Of a stretch of 64,000 nt of DNA, positions 1-64,000 are shown piece after piece (position 1 is the stretch's first letter; each line of letters starts with the position of its first letter). The position numbers and the translations under genes were made by a program. Below the pieces are notes generated by a model that worked only from the letters and a program-made list of their open reading frames with translations, was not told the DNA's origin and made no database searches. Source of the stretch: Cymodocea nodosa (Eukaryota > Streptophyta > Magnoliopsida > Alismatales > Cymodoceaceae); NCBI GenBank assembly GCA_036874045.1, contig CM072345.1, positions 3,993,501 through 4,057,500 on the forward strand, in the 5' to 3' direction.

Positions 1-178
1 GTAAAGCCCAAGTGTACCTTGGGGGTGGACTAGCCGTTAGTGGTGAACCACCTAAAATTTCTGTGTATTATTGTTATTGTGTGCTTGCTAACTCTCTATA
101 TCAATCAGCCATTAAATAACAAAAAATAATAGATTATTACCATTCACCCCCCCTCTAGTAAGCCATAAGGTCCTAACA
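1..178 (+). repeat. 3' end of CopA-1 5' LTR
   Basis: The segment ends in CCATAAGGTCCTAACA and is followed directly by a primer-binding site, so it is the right end of a 5' LTR whose left part lies outside the window. It carries the C-rich CATTCACCCCCCC stretch typical of Sirevirus LTR ends. The same LTR family recurs at 12339-12954, where 'agcccaagtg-accttgggg' and the terminal sequence are recognisable. Confidence 0.85.
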
Positions 179-196
179 ATTGGTATCAGAGTAAGG
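179..196 (+). other. CopA-1 primer-binding site
   Basis: TTGGTATCAGAG follows the LTR end and matches the initiator tRNA-Met type site (TGGTATCAGAGC) used by plant copia elements. The last base of the usual core is changed (GAGT for GAGC). Confidence 0.85.
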
Positions 197-230
197 TTGA
201 TCTCGTTAATAGATTTAACCATCTGAGATC

Positions 231-1756
231 ATGGCTTTCCACACTATAGAGGGTCAGAATATCCATCGACCTTTCCTCTTTGATAGTAGCAATTATAACT
301 ACTGGAAAAATAAGATGGAGTGCTTTCTCAAGAGTACAGATGTGAAACTTTGGAGAATGGTTGTACATGGTACACCAATTCCAATCAATCATGAAAGTGA
401 CTAGACTGAGGAGGATGAAAGAATCATCTAGATGGATGCTCATGGGCTTAATTCCATTTACTGTGCACTAACTAGTGAATAGTATAATAAAATATCAGCT
501 TGTAAATTCTCTCATGAAGCTTGGAAGATCCTTCAAACTACATATGAAGGAACCAGCCAAGTTAAAGATATTAAAATCAGCATTTTATTAAGAAAATATG
601 AATTATTCAAAATGCTTGAAAAAGAAAGTATTACTGAAATGTTTTCTAGATTCACAAAAATTGTGAATGAACTAAGAGGCCTTGGAAGGAGCTTTTCTAA
701 TCGTGAATAGGTACAGAAGATCTTAAGAAGCTTGATAATCAAATGAAAGCAGAAGTCTACTTCCATACAAGATTCAAAGGATCTGAACAACTATTGAGTT
801 GAAGATCTGTTGGGAAATCTTCTAGCCCATGAAGTTCAGATGAAGGAATGGAAAGAAGAAGAAGGAGTCACTGAAAGAAAGGCTGAGAAAAAGAAAGAAC
901 TAGCCTTTCCCTCAACAGAAGATCAATCAAGCTCAAATGAGGATGAAGTATTACTGCTAGCTAGAAACTTTAGAAAAATGATGAGACAAGGAGGCAAAGC
1001 CAGCTCCTCAAGATCAAAAGTCCTTACATGCTACAAGTGCAAAAAGTTGGGACACATTCAACTGTATTGTCCTTTCCAATGGGAGGAGGACAAACAAAAA
1101 TGGAAGAAGAAGAATAAAAAGAAGATGGCTTTGAAAGCCACATGGGATGACAGTAGTTCATCCAGTAGCTCATCAAACTCAGATGAAGAGGCATCTACAA
1201 ACATGTGCTTTGTTGCACAAGAGGTATGCTCTACATCTCCTTATTGCTTAGAAAAAGAAAATGATGATGTAGATATAGATAGTCTTCTCTATATAGTAAA
1301 TAACTTATATGTAAAATTTAAGAAGTATAAGAAAGAATTAAAGAGTTTAAACTCCTATCTAGAAGATGTCTTTGCTGAATTAGAAAAAGCCCTAGTTGAT
1401 AATAGGGAATTAAAAATTAAAATGGATAGCTATAGTTGTAAAAATTTTGATCTGAAAGAAGAAAATAAGAATCTGTTATCTGAAGTTACTGATTTAAAGA
1501 AAATTGTATGTAAATTTACTAAAGGTGAAAATAGTTTAAACAAAATCATAGGATCCCAAAGAATAGGAAGAAGTAAATTTGGCCTAGGGTATGCTGTACC
1601 ACAGGAAACTCCCTACTATGGTGGAAAAATTAGATCTTACAGAGATGGCACAACTGTTTTTGTCATTAAGAGGAGATCTACTTCTATATGGCTACCAAAA
1701 GACAACAGGTTCAATATACAAAGGACTAACACTGATGGACCCAAGAAAATATGAGT
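231..1756 (+). pseudogene. gag: CopA-1 gag (decayed)
   Basis: Starts at ATG 231 (MAFHTIEGQNIHRP...), the usual start of Sirevirus Gag, the nucleocapsid/capsid polyprotein. The capsid part (about 231-780) is broken by several nonsense codons, for example TAG where W is expected before TEEDER. From 810 the frame is open: zinc knuckle CYKCKKLGHIQLYC (CX2CX4HX4C, near 1029-1070), a Ser-rich acidic stretch, then a Lys/Glu/Leu-rich predicted coiled coil (about 1260-1530). The end reads GPKKI then TGA where related Gags have W. A donor-like GAG|GTATGC lies at 1221-1229 and an acceptor-like TTTGTAG|G ends at 1788; removing 1224-1788 would join gag in frame to protease. Non-functional as it stands. 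Confidence 0.85.
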
Positions 1757-1788
1757 ACCAAAAGTCTTAATTTCAACATGATTTGTAG

Positions 1789-2913
1789 GATTGCATGGAC
1801 AAGAAAGCTCAAACGTCCAAGTGGATTATTGACAGTGGATGCTCAAAGCATATGATAGGTAAGAAAAGATTTATGAAATCTGTTAAATCAATAAATTCAG
1901 GATCTGTTAAGTTTGGTAACAATGAAAAATGTAAAATTACTGCCATAGGAAATGTTGCATCTAAAAATGGAAAAATAGAAAATTTCTTACATGTAAATGG
2001 TTTAAAACAGAATCTGCTAAGTGTAGGTCAATTATGTGACAAAGGTTACAGTATACTCTTTACTACAGAAAACTATTTTATATTACAACAGGATACACAT
2101 GAAATCAAATTTACTGGATATAGAAATAATTCAATTTATGCTTTGGAATTTCCATGTGATAATATATCTAGTGATGCATGTTTAGTTGCTTCTAATGAAG
2201 ATGAATGGTTATGGCATAAAAGATTAAATCATGCGAACATGAGACTTCTAAGAAAATTGACCAAACATGATCTTGTTAAAGGTGTGCCTAAACTCAAATT
2301 CATGAGAGATAAATTATGTAGTGACTACGCAATTGGAAAACAAAAGAAATCAGTACACAAGAGTATTGAAGACATTGCCACACGTCAACCATTAGATCTA
2401 TTGCATATGGACCTGTTTGGTCCTACACAGACAGCTAGTTTAGGAGGAAGAAAATATACCTTAGTGGTAGTTGATGATTATACAAGATTCACTTGGGTTA
2501 TTTTCTTAACACACAAGAATGAAGTCTGCTATGAATTCAAACATCTCTGTATTAGAATTCAAAATGAAAAAGAATCAACTGTGAAGAAGATCAGAAGTGA
2601 TCATGGAGGTGAATTTGAAAATTCTAAATTTGAAGAATTATGCAATTCCTTTGGTATACTGCATGAATTCTCATGTCCAAGAACTCCTGCATAGAATTAA
2701 GTTGTAAAAAGGAAAAATAGATCAGTATAAGAAATGGCAAGGATAATTCTTAATGCATCTGATCTACCAAAGTCTTTATGGGATGAAGTTGTAAATACTA
2801 CTTGTTACTCTATAAACAAAACTCATCTTAGGCCTATCTTGCATAAGACACCCTTTGAATTATGGTATGGTAAAATACCAAATGTTGGATATTCAAAGTC
2901 TTTGGATCAAGAT
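1789..2913 (+). pseudogene. pol: CopA-1 pol: protease and integrase, truncated
   Basis: Aspartic protease begins with KWIIDSGCSKHM (D-S-G active site near 1830). GAG-pre-integrase follows (WLWHKRLNHANM), then the integrase core with HMDLFGP and RSDHGGEF carrying the first two catalytic Asp. Three lesions are visible. The second Cys of the integrase zinc site is Tyr (CSDY). The third catalytic residue is changed, VVKRKNRS in place of VVERKNRS. Three stops lie around 2692-2733: Q to TAG, G to TAA and Q to TAA. The sequence ends mid-domain at GYSKSLDQD where a CopB LTR begins, so RT and RNase H are missing. Confidence 0.9.
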
Positions 2914-4689
2914 TGTTGAGTATTTTTTGTTTTGATGATGTGTGCTAAATGAAAATAATCATATTTGCTCAATTACTATTGCTTGTGAAAAGAAATTAAA
3001 ATCATCAATTAATACATAAAAAGCTTACTGATATAAATACTTGTCTGTATTGGATCTGAAGTTAATAACTAGTCGCTTCATTGCATTAATTTCTCATTTA
3101 GCTAAACGTTAAGTTAACGTGTGCTTTTATTGAAAAGCATGATATGTTTTAAAGTTATATCTTCTGTATCATGAACAGTGCACGTTTAGACAACTCGTTA
3201 AGTTAGAGTTTTGTTTGTATAGAGGTCACATGAGAACTCGTTATGTTAGAGGCTTAAAGGTTAAAATAGGTCATGTGATAACTCATTAAGTTAGTGAGTA
3301 AAAGAAGAGACGAACTCATTAAGTTAGTATTATACACGTGGTGAAATTATAAGTTACGAATGTTGTATTGTATCACGTGAGGTGCATATGTTTAACTCGA
3401 TAAGTTAACATAACTAAACGCGTTGAGTTGCTATATTGAACACTAAGGCAATGCGTTAGGTTAGCGTTATAAACTTAAGTTATTATTTTTGCATGTGGTA
3501 AAATTCTTTTTATAAAAACATTTGTTTATTACTGAATCGGTGAGTTAAAGTTTTTCAGAGACTTACAGTCGTAACAATCCGAAAGGTAACTTAAGTCATG
3601 TTTTCAGGTCTTGACACGTGTCTCACTAGTTTTATAATATAAAGAGTTTTTCGGTGACTTACATCCGAAACTTAAAATGTTTTCGGTGAGTTATCGTTTA
3701 ACCTTCCGAAAGAAAGGTTAAGTTGGTTCGTTGAGTTAGCATAACACCACGGACTTAGTTCGTTGAGTTAACTACAGTACTTGTCACATGAAATGGCACA
3801 TGAGGAACTCGTTAAGTTATATGTATATACTTGTGTTACTCGTTTAGTTAACATTAAAGTAACGACTTCTTATTACACTGATGAAAAATTTTTGGACGAG
3901 AAAGTTTATTTTGCAGGAAATTTTTCAGAGATCCAAGATTGATGATTAAAGGAAATTCGAAATATAAACATGGGTTGGGACGTGTGTGTTTCGATGAAGG
4001 AAAAAGAAAAGATGTGGAGAAGTGGAAAACTAGTAGTGATTAAGCGTGGAGGATATGCATGAAATGAAGATACAATATAAAAGGCATAGAGTTCTCGTTG
4101 ATCAAACCATCCTTGCACACAAAATGAAAAATCTTTTCAAGGATCAAACCATCCTTGCACACAAAACGAAAAATCTTTTCAAAGATCAAACCATTCCTGC
4201 ATGCCAAAAGAAAAATCTTTTCAGGGATCAAAAACACCTCTTCGGGCAAAATCTCTCAAGTGGAAGAAAATTTAGTGAAGCATAAAAAGGTAAGATTTTC
4301 GTCACTGAAGATTTGAAGTATCAGAAGAAAGCAAATTCGGTGAAGCATAAAAAGACAAGATATTCGTCACTGAAGAATTGCTGAAGAAGAAAGAAGAAGA
4401 AGAAGAAGAAGAAAGATCTCAAACAGGGAGAAATGTTTTAAATTCTGCAAATTAGTTTTCTCTGTTTGTAGTTATGAAATTGTATAGATGGAACATGGTA
4501 TCGAAATATAATTGCATCTACAATTCCTGAGGAGAATTGAATTGCATATTGTAATTGAAACCTTGAATAAAAATGATTTGATGAAAATAATATCTCGACT
4601 TGTTTTTGAGTTTTAAAGTTTCAATTATATTTCAGAAAATATTAAAAATACACTATTCACCCCCCTCTTGTGTAGCCATACGATCCTTT
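2914..4689 (+). repeat. CopB LTR inserted in CopA-1
   Basis: Begins TGTTGAGTATTTTTTG and ends CACCCCCCTCTTGTGTAGCCATACGATCCT, the CopB termini, but the last bases are TTTCA rather than ACA and no target duplication was found, so the right end is rearranged. It carries an array of CTCGTTAAGTTA and CACGTG motifs in its first 950 bases, a TATA box TATAAAAG at 4076-4083, and a (GAA)n run near 4383-4412. A block at about 3541-3720 with TTTTTCGGTGA and TTTTCGGTGAG repeats is absent from the CopB-1 LTRs. No internal element sequence is attached, so it behaves as a solo or end-broken LTR. Confidence 0.85.
4098..4240 (+). repeat. 42-bp minisatellite in CopB LTR
   Basis: About three and a half units of a 42-base repeat with core GATCAAACCATCCTTGCACA followed by AAAAATCTTTTCA. 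The last unit decays into GATCAAAAACACCTCTTCGG. Other CopB LTRs in the window carry fewer units, so copy number varies between LTRs. It lies just downstream of the TATA box, in the presumed R/U5 leader. Confidence 0.85.
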
Positions 4690-4740
4690 CATATTATGTG
4701 AATGGTATAATCCCTTTGGTAAGCCATAAGGTCCAAACAC
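4690..4740 (+). repeat. Junction fragment, possible CopA LTR end
   Basis: Contains GTAAGCCATAAGGTCCAAACA, close to the CopA LTR terminus AGTAAGCCATAAGGTCCTAACA, preceded by a poorly matching C-rich stretch. It may be all that is left of the CopA-1 3' LTR between the CopB LTR and the reversed gypsy fragment. Short match, so uncertain. Confidence 0.4.
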
Positions 4741-5047
4741 ACATTACTTCCTTTCTGAATTCTTGGTGGTATATCAGTTCCAGATCTTAATGTTATACAT
4801 ACATCTTCCAGGTTTTCATTACTTTCATGATGTTCTTGTATTTCATTTTCATGATTTTGATCTTCAATTATTTTTAGTTTTAATTTACATTTTTTAAATT
4901 CTATTGCATTGGTATTTTCTTTTGCTATATATCTTGCAAATCTGTAACATTAAAGTTTTTATTTGTGTTTTCTTGTTGCGTAACTGTAACTTCATTGTAA
5001 ATTCATCCAATTCTTTTAATTTTCTTTCTTGATCATCTAGTCTAATT
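4741..5047 (-). pseudogene. gag: GypG-3 gag fragment
   Basis: Reverse complement of the GypG-1 gag region near 27555-27860: the minus strand encodes pieces such as MRLDDLERK and CITLRSRTDIPPRIQ with substitutions. It joins abruptly at about 5047 to LTR sequence equivalent to 26170 of GypG-1, so the LTR 3' end, PBS and start of gag have been deleted. Same orientation as the adjoining LTR. Confidence 0.8.
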
Positions 5048-7840
5048 TCCTCCTCTCCCTATAGAATCGTGAATCAAGAATTGTAAGATGATCTCCTCTT
5101 CAACATAATGGCATGAACCCGAAACCAAGGCTAGAAGCTTTACGATCTCCTAATATATGAGTTGGTGCTTGGTGAAAATGGCTTCCCTTCCTACGACTCG
5201 ATCACTCCTCATAATGTTTGTTAGTCACCGTGTTTGGCTTGGAATCGACTTGACATCTGAAAAGTATCCTCACAAACCTCTAATGGTTAGTGATTTTAGT
5301 GGTATGGTGTGGAGCTTCAGAGAACTTCCAACGCTTCCTGTAGTTAGCGTGGTTCTCCACCTCTCCTCTTATAGTCTTTTTCTTCATCTTTTATATTTCT
5401 TTTAGTAATAACTGCTTCTACTTAAATGATCGATTTGATTTCCTTCATTCATATCAACAATGGTGATTTCTTCTTCATTCCATGAGTGAATTCCTACGTG
5501 ATACGTGCAATCGTGGTTTTCCTTCGAATTTCCTGTTTCTATAACTGCTATAGTGGCATATTAGAAAATAAATGGTTCGTGAAGTTAGTGTAACTCAACG
5601 GACTTACTTCGTTAATTTAACTATAAAACACGTGCAATAAAGAAATAACTTATAAGCTTATAACACTAACACAACGTGTTACCTTAGTGTATATTCAAGT
5701 AACTTCACACGTATAGTTATGCTAACTTAACAAGTTAAACATGTGCAACTCACGTGACATAATAAAGTATTTAAATTCAACACATGCATAATTCTAACTT
5801 AATGATTTCAAATATTTCAGACACTTACAAACCTAACTATCTGATGCTCAGACACATTTCAGATAGTTACCAAATAACTTACCGAACATTCACTTAGGTA
5901 ATGCATTAAGGTTACAACACGTGTACTCTAGGAAATAACAAAATATTCTTTAATCATTGAAAACATAATTGTCCGGTACATGAAATATAACTCTCGAAAA
6001 TAATAAACCATTTGGATACTTAGGAATTAAAAACCTATTGTTGAGTATTTTGTTTTGATGATGTGTGCTGAATGAAAATAATCATATTTGCTCAATTACT
6101 ATTGCTTGTGAAAAGAAATTAAAATCATCAATTAATATAGAAAATGCTTACTGATATAAATAATTGTCTGTATTGGATCTGAAATTATACTAAGTTAATA
6201 ACTAGTCATTTCGTTGCATTAATTTCTCATTTAACTAAATGTTAAGTTAACGTGTGTTTTTATTGAAAAGCATGATATGTTTTAAAGTTATATTTTCTGT
6301 ATCATGAACAGTGCACATTTAGACAACTTGTTAAGTTAGAGTTTTGTTCGTATAGAGGTCACGTGAGAACTCGTTAAGTTAAAGGCTTAAAGGTTAAAAT
6401 AGGTCACGTGAGAACTCGTTAAGTTAGTAAGTAAAAGAAGAGACGAACTTGTTAAGTTAGTGTTATACACGTGGTGAAATTATAAGTTACGAATATTATA
6501 TTGTATCATGTGAGGTGCACATGTTTAACTCGTTAAGTTAACATAACTAAACGCATTGAGTTGCTATATTGAACACTAAGGTAACGTGTTAGGTTAGCGT
6601 TAGAAAACTTAAGTTATTATTTTTACACGTGGTAAAATTCTTATTATAAAAACATTTGTTTATTACTAGTTCATTGAGTTATCTGTAACACAACGGAGAT
6701 GGTTCATTGAGTTAGCGTAACACCACAGAGATAGTTCGTTGAGTTAGCTACAGTACTTGTCACGTGAGTTAGCACATGAGGAACTCGTTAAGTTAGAAAC
6801 ATTAAGTTATATATATACTTTTGTTACTCGTTTAGTTAACATTAAAGTAACGACTTCTTATTATACTTGATGAAAAATTTTGGAAGAGAAAGTTTATTTT
6901 GCAGGAAATTTTTCAAAGATCCAGGATTAATGATTAAAGAAAATTCGAAATGTAAATGTGGGTCAAAACGTGTGTATTTCAATGAAGGAAAAAGAAAAGA
7001 CGTGAAGAAGTGGAAAACTGATAGTGATTAAATGTGGAGGATATGCATGAAATGAAGATACAGTATGAAAGGCATAGAATTCTCGTTGATCAATTATCCT
7101 TGCACACCAAAAGAAAAATCTTTTCAAGGATCAAAAACACATCTTCAGGGAAAAGCTCTCAAGTGGAAGAAAATTCAGTGAAGCATAAAAGATAAGATAT
7201 ATGTCACTAAAGATTTGAAGTATTAGATGGAAGAAAATTCAGTGAAGTAAAAAAGGTTAGATTTATGTCATTGAAGATTTAAATTATTAGAAGAAAGCAA
7301 ATTTAGTGAAGTAGAGAAAGACTGGATATTCGTCACTAAAGAATTGCTGAAGAAGAAAGAGAAGAAGAAGAAGAAGAAAGATCTCAAGCAGGGAAAAATG
7401 TTTTAAATTTCACAAATTAGTTTTCTCTATTTGTAGTTATGAAATTGTATAGATGAAACATGATATCTATATATAATTGCATCTAGAATTTCTAAGGAGA
7501 ATTGAATGGTATATTGTAATTGAAACCTTGAATAAAAATGATTTTATAAAAATAGTGTCTCGACTTGTTTTTGAGTTTTAAAGTTTCAATTATATTCAAA
7601 AATGTTGAAAAACACAATTCACCCCCATCTTGTGTAGCCATATGATCCTACACCTAAAATTCACTAATAGTTTCTAAATATACTTAATTAACGTTAATTT
7701 CCTGAAATTATGCAAATTCTTTCATTAAAGCATATAATAGTGTAATTATAACATAATGGCTTAATTCTCATATGATAAGCTAAATATTCTGCAATTAACC
7801 ATCATTTAACCATTAATATTATACACTTTTTCATTCTAAA
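5048..7840 (-). repeat. GypG-3 5' LTR (minus strand, interrupted)
   Basis: Reverse complement of the GypG-1 LTR (13672-14780 continuing at 26083) and of the GypG-2 LTR (48787 on). It reads on the minus strand from CTAAA/TTTAGAATGAAAAAG at 7840 down to GGGAGAGGAGG near 5048, interrupted by a solo CopB LTR at 6039-7652. A TATA box TATAAAAG lies at 5395-5388. The part at about 5590-5820 contains the block of CGTTAAGTTA and CACGTG motifs also found in GypG-2 and in CopB LTRs. No coding function. Confidence 0.8.
6039..7652 (+). mobile_element. Solo CopB LTR
   Basis: Complete LTR from TGTTGAGTATTTTG to ATGATCCTACA with no internal sequence. Flanks are CCTAT (6034-6038) and CCTAA (7653-7657), a five-base target duplication with one change, so this is a true insertion reduced by LTR-LTR recombination. 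Its TATA box position reads TATGAAAG, a mutated form, and it has a single minisatellite unit and a (GAA)n run near 7340-7378. Confidence 0.9.
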
Positions 7841-8597
7841 TAGGTGTTATGCTAACTCAACGAACTAGCTTAACTTGTCTTTCAGAAGGTTAAATGCTAA
7901 CTCACTGAAAAGTGTTTAAGTATCGGATAGTTAAGGTTGTAAGTATTCAAAAATCTTGATAACTCACCGATCTAGTAATAAATAAATGTTTTTTCAATAA
8001 GGTATTTACCACATGCAATAATAATAACTTTAAGTTTATAACGCTAATCTAACTTATTGCCTTAGTGTTCAATATAGCAACTCAATGCGTATAGTTATGT
8101 TAACTTAACGAGTTAAACATGTGCAACTCGTGTGATACAATATAACATTCGTAAACTTTAATTTCACCACGTGCATAATACTAACTTAACGAGTTTGTCT
8201 CTTTATTTTAACCTTTTGTTCACTAACTTAATGAGTTCTCATGTGACCTATTTTAACCTTTAATCCTATAACTCAACGAGTTCTCACGTGACCTTTTTAC
8301 AAATAACACACTAACTCAACGAGTTGTCTTAACGTACACTGTACATGATACAGAAAATATAACTTTAAAACATATCATCATGCTTTATAATAAAAACACA
8401 CGTTAACTTAACGTTTAGTTAAAAGAAAAGTTAGTATAACTTAATGACTAGTTATTTAACTTAGCATAATTTTAGATCCATTACAGACAAGTATTTATAT
8501 TAGTAAACTTTTTCTGTATTAATTGATGTTCTAAATTTACTTTCACAAACAATAGTAATTGAGTAAATATGATTAGATTCGTTTAGCACACATTATC
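7841..8597 (-). repeat. CopB LTR, 5' half, minus strand (CopB-4)
   Basis: Reverse complement of the left half of a CopB LTR, reading from GGTGTTATGC near 7843 to AGCACACATTATC at 8597. Its first 18 bases continue at 12321-12338 (ending ACTCAACA), showing that CopB-3 inserted into it. The right half of the LTR is missing at the boundary with GypG-3. It carries TAACTTAACGAGTT and CACGTG-like motifs along its length. Confidence 0.8.
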
Positions 8598-8876
8598 TAT
8601 TGAGTATTTTGTTTTGATGATATTAACATGTAAAACTACCTCTAGACAACGTTTTACTCATTAGATTAGTTAACTCAATGAGTTATACTTGAATATTTCG
8701 GGTACCTTGATTGAATAAACTATATTCAATACTCATTTGAAATCCAAACCCAACTTATACATGTTGATTTATTCATCTAAAAACCCTATTTAAACACTTA
8801 TTACACAAGCACTTAGGTTATTCGTAAACTTTGTCAAGAAAATCTTTCCCACTTGTTCCTATTACAATCTACGACA

Positions 8877-11129
8877 ATGGCCTACAAGGGTCGTGGCAGA
8901 GGAAAAGGCAAAAGCAAAGGAGATAAAGGAAAAGCCATAGAGCATGATGAAGTTCCACGTGCTTGGTTTAAGAAAATTTTGCAAGTTGACAAAAGGTTAG
9001 TAGAATTTTATAGTGATTATTTCTTTTCTGAAGAAATACTAGATGAAGTTAGACAAGAACTTGAAAATATAGATGATAGTATTAAGTACATGGGGATTCG
9101 AAGTAAATATGATAGAGAATATCGTATGAAATGTGTTGAAATTGCATTTTTAGAACAGTATGCAAAATATTTGGAAAAAGGTGTAGGTACATCAACTAGA
9201 ATTCCTCAAATACCTATAAACGGTACAAGACTACATGCATTTGAGGAAGAGCATGAGTCAGCTATCCCTACTCCTTTGTATTCAAAAGAAATAGAATCAA
9301 ATATTGTTGTAGATAAAGAAAAAGTTGAAAGTCTTCGAAAGGCTATAGCAATAGAAAGTGCCTTTGAAGAACTAAAGCAGAAAACTTTTATGGAGCAATT
9401 TGAAAACAAAATAGCAATACTTGATGAGGAGAAATAGAAATATTATAGAAAAAAGAAAATCTAAAAAATTATGTCTGAGGAAACAAAGTCTACTAAAAAA
9501 GGAAAAATAGATGAACATTTATTTCCTAAAGGTAATGTATGTCTAGACATTGTACCTTTTAATGCATCTGATAAACTCATTAGTTCTGAGCATGCAGAGA
9601 TTAATGAAGATAATGAGACTTTATTTTCTCCAGCTAGAAAACTTGAGAAGAAATCCAAGTCAAATATGAGCTCAAGTTTTTCTATTAGTACAAGTCCTGA
9701 TGATGTAGAAATTGACAAATTAGAGCATCAGGCACCTAATATTGAACAAGTTATTGTAGATATATTTGACAATGTTGAGGCAGTAACTAGTTCAAAGGCT
9801 AAATTGTCTAGAGTAGCAGATATTGAAAAAGTTAAGACTCCAGAAGAGCTAAATGTCAACCAGCCTTTTTTAGAATCTATAGAAATAGAGTCTAAGAATT
9901 CACAGCATGTATGAATGGAAATATCTATTGAACAAAATGAACAATTTCAAACAAATACACCAGTTGTAGAATTTGTGGAAAAATTGAACTCTAAAGATTC
10001 TATAGAGACTGAACAAATGAATGTTGAGCTTAATGAAAATATTCCTTACTCTGTTGAAGTTGAAGAATCAAGCTTACATACACAGCTTCAAGGAAATATT
10101 TTCACAAAGGAACAACATGGCATTCATTTTGAAGAAGAGGTTCCTAAAGATGAAGTAAACTCTGAATCAAGGCTTCAGGTATCACCTTCTGTGTGTATAG
10201 TATTAAAAATTCAAGGTAATTCAATTAATTTTAGATCTATGGAAGCATTGCAGACATACAATAATCTGATTACATGTCAGATTCTGCATGCTCGACCAAT
10301 AAAATTCAGAAATTTAATGGAAATAAAAGATCTATTTGAGTATCAAGGCCTCATTCAATTATTGCTAATTGGAACAAAATGGAAGCAATACAAAGAGCTT
10401 ATTGCAGCTTTCTATAGCAATCTGGTCAAGAATGAACATATACTAAAAACTCAAATAAATCAACAAGAATTCATATTGTCTCCTGAGTTAATTTTTGAAA
10501 TTTTGGGATTAAAGAATGAAGGTGTTGTTACAAACAGATTTGACATGATTAGACAACTGGAATGGAACATTCAGTCTTTATCAAAAATTTCAGATGTATA
10601 TACAGAAATGAGATTAATGGAAAATTTAAATGTAGAGGAGAGGTTTATTGCAAATATATTACATGCCAATTTATTTCAGAGAGTCAGACACAATATGGAA
10701 ATCAGCAGAAGTTGTTTATATGCAACTTATGGTCTGCTGAATAGAATTTAAATCAATTGGTTTGATGTTTTCACTTCTCAACTATAGCATATGAGTTTAA
10801 AGTTATTTTATGGTGATACTGTATGTAGACTCATTGCAAGCCAATTGAACTTAACCGACTGGCCCTTTGAAACTAAAGACATGAGAGCTTTTAGTATAAG
10901 ATATTTGCAAAAATTCCAGGCCATGCATCAATCTCAACGACAACAACAACAACTTGAATGTATAGAACATATACAACCACAACAACAAAGTTATTCAGTT
11001 CAAGCAGAACAGCAACCCTAGCTACCTCCTGACTTAGATGCAGTGCTTAACGACATCAGAAATGATATTAGGCATCTAGGAGATGAAATATGTAATGCTA
11101 TAAGTGATATACTTAGGAGGGATCGATAA
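8877..11129 (+). pseudogene. CopB-3 third ORF (env-position ORF)
   Basis: ATG at 8877 (MAYKGRGRGKGKSK) aligns with the starts in CopB-1 and CopB-2; an upstream in-frame start at 8853 is possible. Product about 750 residues: basic Gly/Arg/Lys N-terminus; helical DEVRQELENIDDSIKYMGIR region; acidic middle; a conserved block (RPIKFRNLMEIKDLFEYQG ... ILGLKNEGV ... ERFIANILHANLFQRV); a Gln-rich tract; and a helical tail (IRNDIRHLGDEICNAISDIL). I believe the block resembles the family called putative plant transposon protein, but did not check. No signal peptide or clear membrane segment. Six nonsense codons (9435, 9462, 9912, 10749, 10785, 11019) but no frameshift. Function unknown. Confidence 0.85.
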
Positions 11130-11300
11130 CTTTCTGTTTGCTTATTTCTGAATACAAAATGTAATATTTGTATTTATTGTTTAATTCATTGAACAATAAA
11201 TTTTTTTGTAAATGTTTACAATTCTTATTATTGTTTACAGAAAGTGTTGTTGTAAATATATCTCTTGCTATATATATTCTCTGAAATTATCTTTTTGATT

Positions 11301-11318
11301 AATGACAAAAAGGGGGAG
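11301..11318 (+). other. Upstream polypurine tract, CopB-3
   Basis: AAAAAGGGGGAGAAAT, preceded by TTAATGAC, lies about 310 bases before the 3' LTR. It duplicates the tract that abuts the LTR. Repeated polypurine tracts are a Sirevirus trait. Confidence 0.75.
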
Positions 11319-11618
11319 AAATGCTATAAAAAGATGATTATAATTTTAATTACATATAGTATAAAGGGAGATGATATTTATATGGTTATTAGAATCTGAC
11401 ATATGATAATATAATCTGAAAGGTAGAGAAATGATACGTATATAATTAACATCTGAAAGTTTTATTTCTAAGAGATGAAATTTACACAAACAATAGAAAT
11501 AAGCTTAAGTGAACTTAAGTCAGCAAACTTGTTTGTTGAATTAAAAGTTAACCCAACGAAGGTGCTTTGTTGAGTTAAATATATTTCATAATTGATTTAA
11601 TATGGTTTTGTCATCATC

Positions 11619-11632
11619 AAAAAGGGGGAGAT
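11619..11632 (+). other. Polypurine tract, CopB-3
   Basis: AAAAAGGGGGAGAT immediately precedes the TGTTGAG start of the 3' LTR; it would prime plus-strand DNA synthesis. Confidence 0.9.
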
Positions 11633-12315
11633 TGTTGAGTATTTTATTTTGATGATGATAATTAAAGAAAATTCGAAATGTAAACGTGGGTCAGAACGTG
11701 TGTATTTCGATGAAGGAAAAACAAAAGACGTGAAGAAGTGGAAAACTAGTAGTGATTAAACGTGGAGGATATGCATGAAATGAAGATACAATATAAAAGA
11801 CATAGAATTCTCGTGGACCAAACTATCCATGCACATCAAATGAAAAATCTTTTCAGAAATCAAAAACACCTCTTCGAGGAAAAGCTCTCAGGTGGAAGAA
11901 AATTCAATGAAGCAGAAAAATGTCAGATTTATGTCACTGAAGATTTAAAGTATCAGAAGAAAGCAAATTTAGTAAAGTAGAGATAGACAAGATATTCGTC
12001 ACTGAAGAATTGCTGAAGAAGAAAGAGAAGAAGAAGAAGAAAGATCTCAAACAGGGAGAAATGTTTTAAATTCCACAAATTAGTTTTCTCTGTTTGTAGT
12101 TATGAAATTGTATAGATGAAACATGGTATCGATATATAATTGCATCTACAATTTCTGAGGAGAATTGAATTGTATATTGTAATTGAAACCTTAAATAAAA
12201 ATGATTTTATGATAACAATGTCTCGACTTGTTTTTGAGGTTTATAGTTTCAATTATATTCGAAAATATTGAAAAACATAATTCACCTCCTTCTTGTGTAG
12301 CCATACGATCCTACA
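11633..12315 (+). repeat. CopB-3 3' LTR, shortened
   Basis: Starts TGTTGAGTATTTTATTTTG and ends ACGATCCTACA. After about 26 bases it jumps to the position near GATTAAAGAAAATTCGAAAT, so most of the motif array in the left half is deleted. TATA box (TATAAAAG), one minisatellite unit and a (GAA)n run are kept. Confidence 0.85.
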
Positions 12316-12320
12316 TTATC

Positions 12321-12338
12321 AAAATAAAATACTCAACA
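12321..12338 (-). repeat. Terminal piece of CopB-4 LTR
   Basis: AAAATAAAATACTCAACA is the reverse complement of the CopB LTR start, and completes the minus-strand LTR at 7841-8597 after removal of CopB-3 and one copy of TTATC. Confidence 0.8.
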
Positions 12339-12954
12339 AACTTACTATTTTTGAGACTGACTACATAGTAAGTACAGTAGAAAACATCTGTTAGAAGTGA
12401 ATATGATCGTTATACCTCTTGGTATAAATGTGATAAGTAAAGGAAAGATGAAAACAACGATAATCATATATTGAGAGCTAATCAAAAATTCTTGAAAAAT
12501 ACTGTCTGCTAATACAAAAGTGATACATTCTCAAGCATACTGAAGCACAAAAGCTCCCTACGCTCAAGTTTTGATTCAAAGCTCAAAGTTGTTGGTTCAT
12601 GAGTTTGTACTTGAAAACTCACTATTGGTTAAGAGCTTGGACCTGAAAGCTTGAGAAAGGGTGGTTGCTGAGCTTCTACCTGAAAGCTCAAGTGTTGGTT
12701 CTTGCTTCAACCTGAAAGCAAGTGTTGTAAGTAGTTATATACTTAGTGAAGCCCAAGTGAACCTTGGGGTTGGACTAGCCGAGTTGGTGAACTACCTAAA
12801 ATCTCCTTGTGTTCATTATTCTTTATTACTTTGCATGCATATTCATTATTTAAGCTCACAGTTTAATTAAATCAACTAGTAAAGTTTAAAAAGAACCTAA
12901 TATTACACATAGATCACCATTCACCCCCCTCTAGTGAGCCATACAATCCTAACA
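12339..12954 (+). repeat. CopA-2 5' LTR, left end missing
   Basis: Ends CCATACAATCCTAACA and is followed by a degenerate PBS (TTGATATCAAAGC). It aligns with 1-178 at its right end. Inside, at 12590-12740, there are imperfect repeats around ACCTGAAAGCTCAAG and GCTTGGACCTGAAAGC. Left end is lost at the boundary with CopB-4. Confidence 0.75.
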
Positions 12955-13007
12955 ATTGATATCAAAGCTTGGTTAATCTATTTAAAGATTTAACCATCTG
13001 GATTCTT

Positions 13008-13390
13008 ATGGCACAATTTGCTAAGGGGCAAAACATCCACAGACCTCTTCTATTCGATGGTTCCAATTATAATTATTAGAAGAATAGAATGGAGTGTTTC
13101 CCTAGGAGTTCTGTTGTAAAACTCTAAAAGATTATCGTTCTTGGAACTACACTTCCTACCAGTAATGTTATGAACTAGACTAAGGAGGATGAGAGAGTCA
13201 TACAGTTGGATGCTTGAGGGTTGAATGCTATATACTGTGCACTAATAGTTGAATAGTATAATAAAGTTTCTACATGTAAATCAGCACATGAAGCTTGGAA
13301 AATCCTTCAACTTACACATGAAGGTACAAGCCAAGTAAAAGACACAAAAATCAGCATCTTGTTGAGAAAATTAGAACTATTCAAGATGAA
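13008..13390 (+). pseudogene. gag: CopA-2 gag, N-terminal fragment
   Basis: ATG 13008 begins MAQFAKGQNIHRPLLFDGSN, the Sirevirus Gag N-terminus, close to CopA-1. Several nonsense codons are present; two replace W (NYNY then stop, VMN then stop before TKEDER) and the match to CopA-1 is lost at about 13390 after KLELFKM. Only the first third of the capsid region remains. Confidence 0.8.
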
Positions 13391-13671
13391 TCAACATTTA
13401 ATCATATTAGAAGAAATCTAGGCATATGCTCTATACATGACTTATAATGCATTCATATTAGATTTATGTTTATTACCACTCAAGCTCACCATATGGGAGC
13501 TTGTTTTCTGCTAACGTCTACTCTTGCAAGATGTTAAAGTGTGCATCTTCTTAGGGGAAGAGCAAGTTAGGAAATAGAAGGGATCAATAGGAGAAGATCT
13601 GTCCAACTCAGGGTTAAAAGGGGAAAAGATTTTTTCCTACAGGAGTTGTGGTATCATAAATAGAGATCTTG
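13391..13671 (+). other. Unassigned stretch
   Basis: No ORF or repeat family recognised. It contains a purine-rich portion (AGGGGAAGAGCAAG, AAAAGGGGAAAAGA). It could be a remnant of a copia internal region beyond the CopA-2 gag, but no motif supports that. Confidence 0.4.
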
Positions 13672-14780
13672 TTTAGAATGAAAAAGTGCATAATATTAAT
13701 GGTTAAATGATGGTTAATTGCATATTATTTAGCTTATCATATGAGAATTAATCCATTATGTTATAATTGCACTATTATATGCTTTAATAAAAGAATCTGC
13801 ATAATTTTAAGGAATTAGTGTTAATTAAGTATATTTCCGAACTGTCGGTAAGTTGCAAGTTTTTAATTCCTAAGTATCCAAATTTTCTGTTATTTTAGAG
13901 AGTTATATTGAATACATCGGACAATTATGTTTTAAATGCTTAAAGAATATTTATTATTTCCTAGAGTACACATGTTGTAACCTTAATGCTTGACATAAGT
14001 GAATGTTCAATAAGTTATCTGTTAACTATTTGAAATGCATCTGAGCATCAGATAGTTAGATTTGTAAGTATCCAAAATATCTGAACTAGTTATGTCTTTA
14101 TTATTGCATGTGTTTTATAGTTGAATTAACGAAGTAAGTCCATTGAGTTATCTGTAATACCACGAACAAAATATTTTCTAATATGTCATTGTAGCAGTTG
14201 CAGAAACAGGAAATTTGAAAGGAAACCACGATTACATGTATCACGTAGGAATTCACTCGTGGAAGAAAGAAGAAATCACCATCGTTGATATGAATGAAGG
14301 AAATCCAACTGATCATCTAAGCAAAAGTAGTTACTACAAAAAGTAATATAAAAGAAGAGGAGAAAGATGAAGAAAGTGTGTGTGTAGAGGTGGAGAACTG
14401 CACTAACTACGGAAAGCGTCAGAAGTTCCCTGAAGCTCCACACCACCACCAAAATCACCAACCATCGGAGGTCTGTGAGGATGCTTTCATCTAAGCAAAA
14501 GTAGTTACTACAAAAAGTAATATAAAAGAAGAGCAGAAAGATGAAGAAAGTGTGTGTGTAGAGGTGGAGAACTACGCTAACTACAAGAAGCATTAGAAGT
14601 TCCCTTAAGCTCCACAACACCACCAAAATCACCAACCATCAGAGATCTGTGAGGATGCTTTCCTGATGTGAGGTCGATTTCGAGCCAAACATAATGATTG
14701 ACAACCATTGTGAGGAGTGATCGCGTCGCGGGAAGGGAAGCCATTTACACCAAGTACCAACTCATATCTTAGGAGATCGT
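13672..14780 (+). repeat. GypG-1 5' LTR, left part
   Basis: Starts at the boundary TTTAGAATGAAAAAG shared with GypG-2 and GypG-3 and runs to ATCGT, where LtrD-1 is inserted. The LTR resumes at 26083. It contains two TATA boxes inside a 174-base tandem duplication. Relative to GypG-2 and GypG-3 it lacks the block of about 150 bases of CGTTAAGTTA/CACGTG motifs (deleted near 14085). GypG is an Athila-like gypsy element, judged from the downstream PBS and pol. Confidence 0.8.
14314..14661 (+). repeat. 174-bp tandem duplication with doubled TATA box
   Basis: Units 14314-14487 and 14488-14661 both begin CATCTAAGCAAAAGTAG and end at the AGGATGCTTT region. Each holds TATAAAAG (14347-14354 and 14521-14528) and the same downstream purine-rich and (CACCAC)-type sequence, with a few substitutions. 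GypG-2 and GypG-3 have one unit only. Confidence 0.9.
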
Positions 14781-15719
14781 TGTTGAATTTTTTGCTGTCC
14801 CCAAAATATGATCTTAAAACTCACAAAGGGATCAAAATGATAAAACATTAAACTCAAAACTCATTTTAAAATAACCGCAAGCGCACGGTGCAATTGTAAT
14901 ATACTCCGACGAGTACGGGTCGAATCCACAAGGATTTGGCTTTTACAAAATATTTCTAAGGTGCAAAAATAATAATAATTACAAGTGATTCAAAGCTTAT
15001 CAAAAATTCACTCAATAGAGTATAAATTCCTCATTTCCATTCATAAAACACTAACTCACTACAACACAGAATCTCGAAATTCAGTCAAGTTCACACATAT
15101 CCTCCTCTCAGTATCTCAATGGTAAAATACAGAAAAAATATCATACTGAGTACTCATTGGATTAACTTTACAACTCCACTGATTTCGTTAAAAGATCTGA
15201 AATGGTCAAGCGTCGGCAATGCTTTTCCTACAAACGCGCAGACTGGCAACTAACATCCCTAAATTGCGCATAGTTACTAAAAATAGCATAAGATTTTCAA
15301 ATCTTCACAAAAGTTTGCAAAATCAGTGTGCTTCGAAACTTAATCATTTATCTAACAGAGAAAATTTACAGAGGTCGATTTCGTGTTGTAGATAAAAAGA
15401 TATCGAATTCGGCACTGAAGCAAAAATTGGGGGAAAAACGCCAGGATGCGCCAGATGCAAAATCAACAAAATAAATTGGAAAACCTATACAAATCGATTG
15501 GAAAAATTCTAAAAATTATACAGGAGTAAGGTACACTTGAAGATCTACAAAATAGAATAAAAAACTAAAGCAAAACATCACTGGATCAGTAAGTTACGTC
15601 CTAAAAAACATCGTCAAATTTACAGGATTCTAAATCAACGATAAACATCCACAAATTAGCTTTGTTAGCATACAAATATTCACATATGCACAAGATTCAA
15701 ACCAAATTCGTTTCCATTC

Positions 15720-16933
15720 TGTAGGATTGTCTATATCACAAGAGGGGGGGGTGAATTGTGTCTTTAGTAATTAAACTAGCGGATAAAACAAGAGCACAAA
15801 ACACTTGTAAATGAAATTCTATTCTTTTATTTCAAGACAGAATTTATAATATTTTTTCAGCTCAATTCCCTTCTTGACGGTTTTGATACAGTAATTTTTG
15901 ATATACAATTCAAATAGGAAAACAAAGCTCTTTTTCAAAACTAATTTTGAATTGTATAAAACCTGATCTTTATGCACACAGCTCTTTTCTTTCACTTTGC
16001 TTAGTTTCTGTATCTCTTCTTCTCCAGTTGTCGAATTTCCAAACTTCTTGCGTTTGCAGCTCCTTTCCTAAAATTGCTTGGAATTTCAAACTTCTTCTGA
16101 TGTTGGAGAACTTTTCAGAATATGAATATTCAAACATAACTTTTCAGTTAGGGATCCAGATTGAATATTCAGACTTGGCTTTTGAGATTGGGATCCCTTG
16201 TTGTAATGTAGCTCGCACTCTCTATTTGTAGTCGAACTCTGTTGTCTTTCACGTTCAGCATGTTCATCCACTTGATCCACAATCCACAATCCATAATCCA
16301 TAATCCACGTACTAATTTTCTCTTTAATCGAAATTACTTTCTATTTAAATTTCCACTTTCTTCACTAACAATCTGAGTTTCCACGATCTCCACTCGTAGA
16401 TTCACCGAAATTTTATCTTCTTGGAGTCTTGTAGAATATCTTCTAAGTCTTCAATTTAGTCGAACATTTATCCTTTAACTCCTGTCAAAACTTGAACACT
16501 TACCCTTTAACTCTTCGAGTTCTTGCACCTGCAAAACACGTGACTAAACAAGGAAACTTATCTGTTCGTTAGTCCTTTTATAAAACTTGAACAGTTATCT
16601 ATCCATGCGTATAAAACCTTGAACAATTATCTAACTATTCGATTTTTCATTACCGAACGCACATGGAAAACACGTGACAACTTAAAACATTAAAAACACA
16701 CATGCGGATAACTTAACTATACGAGTTTTTAACATAAAATATTCGACAAAAATGAAACATTAACTATCCAAAAGTTTAACTATTGCAAATCTAGCTCTTC
16801 GGAAATCTTTAATTTATCCGACATAAAAATGAAACTTTTCGATAATCTATTAACCATTATACTTAGAGAATATTATGTAGGCTTATTTAAATACGTTAAT
16901 AAAGCATACATCTTCAAAATTAAATACCTAACA
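15720..16933 (-). repeat. CopC-1 3' LTR
   Basis: On the minus strand runs TGTTAGGTATTTAATTTTG to CAATCCTACA. Contains CACGTG boxes, repeats such as ACTCGAAGAGTTAAAG and a TGGATTA microsatellite (reversed at about 16276-16308). TATAAAAGG lies at about 16582-16574 on the minus strand. Confidence 0.92.
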
Positions 16934-16998
16934 ATCTCCCCCTTTTTGATGATGTCAAAACCTAATAAGTCACATAATTTATATCTCCCCCTTTTTGG
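16934..16998 (-). other. CopC-1 polypurine tracts (two)
   Basis: AAAAAGGGGGAGAT abuts the 3' LTR on the minus strand (16947-16934). A second CCAAAAAGGGGGAGAT lies about 50 bases farther inside (16998-16981). Their spacing is much shorter than in CopB. Confidence 0.85.
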
Positions 16999-17259
16999 CA
17001 TTATAAAAAAGTAAACAAACTATTTTCTCCTCATTTAGGAAGTTAAGTGTTATAAATGTAAGGAAGGATATCTTACTAAGTATATATTAATCAAAACGAT
17101 AGTGTCAATCATACATAGGATTTATGGATTAAGCAAAAACTGTTTAATATCATAAACTGTGAAAAATAATCACGTAACATTAAAATTAGTAAACAGTTTA
17201 CATAATGGTTTTGGTTACAAATTACAATAAATAAATCATGTAATACATAATTTGTATAA

Positions 17260-17965
17260 TCACAAGCCTCTTTGTCTTCGAAAAATATCAATCAGGGTAT
17301 CTGAAATTGTCTTTACAATATCTGTACTAACTCTGTTTATCTGATCAAGTAATGCCTGATCTAAATCATTTTGAGAAACTTGTGATGGTTGCTGTAAAAA
17401 TTCAGTATGTATGTCTATATCTATACCTGTATGTATTTCTCTATGTATACCTTGTTGTATATCTATATGTTGTTGTGTTTCTGTAAATTCTGTGGATTGT
17501 TGCTGTGTTTGCCGAACCTGTTGTTGTTGTTGTCTAAGGATAGGTGTATCTGCCGCTTGGTGTTTTTGGAGTTCCTTTGCAGAGAAAGATCATGACTTTA
17601 ATCTTTTCTGTGGCCAAGGTGTAATATCTATTTGACTTGCCACAATTCTCAAAATTGTATCACCATAAAATAATTTACTCTAAAAATGTAAGATATGAGA
17701 AACAAAAATATCATACCAGTCCACCTGTATATGGTTGATTAATGCGTATGTAGCATAAAGACAACATCTGCCAACTTCTGCCCCATGACTAAACCTATGA
17801 AACAATGTAGCATGCAATATTTTTGCAATAAAACGTACTTGGCCATTTAAGTCATTTAGTAATGTCAATAGTTTGTTGGCAGTTGGATCTTTGGCTAAAC
17901 CTGTAATGTCCCATCCCAATCGATAAACTTGTTTTCTTTCTGATAATTTAACTCCTTCATTTTAT
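17260..17965 (-). pseudogene. CopC-1 third ORF, C-terminal remnant
   Basis: The minus strand reads NEGVKLSERKQVYRLGWD, then VRFIAKILHATLFHRF, CCLYATYALINHIQVDW, a Gln-rich stretch and a helical tail ending IDIFRRQRGL. It aligns with the C-terminal third of the CopB third ORFs. Two nonsense codons occur (near 17680 and in LKS-stop-SF) without frameshift. Everything N-terminal to NEGVKL is missing; a stop (ACATAA) lies just before it. Confidence 0.85.
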
Positions 17966-18584
17966 GTATTACCTCCCACAATATCATCTTTTTACGGGAT
18001 CATAATCCCTTGCTTAGGGGAAAGATAACCAGTTACTCAATGACAAGTGAGAACAGGTAAATTTTTATTTTTTTTAAATATAATCTGAATTACTTGCAAA
18101 ATGAGTTTTTAGTCAATACATCCCAAACTAGTTGGTTTAAGTGACTAGGGTTTAAGATCCCCCAACGGACTTAATTACTCAAGTAATTACAGACAAAAAA
18201 TAAACAAAAATAAAACAAGACAGTAAATTAAATTAGAGTCAATTGCAAGACTTAATTTTTCTAACAGAATGTTAATAACTTTCCTTTAATAAAAAGTACA
18301 TACTTTCTATGTATTTTCCTGTTAAAATCTCTATAATAGCATATACATAAGTAACAAAAATATAGTTGGCACTCACATTGAATCAAATTAACTTTTCCTT
18401 AAGTAATCTTTTCTGAATTTTTCTTAAATAAATTGACTTCAATAAAAATCAGAATTTCATAAATTATTAACTACTAGAAAACTATAATTAAAAAAATGTT
18501 ATTTTGTTTTTTTTTTTTAATAAAAAAAGACATTAAATTCTAAAACTACCTTATAACAAACCAAAATACAATGAACAGGACCAT
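17966..18584 (-). other. CopC-1 spacer between RNase H and third ORF remnant
   Basis: AT-rich, with T/A runs near 18500-18530. No ORF recognised. Equivalent to the spacer of CopB-1 but shorter, since the first two thirds of the third ORF have been deleted. Confidence 0.5.
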
Positions 18585-21500
18585 TTAAATATCAGATAAC
18601 CTACAAATACCAAGTTCTAATCGTAATTTTGAGAATGTATTTTCATCTAAGGATTTTGTAAATAGATCTACTAATTGTTCTGTAGTAGGAACAAAATTTA
18701 ATATTATTTTTCCTTTTATAACATTATCCCTTAGAAAATGATGTCGAACTTCTATATGTTTTGCTCGTGAATGTAAGACAGGATTTTTAGATAAACTTAT
18801 TGCAGAACTACTATCACAGAAAATCTTAGTTGGTTCATAGTTTAAATTAAAATCTTTTAAGGTTTGTCTGATCCACAGGATTTGAGCACAGCAAAGTGCA
18901 GCAGCTATATATTCAGCTTTAGTTGTAGATAATGCTACACAATTTTGCTTTTTGCTAAACCATGACACTAAAGAATTACCTAACAATTGACAAGTGCCAC
19001 TAATGCTTTTTCTTTAAGACTTACATCCTGTGAAATCAGCATCACTATAACCTACTAAGTTTAAAGAACTATGTTTAAAGTAAAACAGTCCGAAATTGAT
19101 GGTTCCTAATAGATATTTAAAAATTCATTTAACATCAAGTAGGTGTGATTCCTTAGGATTTGATTGATATCTAGCACAAGTACACACACTAAACATAATA
19201 TCTAGTCAGCTAGCTCTTAAATAGAGTAATGAACCAATCATACTTCTATATTGTTTTACATCTACAGTTTTTCTAGAGTCATCTTTATCCAACTTGGTGA
19301 TAGTACTCATTGGTGTATTCTTTGTTTTAGTGTTGTCTAAACCAAACCTCTTTAATAAATCTTGAGTATATTTTTCTTGTGAAATAAAAGTACCCTAATC
19401 TAATTGCTTAATTTGTAAGCCTAGGAAAAATGATAGTTCACCCATCATACTCATTTCAAATTGATTAGTCATGTCTTTCGAAAAGGATTCAACTAATTTA
19501 TCATTTGTTGCTCCAAATATGATGTCATCTACATAGATTTGAACTACTAATATATCTTTTTTGATCTTCTTGATAAAAAGAGTGTGATCTGCCTTTCCCA
19601 TAGAATACCCTTTTTCCATAAGAAATTTAGATAATCTCTCATACCAAGACCTAGGAGCTTGTTTAAGGCCATATAGTGCCTTCTTAAGCTTGTAAACATA
19701 CTTAGGATGTTTTGAATCTTCAAAACCTGAAGGTTGTTTTACATACACTTCTTCTTTTATATATCCATTTAAACAAGTAGTCTTAACATCCATTTGATAT
19801 AATTTGAAATCCATATAACAAGCATATGCTAACAAAATTCGTATTGATTCTAGTCTAGCAACAGGAGAAAACGTTTCATCATAGTCAATTCCTTCCCCTT
19901 GCTTGTAACCTTGAGCAACTAATCTAGCTTTGTTTTTAACTATATGTCCATCTTGATCTACTTTGTTTCTAAATACCCACCTTGTTCCTATTATGGATTG
20001 ATTTTCAGGTGGTGGAACTAGATCCCATACCTCATTTCTTATAAATTGATTTAGCTCATCTTGCATAGCTAAAAACCAAAATTCATCTTCTAAGGCATCT
20101 TCAATTATCTTAGGTTCTAGTAAAGAAACAAATGAATAACCACCATAAATGTTGACTACTGATTAGCTAGTCCTAACTCCTTGATTAGGATCGCCTATTA
20201 TCTGATCAATAGGATGAGATGAAGCATAACGCCAATTTCTATGTTGTTCCATATTTTCTATAGGTATGACATTATTTTCTTCTAAATTTTCATCATTTAA
20301 GTTTATATTTCTTATTCCATCAGATAATCTCTCAATTTCTCTATCAACATCATTTGATACCATTTCTGGGAGAATTTCTGAATCAAAGTTTTCAGCATGT
20401 CTTAAATCCAAATGAGAATTTTCATGAAATTTCACATGCAGGGTTTCCTCAATGGTTTTTGTTGATTTATTATAAACTCTATATGCTTTACTTCTAATGG
20501 AATAACCAACAAAAATCCCTTCATCTGATTTGGCTTTAAATTTGTCTCTTCGTTCCTTAGTGTTTAAAATAAAACACTTACAACCAAAGGGCTTTAAATA
20601 ACTTATTTTGGGAACCTTGTTATACCATATCTCATAAGCAGTTTTATCTAAAATTGGTCTTAGATGTACTCTATTTATAACATAGCATGGTGTATGAACT
20701 ACTTCTACCCAAAGAAAAAGGGGTAACTTATTCTCATTTAACATGGTTCTGGACATTTCCTGAAGTGATCTGTTCTTTCGTTCTACTATCCCATTTTGTG
20801 AAGGAGCTCTTGGAAATGAGTACCTATGATCTATGCCTAATTCTTCACAAAAGGTGTCCATTTGATCATTATCAAATTCTGTACCATGATCACTCCTAAG
20901 TTTTTGAATTTTAACATTTTGCTCATTCTGAACTTTATTACAGAATATCTTAAATATTTCAAAAACTTCAGTTTTATTAGCTAGAAAATAGATCCAAGTA
21001 AATCTAGAATAGTCATCAACTAGTACAAAAGCATAATGTTTACCTCCTAGACTAGTTGTTCTAGTAGGTCCAAATAAATCCATATGCACTAGTTCTAATA
21101 CTCTTTTGCTTGTTATTTCATTTAAGCTTTTAAAGGATGTTTTATGTAATTTACCTAGTTGACATGCATCACACATAAACTCTTTCGAGTACTTAATACT
21201 AGGTAAACCTCTAACTAGATTCTTTTTAGACAGCTTTTGTAATAATTTTAAGTTTGAGTGTCCTAGCCTTCTATGCCGTAAAATGACTTCATCCGATTTT
21301 GCAATTAAGCAAGCATTGTCTTTAATAATATCGAAGGCAAATTTAAAATACAAATGGATCCTTTCTTGTATGCAGTGAATAAAATTTCGTTTGTAGTCAT
21401 GTCCATAATTTTACAGGAATCTTTTTCAAAAATTACTCTGTAAATCTTCATTAAAACAGGAACACTCAATAAATTAAAACCTAAGTTTTCAACTAATAAG

Positions 21501-21682
21501 ACATCATTTATAAAATATTTCTCAGTTACCTGAACCTTGCCAGACCCAAGGATATTTGTTTTGCTTTTATTTCCAAAGGTAACTTGTCCGTTCTTGGTCT
21601 TTGTTATTTCTGTAAGTAATCGTATATCTCCAGTCATGTGGCTGGATGCTCCACTGTCCATTATCCATTTTGATTTGTGTAC
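18585..21682 (-). pseudogene. pol: CopC-1 pol: protease, integrase, RT, RNase H
   Basis: On the minus strand: protease from 21682 with KWIMDSGASSHM (D-S-G); a frameshift near 21320; GAG-pre-integrase (RHRRLGHSNLKLL) with an intact CDACQLGK zinc site; integrase core with HMDLFGP, RSDHGTEF and GIVERKNRS, so the D-D-E triad is intact; RT ([30 protein letters not shown] near 19530); RNase H with TTKAEY and FCDSSSA, ending ICRLSDI at 18588. From 21353 to 18585 there is a single frame with about five nonsense codons (for example LQIKQLD then TAG). Products would act in a cytoplasmic particle and integrate element DNA. Confidence 0.95.
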
Positions 21683-21693
21683 CTACAAAACAA

Positions 21694-23736
21694 TCAAAAA
21701 GAGATTTTATCTCTTGGAACCCATTTTTGAGTGGGTCCAAGAATTTTAGAGAGAGTCATATCAAAATAATCCATATTTTTAGACTTCAACTTATCTATTT
21801 TCTGATAATTATTTTTGCGTTTCTTTCTCTTAGTGTTATAATTATCAGAACATTTATCTCCATGTAAACCAAAGTTGAAATTTTCGTTTCTGACATTATT
21901 TGATTTCCAATATCCGATATTCTTTAAATATGAAGAAAATTGATCAAGAATATTAAAATTCTCAAATGTCTTAGCTTGATTCTTCTGAAGATTTCTTTTG
22001 AAATTCTTGCATCGTGTGCTATCATTTATATGCTGCATTTCATCAATTTGCACATATTTTTCTCCCTTTTTGATTACACACGGAATAGTTTTTCTCTTAC
22101 TATTCTTAATACTGGAAATAAAGACATTATTTTTAGCAGTACCATCATGCAATATATAATTTTCAGAAGATGCATCGTGTAAACCAATACCATGTTTTTC
22201 TACATTTGATATTTTACTATTGAGTTCATTTGTTAAAGTTTGACTATTATTCCATTTACTTAATATAGCCTTTTGATCGCAAACATTAATCTTTAACACA
22301 TCAATTTTTGAATTTAAATTAGTAATAGTCAGTTCCAGTTTTTCAATTTCACATATCATTTTCTTCTTATCAGCAATTAAATTTTCACAATCAGCATGCA
22401 ATTATCTTTCTATAGCAGTGAACTTTAAAATTTCCTGTGCATGCCTTTGATTTTCTTCTTTAAATTTATTTAAAGTAGAGTTCAAAAAATCAATCTTATT
22501 TTCAGATTCATCTAGTATTTTCCTAGTGTCCTTTCTTTCTATTTTGACTTTCTTATATTTTCTGGCCAATCTATTGTATTCAACAAGTAATCCATCAAAA
22601 CTATCAAAATTAGCGTTTTGATCAAAGGATACCTCACTAGATTTTGCCATAAAGCATACATTTGCCAGATTTTCTTTTGAACCTGATGTTGATGAGGATT
22701 CATTGTCTGATGTTGAATCCTTTGTTTCTTCACTTTGTGAAGCTGAAGAGTCATCCCATGTCACTTTAAGCGCCCTTCTCTTTCTGATTTTCTTATTTCT
22801 GAAATTCCTCCTCGAATTCTTCTTATCTTTGTTGAAAGGACAATCAGTTTGAAAGTAACCTGGCCTGTTGCACTTGTAGCATATACTTTTGTCTTTCATG
22901 TATGACTTCTTCTCCATATCTCTAGATGTCTTTGCTAACCTGAAGTTCCTGCATTTCTTCAACAGATTTCTAAATTTTCTGGTCAACAACAATAAATCAT
23001 CGTTAGAATCACTAGTGACTTCTGAGACTTTATCAGCCTCAAAAGCCAAATCCCTTCTAGGATTTTTCCCTTTTGGATCTAAATATTGTACTTCATAGGC
23101 TATTAGATTTCCTATGAGATCATCGAGAGTATATGTATTTAAGTCTTTGGACTCTTCAATAGATGTTGTCTTTTGAGCCCAAATTTTAGTTAAAGATCAA
23201 AGGATCTTTCTTACCAAGTCTTTTTCCTCGAATTTCTTGCCTAAAGATTTTAATGAATTTACAATCTCAAGAAAATAGGAAAACATGTCAAAGATACATT
23301 CATTTTCGTGCATTTTAAAAAGCTCATATTTATGTACTAATATATTGATCTTAGATTCCTTGACCTGATTAGTACCTTCGTTGGCAACTTCTAATGCATG
23401 CCATATCTCATATGCAATTTGATATGCAGAAACTTTATTAAATTGATCATGAGATAAAGCACAAAACAAGATGTTTAAACCTTTAGCATTCAGTGTCATT
23501 CGCTCCTTTTCATCAAAAGTCCAAGTATCATATGGAGTCGTAACTAACACTATAGGATTGCTAATTATATGCCATAATTTGAAATCGATTGACTGAAAAA
23601 ATACTTTCATCCTATATTTCCAATAGCTATAATTACTACCTTCAAACATAGGAGAACGATTAGTAGTCTGTCCTTCAGTCATAACTAAGATTTCAGAATT
23701 ATCCATTTTAAATAGATGATCCAAAGTAAATGACAA
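21694..23736 (-). pseudogene. gag: CopC-1 gag
   Basis: Minus strand; usual start is MDNSEILVMTEGQ at 23706, with an in-frame ATG at 23736. Capsid region as in other Sireviruses (ILFCALSHDQFNKVSAY, WHALEVANEGTNQVK), then zinc knuckle CYKCNRPGYFQTDC, where the expected His is Tyr. Then acidic Ser-rich stretch and a long coiled coil (about 22530-22250), ending WVPRDKISF. Two nonsense codons (TGA after LVRKIL near 23196, TAA after FTAIER near 22402), no frameshift. Donor-like GAG|GTATCC at 22635-22627 and acceptor TTTTGTAG|G ending 21683 would, if used, fuse gag in frame to protease and remove the coiled coil and the gag stop. Confidence 0.93.
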
Positions 23737-23799
23737 GAAAAACCAATTCCTAAATAGAGAAATGAAGGCTTTTGAATGCTTTAAATAGTTTAAAATGCT

Positions 23800-23810
23800 T
23801 TGATACTAGT
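23800..23810 (-). other. CopC-1 primer-binding site
   Basis: The minus strand reads ACTAGTATCAAAGC directly after the 5' LTR end, a TGGTATCAGAGC site with three transitions. Confidence 0.8.
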
Positions 23811-25015
23811 TGTAGGATCGTCTGTATCACAAGAGGGGGGGTGAATTGTGTCTTTAGTAATTAAACTAGTAGATAAAACAAGAGCACAAAACACTCGTAA
23901 ATGAAATTCTATTCTTTTATTTCAAAACAGAATTTACAATATCTTTCAGCTCAATTCCCTTCTTGACGGTTTTGATACAGTAATTTTTGATATACAATTG
24001 AAATAGGAAAACAAAGCTCTTTTTCAAAACTAATTTTGAATTGTATAAAACCTGATCTTTATACACACAACTCTTTTCTTTCTCTTTGCTTAGTTTCTGT
24101 ATCTCTTCTTCTCTAGTTGTCGAATTTCCAAACTTCTTGCATTTGCAGCTCCTTTTCTAAAATTGCTTGGAATTTCGAATTTCTTCTGATGTTGGAGAAC
24201 TTTTCAAAATATGAATATTCAAACTTAACTTTTCAATTAGGGATCCAGATTGAATATTCAGACTTGGTCTTTGAGATTGGGATCCCCTATTGTAATGTAG
24301 CTCGTACTCTCTATTTGTAGTCAAACTCTGTTGTCTTTCACGTTCAGCATGTTCATCCACTTGATCCACAATCCATAATCCATAATCCACGTACTAATTT
24401 TCTCTTTAATCCAAATTACTTTCTATTTAAATTTCCACTTTCTTCATTGACAATCTGAGTTTCCACGATCTCCACTCGTAGATTCATCGAAATTTTATCT
24501 TCTTGGAGTCTTGTAGAATATCTTCTAAGTCTTCAATTTAGTCGAACATTTATCCTTTAACTCTTGTCAAAACTTGAACACTTATCCTTTAACTCTTCAA
24601 GTTCTTGCACCTGCAAAACACGTGACTGAACAAGGAAACTTATCTGTTCATTAGTCCTTTTATAAAACTCGAACAATTATCTATCCATGCGTATAAAAAC
24701 TCGAACAGTTATCTAACTATTCGATTTTTCATTACTAAACGCACATGGAAAACACGTGACAACTTAAAACATTAAAAACACACGTGTGGATAACTTAACT
24801 ATACGAGTTTTTAAAATAAAGTATTTGACAAAAATGAAACGTTAACTATCCAAAAGTTTAACTATTGCAAATTTAGCTCTTTGGAAATCTTTAATTTATC
24901 CGACATAAAAATGAAACTTTCCGATAATCTTTTAACTATTATATTTAGAGAATATTATGTAGACTTATTTAAATACATTAATAAAGCATACATCTTCAAA
25001 ATTAAATACCTAACA
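23811..25015 (-). repeat. CopC-1 5' LTR
   Basis: Minus strand TGTTAGGTATTTAATTTTG to CGATCCTACA, 1.2 kb, matching the 3' LTR at 15720-16933 with scattered differences. The reversed microsatellite of ATCCATAATCC units lies near 24364-24392. Confidence 0.93.
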
Positions 25016-25667
25016 CATTCATTCAAAATAAACATAATAAACTACTGAAATGAAAGTTCTATGATTAAACTACAATGTAACATTACAACTAAACCTAAAA
25101 CTACCATTACCCTACTGAAATTACAAAGAACACAACTTTAAACAAGAAAATGAAAACCTAAAGAGCTAAACCAATACAACCCTTTTTACCTTGAAGTGCA
25201 AACTTGTTTTGGAGAAGAATGGTGCATGAGATGTGCTCCTAGCCGTCCTCCTAGCTAAGAATTTCATGGTTGTCACCACACGAGTTCTCTTCCAAAAGCG
25301 GGAGGTCTTCAAACACCACCAAACACCAAGAAACAAGTAGTCATCCACCTAAAGTCCACAACCCTTGCCTTTCTTCTACTAGGACTGATCCACGGAAGAG
25401 GGGAGACAGTTGCATGGCTTCAGATGTGCTCCAAACAGCACCCACAAGGTCTGGAAAAGATGCCCTAGCCGTCCTCCTACTAGCAACCACCAAGAGGACA
25501 AGAGAAGAGGTTGGCCGAACCTTGTCTTCTACCTTGGAGCTCCACGAGAGGGGCGAGAAACACCACCTTCCACGAGTTCTTGAGGGGGGGAGAGGGGCTG
25601 ACGACTTTCAAGGGATGGAATGGGGGAAAGCTCATCCAAGAGGAGGGATTTGTTGGCCTTACCTCTC

Positions 25668-25675
25668 CTTTTATA
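25668..25675 (-). promoter_or_regulatory. LtrD-1 TATA box
   Basis: TATAAAAG on the minus strand within CTCTATAAAAGGAGAGG. LtrD-2 has the equivalent TATAAATA at 50538-50531 at a similar place in the element, which supports its role as the LTR core promoter. Confidence 0.6.
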
Positions 25676-26082
25676 GAGGCTCCAAGTGGTGGAACTTGGT
25701 CTCCACCTTTGATCTTCAATCCAAGGGCCAAAATTCCTCCTATCTTGATTTGCTTTATTTTTCTTATTCTTCAACCTAATTCTAAAAATACCCATGTACT
25801 TATTTAAATAATTAATCCTAAGTGCTAAAGTAAATTTAATCTACTTAATAAAATGCAATTGTGTTGCCACCAAGATGTAAATGTGTTTTCATGAAATGCT
25901 AAATAACAAATAGCGTCTCATTTATGCATAACTTTCTTCATTTAAGCCCATAACTACATTATTTGCCCAAAATGCATTATAACTTAAATCTTCATTAAAC
26001 ACTTATGAGTATATGGCTTTAAGCACATAAAATGCATCACTTAACTATATAAAATATGCATAAATTATGACTCTACAATTGT

Positions 26083-26990
26083 AAAGCTTCTAGCCTTGGT
26101 TTCAGGTTGATGCTAGTATGTTGAAGAGGAGATCATCTTACAATTCTTGGATTGCGATTCTATAGGGAGAGGAGGCAAGATTGTAAGTGATTAAGTTTTT
26201 AGTGGTGTAATCATGTCGCATGTAGTAATAGAAGTTTTTACTATCAATAGAGATTTTTACATTTCACCTTTCGCTTATCTTCAGGAACATATCAAAACAA
26301 AAATACCAAAAATAACAAATTATCTGTGTTTACATTTAGTATTAAAGTGTTGTATTGTTTGTTTTGTATCGTGATTAATGTTATCATTGTTAATATTGTG
26401 AATGTTTTAAGTTTATTTGATTTAGAAAATAGAAAATAGTTTTATTGTTTACTGAAATTGATTCGTTCTAGATACTTAAAGATTTTAATGATTACTGCTT
26501 GAAATATCTAAATGTTAGTGTTGCTTAATGATAAATTTAATATTAAATAACATTAAAGGGCTTAATTGATGTTATTTACATTCTATGGAACTACCCAATG
26601 GTTGGCCGAATTCCTTTGTAAATAGCAGTATTTAATTGGAAAGGTAGGCTCGTGGAGTTGACTCAAGTCCACGAGGTTAGTCTGTTGAGTTAGCTATAAC
26701 TCCATGAACTAAGTCTGTTATGTTAACTGTAATTCAATGGAGTATTTAACTAAACACATATAAACTCCAATATAAAAATCGAAACAGTACACAATTCTTA
26801 CTCAATCTTTGTGGGATCGACTTGTACTTGCACACAAATATAATATACAATGTGCACATGCAGTTAAAATAGAAATTGGATTTAATATCTAATTTGTGTG
26901 AAAGGTTGTTTGTTTACTTCTAAAAGTAATTATTGATATAAGCATAAAAACAAATTAAACAAGTTTTCTAGCACCGTTGTATAAATAAGT
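26083..26990 (+). repeat. GypG-1 5' LTR, right part
   Basis: Resumes with AAAGCTTCTAGCCTTGG after LtrD-1 and aligns with GypG-2 from 51698. It contains CTCGTGGAGTTGACTCAAG and TCTGTTGAGTTAGC motifs (26648-26720) and, near 26808, CTTTGTGGGATCGACTTGTA, the pattern found near the 3' end of Athila LTRs. The exact LTR end could not be fixed because the PBS region is partly duplicated. Confidence 0.75.
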
Positions 26991-27026
26991 TTAAGATTTA
27001 ACTTTTCACAACAATACAAGTTTTTC

Positions 27027-27046
27027 TAGCATCGTTACCAGGGATT
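27027..27046 (+). other. GypG-1 primer-binding site (tRNA-Asp type)
   Basis: TAGCATCGTTACCAGGGATT corresponds to the Athila/Tat site TGGCGCCGTTGCCGGGGATT; every difference is a transition of the deamination kind. A partial second copy, TAGCACCGTTG, lies at about 26972-26982. Confidence 0.75.
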
Positions 27047-27125
27047 GAGAAGCTAAGCAACTGTGAGTACTGTTTTGTTTTAATAACAAAGGGAGTGTTG
27101 TGTGTTTTATTTTATAATTGAGAAT

Positions 27126-28085
27126 ATGGCATATGCTTATGCTCAAAGATTTCTAAAACCTGTAGTTAGCATATGTGAATTCTACAATTTGGAAGGTCAC
27201 GACATCGCTAATTATTTGAAATTGAGATGATTGTAGATGATTAGATCACATGAACAACAAATGAATTATATTCAATATAATAGAGTTGAGTATGAGAATC
27301 CTATAGTTTACCTAACTAATGGCTAGTTTAGAATTTGTAATATGTTGAGAGACAAAGAAGTTTAGGATAGATATGATAGACTAAAGCGTAGCTTAGACCA
27401 AAACATGGACAAACTGGAACAATACATGTGTCAACAACAAGAAGTCAACCAATTAAACTATAGGGAAGAATATACAGAACCTAAAATTGATATCATATAC
27501 AAAACTAAAAAAACTATAATGAAAATTGATCAAAAATTGAATGCAATGAGATTAGATGATCTGGAAAGAAAACTAAAAGCATTGGATGAATTTACAATGA
27601 AATTACAAGTTATGCAATAGGAAAACATACATGAAAACTTTAATGTTACAGATTTGCATAATTTGCAAGATATACAGACAAAAGAAAATATCAATGCAAT
27701 AGAATTTAAAGAATGTAAGTTAAAACTAAAAACAATTGAAGATCAAAATTACGAAAATAAAATACAAGAACATCATGAAAGTAATGAAAATCTGGAAGAT
27801 GTATGTATAACATTAAGATCTAGAACTGATATACCACCAAGAATTCAAAAAGAAAGTAATATGAAGGTGGATAAGAACAAAATTCAAAAGGATAATGAAA
27901 ATGTAGAAATCAATGAAGAAAAAATTGAATCTAAAAATGAGACTAAAAATGATCAAACAAATGAAATGAAAGACAAAGAATCTTATAAATCACAATCATT
28001 AGCACCCTGTCCTAAAAACAAGAAAAAATTAGAGAAATTTTTGAAAAAGTACAAGTTAACTTTCCTTTGTTAGACTTATTGTAGA
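27126..28085 (+). pseudogene. gag: GypG-1 gag remnant
   Basis: ATG 27126 (MAYAYAQRFLKPVVSICEFY). The frame is broken by several nonsense codons up to 27620. Readable parts are Lys/Glu-rich: a helical NMDKLEQYMCQQQEVNQLNY segment, then ENLEDVCITLRSRTDI and KKKLEKFLKKYK, which correspond to the linker before protease in Athila polyproteins. The gag capsid domain of the family was not seen, so a large part of gag is deleted or never present. A frameshift near 28050 separates it from protease (VNFPLLDLL then TAG). Confidence 0.75.
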
Positions 28086-28087
28086 AA

Positions 28088-28738
28088 ATGCCACCTTGTG
28101 CTAAATTTCTTAAGGACTGGTGTACTAAGAAAAGAGAGCGAAAAGTTTTAAGGAAAGTCTTTTTAGTTGAGCAAAGTAGTTCCCTATTTCTACCACAAAT
28201 TCCTAAAAAGTTATCTGATCTTAGAATCCCTGTTATATCATGCACCATAGGAAATACCATTCTAGAAAGAACCTTAATGGACCTAAGTGTAGGTATAAAT
28301 GTTATGCCGAGTGATAAATTTACATCCTTAGGATTAGAAGGCTTAATCCCTACTAGGACTATTATTCAATTAGCTGATAGAAATATAAGATACCCTAGAG
28401 GAAAAATAGAGGATGTCTTAATTAAAATAAAAAACTTCATATATCCTATTGATATTGTGATTTTGCATTCCCAACAAATTAAGCATCAAAATCATAATAC
28501 ATCTTTAATTTTGGGAAGACCATTCTTAGCAACATTAGGGGCTGCTATAAATTATAAAACTAGAGTGATGAAGTTAGCATATTGTAATGAGGATACTCAA
28601 TTAAACATTTTAAAACTAGAAAAGTTTGAGGAGTCAGAAATGTCCTTACATACTATAGACTTTTTAGAGGATGAAGGAGATATGCTAGATGATGTGATTC
28701 AAGAAGAACTAAATAGGAAACTAATTCTGAAACTTTAA
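28088..28738 (+). pseudogene. pol: GypG-1 protease
   Basis: Open for 216 codons. Begins MPPCAKFLKDWCTKKRER, the segment before protease in Athila. The aspartic protease region reads CTIGNTILERTLMDLSVGIN, where the usual D-L-G-A-S active-site motif is D-L-S-V-G; then IIQLADRNIRYPRG and LILGRPFLATLGA, hallmark motifs of Athila protease. The changed active-site Ser/Gly spacing makes activity doubtful. It ends at TAA 28736 and is separated from RT by that stop alone. Confidence 0.9.
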
Positions 28739-28740
28739 AA

Positions 28741-30252
28741 GTGAATGAAAGCATAAATGTAGAAGGACATCAAGAAGAGATTTACAAAGAAGATGAAAAT
28801 GTTCAATTAGAAGCTCTAGCTTCTGATGGTCAACATTTAGATTTAAAACCTTTACCTCCTGAATTAACCTATATATTTCTTGAAGAAAAACGAACATGTC
28901 CAATCATTATTGCTTCAGATTTAAAAGAGGATCAAATTTCTAAATTAAAAGTAATAAAAACTTCTAAAGACACAATAGGATGGACTATGACTGATATAAA
29001 AGAGTTAAGTGAAACTTTATGTTGTCACCACATATATTTAGAAGAGAATGCTAAACCAGTTAGAATTCCTGAGAGGAGATTAAATCCAAACCTTAAAGAA
29101 GTAGTCAGGAAGGAAATAGTGAAATAGTTAGATAATGACATAATTTATCTGATTTTTGATAGCTCATGGGTTAGTCCAATCCATGTAATTCCTAAGAAAT
29201 CAGGATTAACAGTTATTAAGAATGAAAGTTAAGACTTGATACCTACTAGAATTCAATCAGGCTAAAGAGTGTGTATAGACTATAGAAAGCTGAGTGTTGT
29301 GACTAGGAAAGATCATTTTCCCTTACCTTTTATAGATCAAATGCTAGAGAAATTAGTAGGGCAAGAATATTTTTGTTTCCTAGACAGGTATTCAGGATAT
29401 AACCAAGTTCCAATAGCATTAGAGAATTAAGAGAAAACAACTTTCACATGTCCTAATGGAACTTATGCTTTTAAGAGAATGCCATTCGGATTATGCAATG
29501 CACCAGCCACATTCCAAAGATGTATGCAGGGCATATTCACTAGAATGACTAAAGATTTTTTAGAAATATTTATGGATGATTTTACTGTATGTGGAACTTC
29601 ATATGAAGTGTGTTTAAACAATTTAGACCAAGTATTAAAATGCTGTGGAAAAAAGTCTTGTTCTAAATTGGGAAAAATGTCACTTTGTGGTTAAACAAGG
29701 AATAGTCTTGGGACATATTGTTTCAAAGGAATGGTTGGAAGTAGATAAAGCTAAAATAGAAGTAATTTCTAATCTACCAGAACCTAAATCAGTAAAAGAT
29801 ATTAGATCATTTCTAGGACATGCTAGATTTTATAGAAGATTTCTTAAAGATTTTAGCAAAATAGCTAAACTTTTAACTAATCTATTAAAAGATGTCCCAT
29901 TCAACTTTGATAAAAATTGCAAAGAAGCATTTTTCAAGCTTAAGACTAGCTTAATTTCAACTCCTATAATACAAGCACATGATTGGAGCCATCCATTTGA
30001 ATTAATGTGTGATGCATCTGATTTTGCTATAGAAGTAGTGTTGGGACAAAAGATAAAAAAATCTCCTAGAGCGATTCATTATGCAAGCAAAACATTAAAT
30101 GATGCTCAAGTTAATTATACAACTACTGAAAAAGAGTTGTTAGTTGTTATGTTTGCCTTAGAAAAGTTTAGATCATATCTAATTGGAGCTAAAGTGATAG
30201 TATACATGGATCATTTAGCTTTAAAACACTTAATAGCAAAGAAAGAGACAAC
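28741..30252 (+). pseudogene. pol: GypG-1 reverse transcriptase and RNase H
   Basis: Reads RRLNPNLKEVVRKEI, SSWVSPIHVIPKKSGLT, CIDYRKLSVVTRKDHFPLPF, then MPFGLCNAPATFQRCM and the catalytic FMDDF near 29570; clearly Athila-type RT. Nonsense codons include TAG after EIVK (29125) and TAG after RIQSG (W to stop). A frameshift near 29640 moves to the frame of LVLNWEKCHFVVKQGIVLGH. RNase H follows with MCDASDFAIEVVLGQ, EKELLV and YMDHLALKHL. The product is cut at 30252 by the CTAGA target site of CopB-1; the missing C-terminus continues at 41206. Confidence 0.93.
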
Positions 30253-30257
30253 CTAGA

Positions 30258-31821
30258 TGTTGAGTATTTTTGTTTTGATGATGTATGCTGAATGAATATA
30301 ATCATATTTGCTCAATTACTATTGCTTGTGAAAAGAAATTAAAATCATCAATTAATACAGAAAAAGCTTATTGATATAAATACTTGTCTGTATTGGATCT
30401 GAAGTTAATATCTAGTCGTTTCATTGCATTAATTTCTCATTTAGCTAAACGTTAAGTTAACGTGTGTTTTCATTGAAAAGCATGATATGTTTTAATGTTA
30501 TATCTTTTGTATCATGAACAGTGCACGTTTAGACAACTCGTTAAGTTAGAGGCTTAAAGGTTAAAATAGGTCACGTGATAACTCGTTAAGTTAGTGAGTA
30601 AAAGAAGAGACGAACTCGTTAAGTTAGTGTTATACACGTGGTGAAATTATAAGTTACGAATGTTGTATTGTATCACATGAGGTGCACATGTTTAACTCGT
30701 TAAGTTAACATAACTAAACGCATTAAGTTGCTATATTGAACACTAAGGCAGCACGTTAGGTTAGCGTTATAAACTTAAGTTGTTATTTTTGCACGTGGAA
30801 AAATTCTTATTATAAAAACATTTGTTTATTACTAGTTCGTTGAGTTATCATGACACAACGAAAATGGTTCGTTGAGTTATCATAACACAACGGAGATGGT
30901 TCGTTGAGATAGCATAACACCACAGACTTAGTTCGTTGAGTTAGCTACAGTACTTGTCACGTGAAATGGCACATGAGGAACTCGTTAAGTTAGAAACGTT
31001 AAGTTATATATATACTTGTGTTACTCATTTAGTTAACATTAAAGTAACGACTTCTTATTACACTGATGAAAAACTTTTGGACGAGAAAGTTTATTTTCAA
31101 GAAATTTTTCAGAGATCCAAGATTGATGATTAAAGAAAATTCGAAATATAAATGTGGGTTAGAACGTGTGTGTTTCGATGAAGGAAAAAGAAAAGACGTG
31201 GAGAAGTGGAAAACTGGTAGTGGTTAAACGTGAAGGATATGCATGAAATGAAGATACAGTATAAAAGGCATAGAATTCTCGTTGATCAATTTATCCTTGC
31301 ACACCAAAAAGAAAAATCTTTTCAAAGATCAAACCATCCCTGCACACCAAAAGAAAAATCTTTTTCAAAGATCAAAAACACCTCTTCGGGAAAAATCTCT
31401 CAAGTGGAAGAAAGTTCAGTGAAGCATAAAAAGGTAAGATTTTCGTCACTGAAGATTTGAAGTATCAGAAGAAAGCAAATTCGGTGAAGCATGAAAAGAC
31501 AAGATTTTCGTCACTAAAGAATTGTTGAAGAAGAAAAGGAAGAAAGATCTCAAACAGGGAGAAAAGTTTTAAATTCCACAAATTAGTTTTCTCTGTTTGT
31601 AGTTATGAAATTATTTAGATGATACATTGTATCGAAATATAATTGCATCTACAATTTTTGAGGAGAATTGAATTGTATATTGTAATTGAAACCTTGAATA
31701 AAAATGATTTTATGAAAACAATGTCTCGACTTGCTTTTGAGTTTTAAAGTTTCAATTATATTTTAGAAAATATTAAAAATACACAATTCACCCCCCTCTT
31801 GTGTAGTCATACGATCCTACA
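30258..31821 (+). repeat. CopB-1 5' LTR
   Basis: TGTTGAGTATTTTTG to ACGATCCTACA. The first 800 bases hold at least ten CGTTAAGTTA or CGTTGAGTTA motifs, often paired, with CACGTG boxes between them (for example 30577, 30637, 30793, 30958). TATAAAAGG lies at 31260-31268, followed by two minisatellite units. Confidence 0.95.
31260..31268 (+). promoter_or_regulatory. CopB-1 5' LTR TATA box
   Basis: TATAAAAGG, conserved in CopB LTRs at 4076, 40633, 54970 (minus) and 63287 (minus). A second AT-rich candidate, TTATATATATACTTG near 31003, lies about 255 bases upstream. Confidence 0.7.
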
Positions 31822-31836
31822 AGTGGTATCAGAGCT
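31822..31836 (+). other. CopB-1 primer-binding site
   Basis: AGTGGTATCAGAGCT follows the LTR end; the core TGGTATCAGAGC is intact. Confidence 0.92.
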
Positions 31837-32021
31837 TTGTGAATAATCTTTAATATAAAATCGATACCAACTTATTTAATATCATTGCTTATTCTACCTT
31901 CCTTGTTTTTAAACGAAAATTAATATCTGAGCATACGTTTAACTCTATTAATTTAGGGCTCAAGTTGTATTAAAGTTTTTAGACTATTTAAAATCAAATA
32001 GGTTGAAAAATCTAAGGTAAA

Positions 32022-34269
32022 ATGGCTACTGGAAATGGTAATTTTTCTTTATATGAAGGCCAAAATCTTAATCGTCCTCCTTTATTTGATGGAATACATT
32101 TTAAATATTGGAAATATAGGATGACTGTTTTTCTTCAAAGTATAAATCATAAATTGTGGTTCATGATTTCTAAACCATATACTCCGTTAACTACTCCTTA
32201 TAATACTTGGACAATTACTGAAAAACAAAATGAAACTCTAAATGCTAAAGGCTTAAATATTTTATTTTGTGCATTAAGTTATGAACAGTTCAGTAAAGTG
32301 TCGGCATATAAATCTGCTTATGAGGTGTGGCATGCATTAGAAGTTTCACATGAAGGTACTTCTCAAGTTAAAGAGACAAAAATAAACATGTTGATTCATA
32401 AGTATGAACTCTTTAAGATGCATGAAGACAAAAATATTTCTGAGATGTTTTCCAGATTTCTTGATATCATAAACTCTTTAAAATGTTTAGGAAAGAATTT
32501 TAAACAGAAGGATTTGGTGAGGAAAATTCTCAGATCCCTAAGTTCTAAATGGTCTCAGAAAGTAACATCAATTGAGGAATCACGAGATTTAAATGTTTAT
32601 ACTATGAATGAACTTATAGGTAATTTAACAGCTTATGAAGTTCAATTAAATGAATCACTAAGTCACAACAAACTAAAAATGAAGAAAGAAATAGCCTTCA
32701 AAATTATTTCAAATTCTGATATATCTACTGATTCTGACGAGGATTTGATTTTGCTTACTAGGAAATTCAAGAAAGCATGGAAAGCTAGGAAACAGCAAAG
32801 GAACAAAAATGATAAACCCTCAACGTCAAAATCATTGAATGACAAGAATTCTTCATCCAGAAAGTATGTATGATACAATTGTAAGAAACCTAGACATCTT
32901 TCTCCAGATTGTCCTATGAGGAAAAATGAAAAGCAAAGTAGGACAAATCAGAAGAAGACGGCTCAGAAAACTCAGAAAAAGTTTTACAAGAAAAAGGCTT
33001 TGAAGGTCACTTGGGATGACACGTCTAAAGAGTTTGAATCTAAGGAATCAGCATCAAAATCTTCACATTCAGAAGGAGAACAAGAGTTAGAAGACGTTGC
33101 TCATGTGTGCTTCATGGCAGATGAGTCTGAGGTAATATCTGATCCTGAAAGTCATTCAGATTTCAACTTTGATAAATTATTATGTGCTTATCATGCATTA
33201 TTACAAAAACTTAAAGTATGTAAACTGGAAAATAAGAATATTAGAAAATCTTCATCCATTAAGGAAGAAGAAAATTGTTTCCTGTCTACTACTTTAGAAA
33301 AGTTTAAATGTGATAATGAAAATCATGCTAGAGATTTGCAAAAATTTAGATTTAATGAATGTATCTTGCATGAACAAATACAGAATATAAATGCTGAAAA
33401 ATTAAAGATAGAATCTGAAAATGAAATGTTGAGAAACAATATAAATGAACTTGAATTAGAGATAGAAAAATTAAAACTAAGAGAGCAAGATTTAAATTCT
33501 ACCTTTGAGAAATGGAATTTAAGTCAAACTAAGTTAGACAAACTAACTAGTACCCCTGTGGTGTCTTATAAATTTGGCTTAGGATTTGATTATCCTGAAT
33601 CTCAAGCCAATAAAGTATTTATTAGTTGCACTTCAAGTAAATCTAAGACTAAAATTCCTTTCATTATGAAACAAGGTAATAAATATGTAGAAGTAGGTAC
33701 TTCAAGGGATGAATCATGCAATAATAATATAAATCAATGTGATTTGTCAAATTGTACTTCTAACATGACTATAAATGTTTCTAAAAATCTTGTTTCTTAT
33801 TCTGGAAATTCAATTTCTAATGTTTCTAAAATTTCAGACAATTGTAGTAAACTGAAAATTCAAAAACCTGAGCATGTAATTCAATACACTGGTATTAGAC
33901 CAATTACTCATTCTGCATGTGATAAAACAAAAAATTCTTGTGCAGAAAAAGATTTTGTATGTACAAAAAATGTTAATACAAGCACAAAATCTTGGTATGA
34001 ACTTACTGAAATGTATAAGCATCACCAAAATAAATTAACATCTGATAAAATATGTTTGGTCTTGATTATACTACATCTAAAAACAAAAGAATGATTGCAA
34101 AAGCAATAATGCTATATGTGAGTATGAAGCTAATGATAAATCAATAGTACTTACAACTAATAAGAATATAAATGATAATGTTAAACTATTTTTAAACAAA
34201 AAGAAGAAATATGTGTTTAATGAACTTGGTCCTCAACAACATTGGGTACCAAGAAAAAGTTTTTCTTAA
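32022..34269 (+). pseudogene. gag: CopB-1 gag
   Basis: Starts MATGNGNFSLYEGQNLNRPP. Capsid region (YWKYRMTVFLQSI, ILFCALSYEQFSKVSAYKS, WHALEVSHEGTSQVK), then zinc knuckle whose first Cys codon is TGA (32871-32873), leaving YNCKKPRHLSPDC. The frame continues through an acidic Ser-rich region and a long coiled coil (about 33180-33540) to 34094, where a frameshift interrupts it. In the shifted frame the usual Gag end HWVPRKSFS is followed by TAA at 34267-34269. A candidate intron, GAG|GTAATA at 33129-33137 to TTGCAG|G ending 34281, covers the coiled coil and this stop. Confidence 0.93.
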
Positions 34270-34281
34270 TTTGTGTTGCAG
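33132..34281 (+). other. Candidate GT-AG intron in CopB-1 gag-pol
   Basis: GTAATATCTG at the left end, and a T-rich TTTTTCTTAATTTGTGTTGCAG-like acceptor at the right. CopB-2 lacks exactly this segment (junction between 61414 and 61413), joining ...KSE to EETTSKW in frame. Length 1150 bases; phase 0. GAGG occurs at both ends, so deletion between short direct repeats is an alternative. Confidence 0.6.
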
Positions 34282-34518
34282 GAGGAAACAACATCAAAAT
34301 GGATATTGGATAGTGGAGCGTCAAGTCACATGACCGGACAAAAAAGTCTATTACAAAATTTTACAAATACCATGAAAGGAAGTGTAACATTTGGAAACAA
34401 AAGCAAAGATAAAATCATAGGTATGGGCAATGTTCAAATAACTCCTACTTGTGTTATTTCGAATGTACTATATGTAGAAAACCTAGGTTTTAATTTGCTG
34501 AGTGTCATAAATGGATAA
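34282..34518 (+). pseudogene. pol: CopB-1 protease, N-terminal part
   Basis: EETTSKWILDSGASSHM carries the D-S-G active site; it continues to ENLGFNLLSV as in CopC-1 and then stops matching. About one protease domain's first half remains. The next sequence (IFLNQEKYADK) belongs to the RT C-terminus, so the integrase and most of RT are deleted at about 34505. A one-base insertion at the junction relative to CopB-2 shifts the frame. Confidence 0.9.
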
Positions 34519-35328
34519 AGGTATATTTTTAAATCAGGAAAAATATGCAGATAAAATGCTTAAGAAATTTAATTTTAATAATACAAGGATTCGAGGAACT
34601 CCTATGAGTACTACCTTAAAGTTAGATATTGATGACATAGGAAAATCTATAGATAAAAAAAATACAGAAGTATGATTGGTTCTTTACTTTATTTGGCTGC
34701 TAGTAGACCTGATATTATGTTTGTTGTGTGTGTTTGTGCTAGATTTCAATCTAATCCTAAAGAATCATACTTAATTGCAGTTAAAAGAATATTTAGATAT
34801 ATACAAGGAACTAAAAATTTCAGACTGTATTATTCTAAGAATAGTTCAATAGATCTTATAGGATATACTTATGTTGATTATGCAGGATCTAAATCTGATA
34901 GAAAGAGTACCAGTGGCATATGTCAATTATTGGGAAATAATTTGGTGTCATGGTTTAGTAAAAAGCGAAACTGTGTAGCACTTTCTACTATAGAAGCTGA
35001 ATATGTTGCTGCTACACTGTGTTGCACTCAAATTCTGTGGATAAGGCAAACTTTAGAAGATTTTGGATTATCTTATAATACAACTGAGATTTATTGTGAC
35101 AGTAGTTCTGCAATAAATCTTTCTAAAAATCCTGTATTACATTCAAGAGCAAAGCATATGGAGGTTAGACATCATTTTCTAAGAGATAACGTAATTAAAA
35201 GAAAAATTAAATTAGAATTTATGTCTAGTAAAAATCAATTAGCTGATATATTTACAAAACCTCTAGACGAAAATACATTTTGCAACATTAGATTAAATTT
35301 AGGTATTTGTAGGCTATGTGATGTGTAA
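34519..35328 (+). pseudogene. pol: CopB-1 RT C-terminus and RNase H
   Basis: From QEKYADKMLKKFNFNN, the C-terminal RT connection, then after a frameshift near 34665 an open frame of 218 codons: [57 protein letters not shown], ending ICRLCDV. RNase H acidic residues (D, E, D) are all present, so this domain is intact while its polymerase is missing. Confidence 0.92.
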
Positions 35329-36884
35329 AATGCTTGAACTCCACATAAAAAGATAAATATTATTGATGATGTTGTTCACCTCATAGATATTATATACTTA
35401 TTATAAATATCTAAAGTAATATCTAAACTGCTGCTTAAGATACAATGTATTTATTGTAAAATCATAGTAGTATCTTATTGATTTTAAGTAGTTTATCAAT
35501 TTTAATAGTTTTTACGATTTTAAGTGGAAGTGTAAATGAAAAACATTAAATACTTCTGACATTCTGAAATTTTGATTAAATGTTTTCTTTGAATCAAGGA
35601 AAATGTATATGATCATGCATAAATTTGACTTAATTGATTAAACTTGTAGAATAAGTTATATGTAACTCATCTTAAACTGTTAATCAAAAGTATAAGCTTA
35701 TTGAAACTGATTCATATTCTCAGTACAATCGTAGAAGTAAAAATTGTATGAGATTTGTGTTTTATTGCATCTGTATTAAATGGAATACATATATACTATG
35801 CTTAAAATGAAAAGTGCTTACAAAGTAAAAATCTTTGAGAGTTTATTGATCAGTTTGATCACGAGCCTTTTGTACTTGAGCAAATAGGTATGTAAGGATT
35901 GCTGTCCTAAAAAAGGATTCTTTAAATCTAGCAACCTAAGGCCTGATCAGATCTGGGATTGTTGACTGAAAGCTCATTACACGAGTACATTAGAAAGCTC
36001 TTGTATGATTCAAGCTTTTCAAACTAACTTTTAAAGAAAATTATCAATATTTACTGTTTTGAAAAGAAAAAGTTGTTTCATTAATTACAGATATCTTTGA
36101 ATCGCATATAGTTTATACCAATATGACTACTGATTTATTGAATCAACATTAGTACTTTTGAAAATGTTTATTTGAGATACATTCTTTTATTCTCCTTGAA
36201 TTAATCGAATTGAGTTCAAAGTTGTGTTTTGATTCATATATAGTAGGAATTGATTCTGGAAATCATTTTTGATGATCTCAGGATAACGGAAGTCTCTGAA
36301 AAGAAAATGTAAAAGTATAGTTATACTTAACATCTATTGTCACTACAAGTATATTTTGTATTTTGATTGAATATATTTGAAGTATATTTTTAAGGGGAGG
36401 ATTAACAATGTCGAAAACAGATTAATATAATTTAGAATACAAATCTTAGTTAATCTGAATTAATGTCCTCTTAAAATCTTGATGAAATAATTTAAAAAGA
36501 CAAATAAACTATTTTAGATTCAAAAGACAAAATGTTCAAATAGTTTACAATGTTCTCAAGATAATGTTAAGTTTAGCATGTGTTGTTTTCAGAACGTTTC
36601 AGTTGGAAGCATCCAAAAATTGGTGTACTAACTAGACGTTATGTTAGATAAGGTAATGTGTAAAACTGCCTCTAGACAGCATTTTACTCGTTAGGTTAGT
36701 TAACTCAATGAGTTATACTTGAATATTTCAGGTACCTTGATTGAATAAGCTTTATTCAATATTTATTTAATTTCTAAACCCGACTTCTCTTCACGTTGAG
36801 TTATACGCCTAAAAACCCTATTTAAACACTTATTACACGAGGACTTAGGTTATTTGTAAACTTTGTCAAGAAAATCATTCCCGC
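35329..36884 (+). other. CopB-1 spacer between RNase H and third ORF
   Basis: No ORF. A purine tract TTTTTAAGGGGAGGATTAAC lies near 36388. Close to the third ORF there are ACTCGTTAGGTTAGTTAAC motifs (36685-36720) and CCCTATTTAAACACTTATTA (36818-36837), a possible core promoter about 50-70 bases ahead of the start codon. The same order occurs in CopB-3 and CopB-2 (58781-60367). Confidence 0.6.
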
Positions 36885-39134
36885 TTGTTGCTGTTACAAC
36901 CTGCGACGATGGTCTCCAAGTTCTACAAAGGTCGTGGCAAAGGAAAAGGCAAAAGCAGAAGAGATGCAAAAGGAAAAGAAATAGAGAATGATGAAGTTCC
37001 ACGTACTTGGTTCAAGAAAATATTTCGAGTGGACAAAAGGTTAGAAGAACTTTATAGAGATTACTTCTTTTCTCAGGATATATTAGATGAAGTTAGACAA
37101 GAACTTCAACATATTGATGCAAGTATTACATACATGGGTATTCGAAGTAAATATGATGGAGAATACAGAATGAAATGTGCTGAGATTGCATTTTTGGAAC
37201 AGTATGCAAAATATTTGGAAAAAGGTGTAGGTTCATCAAATAGAACTCCTCAAACTCCTATAAATGGTACAAGACTACATGCATTTGAGGAAGAGCATGA
37301 ATCAGCTATCCCTACTCCTTTATATTCAAAACAAGTAGAATCAGATATTGCTGTAGACAAAACAAAAGTTGACAGTTTTCGAAAGGCCGTTGCAATAGAA
37401 AGTACCTTAGAAGAATTAAAGCAGAAAACTTTTATAGAGCAATTTGAAAAGAAAACAGCAATACTTGAAAAGGAGAAACAAAAATGTTATAGAAGAAGGA
37501 AAGTTAGAAAAATTATGTCTAAGGAAACAAAGTCTATTGAAAAAGGAAAACTTGTACCTTATTGTGCATCTGATAAACTCATCAGTTCCGAACACACTGA
37601 AACTGATGAAGATAATGAGACTTTATTTTCCCTTGGTAGAAAACTTGAGAAGAAATCCAAGTCAAATATGAGCTCAAGTTTTTCTATTAGTACAAGTCCT
37701 GATGATGTAGAAATTGACAAATCAGAGAATCAGGCACTTGACATTGAACAAGTTATTCTAACTATAATTGACAATGTTGAAGCAGTAACTAGTTCAAAGG
37801 CTGAATTGTCTAGAGTAGCAGATATTGAAATTGTTAAGACTCCAGAAGAGCTAAAAGTTAACTAGCCTTCTACGGAATCTATAGAAGCAAAGTCTGAGAA
37901 TTCACAGCATGAATCAATGGCATTATCTGTTGAACAAAATGAACAATTACAGATAGATACACCGGTTGTAGAATTTGTGGAAAAATTGTACTCTGAACAT
38001 TCTAGAGAGACTGAACAGATGAATGTTGAGCATATTGACAATGTTCCTAACACTGTTGAAGCTGAAGAATCAAGCTTACCTGAGCAGCTTCAAGATAATA
38101 TTTTGGAAGAGGTACAACATGACATTCATTTTGAAGAAGAGGTTCCTGAAGATAAATTAAACTCTAAATCACAGCTTCAGGTATCACCTTCTTTGTGTAC
38201 AATATTAAAAATTCAAAGTAATGCAATTCATTTTAGATCTGAAGAAGCATTGCAAATATACAATAATCTGATTACATGTCCGATTCTGCATGCTCGTCCA
38301 ATAAAATTCAAAAATTTGATGGAAATAAGAAATCTGTTTGAGTTTCAAGGCCTCATTAAATTCTTGCCAGTAGGAACGAAATGGAAGCAATACACAGAGC
38401 TTATTGTAGCTTTTTATAGCAATCTGGTCAAGAATGGAAATTTTCTGAAAACTCAAATAAATGAACAGGAGTTTATATTTTCTCTTGAGTTAATTTTTGA
38501 AGTTTTAGGATTAAAGAATGAAGGTGTTGTTGTTACCAACAGATTTGACATAATAAGACAACTAGAATGGAACATTCAGTCTTTATCAAAAATTCCAGAT
38601 GTATATTCTGAAATGAGATTAATGGAAAATCTGAATGCAGAGGCAAGGTTTATTGCAAATATATTGCATGCAAATTTATTTCAAAGAGTTGGACACAATA
38701 TGGAAGTCAGCAGAAGTTGTTTATATGTAACTTATAGCTTGCTAAATAGAATTCAAATCAATTGGTTTGATGTTTTCACTTCTCAACTACAGCATATGAG
38801 TTCAAAGTTATTTTATGGTGATGCTGTATGTAGACTCATTGCAAGCCAATTGAATTTATCCGACTAGCCCTCTGAAACTAAAGGCATGAGAGCATTTAGT
38901 GTCAAAGATTTGCAAAAATTTCAGGCCATGCATAAACCTCAACGACAACAACAGCAACAACCTGATACAGACCATATACAACAACAACAACAAAGTTATT
39001 CAGTTCAAGCAGAACAGCAAACCCAGCTACCTCCTGACTTAGATGCAGTGCTTAACGACATCAGAAATGATATTAGGCATCTAGGAGATAAAATATGTAA
39101 TGCTATAAGTGATATACTTAGGAGGGGTCGATAA
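36885..39134 (+). pseudogene. CopB-1 third ORF (env-position ORF)
   Basis: One frame of 749 sense or nonsense codons with only two stops: TAG 37863-37865 (N-stop-P, shared with CopB-2) and TAG 38865-38867 (W position). N-terminus is basic (YKGRGKGKGKSRRDAKGK), then a helical region (DEVRQELQHIDASITYMGIR), an acidic Ser-rich middle, the conserved block (RPIKFKNLMEIRNLFEFQG, VLGLKNEGVVV, ARFIANILHANLFQRV), poly-Gln (QRQQQQQP) and the tail IRNDIRHLGDKICNAISDIL. No signal peptide or membrane segment is evident, so an envelope role is not supported. A 14-codon in-frame deletion (after IEKGK) distinguishes it from CopB-2. Confidence 0.9.
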
Positions 39135-39308
39135 CTGTTTTTGTTTGTTTCTGAATACAAAATGTAATGTTTGTATTACTTGTTTGATTCATTGAACAAT
39201 ACATTTTTCTGTAAATGTGTTCAATTATTATTCTTGTTTACAGAAATCGTTGTTGTAATTCTCTTATATACATATATATATTCTCTGTAATTATCTTTTT
39301 GATTAATG

Positions 39309-39325
39309 ACAAAAAGGGGGAGAAA
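39309..39325 (+). other. Upstream polypurine tract, CopB-1
   Basis: ACAAAAAGGGGGAGAAA, about 305 bases before the 3' LTR; the sequence before it (TTGATTAATG) is also like that before the terminal tract. Confidence 0.75.
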
Positions 39326-39616
39326 TATTATAGAAAGATGACTATGATCTTAATTGCATATATATATTATAAAAGGATATGCTATTTAAATGGTTATTGT
39401 AATCTGATAGATGATAATTAGAAAACTGATACTTATATAATTATTGACATCTGAGAGTTTTAGTTCTGAGAGGTAAAATTTACACAAACAATAGAAATAA
39501 GCTTAAGTGAACTTAAGTCAACAAACAAGTTTGTTGAATTAAAAGTTAACCCAACGAAGGTGCTTTGTTGAGTTAAACATATTTCATAATTGATTTAATA
39601 TGGTTTTGTCATCATC

Positions 39617-39630
39617 AAAAAGGGGGAGAT
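39617..39630 (+). other. Polypurine tract, CopB-1
   Basis: AAAAAGGGGGAGAT, directly before the 3' LTR. Confidence 0.92.
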
Positions 39631-41200
39631 TGTTGAGTATTTTTGTTTTGATGATGTGTGCTGAATGAAAATAATCATATTTGCTCAATTACTATATCTT
39701 GTGAAAAGAAATTAAAATCATCAATTAATACAGAAAAAGCTTACTGATATAAATACTTGTCTGTATTGGATCTGAAGTTAATATCTAGTCATTTCGTTGC
39801 ATTAATTTCTCATTTAGCTAAACGTTAAGTTAACGTGTGTTTTTATTGAAAAGCATGATATGTTTTAATGTTATATCTTCTGTATCATGAACAGTGCACG
39901 TTTAGACAACTCGTTAAGTTAGAGGCTTAAAGGTTAAAATAGGTCACATGATAACTCGTTAAGTTAGTGAGTAAAAGAAGAGACGAACTCGTTAAGTTAG
40001 TGTTATACACGTGGTGAAATTATAAGTTACGAATGTTGTATTGTATCACGTGTGGTGCACATGTTTAATTCGTTAAGTTAACAGAACTAAACGCGTTGAG
40101 TTACTATATTAAACACTAAGGCAACGCGTTAGGTTAGCGTTATAAACTTATGTTGTTATTTTTGCACGTGGAAAAATTCTTATTATAAAAATAATTGTTT
40201 ATTACTGGTTCGTTGAGTTATCATAACACAACGGAAATGATTCGTTGAGTTATCATAACATAACGGAGATGGTTCGTTGAGATAGCATAACACCACAGAC
40301 TTAGTTCATTGAGTTAGCTACAGTACTTGTCACGTGAAATGGCACATGAGGAACTCGTTAAGTTAGAAACGTTAAGTTATATATATACTTGTGTTACTCG
40401 TTTAGTTAACATTAAAGTAATGACTTCTTATTACACTGATGAAAAACTTTTGGACGAGAAAGTTTATTTTCAGGAAATTTTTCAGAGATCCAGGACTGAT
40501 GATTAAAGAAAGTTCAAAATATAAACGTGAGTTAGAACGTGTGTGTTTCGATGAAGGAAAAAGAATAGATGTGGAGAAGTGGAAAACTAGTAGTGGTTAA
40601 ACGTGAAGAATATGCATGAAATGAAGATATAGTATAAAAGGCATAGAATTCTCGTTGATCAATTTATCCTTGCACACCAAAAAGAAAAATCTTTTCAAGG
40701 ATCAAACCATCCTTGCACACCAAAAGAAAAATCTTTTTCAGGGATCAAAAATACCTCTTCGGGAAAAATCTCTCAAGTGGAAGAAAGTTCAGTGAAGCAT
40801 AAAAAGGTAAGATTTTCGTCACTGAAGATTTGAAGTATCAGAAGAAAGCAAATTCGGTGAAGCATGAAAAGACAAGATATTCGTCACTGAAGAATTGCTG
40901 AAGAAGAAAAAGAAGAAGAAGAAATATCTCAAACAGGGAGAAAAGTTTTAAATTCCGCAAATTAGTTTTCTCTGTTTGTAGTTATGAAATTGTTTAGATG
41001 ATACATGGTATCGAAATATAATTGCATCTACAATTTCTGAGGAGAATTGAATTGTATATTGTAATTGAAACCTTGAATAGAAATGATTTTATGAAAATAA
41101 TGTCTCGACTTATTTTTGAGTTTTAAAGTTTTAATTATATTTCAGAAAATATTAAAAATACACAATTCACCCCCTTCTTATGTAGCCATACGATCCTACA
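39631..41200 (+). repeat. CopB-1 3' LTR
   Basis: TGTTGAGTATTTTTG to ACGATCCTACA, closely matching 30258-31821 with scattered single-base differences. TATAAAAG at 40633-40640; two minisatellite units; purine repeat near 40900. Confidence 0.95.
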
Positions 41201-41205
41201 CTAGA

Positions 41206-42677
41206 TTGATCTGATGGATATTATTATTACAAGAATTTGATCTAGAAATTAAAGATAAAAAAGGTTGTGAGAATGTAGTAGTAGATCATTTATCAAGATT
41301 ACAAATAGAAAAATCAAATATTGAAATTAAGGATAATTTTCTTGATGAACAATTAATGACCATCAACACAATGCCTTGGTATGCAGACATAATTAATTAC
41401 TTAGTTACTGGTTTAACACCTAAGGATTGGAATAGATAGGATAAGAAATTGTTCTTTTCAAGAGTAAAATATTACTATTGGGAAGACCCATACTTATTTA
41501 AGAAATGTCCTAATATGGTTTTAAGGAGGTGTGTTTCAGAAACTAAATATCAAAGCATATTGTCTTTCTGCCATGACCAAGCATATGGAGGGCATTTTGG
41601 TTCAGGGAAAACTACTACCAAAATTCTACAATGTATATTTTATTGGCCAACACTATTTAAAGATGCTCATAAATACTACTTAAGTTTTTTAAGATGTCAA
41701 CAAATGGAAGAATATCAAAGAGGAGTATGATGTCTCTATATCCTATTGTTGAGGTTGAAACCTTTGATGTGTGGGGAATAGATTTGATAGGTCCATTTCC
41801 TATGTCTAATCAATTTAATTATATATTGTTGAGGGTGGAATATGTATCTAAATAGATAGAAGTTATTCCTACAAAAACTAATGACAACAAAGTGGTAATA
41901 CAGTTTATAAGTATTAATATAATTGCCAGATTTGGAATACCTAAAGCTATTATCAGTGATAAAGGAACTCATTTCTATAATAGAAGTTTTGAAGCCTTAA
42001 TGAAGAAATATGGAGTAAATCACAAGATTGCAACATCATATCATCTACAAACAAGTGGACAAGTAGAAAGTGTAAACAAAAAAATTAAGTTAATCTTAGA
42101 AAAAGTAGTAAATCCTACTACAAAAGATTGGGCTAATAGATTAATAGATGCACTTTGAGCTTATAGAACTGCTTATAAGACAAGTTTAGGTATGTCACCT
42201 TTTAGGCTAGTATATGGAAAAAGTTGTCATTTACCTATTGAAATTGAACATAAAGCTTATTGGGCATTGAAAGCTTTGAAAACTAATTTAAATCAAGCTG
42301 TTGAAAATAGGAAAATGCAATTGATTGAATTAGAAGAATTTAAGAATGAAGCTTATTCGAAAATTGTAAGAGAAAAAGAGAAAATGAAGTTTTGGCATGA
42401 CAAGAAAATTATTTCAAAAACGTTTGAAATAGAACAAGAAGTATATCTTTACATGACTAGACTCCATAACCATCTAGGAAAATTAAGATCTAGATGGGCA
42501 GGACCTTACATAATTCGAAATATTTATTCCTATGGAGTTATTGAAATTGAAAATCCTAAAAATCAGAATATATTTAAAGTAAATGGACAAAGACTTAGAC
42601 CTATTCTAAAGATTCCAAAGAGTTCCTTTGGAATTATAGAAGAAGTAAGAGTAGAGGACTACTCGAGCTTTACTTAG
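41206..42677 (+). pseudogene. pol: GypG-1 RNase H end and integrase
   Basis: Continues the gypsy pol after CopB-1: [20 protein letters not shown] links RNase H to integrase. The zinc-binding region has CHDQAYGGHFG and FLRCQQ, in which the first Cys of the C-x-x-C pair is Phe. The core has GIDLIGPFPMSN, RFGIPKAIISDKGTHF and SGQVESVNKKIK, so D-D-E is intact. The C-terminus runs to VNGQRLRPILKIPK and ends at TAG 42675. Nonsense codons at TGA in LI-stop-W (41212), in NR-stop-DKK (41438), after QRGV (41728), SK-stop-IE (41853) and DAL-stop-AY (42156) break it. Confidence 0.92.
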
Positions 42678-43419
42678 TAAGAAATTATCTAAGCAGTATA
42701 AAAAAAAGTAAAAAAAAATTACAAAAATAAAAACTTATTTAGACATAGTCACTATTCAACTGAAAGAAATTATCGATTTTACCAAAACATATATTAAAAG
42801 AAAAAAATCATTACGGTTCAACCGATAGGATCCATTGGTCTGACCGAAATATAAAAACATAAAAAATCTATATATTATATTAAGTAAAAATGTCGGTTTT
42901 ACCGAAGCATAGTAATAGTTCAACCGGTAGAGAAAAAAAAAGTATTTAATTTCGGTTCAACTGAGGAATATAATTGTTTGACTGAAATTCTAAAATATTG
43001 AAAAATTAAGAGTCGGTTAGACCAGAAACTCTTCGGTCTTAACCGAAGTAAAAATTATCATTATAAGTATTTTTATTAGTTATAACTTTACGGGAAGTCC
43101 ATTGAGTTACGCTTAAGTCAACGAACTTATTCCGTTGAGTCTAGGATAAGTTAACAAACTTACCTCATTGAGTTAACTATAACTCAACGGAGTACTGTAG
43201 TTAAGTCCACGGACTTTGTCCGTGGAGTTAATCATAACTCCACGAAGAGGTAAGTGAGAGAGCGAGAGTTTGCGTGGGAAAATGACCCAATTACCTGCCT
43301 AAAACTTAGGGTTTATTTATACTAAAATTTAGGATTTGGGGGCATTATCTGCAAAATCATTTAGAACTTAGAATAGTAGAGATCAGAGCGATTTCATTCT
43401 ATCACACCACGAAGACAAG
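42678..43419 (+). other. GypG-1 spacer before third ORF
   Basis: No ORF. At 42770-43060 there are repeated, partly palindromic TCGGTTNNACCGA-type motifs. At 43080-43250 there are paired CCGTTGAGTT / AACTCAACGG and CCACGGACT / GTCCGTGGAGTT motifs. CTTAGGGTTTATTTATACTA (43306-43325) is a possible core promoter about 100 bases before the third ORF. Confidence 0.6.
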
Positions 43420-45483
43420 ATGACGCTTGAGTTCTGGGAGGAAATAGACACCATGAGATTTCTCAGAGAATTAGAAGAATGGCGTACGAGACAAAAGATC
43501 AGGAACACAGCACAAGAAAAAGAACTAGAAAAGGTAGAATCTAACATTTTCTACTGGAGGAAAGTTTTAGTAGATTTAGATATTACCATACCTCAGATTG
43601 TGGAAACAAGGATTAAAGTAGCAATAGAAGTTGTGAATAAAGAAAGAAAAATCAGGCCAAACAATGAAGTTGCCCTAGAATTGATCCGACGCAAGTTTAG
43701 ATTATGGTTCGTACGACATATTGGTGGACATGCCTGGTGGACAATCTGGGAGCAATAGAGGAAGGCAGTTGAAGAACCTACAGCTATAGAGTTGGCTACT
43801 GAAAGACTAGTTACTGAGGAATAGCAACCAGGACCATTCATTCCACTACCAAGACCGATCAAAAGAGCAGCATTTTTGGGGCCATCGATGCTAAAGGAAT
43901 AGAGAAAATTTGCAAAGCTTGTTAAAGTTGCTAAGAGCCAAGGAAATTCTAAGGATATGGCTGTGGCAAAAATGCATTTGCTATATGATGCACTCTACAA
44001 GAAAAGAGCCGCAGATAAGTTGAAGACCTAGTATAAAATTAAAGTAGAGCAGCATTAGGAAGCAGCTAGATCAATGGCTGCAAAAGAAAGTAAAGCTAGT
44101 CCTTAGCAGAGATAGTGCCCAAAGCTCTAGTAGAGATTAAACCTTAGCTTAAAATATCAGAAGGGCCTATAGAGCCCATTTTTGTAGACTTGCTATCCAA
44201 ATCTAAGGAGGAGTAGGAGCAGCAGCAGTAAGAGCAAAGAGAAGAAGAAAACTAGACTAAAATTAGTCTACAACCTATACAAATAGAAGAAACTGAAATT
44301 AGGGAAGAAGCTGATTTACCCATGACTCCATCCCAATCTGCCATAGAATCAAAAAGAACAGTGACAATGCAAATTGGTAGTCAGGAGGAAGAAGAAAGAG
44401 AAGTAACTGAACAAGAAGTTGAACAAAAGCATATAGAATAAGAAGAAAATATCTCGACAGATTCCACTAAAGAGGGAGAGACTCTTCAACAAGTTTTTGA
44501 GAGGATTCAAGAAAGAAGAGTGGAGAGTTCTGCTGACTCTCCACCACAGATAGAAAAAGAGGCTAAAATGTAGGAATCCTTGGATCATTTCCAACAAATT
44601 CGAGTTCAGCAAATTGAGGAAGAAGATCAAGAACAAACCCCTCTAAAGCAACAATTCTGAATGTACACTTTTGGAGTCAGGAAGCATACAACAAATATCA
44701 AGAGATAAAGGGGTATGATATTATATATAGTAGACCTATAAATTGGGATGGTATGCAGGACATTAAAGAACTATTTGAGTCCCAAGGTCTACTACAATTT
44801 ATTTCTCAACAAAGAGGGCATGCAGTATATGAAAATTTAGTGCCTTGTTTTTATGCAAACTTGAGAGAGGAAGAGGGAAAGTTAATTTCTAATGTGGAGC
44901 AAGCTGATATACAGATAACACTAGAGCTTCTCCACAACATTTTTGGATTGAAAAATGAAGGAATAGAAATTCTGGAGAGCACAACTGTAGTCAAATGGAC
45001 AGAACAAGAAATAAAACACTGTTTAACTATCAATCTTGGTGTGCCATTATTAAACAGATTGAAGCACTTAAATGGTAAAGCACACATGGTAGCTAACATT
45101 TTGATTAAAAATGTCTACCAATGACAAGGTCATGATATTGAACTAAGTCAATTTATTAAATGGGCCACATATGCAGTTGTGAACAAAATTCAAATTAATT
45201 AGTACAAAGTTTTATCTCCAAGTTGAGAGCAACAAAGAAGAAACTATTTTACAAAGATCTGATTCCACTACTGATGGTGGATAATATTGATTTCACGAAA
45301 TGGATGTTTAAAAAGATAAGATCTAAAGCCATTTCAGTGAAAGAATACAAAAATTATGCTACAGCTATTGAGATATATTGACCTTCTAGAGACATTATAG
45401 GAGCTATTGAACAGATAAATCAACTTGAGCAACAACTAGAAAAGCTCTAGAAGGAAGTAGATGAACTTAGGAAAAAGGACTAA
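43420..45483 (+). pseudogene. GypG-1 third ORF (env-position ORF)
   Basis: Starts MTLEFWEEIDTMRFLRELEE, a helical, charged N-terminus open to 43758, then many TAG codons through a Glu/Gln-rich middle and at least one frameshift. The 44690-45124 part reads SRPINWDGMQDIKELFESQG, IFGLKNEGIEI and AHMVANILIKNVYQ, and later QFIKWATYAVVNKIQIN and KKLFYKDLIPLL. These align in order with RPIKFKNLMEIRNLFEFQG, VLGLKNEGVVV, RFIANILHANLFQ, LLNRIQIN and SKLFYGD of the CopB third ORF. The tail is a coiled coil (EQINQLEQQLEKL) ending at TAA 45481. Function unknown. Confidence 0.85.
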
Positions 45484-46320
45484 ATGTATTGTTCATCTAC
45501 TTATATTTGTATTGAAAAATATCTGACTATATATAAATGTAAACTATTTATATAAATGAATGTTTGAATTTTAGATATTTCTGAATTTGTGTAATTGTGA
45601 ACAAATGATTTAAAGCTAAATTGAATATTATACAATTGTTTAAAGATGTGCAAGACTATTTAAAAGATTTACAATTTTTATGAATGACATGGTTAAATGC
45701 ATGATGATTGTACGATGTTTGAATATATCTGCATACTAAAAAGTAAAATGTGAATTCTACATAATAGGAAATGAATTGTAAGTTAAATATGCATATATTG
45801 TTCAAATTTAAATGAGATAAATTAGAACACTACATTAATGACATGTATTTAACCTTAATTAAGTTGACAAAATGTAGGAAAAAATATATATAGAAGTTAA
45901 TACGATGAGTAAGTTTTAGAAAAATTAGCTAAGTGTTAACTCAACGAAGTAAGTCCGTTGAGTTAACCTTAACTCCACAAGGTCAAGAATAAAATATAAG
46001 GTCACTCCATTGAGTTATCTATAACTTAACGAAGTTAGTCTGTGGAGTTAGCAATTAAGCAACGAAGCTAGTCTGTTGAGTTAGCTATAACTCAATGAGA
46101 TTAGTTCGTTGAGTAAGAAATAGTAACCGAAGCTAGTTCATTAAGTTAACTGTAACTCAATGAGGTTAGTTCATGGATTAAGTTGAACGATTATTCTTTT
46201 AGCCACGAATGAAACTTCGTGGGTTTAGTAGTTACTGAAATTTAAAGTTAGAAGTGGAACACATATCCATAAAAATAGGAACCATACTGCACTTTACAAG
46301 ACACGTTCTTGCAACAAGAT
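45484..46320 (+). other. GypG-1 3' noncoding region
   Basis: No ORF. At 45935-46190 there is an array of about eight motifs such as AACTCAACGAAGTAAGTCCG and TCTGTTGAGTTAGC, like those upstream of the third ORF. No polypurine tract or LTR start was recognised before the copia fragment begins, so the 3' end of GypG-1 is missing or displaced. Confidence 0.55.
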
Positions 46321-48786
46321 TCATTTGTCTTACTAGTTGAAAATTTATAGCATAATTTAATTAATATTACTCAGTTAGAAGACAAAGGTTATATGGTTTT
46401 GTTTAAATCTAAGAAATGTCTTGTTATTGATGAAAATTCTAATGAAGTTAAATTTACTGCTCATAGAAGAAATGATGTATGTTTTCTAAATTTACCTAAT
46501 GATGTTTCTACCACTGATTCCTATTTCATTGCAAATAATTTAGACAATGCATGGTTATGGCATCGTAGACTAGGTCATATTCATATGAAGCAGCTAGATA
46601 AGTTAGCTAAGAAGAACCTAGTAGATGGTTTACCCAATTTGAAATTTAAAAAAGATAAAATCTGTGTTGCATGTGAATTAGGAAAACAGAAGAAGAGTTC
46701 TTTTAAATCAGGAAAGCAAATTATATCTAGAAGAATTTTGGAATTAATTCACATGGATTTATTCGGCCCTACTAGAACAGAAAGTTTAGGTGGAAAGAAA
46801 TATGTATTTGTTCTAGTTGATGATTTTTCAAGATATACTTGGGTAATATTTTTAAAACATAAGAGTGAAGTATTTGAGGAGTTTAAAATTTTTCTGAATA
46901 TGGTTCAAAATGAAAAGGAATTGAAAGTTAAGAAAATTAAGAGTGATCATGGAGGGGAATTTGAAAATGAAAATATGGAAAAACTTTGCCAAGATCTAGG
47001 AATAGAACATAGATTTGCCTTTCCTAGAGCCCCTTCTCAGAATGAAGTTGTAGAGAGAAAGAATAGATCTCTTCAAGAAATGGCTAGAACTATGCTAAAT
47101 GAAAACAAGGTTGTTTATTATTTTTGGGCTGAGGCAATTAGTACTGCATGTTATATTTTAAATAGAGTAACCCTAAGAAGAGATTTGAATAAGACTCCCT
47201 TTGAACTATGGATGGGTAGAATTCCTAAAGTTCATTATTTTAATGCTTTTGGATCTAAATGTTTTATTCTAAATACAAAGGAAAATAAGGATAAATTTGA
47301 AGAAAAATCTGATGAAGGTATATTTTTGGGATATTCTTCAAGAAGTAAGGCATATAGACTCTATAACAAATTTTCCTTGGCCATTGAAGAATCCATGCAT
47401 GTAAATTTTGATGAAGAGCTAAGTAATAATTCAAGGGAAATTATTGGTACTTCTGAAGATGAATGTATTGAAGTAAATATTAGTGAATCTAGTACCATGG
47501 GTCAAGAAATAAATGATAATTCTGTGTCTCATAAATTTTTGCCTCAACACCCTAAGGAATTTATTATTGGTGATAATTCAAAAGGTGTTCAAACAAGATC
47601 TAGTATCAATGTATCTAGGTGCTATGCATTTCTATCTGAAATAGAACCTAAAAACATTGATGAGGCATTAAATGATGAATTTTGGATTAGTGCCATGCGG
47701 GAAGAACTCAATTAGTTTAGAAGAAATGAAGTTTGGGACTTAGTTCCTAAAACTCAAGATCATTCAATTATTAACACTAAATGGATATTTAAGAATAAAT
47801 CTAATGAATCAAGGCATGTAATTAAAAATAAGGCTAGACTAGTAGCCCAAGGGTATAACTAGCAGGAGGGAATAGATTTTGAAGAAACTTTTGCTCCTGT
47901 AGTTAGATTAGAATCAATTAGAATTTTTCTAGCTTTTGCTGCTCATATGAATTTTAAATTATATCAAATGGATGTTAAACGTGCATTTTTAAATGGTTTT
48001 ATTAAAGAAGAAGTATATGTTAGGCAACCACCTAGTCTTGTTGATACTAATTTTCCTAAGCATGTTTTCAAACTGAAGAAGGCCTTGTATGGTTTGAAAC
48101 AAGCTTTGAGAGCTTGGTATGATAGGCTAAAATCCTTTCTGTTAGATAATGGATTTTCTATTGGTAAGGTTGACAATACCTTATTCTTTAAGAAAAATCA
48201 TCTAGGTTTGTTAGTTGTTCAGATTTATGTTGATGATATCATTTTTGGAGCAACTAATGAGGATTTAAGCAATAAATTTGCAGATCAAATGAAAAATCAA
48301 TTTGAGATGAGTTTAATGGGTGAGTTGACACTCTTTTTAGGATTGTAGATTAAACAAGTAGAAAAAGGAATTTTTGTATATCAAGAAAAATATACAAAGC
48401 AACTCTTAGAAAAGTTTGGTATAAGTAACTGCAAGTCCTCACGCACTCCTGAGTACATCAATTAAATTGGATAAAGATGAATTTGGACCAGCTGTTGATA
48501 TTACTAAATATAGAGGAATTATAAGTTCTCTTCTTTATTTAACAACTTCTAGACCTGATATCATGTTTAGTGTTTGTGCTTGTACTCATTTTCAAGCTCA
48601 ACCAAAAGAATCTCACCTATCTACAATTAAAAGGATAATGAATACTTGCAAGGAACTTCAAATTTTGGTTTAATGTATTTCAAGGATAGCAGTTTGGACC
48701 TAATTGGATACAATGATGTTGATTATGCTGGATGCAAATCTGATAGAAAGAGTACTAGTGGAACTTGCCAACTATTTGGCAATTAT
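46321..48786 (+). pseudogene. pol: CopE pol fragment: integrase, RT, RNase H start
   Basis: Copia pol lacking LTR, gag and protease. Begins in the linker after protease (VENL-stop-HNLINITQLEDKGY), then WLWHRRLGHIHMKQL with CVACELGKQ zinc site, integrase core HMDLFGP, KSDHGGEF, VVERKNRS (D-D-E intact), and RT with [20 protein letters not shown] and YVDDIIFGA (near 48230). Three early stops are all TAG at Gln positions (47713, in GYN-stop-QEG, and FLGL-stop-IKQ). After 48440 the frame shifts; RNase H ends at GTCQLFGNYL where the GypG-2 LTR begins. Different lineage from CopA-1 by sequence (EDKGY, NLPND). Confidence 0.93.
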
Positions 48787-49349
48787 TTAGAATGAAAAAG
48801 TGCATAATATTAACGGTTAAATGATGATTAATTGCATAATATTTAGCTTATCATATGAGAATTAAACCATTATGTTATAATTGCACAATTATATGCTTTA
48901 ATGAAAGAAGCTGCATAATTTCAGGGAATTAATGTTAATTTAGTACATTTCTGAACTATCAGTAAATTGCAGGCTGTGAAATTCTTAAATATCTGAATTT
49001 TCTGTTATTTCAGAGAGTTATGTTTAATGTACCAGATAGTTATGTTTTAAAGAATATTTTATTATTTCCAGAAATACATGTGTTGAAGCCATAATGCATG
49101 ACTTAAGTGGATTTTTGATAAGTTATTTGGTAACTATCTGAAATGCATCTAGGCATCGGATAGTTAAGTTTGTAAGTGTCCGAAATATTTGAACTTGTTA
49201 AGTTAGAATTATGCACGTGTTGAATTTAAATGCTTTAGTATATCACGTGAGATACACATGTTTAACTCGTTAAGTTAGCATAACTGTACGTGTTGAGTTA
49301 CATGAATACACACTAAGGTAACGCGTTATGTTAGTGTTCAGGGTTTATA
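48787..49349 (+). repeat. GypG-2 LTR, first part
   Basis: Begins at TTTAGAATGAAAAAG inside CopE and aligns with GypG-1 from 13672. From 49191 it holds a block (GAACTTGTTAAGTTAG ... CACGTG ... GTTTAACTCGTTAAGTTAGC ... ACACTAAGGTAACGCGTTA) that also exists in CopB LTRs. Interrupted by LtrD-2. Confidence 0.8.
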
Positions 49350-51116
49350 TGTTATGAAATTAACACACAACCGAGTTTTAATATTTATAACCGCAAGCGC
49401 ATGGAGTCAATTTTAGAAAGCATGCAAGAACAGGTCAAATCCACAGAGATTAGCAATTAAATACAAAATTCACTAGAGTTTATAGACATGCCTTGTGTAA
49501 ATGCATTCTCATCACATGTTTGCCTTAACAATCATGTGAATGTTAGAAATGACTTCATATAGAGTTGAATCAGTAATGAGAAACCTCATTCATGTCCCTC
49601 TCTATCCATCACTTAAGAGAAAGCATCACACAATAATTATTACTCTACAAACATAGAAAATAAAATTACACTACATCAAACTACTAATTCTACTGTAAAA
49701 CTAGCATACATGGACTTATTACCATACATCTAACTCCATGTATGCTCTAATCTACTAAGTATAAGTTATATACAATCAAAATCAAGCAAATCAGGAAGTT
49801 AGAGTTAACTAAAAAATGTCTAAACTATGTTAGAGTTAGAGGAACAAACATTTGAGAAGAATCCACACAAAGAAACATAAAATCAAATACATAAAGGGCA
49901 CAAAACTCAAACTAAACTTAGAATTGAAATTCATTAAAACTAACACAAGAATTCAACACTACAATAAGGGGAAATACGTGGACAACACAAACAACAACAA
50001 TTAACAAACATACAACATCAAAACAGGAAATATAAACAACTCCATCTCAACTCATAGTTCATCTCCTCACCTTAAGCTCACATCTCCAATGATCTTTCCA
50101 CAAGGGACGTCACCTCCTTGCTTCAGCCACCAAAGATGTCTACCTTCTCCACCAATTCTCCATCCTAATGCAGCTTGTTCCTTCCACGGATTGGAGGTCC
50201 AACGCCAAAAGGAGTGCAGCAATGTGTAGAACAATGGAGTGCACTCTTGAAGATACTTCACTACACCTCAACTTGTCTTCTCCAAGGCTTCTCTCCTCCA
50301 TGGATTCAACTCCTCAAGGAGTAATTGCAGCAGCAATTCAACCTCCCTAATGGTGAAGAACGTCGGAGAAGGAAGTGGAGAGAACAAGGGAAGGCAGAGA
50401 CCTACCTCCAAAAGCCGTTTGGAAGAGAAATCACCATGAGTGGAGCTCTTTCACCTCCTTGCTTGGAGCACCAAGGGGGATTCCGAATTTTGGAGTTGGA
50501 GAGGGGAGAAAACTTGTGGGATACAAGGCCTATTTATAGAGATTTTTGATCATCAAGGATTGATGATCCCAAGGCTTGATCTAAGGGCCCTCATTCACCT
50601 ATAATCAAATCCATTTAAGTCATGCATGTAATGTTAGTAATACATGCCAAAAATAACTCTAGTTATGAACTTGAAATATATTTATTTCTAAGGTATGTAA
50701 CATTCATTTTAACATGTTTACAAATGTGAAATGTAAGTTCATCAATGAATGAATCAATTAGTAACATGTATTTAAAATCATTCATAATCAATGTCACATT
50801 ATTGCATTTAATGTCCACAAGTTCATAACCATAGTGTATAAAATATATGTGGCCATATCAAATTATTTCAATACCTTGATGACCTTTAAAATCTCTTTCT
50901 TGGCCTAAGAATTATTAAATCATACATTCAAGCATATGAACATCTAGTATGTTTCGTGAAAATTGCATTAAAGGGATGCATTTGTGCACATATTCATGCA
51001 ATGTCATAAAAATGTGATTAACATGTATTTTCTTGTATAAGTGCATATAACTTGAGTTTCAAGACATAGAATTCATGAATTATCATATAAAAATGTGCAC
51101 AAATATCATCTATACA
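49350..51116 (-). mobile_element. LtrD-2, LTR-like element
   Basis: About 1.8 kb, with TGTTATGAAATT at the left and CATCTATACA at the right. On the minus strand it has the same layout as LtrD-1: TATA box TATAAATA (50538-50531) and, close to its 3' end, ATCTCTGTGGATTTGACC and CCATGCGCTTGCGGTT (about 49440-49388). No clear target duplication (TTATA left, GTTAG right). ORFs near 50067-50549 occur on both strands, have no recognised similarity and are probably chance. Confidence 0.65.
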
Positions 51117-52338
51117 GTTAGCAACTTATTTCTTTATTGCACGTGTTTTATAGTTAAATCAACGAAGTAAGTCCGTTGAGTTATCTACAACTCCATGGAC
51201 CATTTAATTTCTAATATGTCACTGTAGTAGTTACAGAAACAGGACATTCGAAGGAAAACCACGATTGCACATATCACGTAGGAATTCACTCGTGGAAGGG
51301 AGAAGAAATCACCATCGTTGATCTAAATGAAGGAAATCCAGCCGATCATCTAAAGTAGAAGTAGTTACTATTGAAGAAATATAAAAGAAGAGGAGAAAAA
51401 ACTAAGAAGGTGTGGTTGAAGGTGTGGTTGGAGGTGTGTGGTAGTGTATGTAAAGGTGGAGGACCACACTAACTGTAGGCAATGTCGAAAGATCACTAAA
51501 GCATCCACACCATCACCAACAATTCACCATCACCAACATTACCATAATCACCAACCATCGGAGGTCTGTGAGGATACTTTCCTGATGTCAGGTCGATTTC
51601 AAGCCAAACACGGTGCTTGACAACCACTGTGAGGAGTGATCGCGTCGTAGGAAGGGAAGCCATTTTCACCAAGCACTGATTTATATCTCAGGAAATCGTA
51701 AAGCTTCTAGCCTTGGTTTCGAGTTGATGCCAGTATGTTGAAGAGGAGATCATCTTGTAATTTTAGACTCGCGATTCTATAGCGAGAGGAGGCAAAATTG
51801 TAAGTGATTAAGTTTTCAGTGGTGTAATCGTGTAGCATGTAGTAACGGAAGTATTTACTATCGATAGAGATTTTTATATTTCCCCTTTCGCCCATTTTCA
51901 TGAACATCTCAAAACAAAAATACCAAAAACAACTACTTATCTATGTTTATATTTAGTATTTAAGTGTTGTATTGTTTGTTTTGTAACATGATTAAAGTTA
52001 TCATTGTCAATATTGTGAATGTTTTATGTTTGTTTGATTTAGAAAATAGAAAATAGTATTACAGTTTACTGAAATTGATTCGTTCCAAGAACTTCAAGAT
52101 TTTAATGGTTACTGTTTGAAATATTTGAATATTAGTGTTGCTTAATGATAAATCTAATATTAACTAGCATTAAAGAGCTTAATTGATGTTATTTACAATC
52201 TATGGAATTGCCTAATGGTTGGCTGAATTCCTTTGTAAATAGCAGTATTAAATTGGAAAGATATGCTCGTGGAGTTAACTTAAGTCCATGAGATTAGTCT
52301 GTTGAGTTAGCCAAAACGCCATGAACTTAGTCTGTTGT
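51117..52338 (+). repeat. GypG-2 LTR, second part
   Basis: Resumes at CTTATTTCTTTATTGCACGTG and follows GypG-1 (14095-14780 and 26083 on), including one TATA box TATAAAAG at 51380-51387. It does not have the 174-base duplication. Breaks off at 52338 in TTAGTCTGTTGT, where CopC-2 is inserted; the rest of GypG-2 lies beyond the window. Confidence 0.8.
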
Positions 52339-53570
52339 TGTTAGGTATTTAATTTTGATGATATATGCTTTATTAACGTATTTAAATAAGTCTGCATAAT
52401 ATTCTCTAAGTATATTTCTCTAAGTATAATAGTTAACAGATTATCGGAAAGTTTCATTTTTATGTCGAATAAATTAAAGATTTCCGAAGAGCTAGATTTG
52501 CAATAGTTAAACTTTTTGATAGTTAACGTTTCATTTTTGTCGAATACTTTATGTTAAAAACTTGTATAGTTAAGTTATCTACACGTGTGTTTTTAATGTT
52601 TTAAGTTGTCACGTGTTTTCCATGTGCGTTCAGTAATGAAAAATTGAATAGTTAGATAACTGTTTGAGTTTTTATACGCATGGATAGATAACTATTCGAG
52701 TTTTATAAAAGGACTAACGAATAGATAAGTTTCCTTGTCTAGTCACGTGTTTTGTAGGTGCAAAAACTCGAAGAGTTAAAGAATAAGTGTTCGAGTTTTA
52801 CAGGAGTTAAAGGATAAATGTTCGACTAAATCGAAGACTTAGAAGATATTCTACAAGACTCTAGGAAGATAAAGTTTCAATGAATCTACGAGTGGAGATC
52901 GTGGAAACTCAAAATGTTAGTGAAGAAAGTGGAAATTTAAATAGAAAGTAATTTGGATTAAAGAGAAAATTAGTACGTGGATTATGGATTATGGATTATG
53001 GATTGTGGATCAAGTGGATGAACATGCTAAACGTGAAAGACAACAGAGTTCGACTACTAATAGAGAGTACGAGCTACATTACAATAAAGGATCCCAATCT
53101 TTAAAAAAAAAACCAAGTCTAAATATTCAATCTGGATCCCTAATTGAAAAGTTAAGTTTGAATATTCATATTCTCAAAAGTTCTCCAACATCAAAAGAAG
53201 TTTGAAATTCCAAGCAATTTTAGAAAAGGAGTTGCAAACGCAAGAAGTCTGGAAATTCGACAACTGGAGAAGAAGAGATACAGAAGCTGAGCAAAGAGAA
53301 AGAAAAGAGCTGTGTGCATAAAGATCAGGTTTTATACAATTCAAAATTAGTTTTGAAAAAGAGCTTTGTTTTCCTATTTGAATTATATATCAAAAATTAC
53401 TGTATCAAAACTGTCAAGAAGGGAATTGAGCTGAAAAGATATTTATAATTCTATCTTGAAATAAAAGAATAGAATTTCATTTACGAGTGTTTTGTGCTCT
53501 TGTTTTATCCACTAGTTTAATTACTAAAGATACAATTCACCCCCCCTCTTGTGATACAAACGATCCTACA
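52339..53570 (+). repeat. CopC-2 5' LTR
   Basis: TGTTAGGTATTTAATTTTG to ACGATCCTACA, the forward version of the CopC-1 LTRs. TATAAAAGG at 52704-52712, CACGTG boxes near 52612 and 52744, and a TGGATTA microsatellite at 52979-53008. Confidence 0.93.
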
Positions 53571-53586
53571 ATTGGTATCAGAGCAA
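53571..53586 (+). other. CopC-2 primer-binding site
   Basis: ATTGGTATCAGAGCAA directly after the LTR; core TGGTATCAGAGC intact. Confidence 0.92.
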
Positions 53587-53674
53587 TTAAACTAATTAAA
53601 GCATCCGAAAAGCCTTCATTTCTATATTTAGGAATTGGTTTTTCCTGTCATTTACTTCGGATCATCTGTTTAAA

Positions 53675-54406
53675 GTGGATAATTCTGAAATCTTAGTTAT
53701 GACTGAAGGACAGACCACTAATTGTCCTCCTATGTTCGAAGGTAGCAATTATGGCTACTGGAAATATAGGATGAAAGTATTCTTTCAGTCAATCGATTTC
53801 AAATTATGGCATATAATTAACAATCCTATAGTGTTAGTTTCGACTCCATATGATACTTGGACTTTTGATGAAAAGGAGCGAATGACACTTAACGCTAAAG
53901 GTTTAAACATCTTGTTTTGTGCTTTATCTCATGATCAATTTAATAAAGTTTCTGCATATCAAAATGCATATGAGATATGGCATGCATTAGAAGTTGCCAA
54001 CAAAGGTACTAATCAGGTCAAGTAATCTAAGATCAATATGTTAGTATATAAATATGAGCTTTTTAAAATGAATGTATCTCTGACATGTTTTCCCGTTTTC
54101 TTGAGATTGTAAATTCATTAAAATCTTTAGGCAAGAAATTCGAGGAAAAAGACTTGGTAAGAAAGATCCTTAGATCTTTAACTAAAATTTGGGCTCAAAA
54201 GACAACATCTATTGAAGAGTCCAAAGACTTAAATACATATACTCTCGATGATCTCATAGGAAATCTAACAGCCTATGAAGTACAACATTTAGATCCAAAA
54301 GGGAAAAATCCTAGAAGAGATCTGGCTTTTGAGGCCAATAAAGTCTCAAAAGTCACTAGTGATTCTAACGATGATTTATTGTTGTTGACCAAAAAATTTA
54401 GAAATC
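53675..54406 (+). pseudogene. gag: CopC-2 gag, truncated
   Basis: Equivalent of CopC-1 Gag from DNSEILVMTEGQT; the start codon is GTG here where CopC-1 has ATG, so initiation is lost. Capsid motifs are ILFCALSHDQFNKVSAY and WHALEVANKGTNQVK, followed by TAA (E to stop). A small deletion after LFKM (HE..CIFDMF region) shifts the frame; the second part runs MFSRFLEIVNSLKSL to LLLLTKKFRN. It is cut at 54406 by CopB-2 before the zinc knuckle. Confidence 0.9.
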
Positions 54407-56013
54407 TGTAGGATTGTATGGCTACACAAGAGGGGAGTGAATTGTGTATTTTTAATATTTTCTGAAATATAATTGAAACTTTAAAACTCAAAAACAAGTC
54501 GAGACATTGTTTTCATAAAATCATTTTTATTCAAGGTTTCAATTACAATATACAATTCAATTCTCCTCAGAAATTGTAGATGCAATTATATTTCGATACC
54601 ATGTATCATCTAAACAATTTCATAACTACAAACAGAGAAAACTAATTTGCGGAATTTAAAACTTTTCTCCCTGTTTGAGATCTTTCTTCTTCTTTTTCTT
54701 CTTCAGCAATTCTTCAGTGACGAATATCTTGTCTTTTCATGCTTCACCGAATTTGCTTTCTTCTGATACTTCAAATATTTAGTGACAAAAATCTTACCTT
54801 TTTATGCTTCACTGAACTTTCTTCCACTTGAGAGATTTTTCCCGAAGAGGTGTTTTTGATCCTTGAAAAAGATTTTTCTTTTGGTGTGCAGGGATGGTTT
54901 GATCCTTGAAAAGATTTTTCTTTTTGTGCGCAAGGATAAATTGATCAATGAGAATTCTATGCCTTTTATACTGTATCTTCATTTCATGCATATCCTTCAC
55001 ATTTAACCACTACTAGTTTTCCACTTCTTCACGTCTTTTCATTTTACTTCATCGAAACACACGTTCTAACCCACGTTTATATTTCGAATATTCTTTAATC
55101 ATCAGTCCTAGATCTCTAAAAAATTTCCTGAAAATAAACTTTCTCGTCCAAAAGTTTTTCATCAGTATAATAAGAAGTCATTACTTTAATGTTAACTAAA
55201 CGAGTAACACAAGTATATATATAACTTAATGTTTCTAACTTAACGAGTTCCTCATGTGCTATTTCACGTGACAAGTACTGTAGCTAACTCAACGAACTAA
55301 GTGCATGGTGTTATGCTATCTCAACGAACCATCTCTGTTGTGTTATGATAACTCAACGAACCATTTCCGTTGTGTTATGATAACTCAACGAACCAGTAAT
55401 AAACAAATGTTTTTATAATAAGAACTTTACCACGTGCAAAAATAACAACTTAAGTTTATAACGCTAACCAAACGTGTTGCCTTAGTGTTCAATATTGCAA
55501 CTCAATGCGTTTAGTTATGTTAACTTAACAAGTTAAACATATGCACCTCACGTGATACAATACAACATTCGTAACTTATAATTTCACCACGTGTATAACA
55601 CTAACTTAACGAGTTCGTCTCTTCTTTTACTCACTAACTTAATGAGTTATCATGTAACCTATTTTAACCTTTAAGCCTCTAACTTAACAAGTTCTCACGT
55701 GACCTCTATACAAACAAAACTCTAACTTAACGAGTTGTCTAAATGTGCACTGTTCATGATACAGAAGATATAACATTAAAACATATCATGCTTTTCAATA
55801 AAAACACACGTTAACTTAATGTTTAGGTAAATGAGAAATTAATGCAACGAAACAACTAGATATTAACTTCAGATCCAATACAGACAAGTATTTATATCAG
55901 TAAGCTTTTTCTATATTAATTGATGATTTTAATTTCTTTTCACAAGCAATAGTAATTGAGCAAATATGATTATTTTCATTCAGCACACATCATCAAAACA
56001 AAAATACTCAACA
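54407..56013 (-). repeat. CopB-2 3' LTR
   Basis: Minus strand TGTTGAGTATTTTTG to CAATCCTACA, 1.6 kb. TATAAAAGGC at 54970-54961; two minisatellite units at about 54860-54950; motif array at 55190-55830. Confidence 0.95.
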
Positions 56014-56027
56014 ATCTCCCCCTTTTT
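56014..56027 (-). other. Polypurine tract, CopB-2
   Basis: Minus strand AAAAAGGGGGAGAT directly before the 3' LTR. A second copy, AAAAAGGGGGAGAAAT, lies at 56336-56321. Confidence 0.9.
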
Positions 56028-56509
56028 GATGATGACAAAACCATATTAAATCAATTATGAAATATGTTTAACTCAACAAAGCACCTTCGTTGGGTTAACT
56101 TTTAATTCAACAAACTTGTTTGTTGACTTAAGTTCACTTAAGCTTATTTCTATTGTTTGTGTAAATTTTACCTCTCAGAAATAAAACTCTCAAATGTCAA
56201 TAATTATATAAGTATCAGTTTTCTAATTATCATCTGTCAGATTACAATAACCATTTAAATAGCATCTCCTTTTATAATATATATATGCAATTAAGATCAT
56301 AATCATCTTTTTATAATATTTCTCCCCCTTTTTGTCATTAATCAAAAAGATAATTACAGAGAATATATATATGTATATAAGAGAATTACAACAACGATTT
56401 CTGTAAACAAGAATAATAATTGAACACATTTACAGAAAAATGTATTGTTCAATGAATCAAACAAGTAATACAAACATTACATTTTGTATTCAGAAACAAA
56501 CAAAAACAG

Positions 56510-58780
56510 TTATCGACCTCTCCTAAGTATATCACTTATAGCATTACATATTTTATCTCCTAGATGCCTAATATCATTTCTGATGTCGTTAAGCACTGCA
56601 TCTAAGTCAGGAGGTAGCAGGGTTTGCTGTTCTGCTTGAACTGAATAACTTTGTTGTTGTTGTTGTTGTATATAGTCTGTATTAGGTTGTTGTTGTTGTT
56701 GTCGTTGAGGTTTTTGCATGGCTTGGAATTTTTGCAAATCTTTGACACTAAATGCTCTCATGCCCTTAGTTTCAGAGGGCCAGTCAGATAAAGTCAATTG
56801 GCTTGCAAGGATTCTACATACAGCATCACCATAAAATAACTTTGAACTCATATGCTGTAATTGAGACATAAAAACATCAAACCAATTTATTTGAAGTCTA
56901 TTCAGCAGGCCATAAGTTGCGTATAAACAGCTTCTGCTGACTTCCAAATTGTGTCCAACTCTCTGAAATAAATTTGCATGCAATATATTTGCAATAAATC
57001 TTGCCTCTGCATTCAGATTTTCCACTAATCTCATTTCAGAATATAAATCTGGAATTTTTGATAAAGACCAAATGTTCCATTCCAGTTGTCTTATTATGTC
57101 AAATCTATTGGTAACAACAACACCTTCATTCTTTAATCCTAAAACTTCAAAAATTAACTCAGGAGACAATATAAACTCCTGTTCATTTATTTGAGTTTTC
57201 AGAAAATTTCCATTCTTGACCAGATTACTATAAAAAGCTGCAATAAGCTCCGTGTATTGCTTCCATTTCATTCCTACTGGCAAGAATTTAATGAGGCCTT
57301 GAAACTCAAACAGATCTCTTATTTCCATCAAATTTCTGAATTTTATTGGACGAGCATGCAGAATCTGACATGTAATGAGATTATTGTATTTCTACAATAC
57401 TTCTTGAGATCTAAAATGAATTGCATTACCTTGAATTTTTAATATTGTACACAAAGAAGGTGATACCTCAAGCCGTGATTCAGAGTTTAATTCATCTTTA
57501 GGAACCTCTTCTTCAAAATGAATGTCATGTTGTTCCTCTTCCAAAATATTATCTTGAAGCTGCTTAGGTAAGCTTGATTCTTCAGCTTCAACAGTGTTAG
57601 GAACATTGTCAATATGCTCAACATTCATCTATTCAGTTTCTATAGAATGTTTAGAGTACAATTTTTCCACAAATTCTACAGCCGGTGTATCTGTCTGTAA
57701 TTGTTCATTTTGTTCAACAGATAATTCCATTGATTCATGCTGTGAATTCTCAGACTCTACTTCTATAGATTTTGAAGAAGGCTAGTTAACTTTTAGCTCT
57801 TCTAGAGTCTTAACAATTTCAATATCTGCTACTCTAGACAATTCAGCCTTTGAACTAGTTACTGCTTCAACATTGTCAACTATATTTGCAATAACTTGTT
57901 CAATGTCAGGTGCCTGATGCTCTGATTTGTCAATTTCTACATCATCAGGACTTGTACTAATAGAAAAACTTGAGCTCATATTTGACTTGGATTTCTTCTC
58001 AAGTTTTCTAGCAAGGGAAAATAAAGTCTCATTATCTTCATCAGTTTTAGTGTGTTCAGAATTGATGAGTTTATCAGATGCACAATAAGGTACAATGTCT
58101 AGACATACGTTGTCCTTTGGAAATAAATTTTCATCTGATTTTCCTTTTTCAATAGACTTTGTTTCCTTAGACATAATTTTTCTGACTTTCCTTCTTTTAT
58201 AACATTTCTGTTTCTCCTTTTCAAGTATTGTTGTTTTCTTTTCAAATTGCTCCATAAAAGTTTTCTGCTTTAATTCTTCTAAGGCACTTTCTATTGCAAC
58301 GGCCTTTCGAAGACTGTCAACTTTTGTTTTGTCTACAGCAATATCTGATTCTACTTGTTTTGAATATAAAGGAGTAGGGATAGCTGATTCATGCTCTTCC
58401 TTAAATGCATGTAGTCTTGTACCGTTTATAGGAGTTTGAGGAGTTCTATTTGATGAACCTACACCTTTTTCCAAATATTTTGCATACTGTTCCAAAAATG
58501 CAATCTCAGCACATTTCATTTTGTATTCTCTATCATATTTACTTCGAATACCCATGTATGTAATACTTGCATCAGTATGTTGAAGTTCTTGTCTAATTTC
58601 ATCTAATATATTCTGAGAAAAGAAGTAATCTCTATAAAGTTCTTCTAACCTTTTGTCCACTCGAAATATTTTCTTGAACCAAGTACGTGGAACTTCATCA
58701 TTCTATATTTCTTTTCCTTTTGCATCTCTTCTGCTTTTGCCTTTTCCTCTGCCACGACCTTTGTAGAACTTGGAGACCAT
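56510..58780 (-). pseudogene. CopB-2 third ORF (env-position ORF)
   Basis: ATG at 58780 (MVSKFYKGRG) by comparison with CopB-1. 757 codons in one frame with four internal TAG codons (58705, 57784, 57631, 57394; first base on minus strand) and no frameshift. Order of regions as in CopB-1: basic N-terminus, DEIRQELQHTDASITYMGIR helix, acidic middle, conserved block with VLGLKNEGVVV and ARFIANILHANLFQRV, poly-Gln (QRQQQQQP and IQQQQQQS) and tail IRNDIRHLGDKICNAISDIL. The TAG at 57784 (N-stop-P) is at the same codon as in CopB-1. Role unknown. Confidence 0.9.
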
Positions 58781-60367
58781 CGTCGCAGGTTGTTATAGCA
58801 ACAAGCGGGAAAGATTTTCTTGACAAAGTTTACAAATAACCTAAGTCCCCATGTAATAAGTGTTTAAATAGGGTTTTTAGGCATATAACTCAACGTGAAG
58901 AGAAGTCGGGTTTAGAAATAAAATAAATATTGAATAAAGTTTTTTCAATCAAGGTACCTGAAATATTCAAGTATAACTCATTGAGTTAACTAACCAAACG
59001 AGTAAAACGCTGTCTAGAGGTAGTTTTACACGTTACCTTATCTAATATAACGTCTAGTTAGTACACTTAAACAAGTTTCGGATGCTTCCAACTAAAACGT
59101 TCCGAAAACAACACACATGCTAAACTTAACATAATCTTGAGAACATTTCAAACTATTTGAACATTTTGTCCTTTGAATCTAAAATAGTTTGTTTGTCTTT
59201 TTAAATTATTTCATCAAGATTTTAAGAGGACAGTAATTCAGATTAACTAAGATTTGTATTTTAAATTATATTAATCTGTTTTTGACATTTTTAATGCTCC
59301 CCCTACAAATATACTTCAAATATATTCAATCAAAATACAAAATATACTTGTAGTGACAATAGTTGTTAAGTATAACTATACTTTTACATTTTCTTTTCAG
59401 AGACTTCCGTTATCCTGACATCATCAAAAATGATTTCCAGAATCAATTCCTACTGTATATGAATCAAAACACAACTTTGAACTCAATTCGATTAATTCAA
59501 GCAGAATAAAAGAATGTATCTCAAATAAACATTTTCAAAAGTACTAATGTTGATTCAATAAATCAGTAGTCATATTGGTATAAACTATATGCGATTCAAA
59601 GATATCTGTAATTAACGAAACAACTTTTTCTTTTCAAAATAGTAAATATTGATAATTTTCTTTAAAAGTTAGTTTGAAAAGTTTGAATCATATAAGAGCT
59701 TTCTAATGTACCCGTGTAATGAGCTTTCAGTCAACAATCCCAGATCTGATCAGGACCTTAGGTTGCCAGATTTAAAGAATCCTTTTTCAGGACAAAAATC
59801 CTTTCATACCTATCTGCTCAAGTACAAAAGGCTCGTGATCAAACTAATCAATAAACTCTAAAAGATTTTTACTTTGTAAGCACTTTTCATTTTAAGCACA
59901 GTATATATGTATTCCATTAATACAGATGCAATAAAACACAAATCTCATACAATTTTTACTTCTATGATTGTACTGAAAATATGAATCAGTTTCAATAAGC
60001 TTATACTTTTGATTAAGAGTTTAAGATGAGTTACATATAACTTATTCTACAAGTTTAATCAATTAAGTCAAATTTTTGCATGATCATATACATTTTCCTT
60101 GATTCAAAGAAAACATTTAATCAAAATTTCAGAATGTCAAAAGTATTTAATGTTTTTCATTTACACTTCCACTTAAAATCGTAAAAACTATTAAAATTGA
60201 TAAACTACTTAAAATCAATAAGATACTACTATGATTTTACAATAAATACATAGTATCTTAAGCAGCAGTTTAGATATTACTTTAGATATTTATAATAAGT
60301 ATATAATATCTATGAGGTGAACAACATCATCAATAATATTTATCTTTTTATGTGGAGTTCAAGCATT
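58781..60367 (-). other. CopB-2 spacer between RNase H and third ORF
   Basis: Closely matches 35329-36884 in reverse; no ORF. The purine tract equivalent to that near 36388 reads TTGTAGGGGGAGCATTAA on the minus strand (near 59294-59311). Confidence 0.6.
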
Positions 60368-61038
60368 TTACACATCACATAGCCTACAAATACCTAAATT
60401 TAATCTAATGTTGCAAAATGTATTTTCGTCTAGAGGTTTTGTAAATATATCAGCTAATTGATTTTTACTAGACATAAATTCTAATTTAATTTTTCTTTTA
60501 ATTACGTTATCTCTTAGAAAATGATGTCTAACCTCTATATGTTTTGCTCTTGAATGTAATACAAGATTTTTGGAAAGATTTATTGCAGAACTACTGTCAC
60601 AATAAATCTCAGTTGTATCATAAGATAATCCCAAATCTTCTAAAGTTTGCCTTATCCACAGAATCTGAGTGCAACACAGTGCAGCAGCAACATATTCAGC
60701 TTCTATAGTAGAAAGTGCTACACAGTTTTGCTTTTTACTAAACCATCACACCAAATTATTTCCCAATAATTGACATGTGCCACTGCTAGTCTTTCTATTA
60801 CATTTAGATCTGCATAATCAGCATCAGTATATCCTATAAGATCTATTAAGCTATCCTTAGAATAATACAGTCTGAAATTTTTAGTTCCTTGTATATATCT
60901 AAATATTCTTTTAACTGCAATTAAGTGTGATTCTTTAGGATTAGATTGAAATCTAGCACAAACACACACAGCAAACATAATATCAGGTCTACTAGCAGTC
61001 AAATAAAGTAAAGAACCAATCATACTTCTGTATTTTCT
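60368..61038 (-). pseudogene. pol: CopB-2 RNase H
   Basis: Minus strand [17 protein letters not shown] then GYTDADYAD, where a frameshift occurs (SKSDRKS expected; DLNVIERL read). The original frame resumes with TIEAEY and YCDSSSAINLSKN through to ICRLCDV. A TAA at a Gln position separates it from the protease-RT piece. Better preserved active-site start (DADYA) than in CopB-1, but shifted. Confidence 0.9.
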
Positions 61039-62523
61039 TTAATCTATAGATTTTCCTATGTCATCAATATCTAACTTTAAAGTAGTACTCATAGGAGTTC
61101 GTCGAATCCTTGCATTATTAAAATTAAATTTCTTAAGCATTTCATCTGCATATTTTTCCTGATTTAAAAATATACTTTTATCTTTTATGACACTCAGCAA
61201 ATTAAATCCTAGGTTTTCTACATATAGTACATTCGAAATAATACAAGTAGGAGTTATTTGAACATTGCCCATACCTATGATTTTATCTTTGCTTTTGTTT
61301 CCAAATGTTACACTTCTTTTCATGGTATTTGTAAAATTTTGTAATAGACTTTTTTGTCCGATCATGTGACTTGACACTCCACTGTCCAAGATCCATTTTG
61401 ATGTTGTTTCCTCCTCAGACTTATCTGCCATGAAGCACACATGAGCAACGTCTTCTAACTCCTGTTCTCCTTCTGAATGTGAAGATTTTGATGCTGATTC
61501 CTCAAATTCAGACTCTTCAGACGTGTCATCCCAAGTGACCTTCAAAGCCTTTTTCTTGTAAAACTTTTTCTGAGTTTTCAGAGCTGTCTTCTTCTAATTT
61601 GTCCTACTTTGCTTTTCATTTTTCCTCATAGGACAATCTGGAGAAAGATGTCCAGGTTTCTTACAATTGTAACATACATACTTTCTAGATGAAGAATTCT
61701 TGTCATTCAATGATTTTGACGTTGAGGGTTTATCATTTTTGTTCCTTTGCTGTTTCCTAACTTTCCATGCTTTCTTGAATTTCCAAGTCAGCAAAATCAA
61801 ATCCTCGTCAGAATCAGTAGATATATCAGAATCTGAAATAATTTCGAAGGTTATTTCTTTCTTCATTTTTAGTTTGTTGTGACTCAGTGATTCATTTAAT
61901 TGAACTTCATAAGCTGTTAAATTTCCTATAAGTTCATTCATAGTATAAATATTTAAATCTCGTGATTCCTCAATTGATGTTACTTTCTAAGACCATTTAG
62001 AACTTAGGGATCTGAGAATTTTCCTCACCAAATCCTTCTGTTCAAAATTCTTTCCTAAACATTTTAAAGAGTTTATGATATCAAGAAATCTAGAAAACAT
62101 CTCAGCAATATTTTCGTCTTCATGCATCTTAAAGAGTTCATACTTATGAATCAACATATCTATTTTTGTCTCTTTAACTTGAGAAGTACCTTCATGTGAA
62201 ACTTCTAATGCATGCCACACCTCATAAGTAGATTTATATGCCGACACTTTACTGAAATGTTCATAACTCAATGCACAAAATAAAATATTTAAGCCCTTAG
62301 CATTCAAAGTTTCATTTTCTTTTTCAGTAATTGTCCAAGTATTATAAGGAGTAGTTAACGGAGTATATGGTTTAGAAATCATGAACCACAATTTGTGATC
62401 TATACTTTGAAGAAAAACAGTCATCCTATATTTCCAATATTCAAAATGTATTCCATCAAATAAAGGAGGACGATTAAGATTTTGGCCTTCATATAAAGAA
62501 AAATTACCATTTCCAGTAGCCAT
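61039..62523 (-). pseudogene. gag: CopB-2 gag-protease-RT fusion frame
   Basis: From ATG 62523 (MATGNGNFSLYEGQN) to 61039 there is one reading frame, 495 codons, with nonsense codons only at 61989 (KWS-stop) and near 61594 (SRTN-stop), both TAG at Gln positions. Regions: capsid; intact zinc knuckle CYNCKKPGHLSPDC; acidic region ending CFMADKSE; then directly protease EETTSKWILDSGVSSHM; ENLGFNLLSV; then RT C-terminus IFLNQEKYADEML. The join between KSE and EETT lies at 61414/61413 and removes precisely the segment 33132-34281 of CopB-1. The coiled coil and gag stop are therefore absent. Confidence 0.92.
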
Positions 62524-62708
62524 TTTACCTTAGATTTTTCAACCTATTTGATTTTAAACAGTCTAAAAACTTTAAACCAACTTGAGCTTTAAATCAATAG
62601 AGTTAAACGTATGCTTAGATATTAATTTCTGTTTAAAAACAAGGAAGGTAGAATAAGCAATGATATTAAATAAGTTGGTATCAATTTTATATCAAAGATT
62701 ATTAACAA

Positions 62709-62723
62709 AGCTCTGATACCACT
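62709..62723 (-). other. CopB-2 primer-binding site
   Basis: Minus strand AGTGGTATCAGAGCT after the 5' LTR end, identical to CopB-1. Confidence 0.92.
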
Positions 62724-64000
62724 TGTAGGATCGTATGGCTACACAGGAGAGGGGTGAATTGTGTATTTTTAATATTTACTGAAATATAATTGAAACTTTA
62801 AAACTCAAAAACAAGTCGAGACATTGTTTTCATAAAATCATTTTTATTCAAGGTTTCAATTACAATATACAATTCAATTCTCCTTAGAAATTGTAGATGC
62901 AATTATATTTTGATACCATGTATCATCTAAACAATTTCATAACTACAAATAGAGAAAACTAATTTGCGGAATTTAAAACTTTTCTCCCTGTTTGAGATCT
63001 TTCTTCTTCTTTTTCTTCTTCAGCAATTCTTCAGTGACGAATATCTTGTCTTTTCATGCTTCACCGAATTTGCTTTCTTCTGATACTTGAAATCTTTAGT
63101 GACAAAAATCTTACCTTTTTATGCTTCACTGAACTTTCTTCCACTTGAGAGATTTTTCCCGAAGAGGTGTTTTTGATCCCTGAAAAAGATTTTTCTTTTG
63201 GTGTGCAGGGATGGTTTGATCCTTGAAAAGATTTTTCTTTTTGTGTGCAAGGATAAATTGATCAATGAGAATTCTATGCCTTTTATACTGTATCTTCATT
63301 TCATACATATCCTTCACATTTAACCACTACCAGTTTTCCACTTCTCCACGTCTTTTCTTTTTCCTTCATCGAAACACACGTTCTAACCCACATTTATATT
63401 TCGAATTTTCTTTAATCATTAGTCTTGGATCTCTGAAAAATTTCCTGAAAATAAACTTTCTCGTCCAAAAGTTTTTCGTTAGTGTAATAAGAAGTCGTTA
63501 CTTTAATGTTAACTAAACGAGTAACACAAGTATATATATAACTTAACGTTTCTAACTTAACGAATTCCTCATGTGCTATTTCACCTGACAAGTACTGTAG
63601 CTAACTCAACGAACTAAGTTTGTGGTGTTATGCTATCTCAACAAACCATCTCTGTTGTGTTATGATAACTCAACGAACCATTTCCGTTGTGTTATGATAA
63701 CTCAACGAACCAATAATAAACAAATGTTTTTATAATAAGAATTTTACCACGTACAAAAATAACAACTTAAGTTTATAACGCTAACCTAACGCATTGCCTT
63801 AGTGTTCAATATAGCAACTCAACGCGTTTAGTTATGTTAACTTAACGAGTTAAACATGTACGCCTCACGTGATACAATACAACATTCGTAACTTATAACT
63901 TCACCACGTGTATAACACTAACTTAACGAGTTCATCTCTTCTTTTACTCACTAACTTAACGAGTTATCACGTGACCTATTTTAACCTTTAAGCATCTAAC
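62724..64000 (-). repeat. CopB-2 5' LTR, left part outside window
   Basis: Minus strand ends ACGATCCTACA at 62724. Contains TATAAAAGGC (63287-63278), two minisatellite units and the motif array from 63500 on; the remaining 300 or so bases of its start lie past the window. Confidence 0.93.

Follow-up and report, generated by a model that had tools for sequence, protein, structure and literature searches.

The copia-type retrotransposons CopA, CopB and CopC of Cymodocea nodosa probably carry a facultative intron at the end of gag: its retention would lead to a long Gag, its removal to a Gag-Pol polyprotein without the Gag tail. We give this explanation, taken as a whole and drawn from genomic sequence, a probability of about 0.8. 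A spliceosomal intron would extend from downstream of the gag zinc knuckle to just before the protease, with unspliced RNA encoding a long Gag that stops 7-12 nt before the intron end; spliced RNA would lack this stop as well as the tail, and we infer that it expresses a single, tail-less Gag-Pol polyprotein. Splicing efficiency would set the ratio of Gag to Pol, a hairpin situated just 5' of the acceptor may tune splicing, and spliced RNA would occasionally be packaged, reverse transcribed and integrated to give intron-less copies. The genome searched comprises 374.6 Mb in 28 contigs; the window, i.e. the whole stretch of 64,000 nt that was analysed, is G000:C17:3993501-4057500.

The segment absent from CopB-2 and its counterparts in CopA and CopC

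CopB-1 and CopB-2 are both copia-type elements and share ~95% identity (Table 1). CopB-2 is nested inside a CopC-like gag and displays both LTRs and the 5-bp duplication. In a self-comparison of the window by BLASTN, the two elements aligned in two collinear blocks (30545-33132 to 64000-61413 and 34280-41200 to 61415-54407), from which it follows that a single large segment, and only this one, is absent from CopB-2. Its borders in CopB-1 read TCTGAG/GTAATA at 33132 and TTGTGTTGCAG/GAGGAA at 34281/34282, with the junction of CopB-2 at 61414/61413 reading TCTGAG/GAGGAA. The border sequences and the alignment confirm what the preliminary description had stated, namely that CopB-2 lacks exactly positions 33132-34281 of CopB-1 with GT...AG ends. 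The join was also found to be phase 0, placing gag in frame with protease as described, and the same arrangement holds for CopA-1 (1224-1788) and CopC-1 (22632-21683). The gag stop had been placed about 12 nt before the acceptor: this is correct for the 1152-nt copies, where it is a TAA, although the tail of CopB-1 itself (1150 nt) is frameshifted.

Table 1. Features of the elements in the window; a slash marks a predicted splice boundary.
Feature	Position	Strand	Remark
CopB-1, copia-type LTR element with putative intron	30258..41200	+	self-BLASTN
CopB-1 LTRs	30258-31821 and about 39630-41200		
CopB-1 5-bp duplication CTAGA	30253-30257 and 41201-41205		
CopB-1 PBS TGGTATCAGAGC	3' of 5' LTR		
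CopB-1 PPT AAAAAGGGGGAGA	5' of 3' LTR		
CopB-1 gag N-terminal part	32022..32873	+	Pfam Retrotran_gag_2, E 2.7e-29
CopB putative intron, encodes Gag C-terminal tail	33132..34281	+	1150 nt in CopB-1, 1152 in most copies
CopB 5' splice site GAG/GTAATA (predicted)	33132..33137	+	GT in 28/28 copies read
Inverted repeat at LGP..WVP codons	34225..34253	+	predicted stem-loop, -10.4 kcal/mol
CopB gag stop TAA	34267..34269	+	12 nt from intron end, frame of 1152-nt copies
CopB 3' splice site TTTGTGTTGCAG/G (predicted)	34270..34281	+	rank 1 among 113 AGs
CopB-1 protease coding start (EETTSKWILDSGASSHM)	34282..34332	+	
CopB-2, without intron	54407..64000	-	extends beyond window to 64287
CopB-2 putative exon-exon junction	61413..61414	-	among the 76 genome matches
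CopB-2 5-bp duplication	54402-54406 and 64288-64292		
CopA-1 putative intron GAG/GTATGC ... TTTGTAG/GAT	1224..1788	+	565 nt
CopC-1 putative intron GAG/GTATCC ... TTTTGTAG/GTA	21683..22632	-	950 nt

The elements exhibit the features of Ty1/copia, with a copia-type gag and a protease region 5' of the integrase. Pfam domains comprise Retrotran_gag_2 in CopB, Pol_BBD, gag_pre-integrs and rve in CopA-1, and gag_pre-integrs, rve and SH3_retrovirus in CopC-1; a protease motif lies upstream; zinc-knuckle motifs and a long C-terminal coding tail are present in Gag, and one PPT was seen in CopB-1. A protein database search with the natural junction ORF of CopB-2 returned 19 candidates, none at E 0.001, and a scan of IMG/VR with the CopC integrase piece returned no relative. 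The window holds a further copia element on the plus strand (46393-47715, with gag_pre-integrs, rve and SH3 domains), for which a motif search gave no gag/protease border.

Microhomology allows the CopB gap to be placed in four equivalent ways (3 nt), one of which is GT-AG, and would amount to 3 nt in CopA-1 and 5 nt in CopC-1. These 3-5 nt count against an intron, and the initial caution that GAGG occurs at both CopB breakpoints was a fair one; it is outweighed, however, by the exact spacing of the genomic junctions (76/76 and 42/42) and the scatter of intron state described below. For CopB, deletions were drawn at random, each end lying no more than 150 nt away: 242/63702 were GT-AG in some placement, 80 were also in frame and 4/63702 resembled G/GTA...YAG. 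The same scheme gave 286/64218 GT-AG deletions for CopA-1 (108 also in frame) and 181/64110 for CopC-1 (66 also in frame).

Exact junctions and the recurrent intron-less state of CopB

The whole genome was searched for CopB junctions with the pattern TGCTTCATGGCAGAN{7,37}TCAAAATGGAT, which allows 31 spacings between exact flanks: 76 matches were obtained (37 forward, 39 reverse, CopB-2 included), and all 76 show the exact-splice spacing. This count is a lower bound, since exact flanks were demanded; some of the matches may be duplicates. For CopC, with the exact-splice spacing of 12 recorded ahead of the search and 0-30 nt allowed, all 42 matches (21 and 21 on the two strands) had spacing 12, and the reversed-pattern controls for both families gave no match genome-wide. 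Copies elsewhere that are joined at this precise position are thus present in both families, and no variable end points occurred within 7-37 nt (CopB) or 0-30 nt (CopC); deletions with variable ends near these sites are ruled out by the exact spacing. The splice joins the ORFs in frame in the 20 intron-less CopB loci that were read, with 16 of them open for 30 codons on either side. Gag and protease are likewise joined in frame in each of the 10 CopC loci read of the 42 (94-97% and 95-99% identity to CopC-1 over 100 nt per side), three of which have a later stop in the protease piece.

Three pairs of intron-less CopB junctions lie in inverted orientation ~8-11 kb apart (C6:6639693/6647542, C6:6728246/6736556 and C15:11367995/11378788, all in G000). 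The two members of the first pair have in common a variant found in none else of the 76, those of the third a variant found in one other, which suggests that such pairs may be inverted duplications or assembly palindromes.

Intron-bearing CopB copies were read as the best 28 of 40 scored matches, out of 2836 first-look candidates. The donor GT is intact in 28/28 and the acceptor AG in 24/28, the remaining four (AA in three, GG in one) speaking against the intron; where AG is present, the acceptor triplet is CAG in 19 copies and TAG in five. The length is 1152 nt in 20/26 copies measured by exact strings and in 22/28 overall (L004 counted as 1150). A pN/pS of 1.0 among CopB copies says nothing on selection. 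In the 20 intron copies of equal length, G-to-A and C-to-T changes account for 97/205 minor alleles, a share such as the decay of methylated cytosines predicts. Two copies, L002 and L011, turn into one and the same other sequence ~13 nt past the acceptor; as these sequences read, this switch is a common second rearrangement. From L033 (minus strand, ~7980) to L032 (minus strand, ~8830), a CopA-type gag tail is broken shortly after its donor by an apparent further element, the LTR ends of which are CopB-like.

The exon flanks of 21 intron-less copies (20 of the 76 plus CopB-2) and of 28 copies that carry the intron (25 drawn from L001-L028, together with L040, L042 and L049) were placed in a tree, from which L002 and L011 (different downstream flank) and L020 (long branch) had been dropped. 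Intron state changes 13 times in this tree, with at least four changes forced by well-supported branches; including L020 gave 14 changes, five of them forced. A single intron-less clade was recovered in 0/200 bootstrap trees (bootstrap not fully settled, 0.987) and was rejected by the AU test (p 5.9e-92). With shuffled labels ~16 changes were obtained and 38/500 shuffles were as low for the intron-less rows: intron state is therefore scattered, with weak clustering at most. Flanking variation led to the same picture: for 92/100 common SNPs (26/29 transversions), each allele occurs both with and without the intron. None of the 100 passed 0.0005 for linkage to intron state (lowest p 0.028), and the 15 that lie at most 60 nt from the junction are likewise unlinked. 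The intron-less state of CopB arose more than once.

These results weigh on two readings in which splicing need not recur. One ancestral microhomology deletion, later amplified as an intron-less subfamily, would fit the microhomology at the CopB (3 nt) and CopC (5 nt) junctions, the sharing of one junction by many copies and such weak clustering as the shuffles allow, but is opposed by the rejection of one CopB clade, by SNPs unlinked even close to the junction and by CopC, whose matches show the same exact spacing at a different GT-AG pair; we consider it very improbable. In its simple form, a single founder for CopB is ruled out by the AU test, the tree scatter and the SNP non-linkage. Template switching is common in retroelements. 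A founder in each family, be it a deletion or one reverse-transcribed spliced RNA, that was spread by recombination between co-packaged RNAs would scatter intron state over the tree as observed. Given the scatter and the unlinked SNPs, such a founder would need very frequent recombination; the 15 nearby SNPs speak against it, exact GT-AG founders would still be needed in two families, and we regard this route, too, as scarcely credible. Exact junction spacing in combination with a scattered, unlinked intron state instead indicates that splicing followed by reverse transcription probably produced intron-less copies repeatedly. The proposal that CopB-2 itself stems from a reverse-transcribed spliced RNA is supported by the exact spacing, the tree and the linkage results, with splicing as the putative source of its junction.

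Splice signals, reading frames and the proposed source of Pol

Splice sites were scored with general, unfitted plant weights from 350 nt 5' of the donor to 300 nt 3' of the acceptor in one copy per family. The acceptor ranked first of 105 AGs in CopA-1, of 113 in CopB-1 and of 112 in CopC-1, and the donor, GAG/GTA in each, ranked 1 of 56, 3 of 85 and 4 of 58, respectively. On these weights, the GT...AG ends and the context of donor and acceptor are those predicted for a U2-type intron. Candidate branch points (TTAAT, TTGAT), picked out by eye against the consensus, share bases with the gag stop of both CopB and CopC. The U enrichment of the intron is weak, being present relative to the upstream exon and slight to absent relative to the downstream one, and counts against an intron.

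The main rival accepts real splicing and reverse transcription of the spliced RNA, but has Pol made from unspliced RNA by recoding (readthrough, bypass or internal entry), with splicing yielding by-products or defective genomes. We hold this to be unlikely, though it has several observations on its side: earlier work on Sireviruses has invoked internal entry or bypass, a short hairpin is predicted at the gag/pol boundary, and the mostly 1152-nt intron of CopB (0 mod 3) leaves gag and pol mostly in one frame with a TAA between them, so that stop readthrough is possible there. The frames of the other families differ, as far as can be judged from two CopA and three CopC copies that are all partly decayed: the intron is 565 nt in CopA-1 and 562 nt in L047 (both 1 mod 3), and 950 nt in CopC-1, 950 nt in L029/L030 and 946 nt in L036 (2, 2 and 1 mod 3). 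Thus the relation of gag and pol in unspliced RNA varies by family, whereas the splice unites them in phase 0 and in frame every time; one and the same recoding event would not suit all families. Further points against recoding are the position of the top-scoring acceptor (one copy per family), between the gag stop and the protease, and the identity of the supposed UAG. A UAG in the pol frame follows the gag terminator in CopA-1, CopC-1 and 5/28 CopB copies, and 19/28 CopB copies have CAG instead; the acceptor triplet is TAG in CopA-1 and CopC-1, CAG in L032 and L047, and either in CopB. This alternation fits a 3' splice site and not an obligatory stop codon. The gag stop lies 12 nt from the intron end in CopB, 11 nt in CopC-1 and 7 nt in CopA-1 and L047.

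The CopB hairpin is located 29-57 nt from the intron end. Short hairpins were predicted at the gag/pol boundary with raw energies of -9.1 to -12.5 kcal/mol in 4/5 copies folded (CopA-1: -3.1), and folds of 121-131 nt across the boundary were no better than shuffles (z -0.2 to -0.8). In the Gag tail, an excess of third-position differences was observed between CopA-1 and L047 (47, 37, 73) and between CopB and CopC (146, 119, 175); comparison of CopB or CopC with the L047 tail was flat by codon position (93, 95, 95; 96, 94, 98).

Relation to known elements

According to a 2025 review (PMC12786077), introns are generally absent from plant LTR elements, Ogre and EVD being singled out as exceptions; two strategies are given, namely frameshifting or a short Gag isoform. 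In Ogre, a Ty3/gypsy element of the Tat lineage, removal of a partly spliced intron brings the GAG-PROT and RT-RH-INT ORFs together (Neumann 2019, PMC6317226). ORFs are joined by intron removal in both cases, and the splice described here does so in one copy per family and in the 10 CopC and 20 CopB loci read; Ogre, however, belongs to the other superfamily and has its intron between protease and RT, whereas the putative intron here lies inside gag, holds the Gag tail and ends before the protease. Within copia, BARE1 (CAG/GTAT donor; PMC3735527) and EVD are described as alternatively spliced near the gag/protease border, and in Drosophila copia splicing to a subgenomic RNA sets Gag versus Pol (PMC3735527). 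According to these accounts, unspliced RNA of BARE1/EVD serves for Gag-Pol and spliced RNA for Gag only, and in Drosophila copia splicing cuts out pol to leave Gag; here the polarity appears to be opposite, as splicing would remove the Gag tail and join Gag to Pol. The truncation by frameshift or stop after the splice that marks short Gag in BARE/EVD was not found, the splice leading in phase 0 into protease, and, set against BARE1/EVD, exact intron-less copies are integrated in the genome. Reports on sunflower and triticale likewise concern short Gag isoforms. For Bianca (Ty1/copia), two ORFs with a mean gap of 172 bp and a special expression strategy are noted (PMC6317226); this short gap is unlike the intron here, and splicing is not mentioned in that description. 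Searches of open-access PMC turned up no report of a Gag-to-Pol joining splice in copia elements.

By their anatomy, CopA, CopB and CopC appear to be Sirevirus-like copia elements. The original paper on Sirevirus recoding is reportedly that of Gao in 2003. In the SIRE lineage, pol is described in the +1 frame or behind stops, and the zinc-knuckle gag with its long extension, a hairpin at the gag end and a UAG between the gag terminator and pol are reported, with internal entry or bypass cited for Pol (Bousios 2010, PMC2829016); these accounts make no mention of a splice from gag to pol. The Gag of Sireviruses is further described to contain a coiled coil 3' of the zinc knuckle and to bind LC8 proteins (Bousios 2010, PMC2829016). 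The elements studied here resemble them in the predicted boundary hairpin, with loops of 5-8 nt versus 4 in Sireviruses; their Gag has zinc-knuckle motifs and a long tail, and the gag terminator is followed by UAG in some copies and by CAG in others. The reported conserved UAG after the Sirevirus gag terminator would fit a 3' splice site, which here is TAG or CAG.

Sireviruses are described as accounting for much of the copia population of plants (PMC2829016), and the expression of their Pol is described as an open puzzle ('Puzzles awaiting resolution abound'). The proposed splice offers a possible and directly testable answer to this gag-pol puzzle, with reversed logic. We lean towards extending it to Sirevirus-type copia elements generally: Pol may be expressed through splicing of the Gag tail, with the conserved UAG and the hairpin, so far described as signals for recoding, belonging to a regulated 3' splice site, such that a single choice made on the RNA would decide between long Gag and tail-less Gag-Pol. 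The intron-less copies would constitute a genomic fossil record of the splice.
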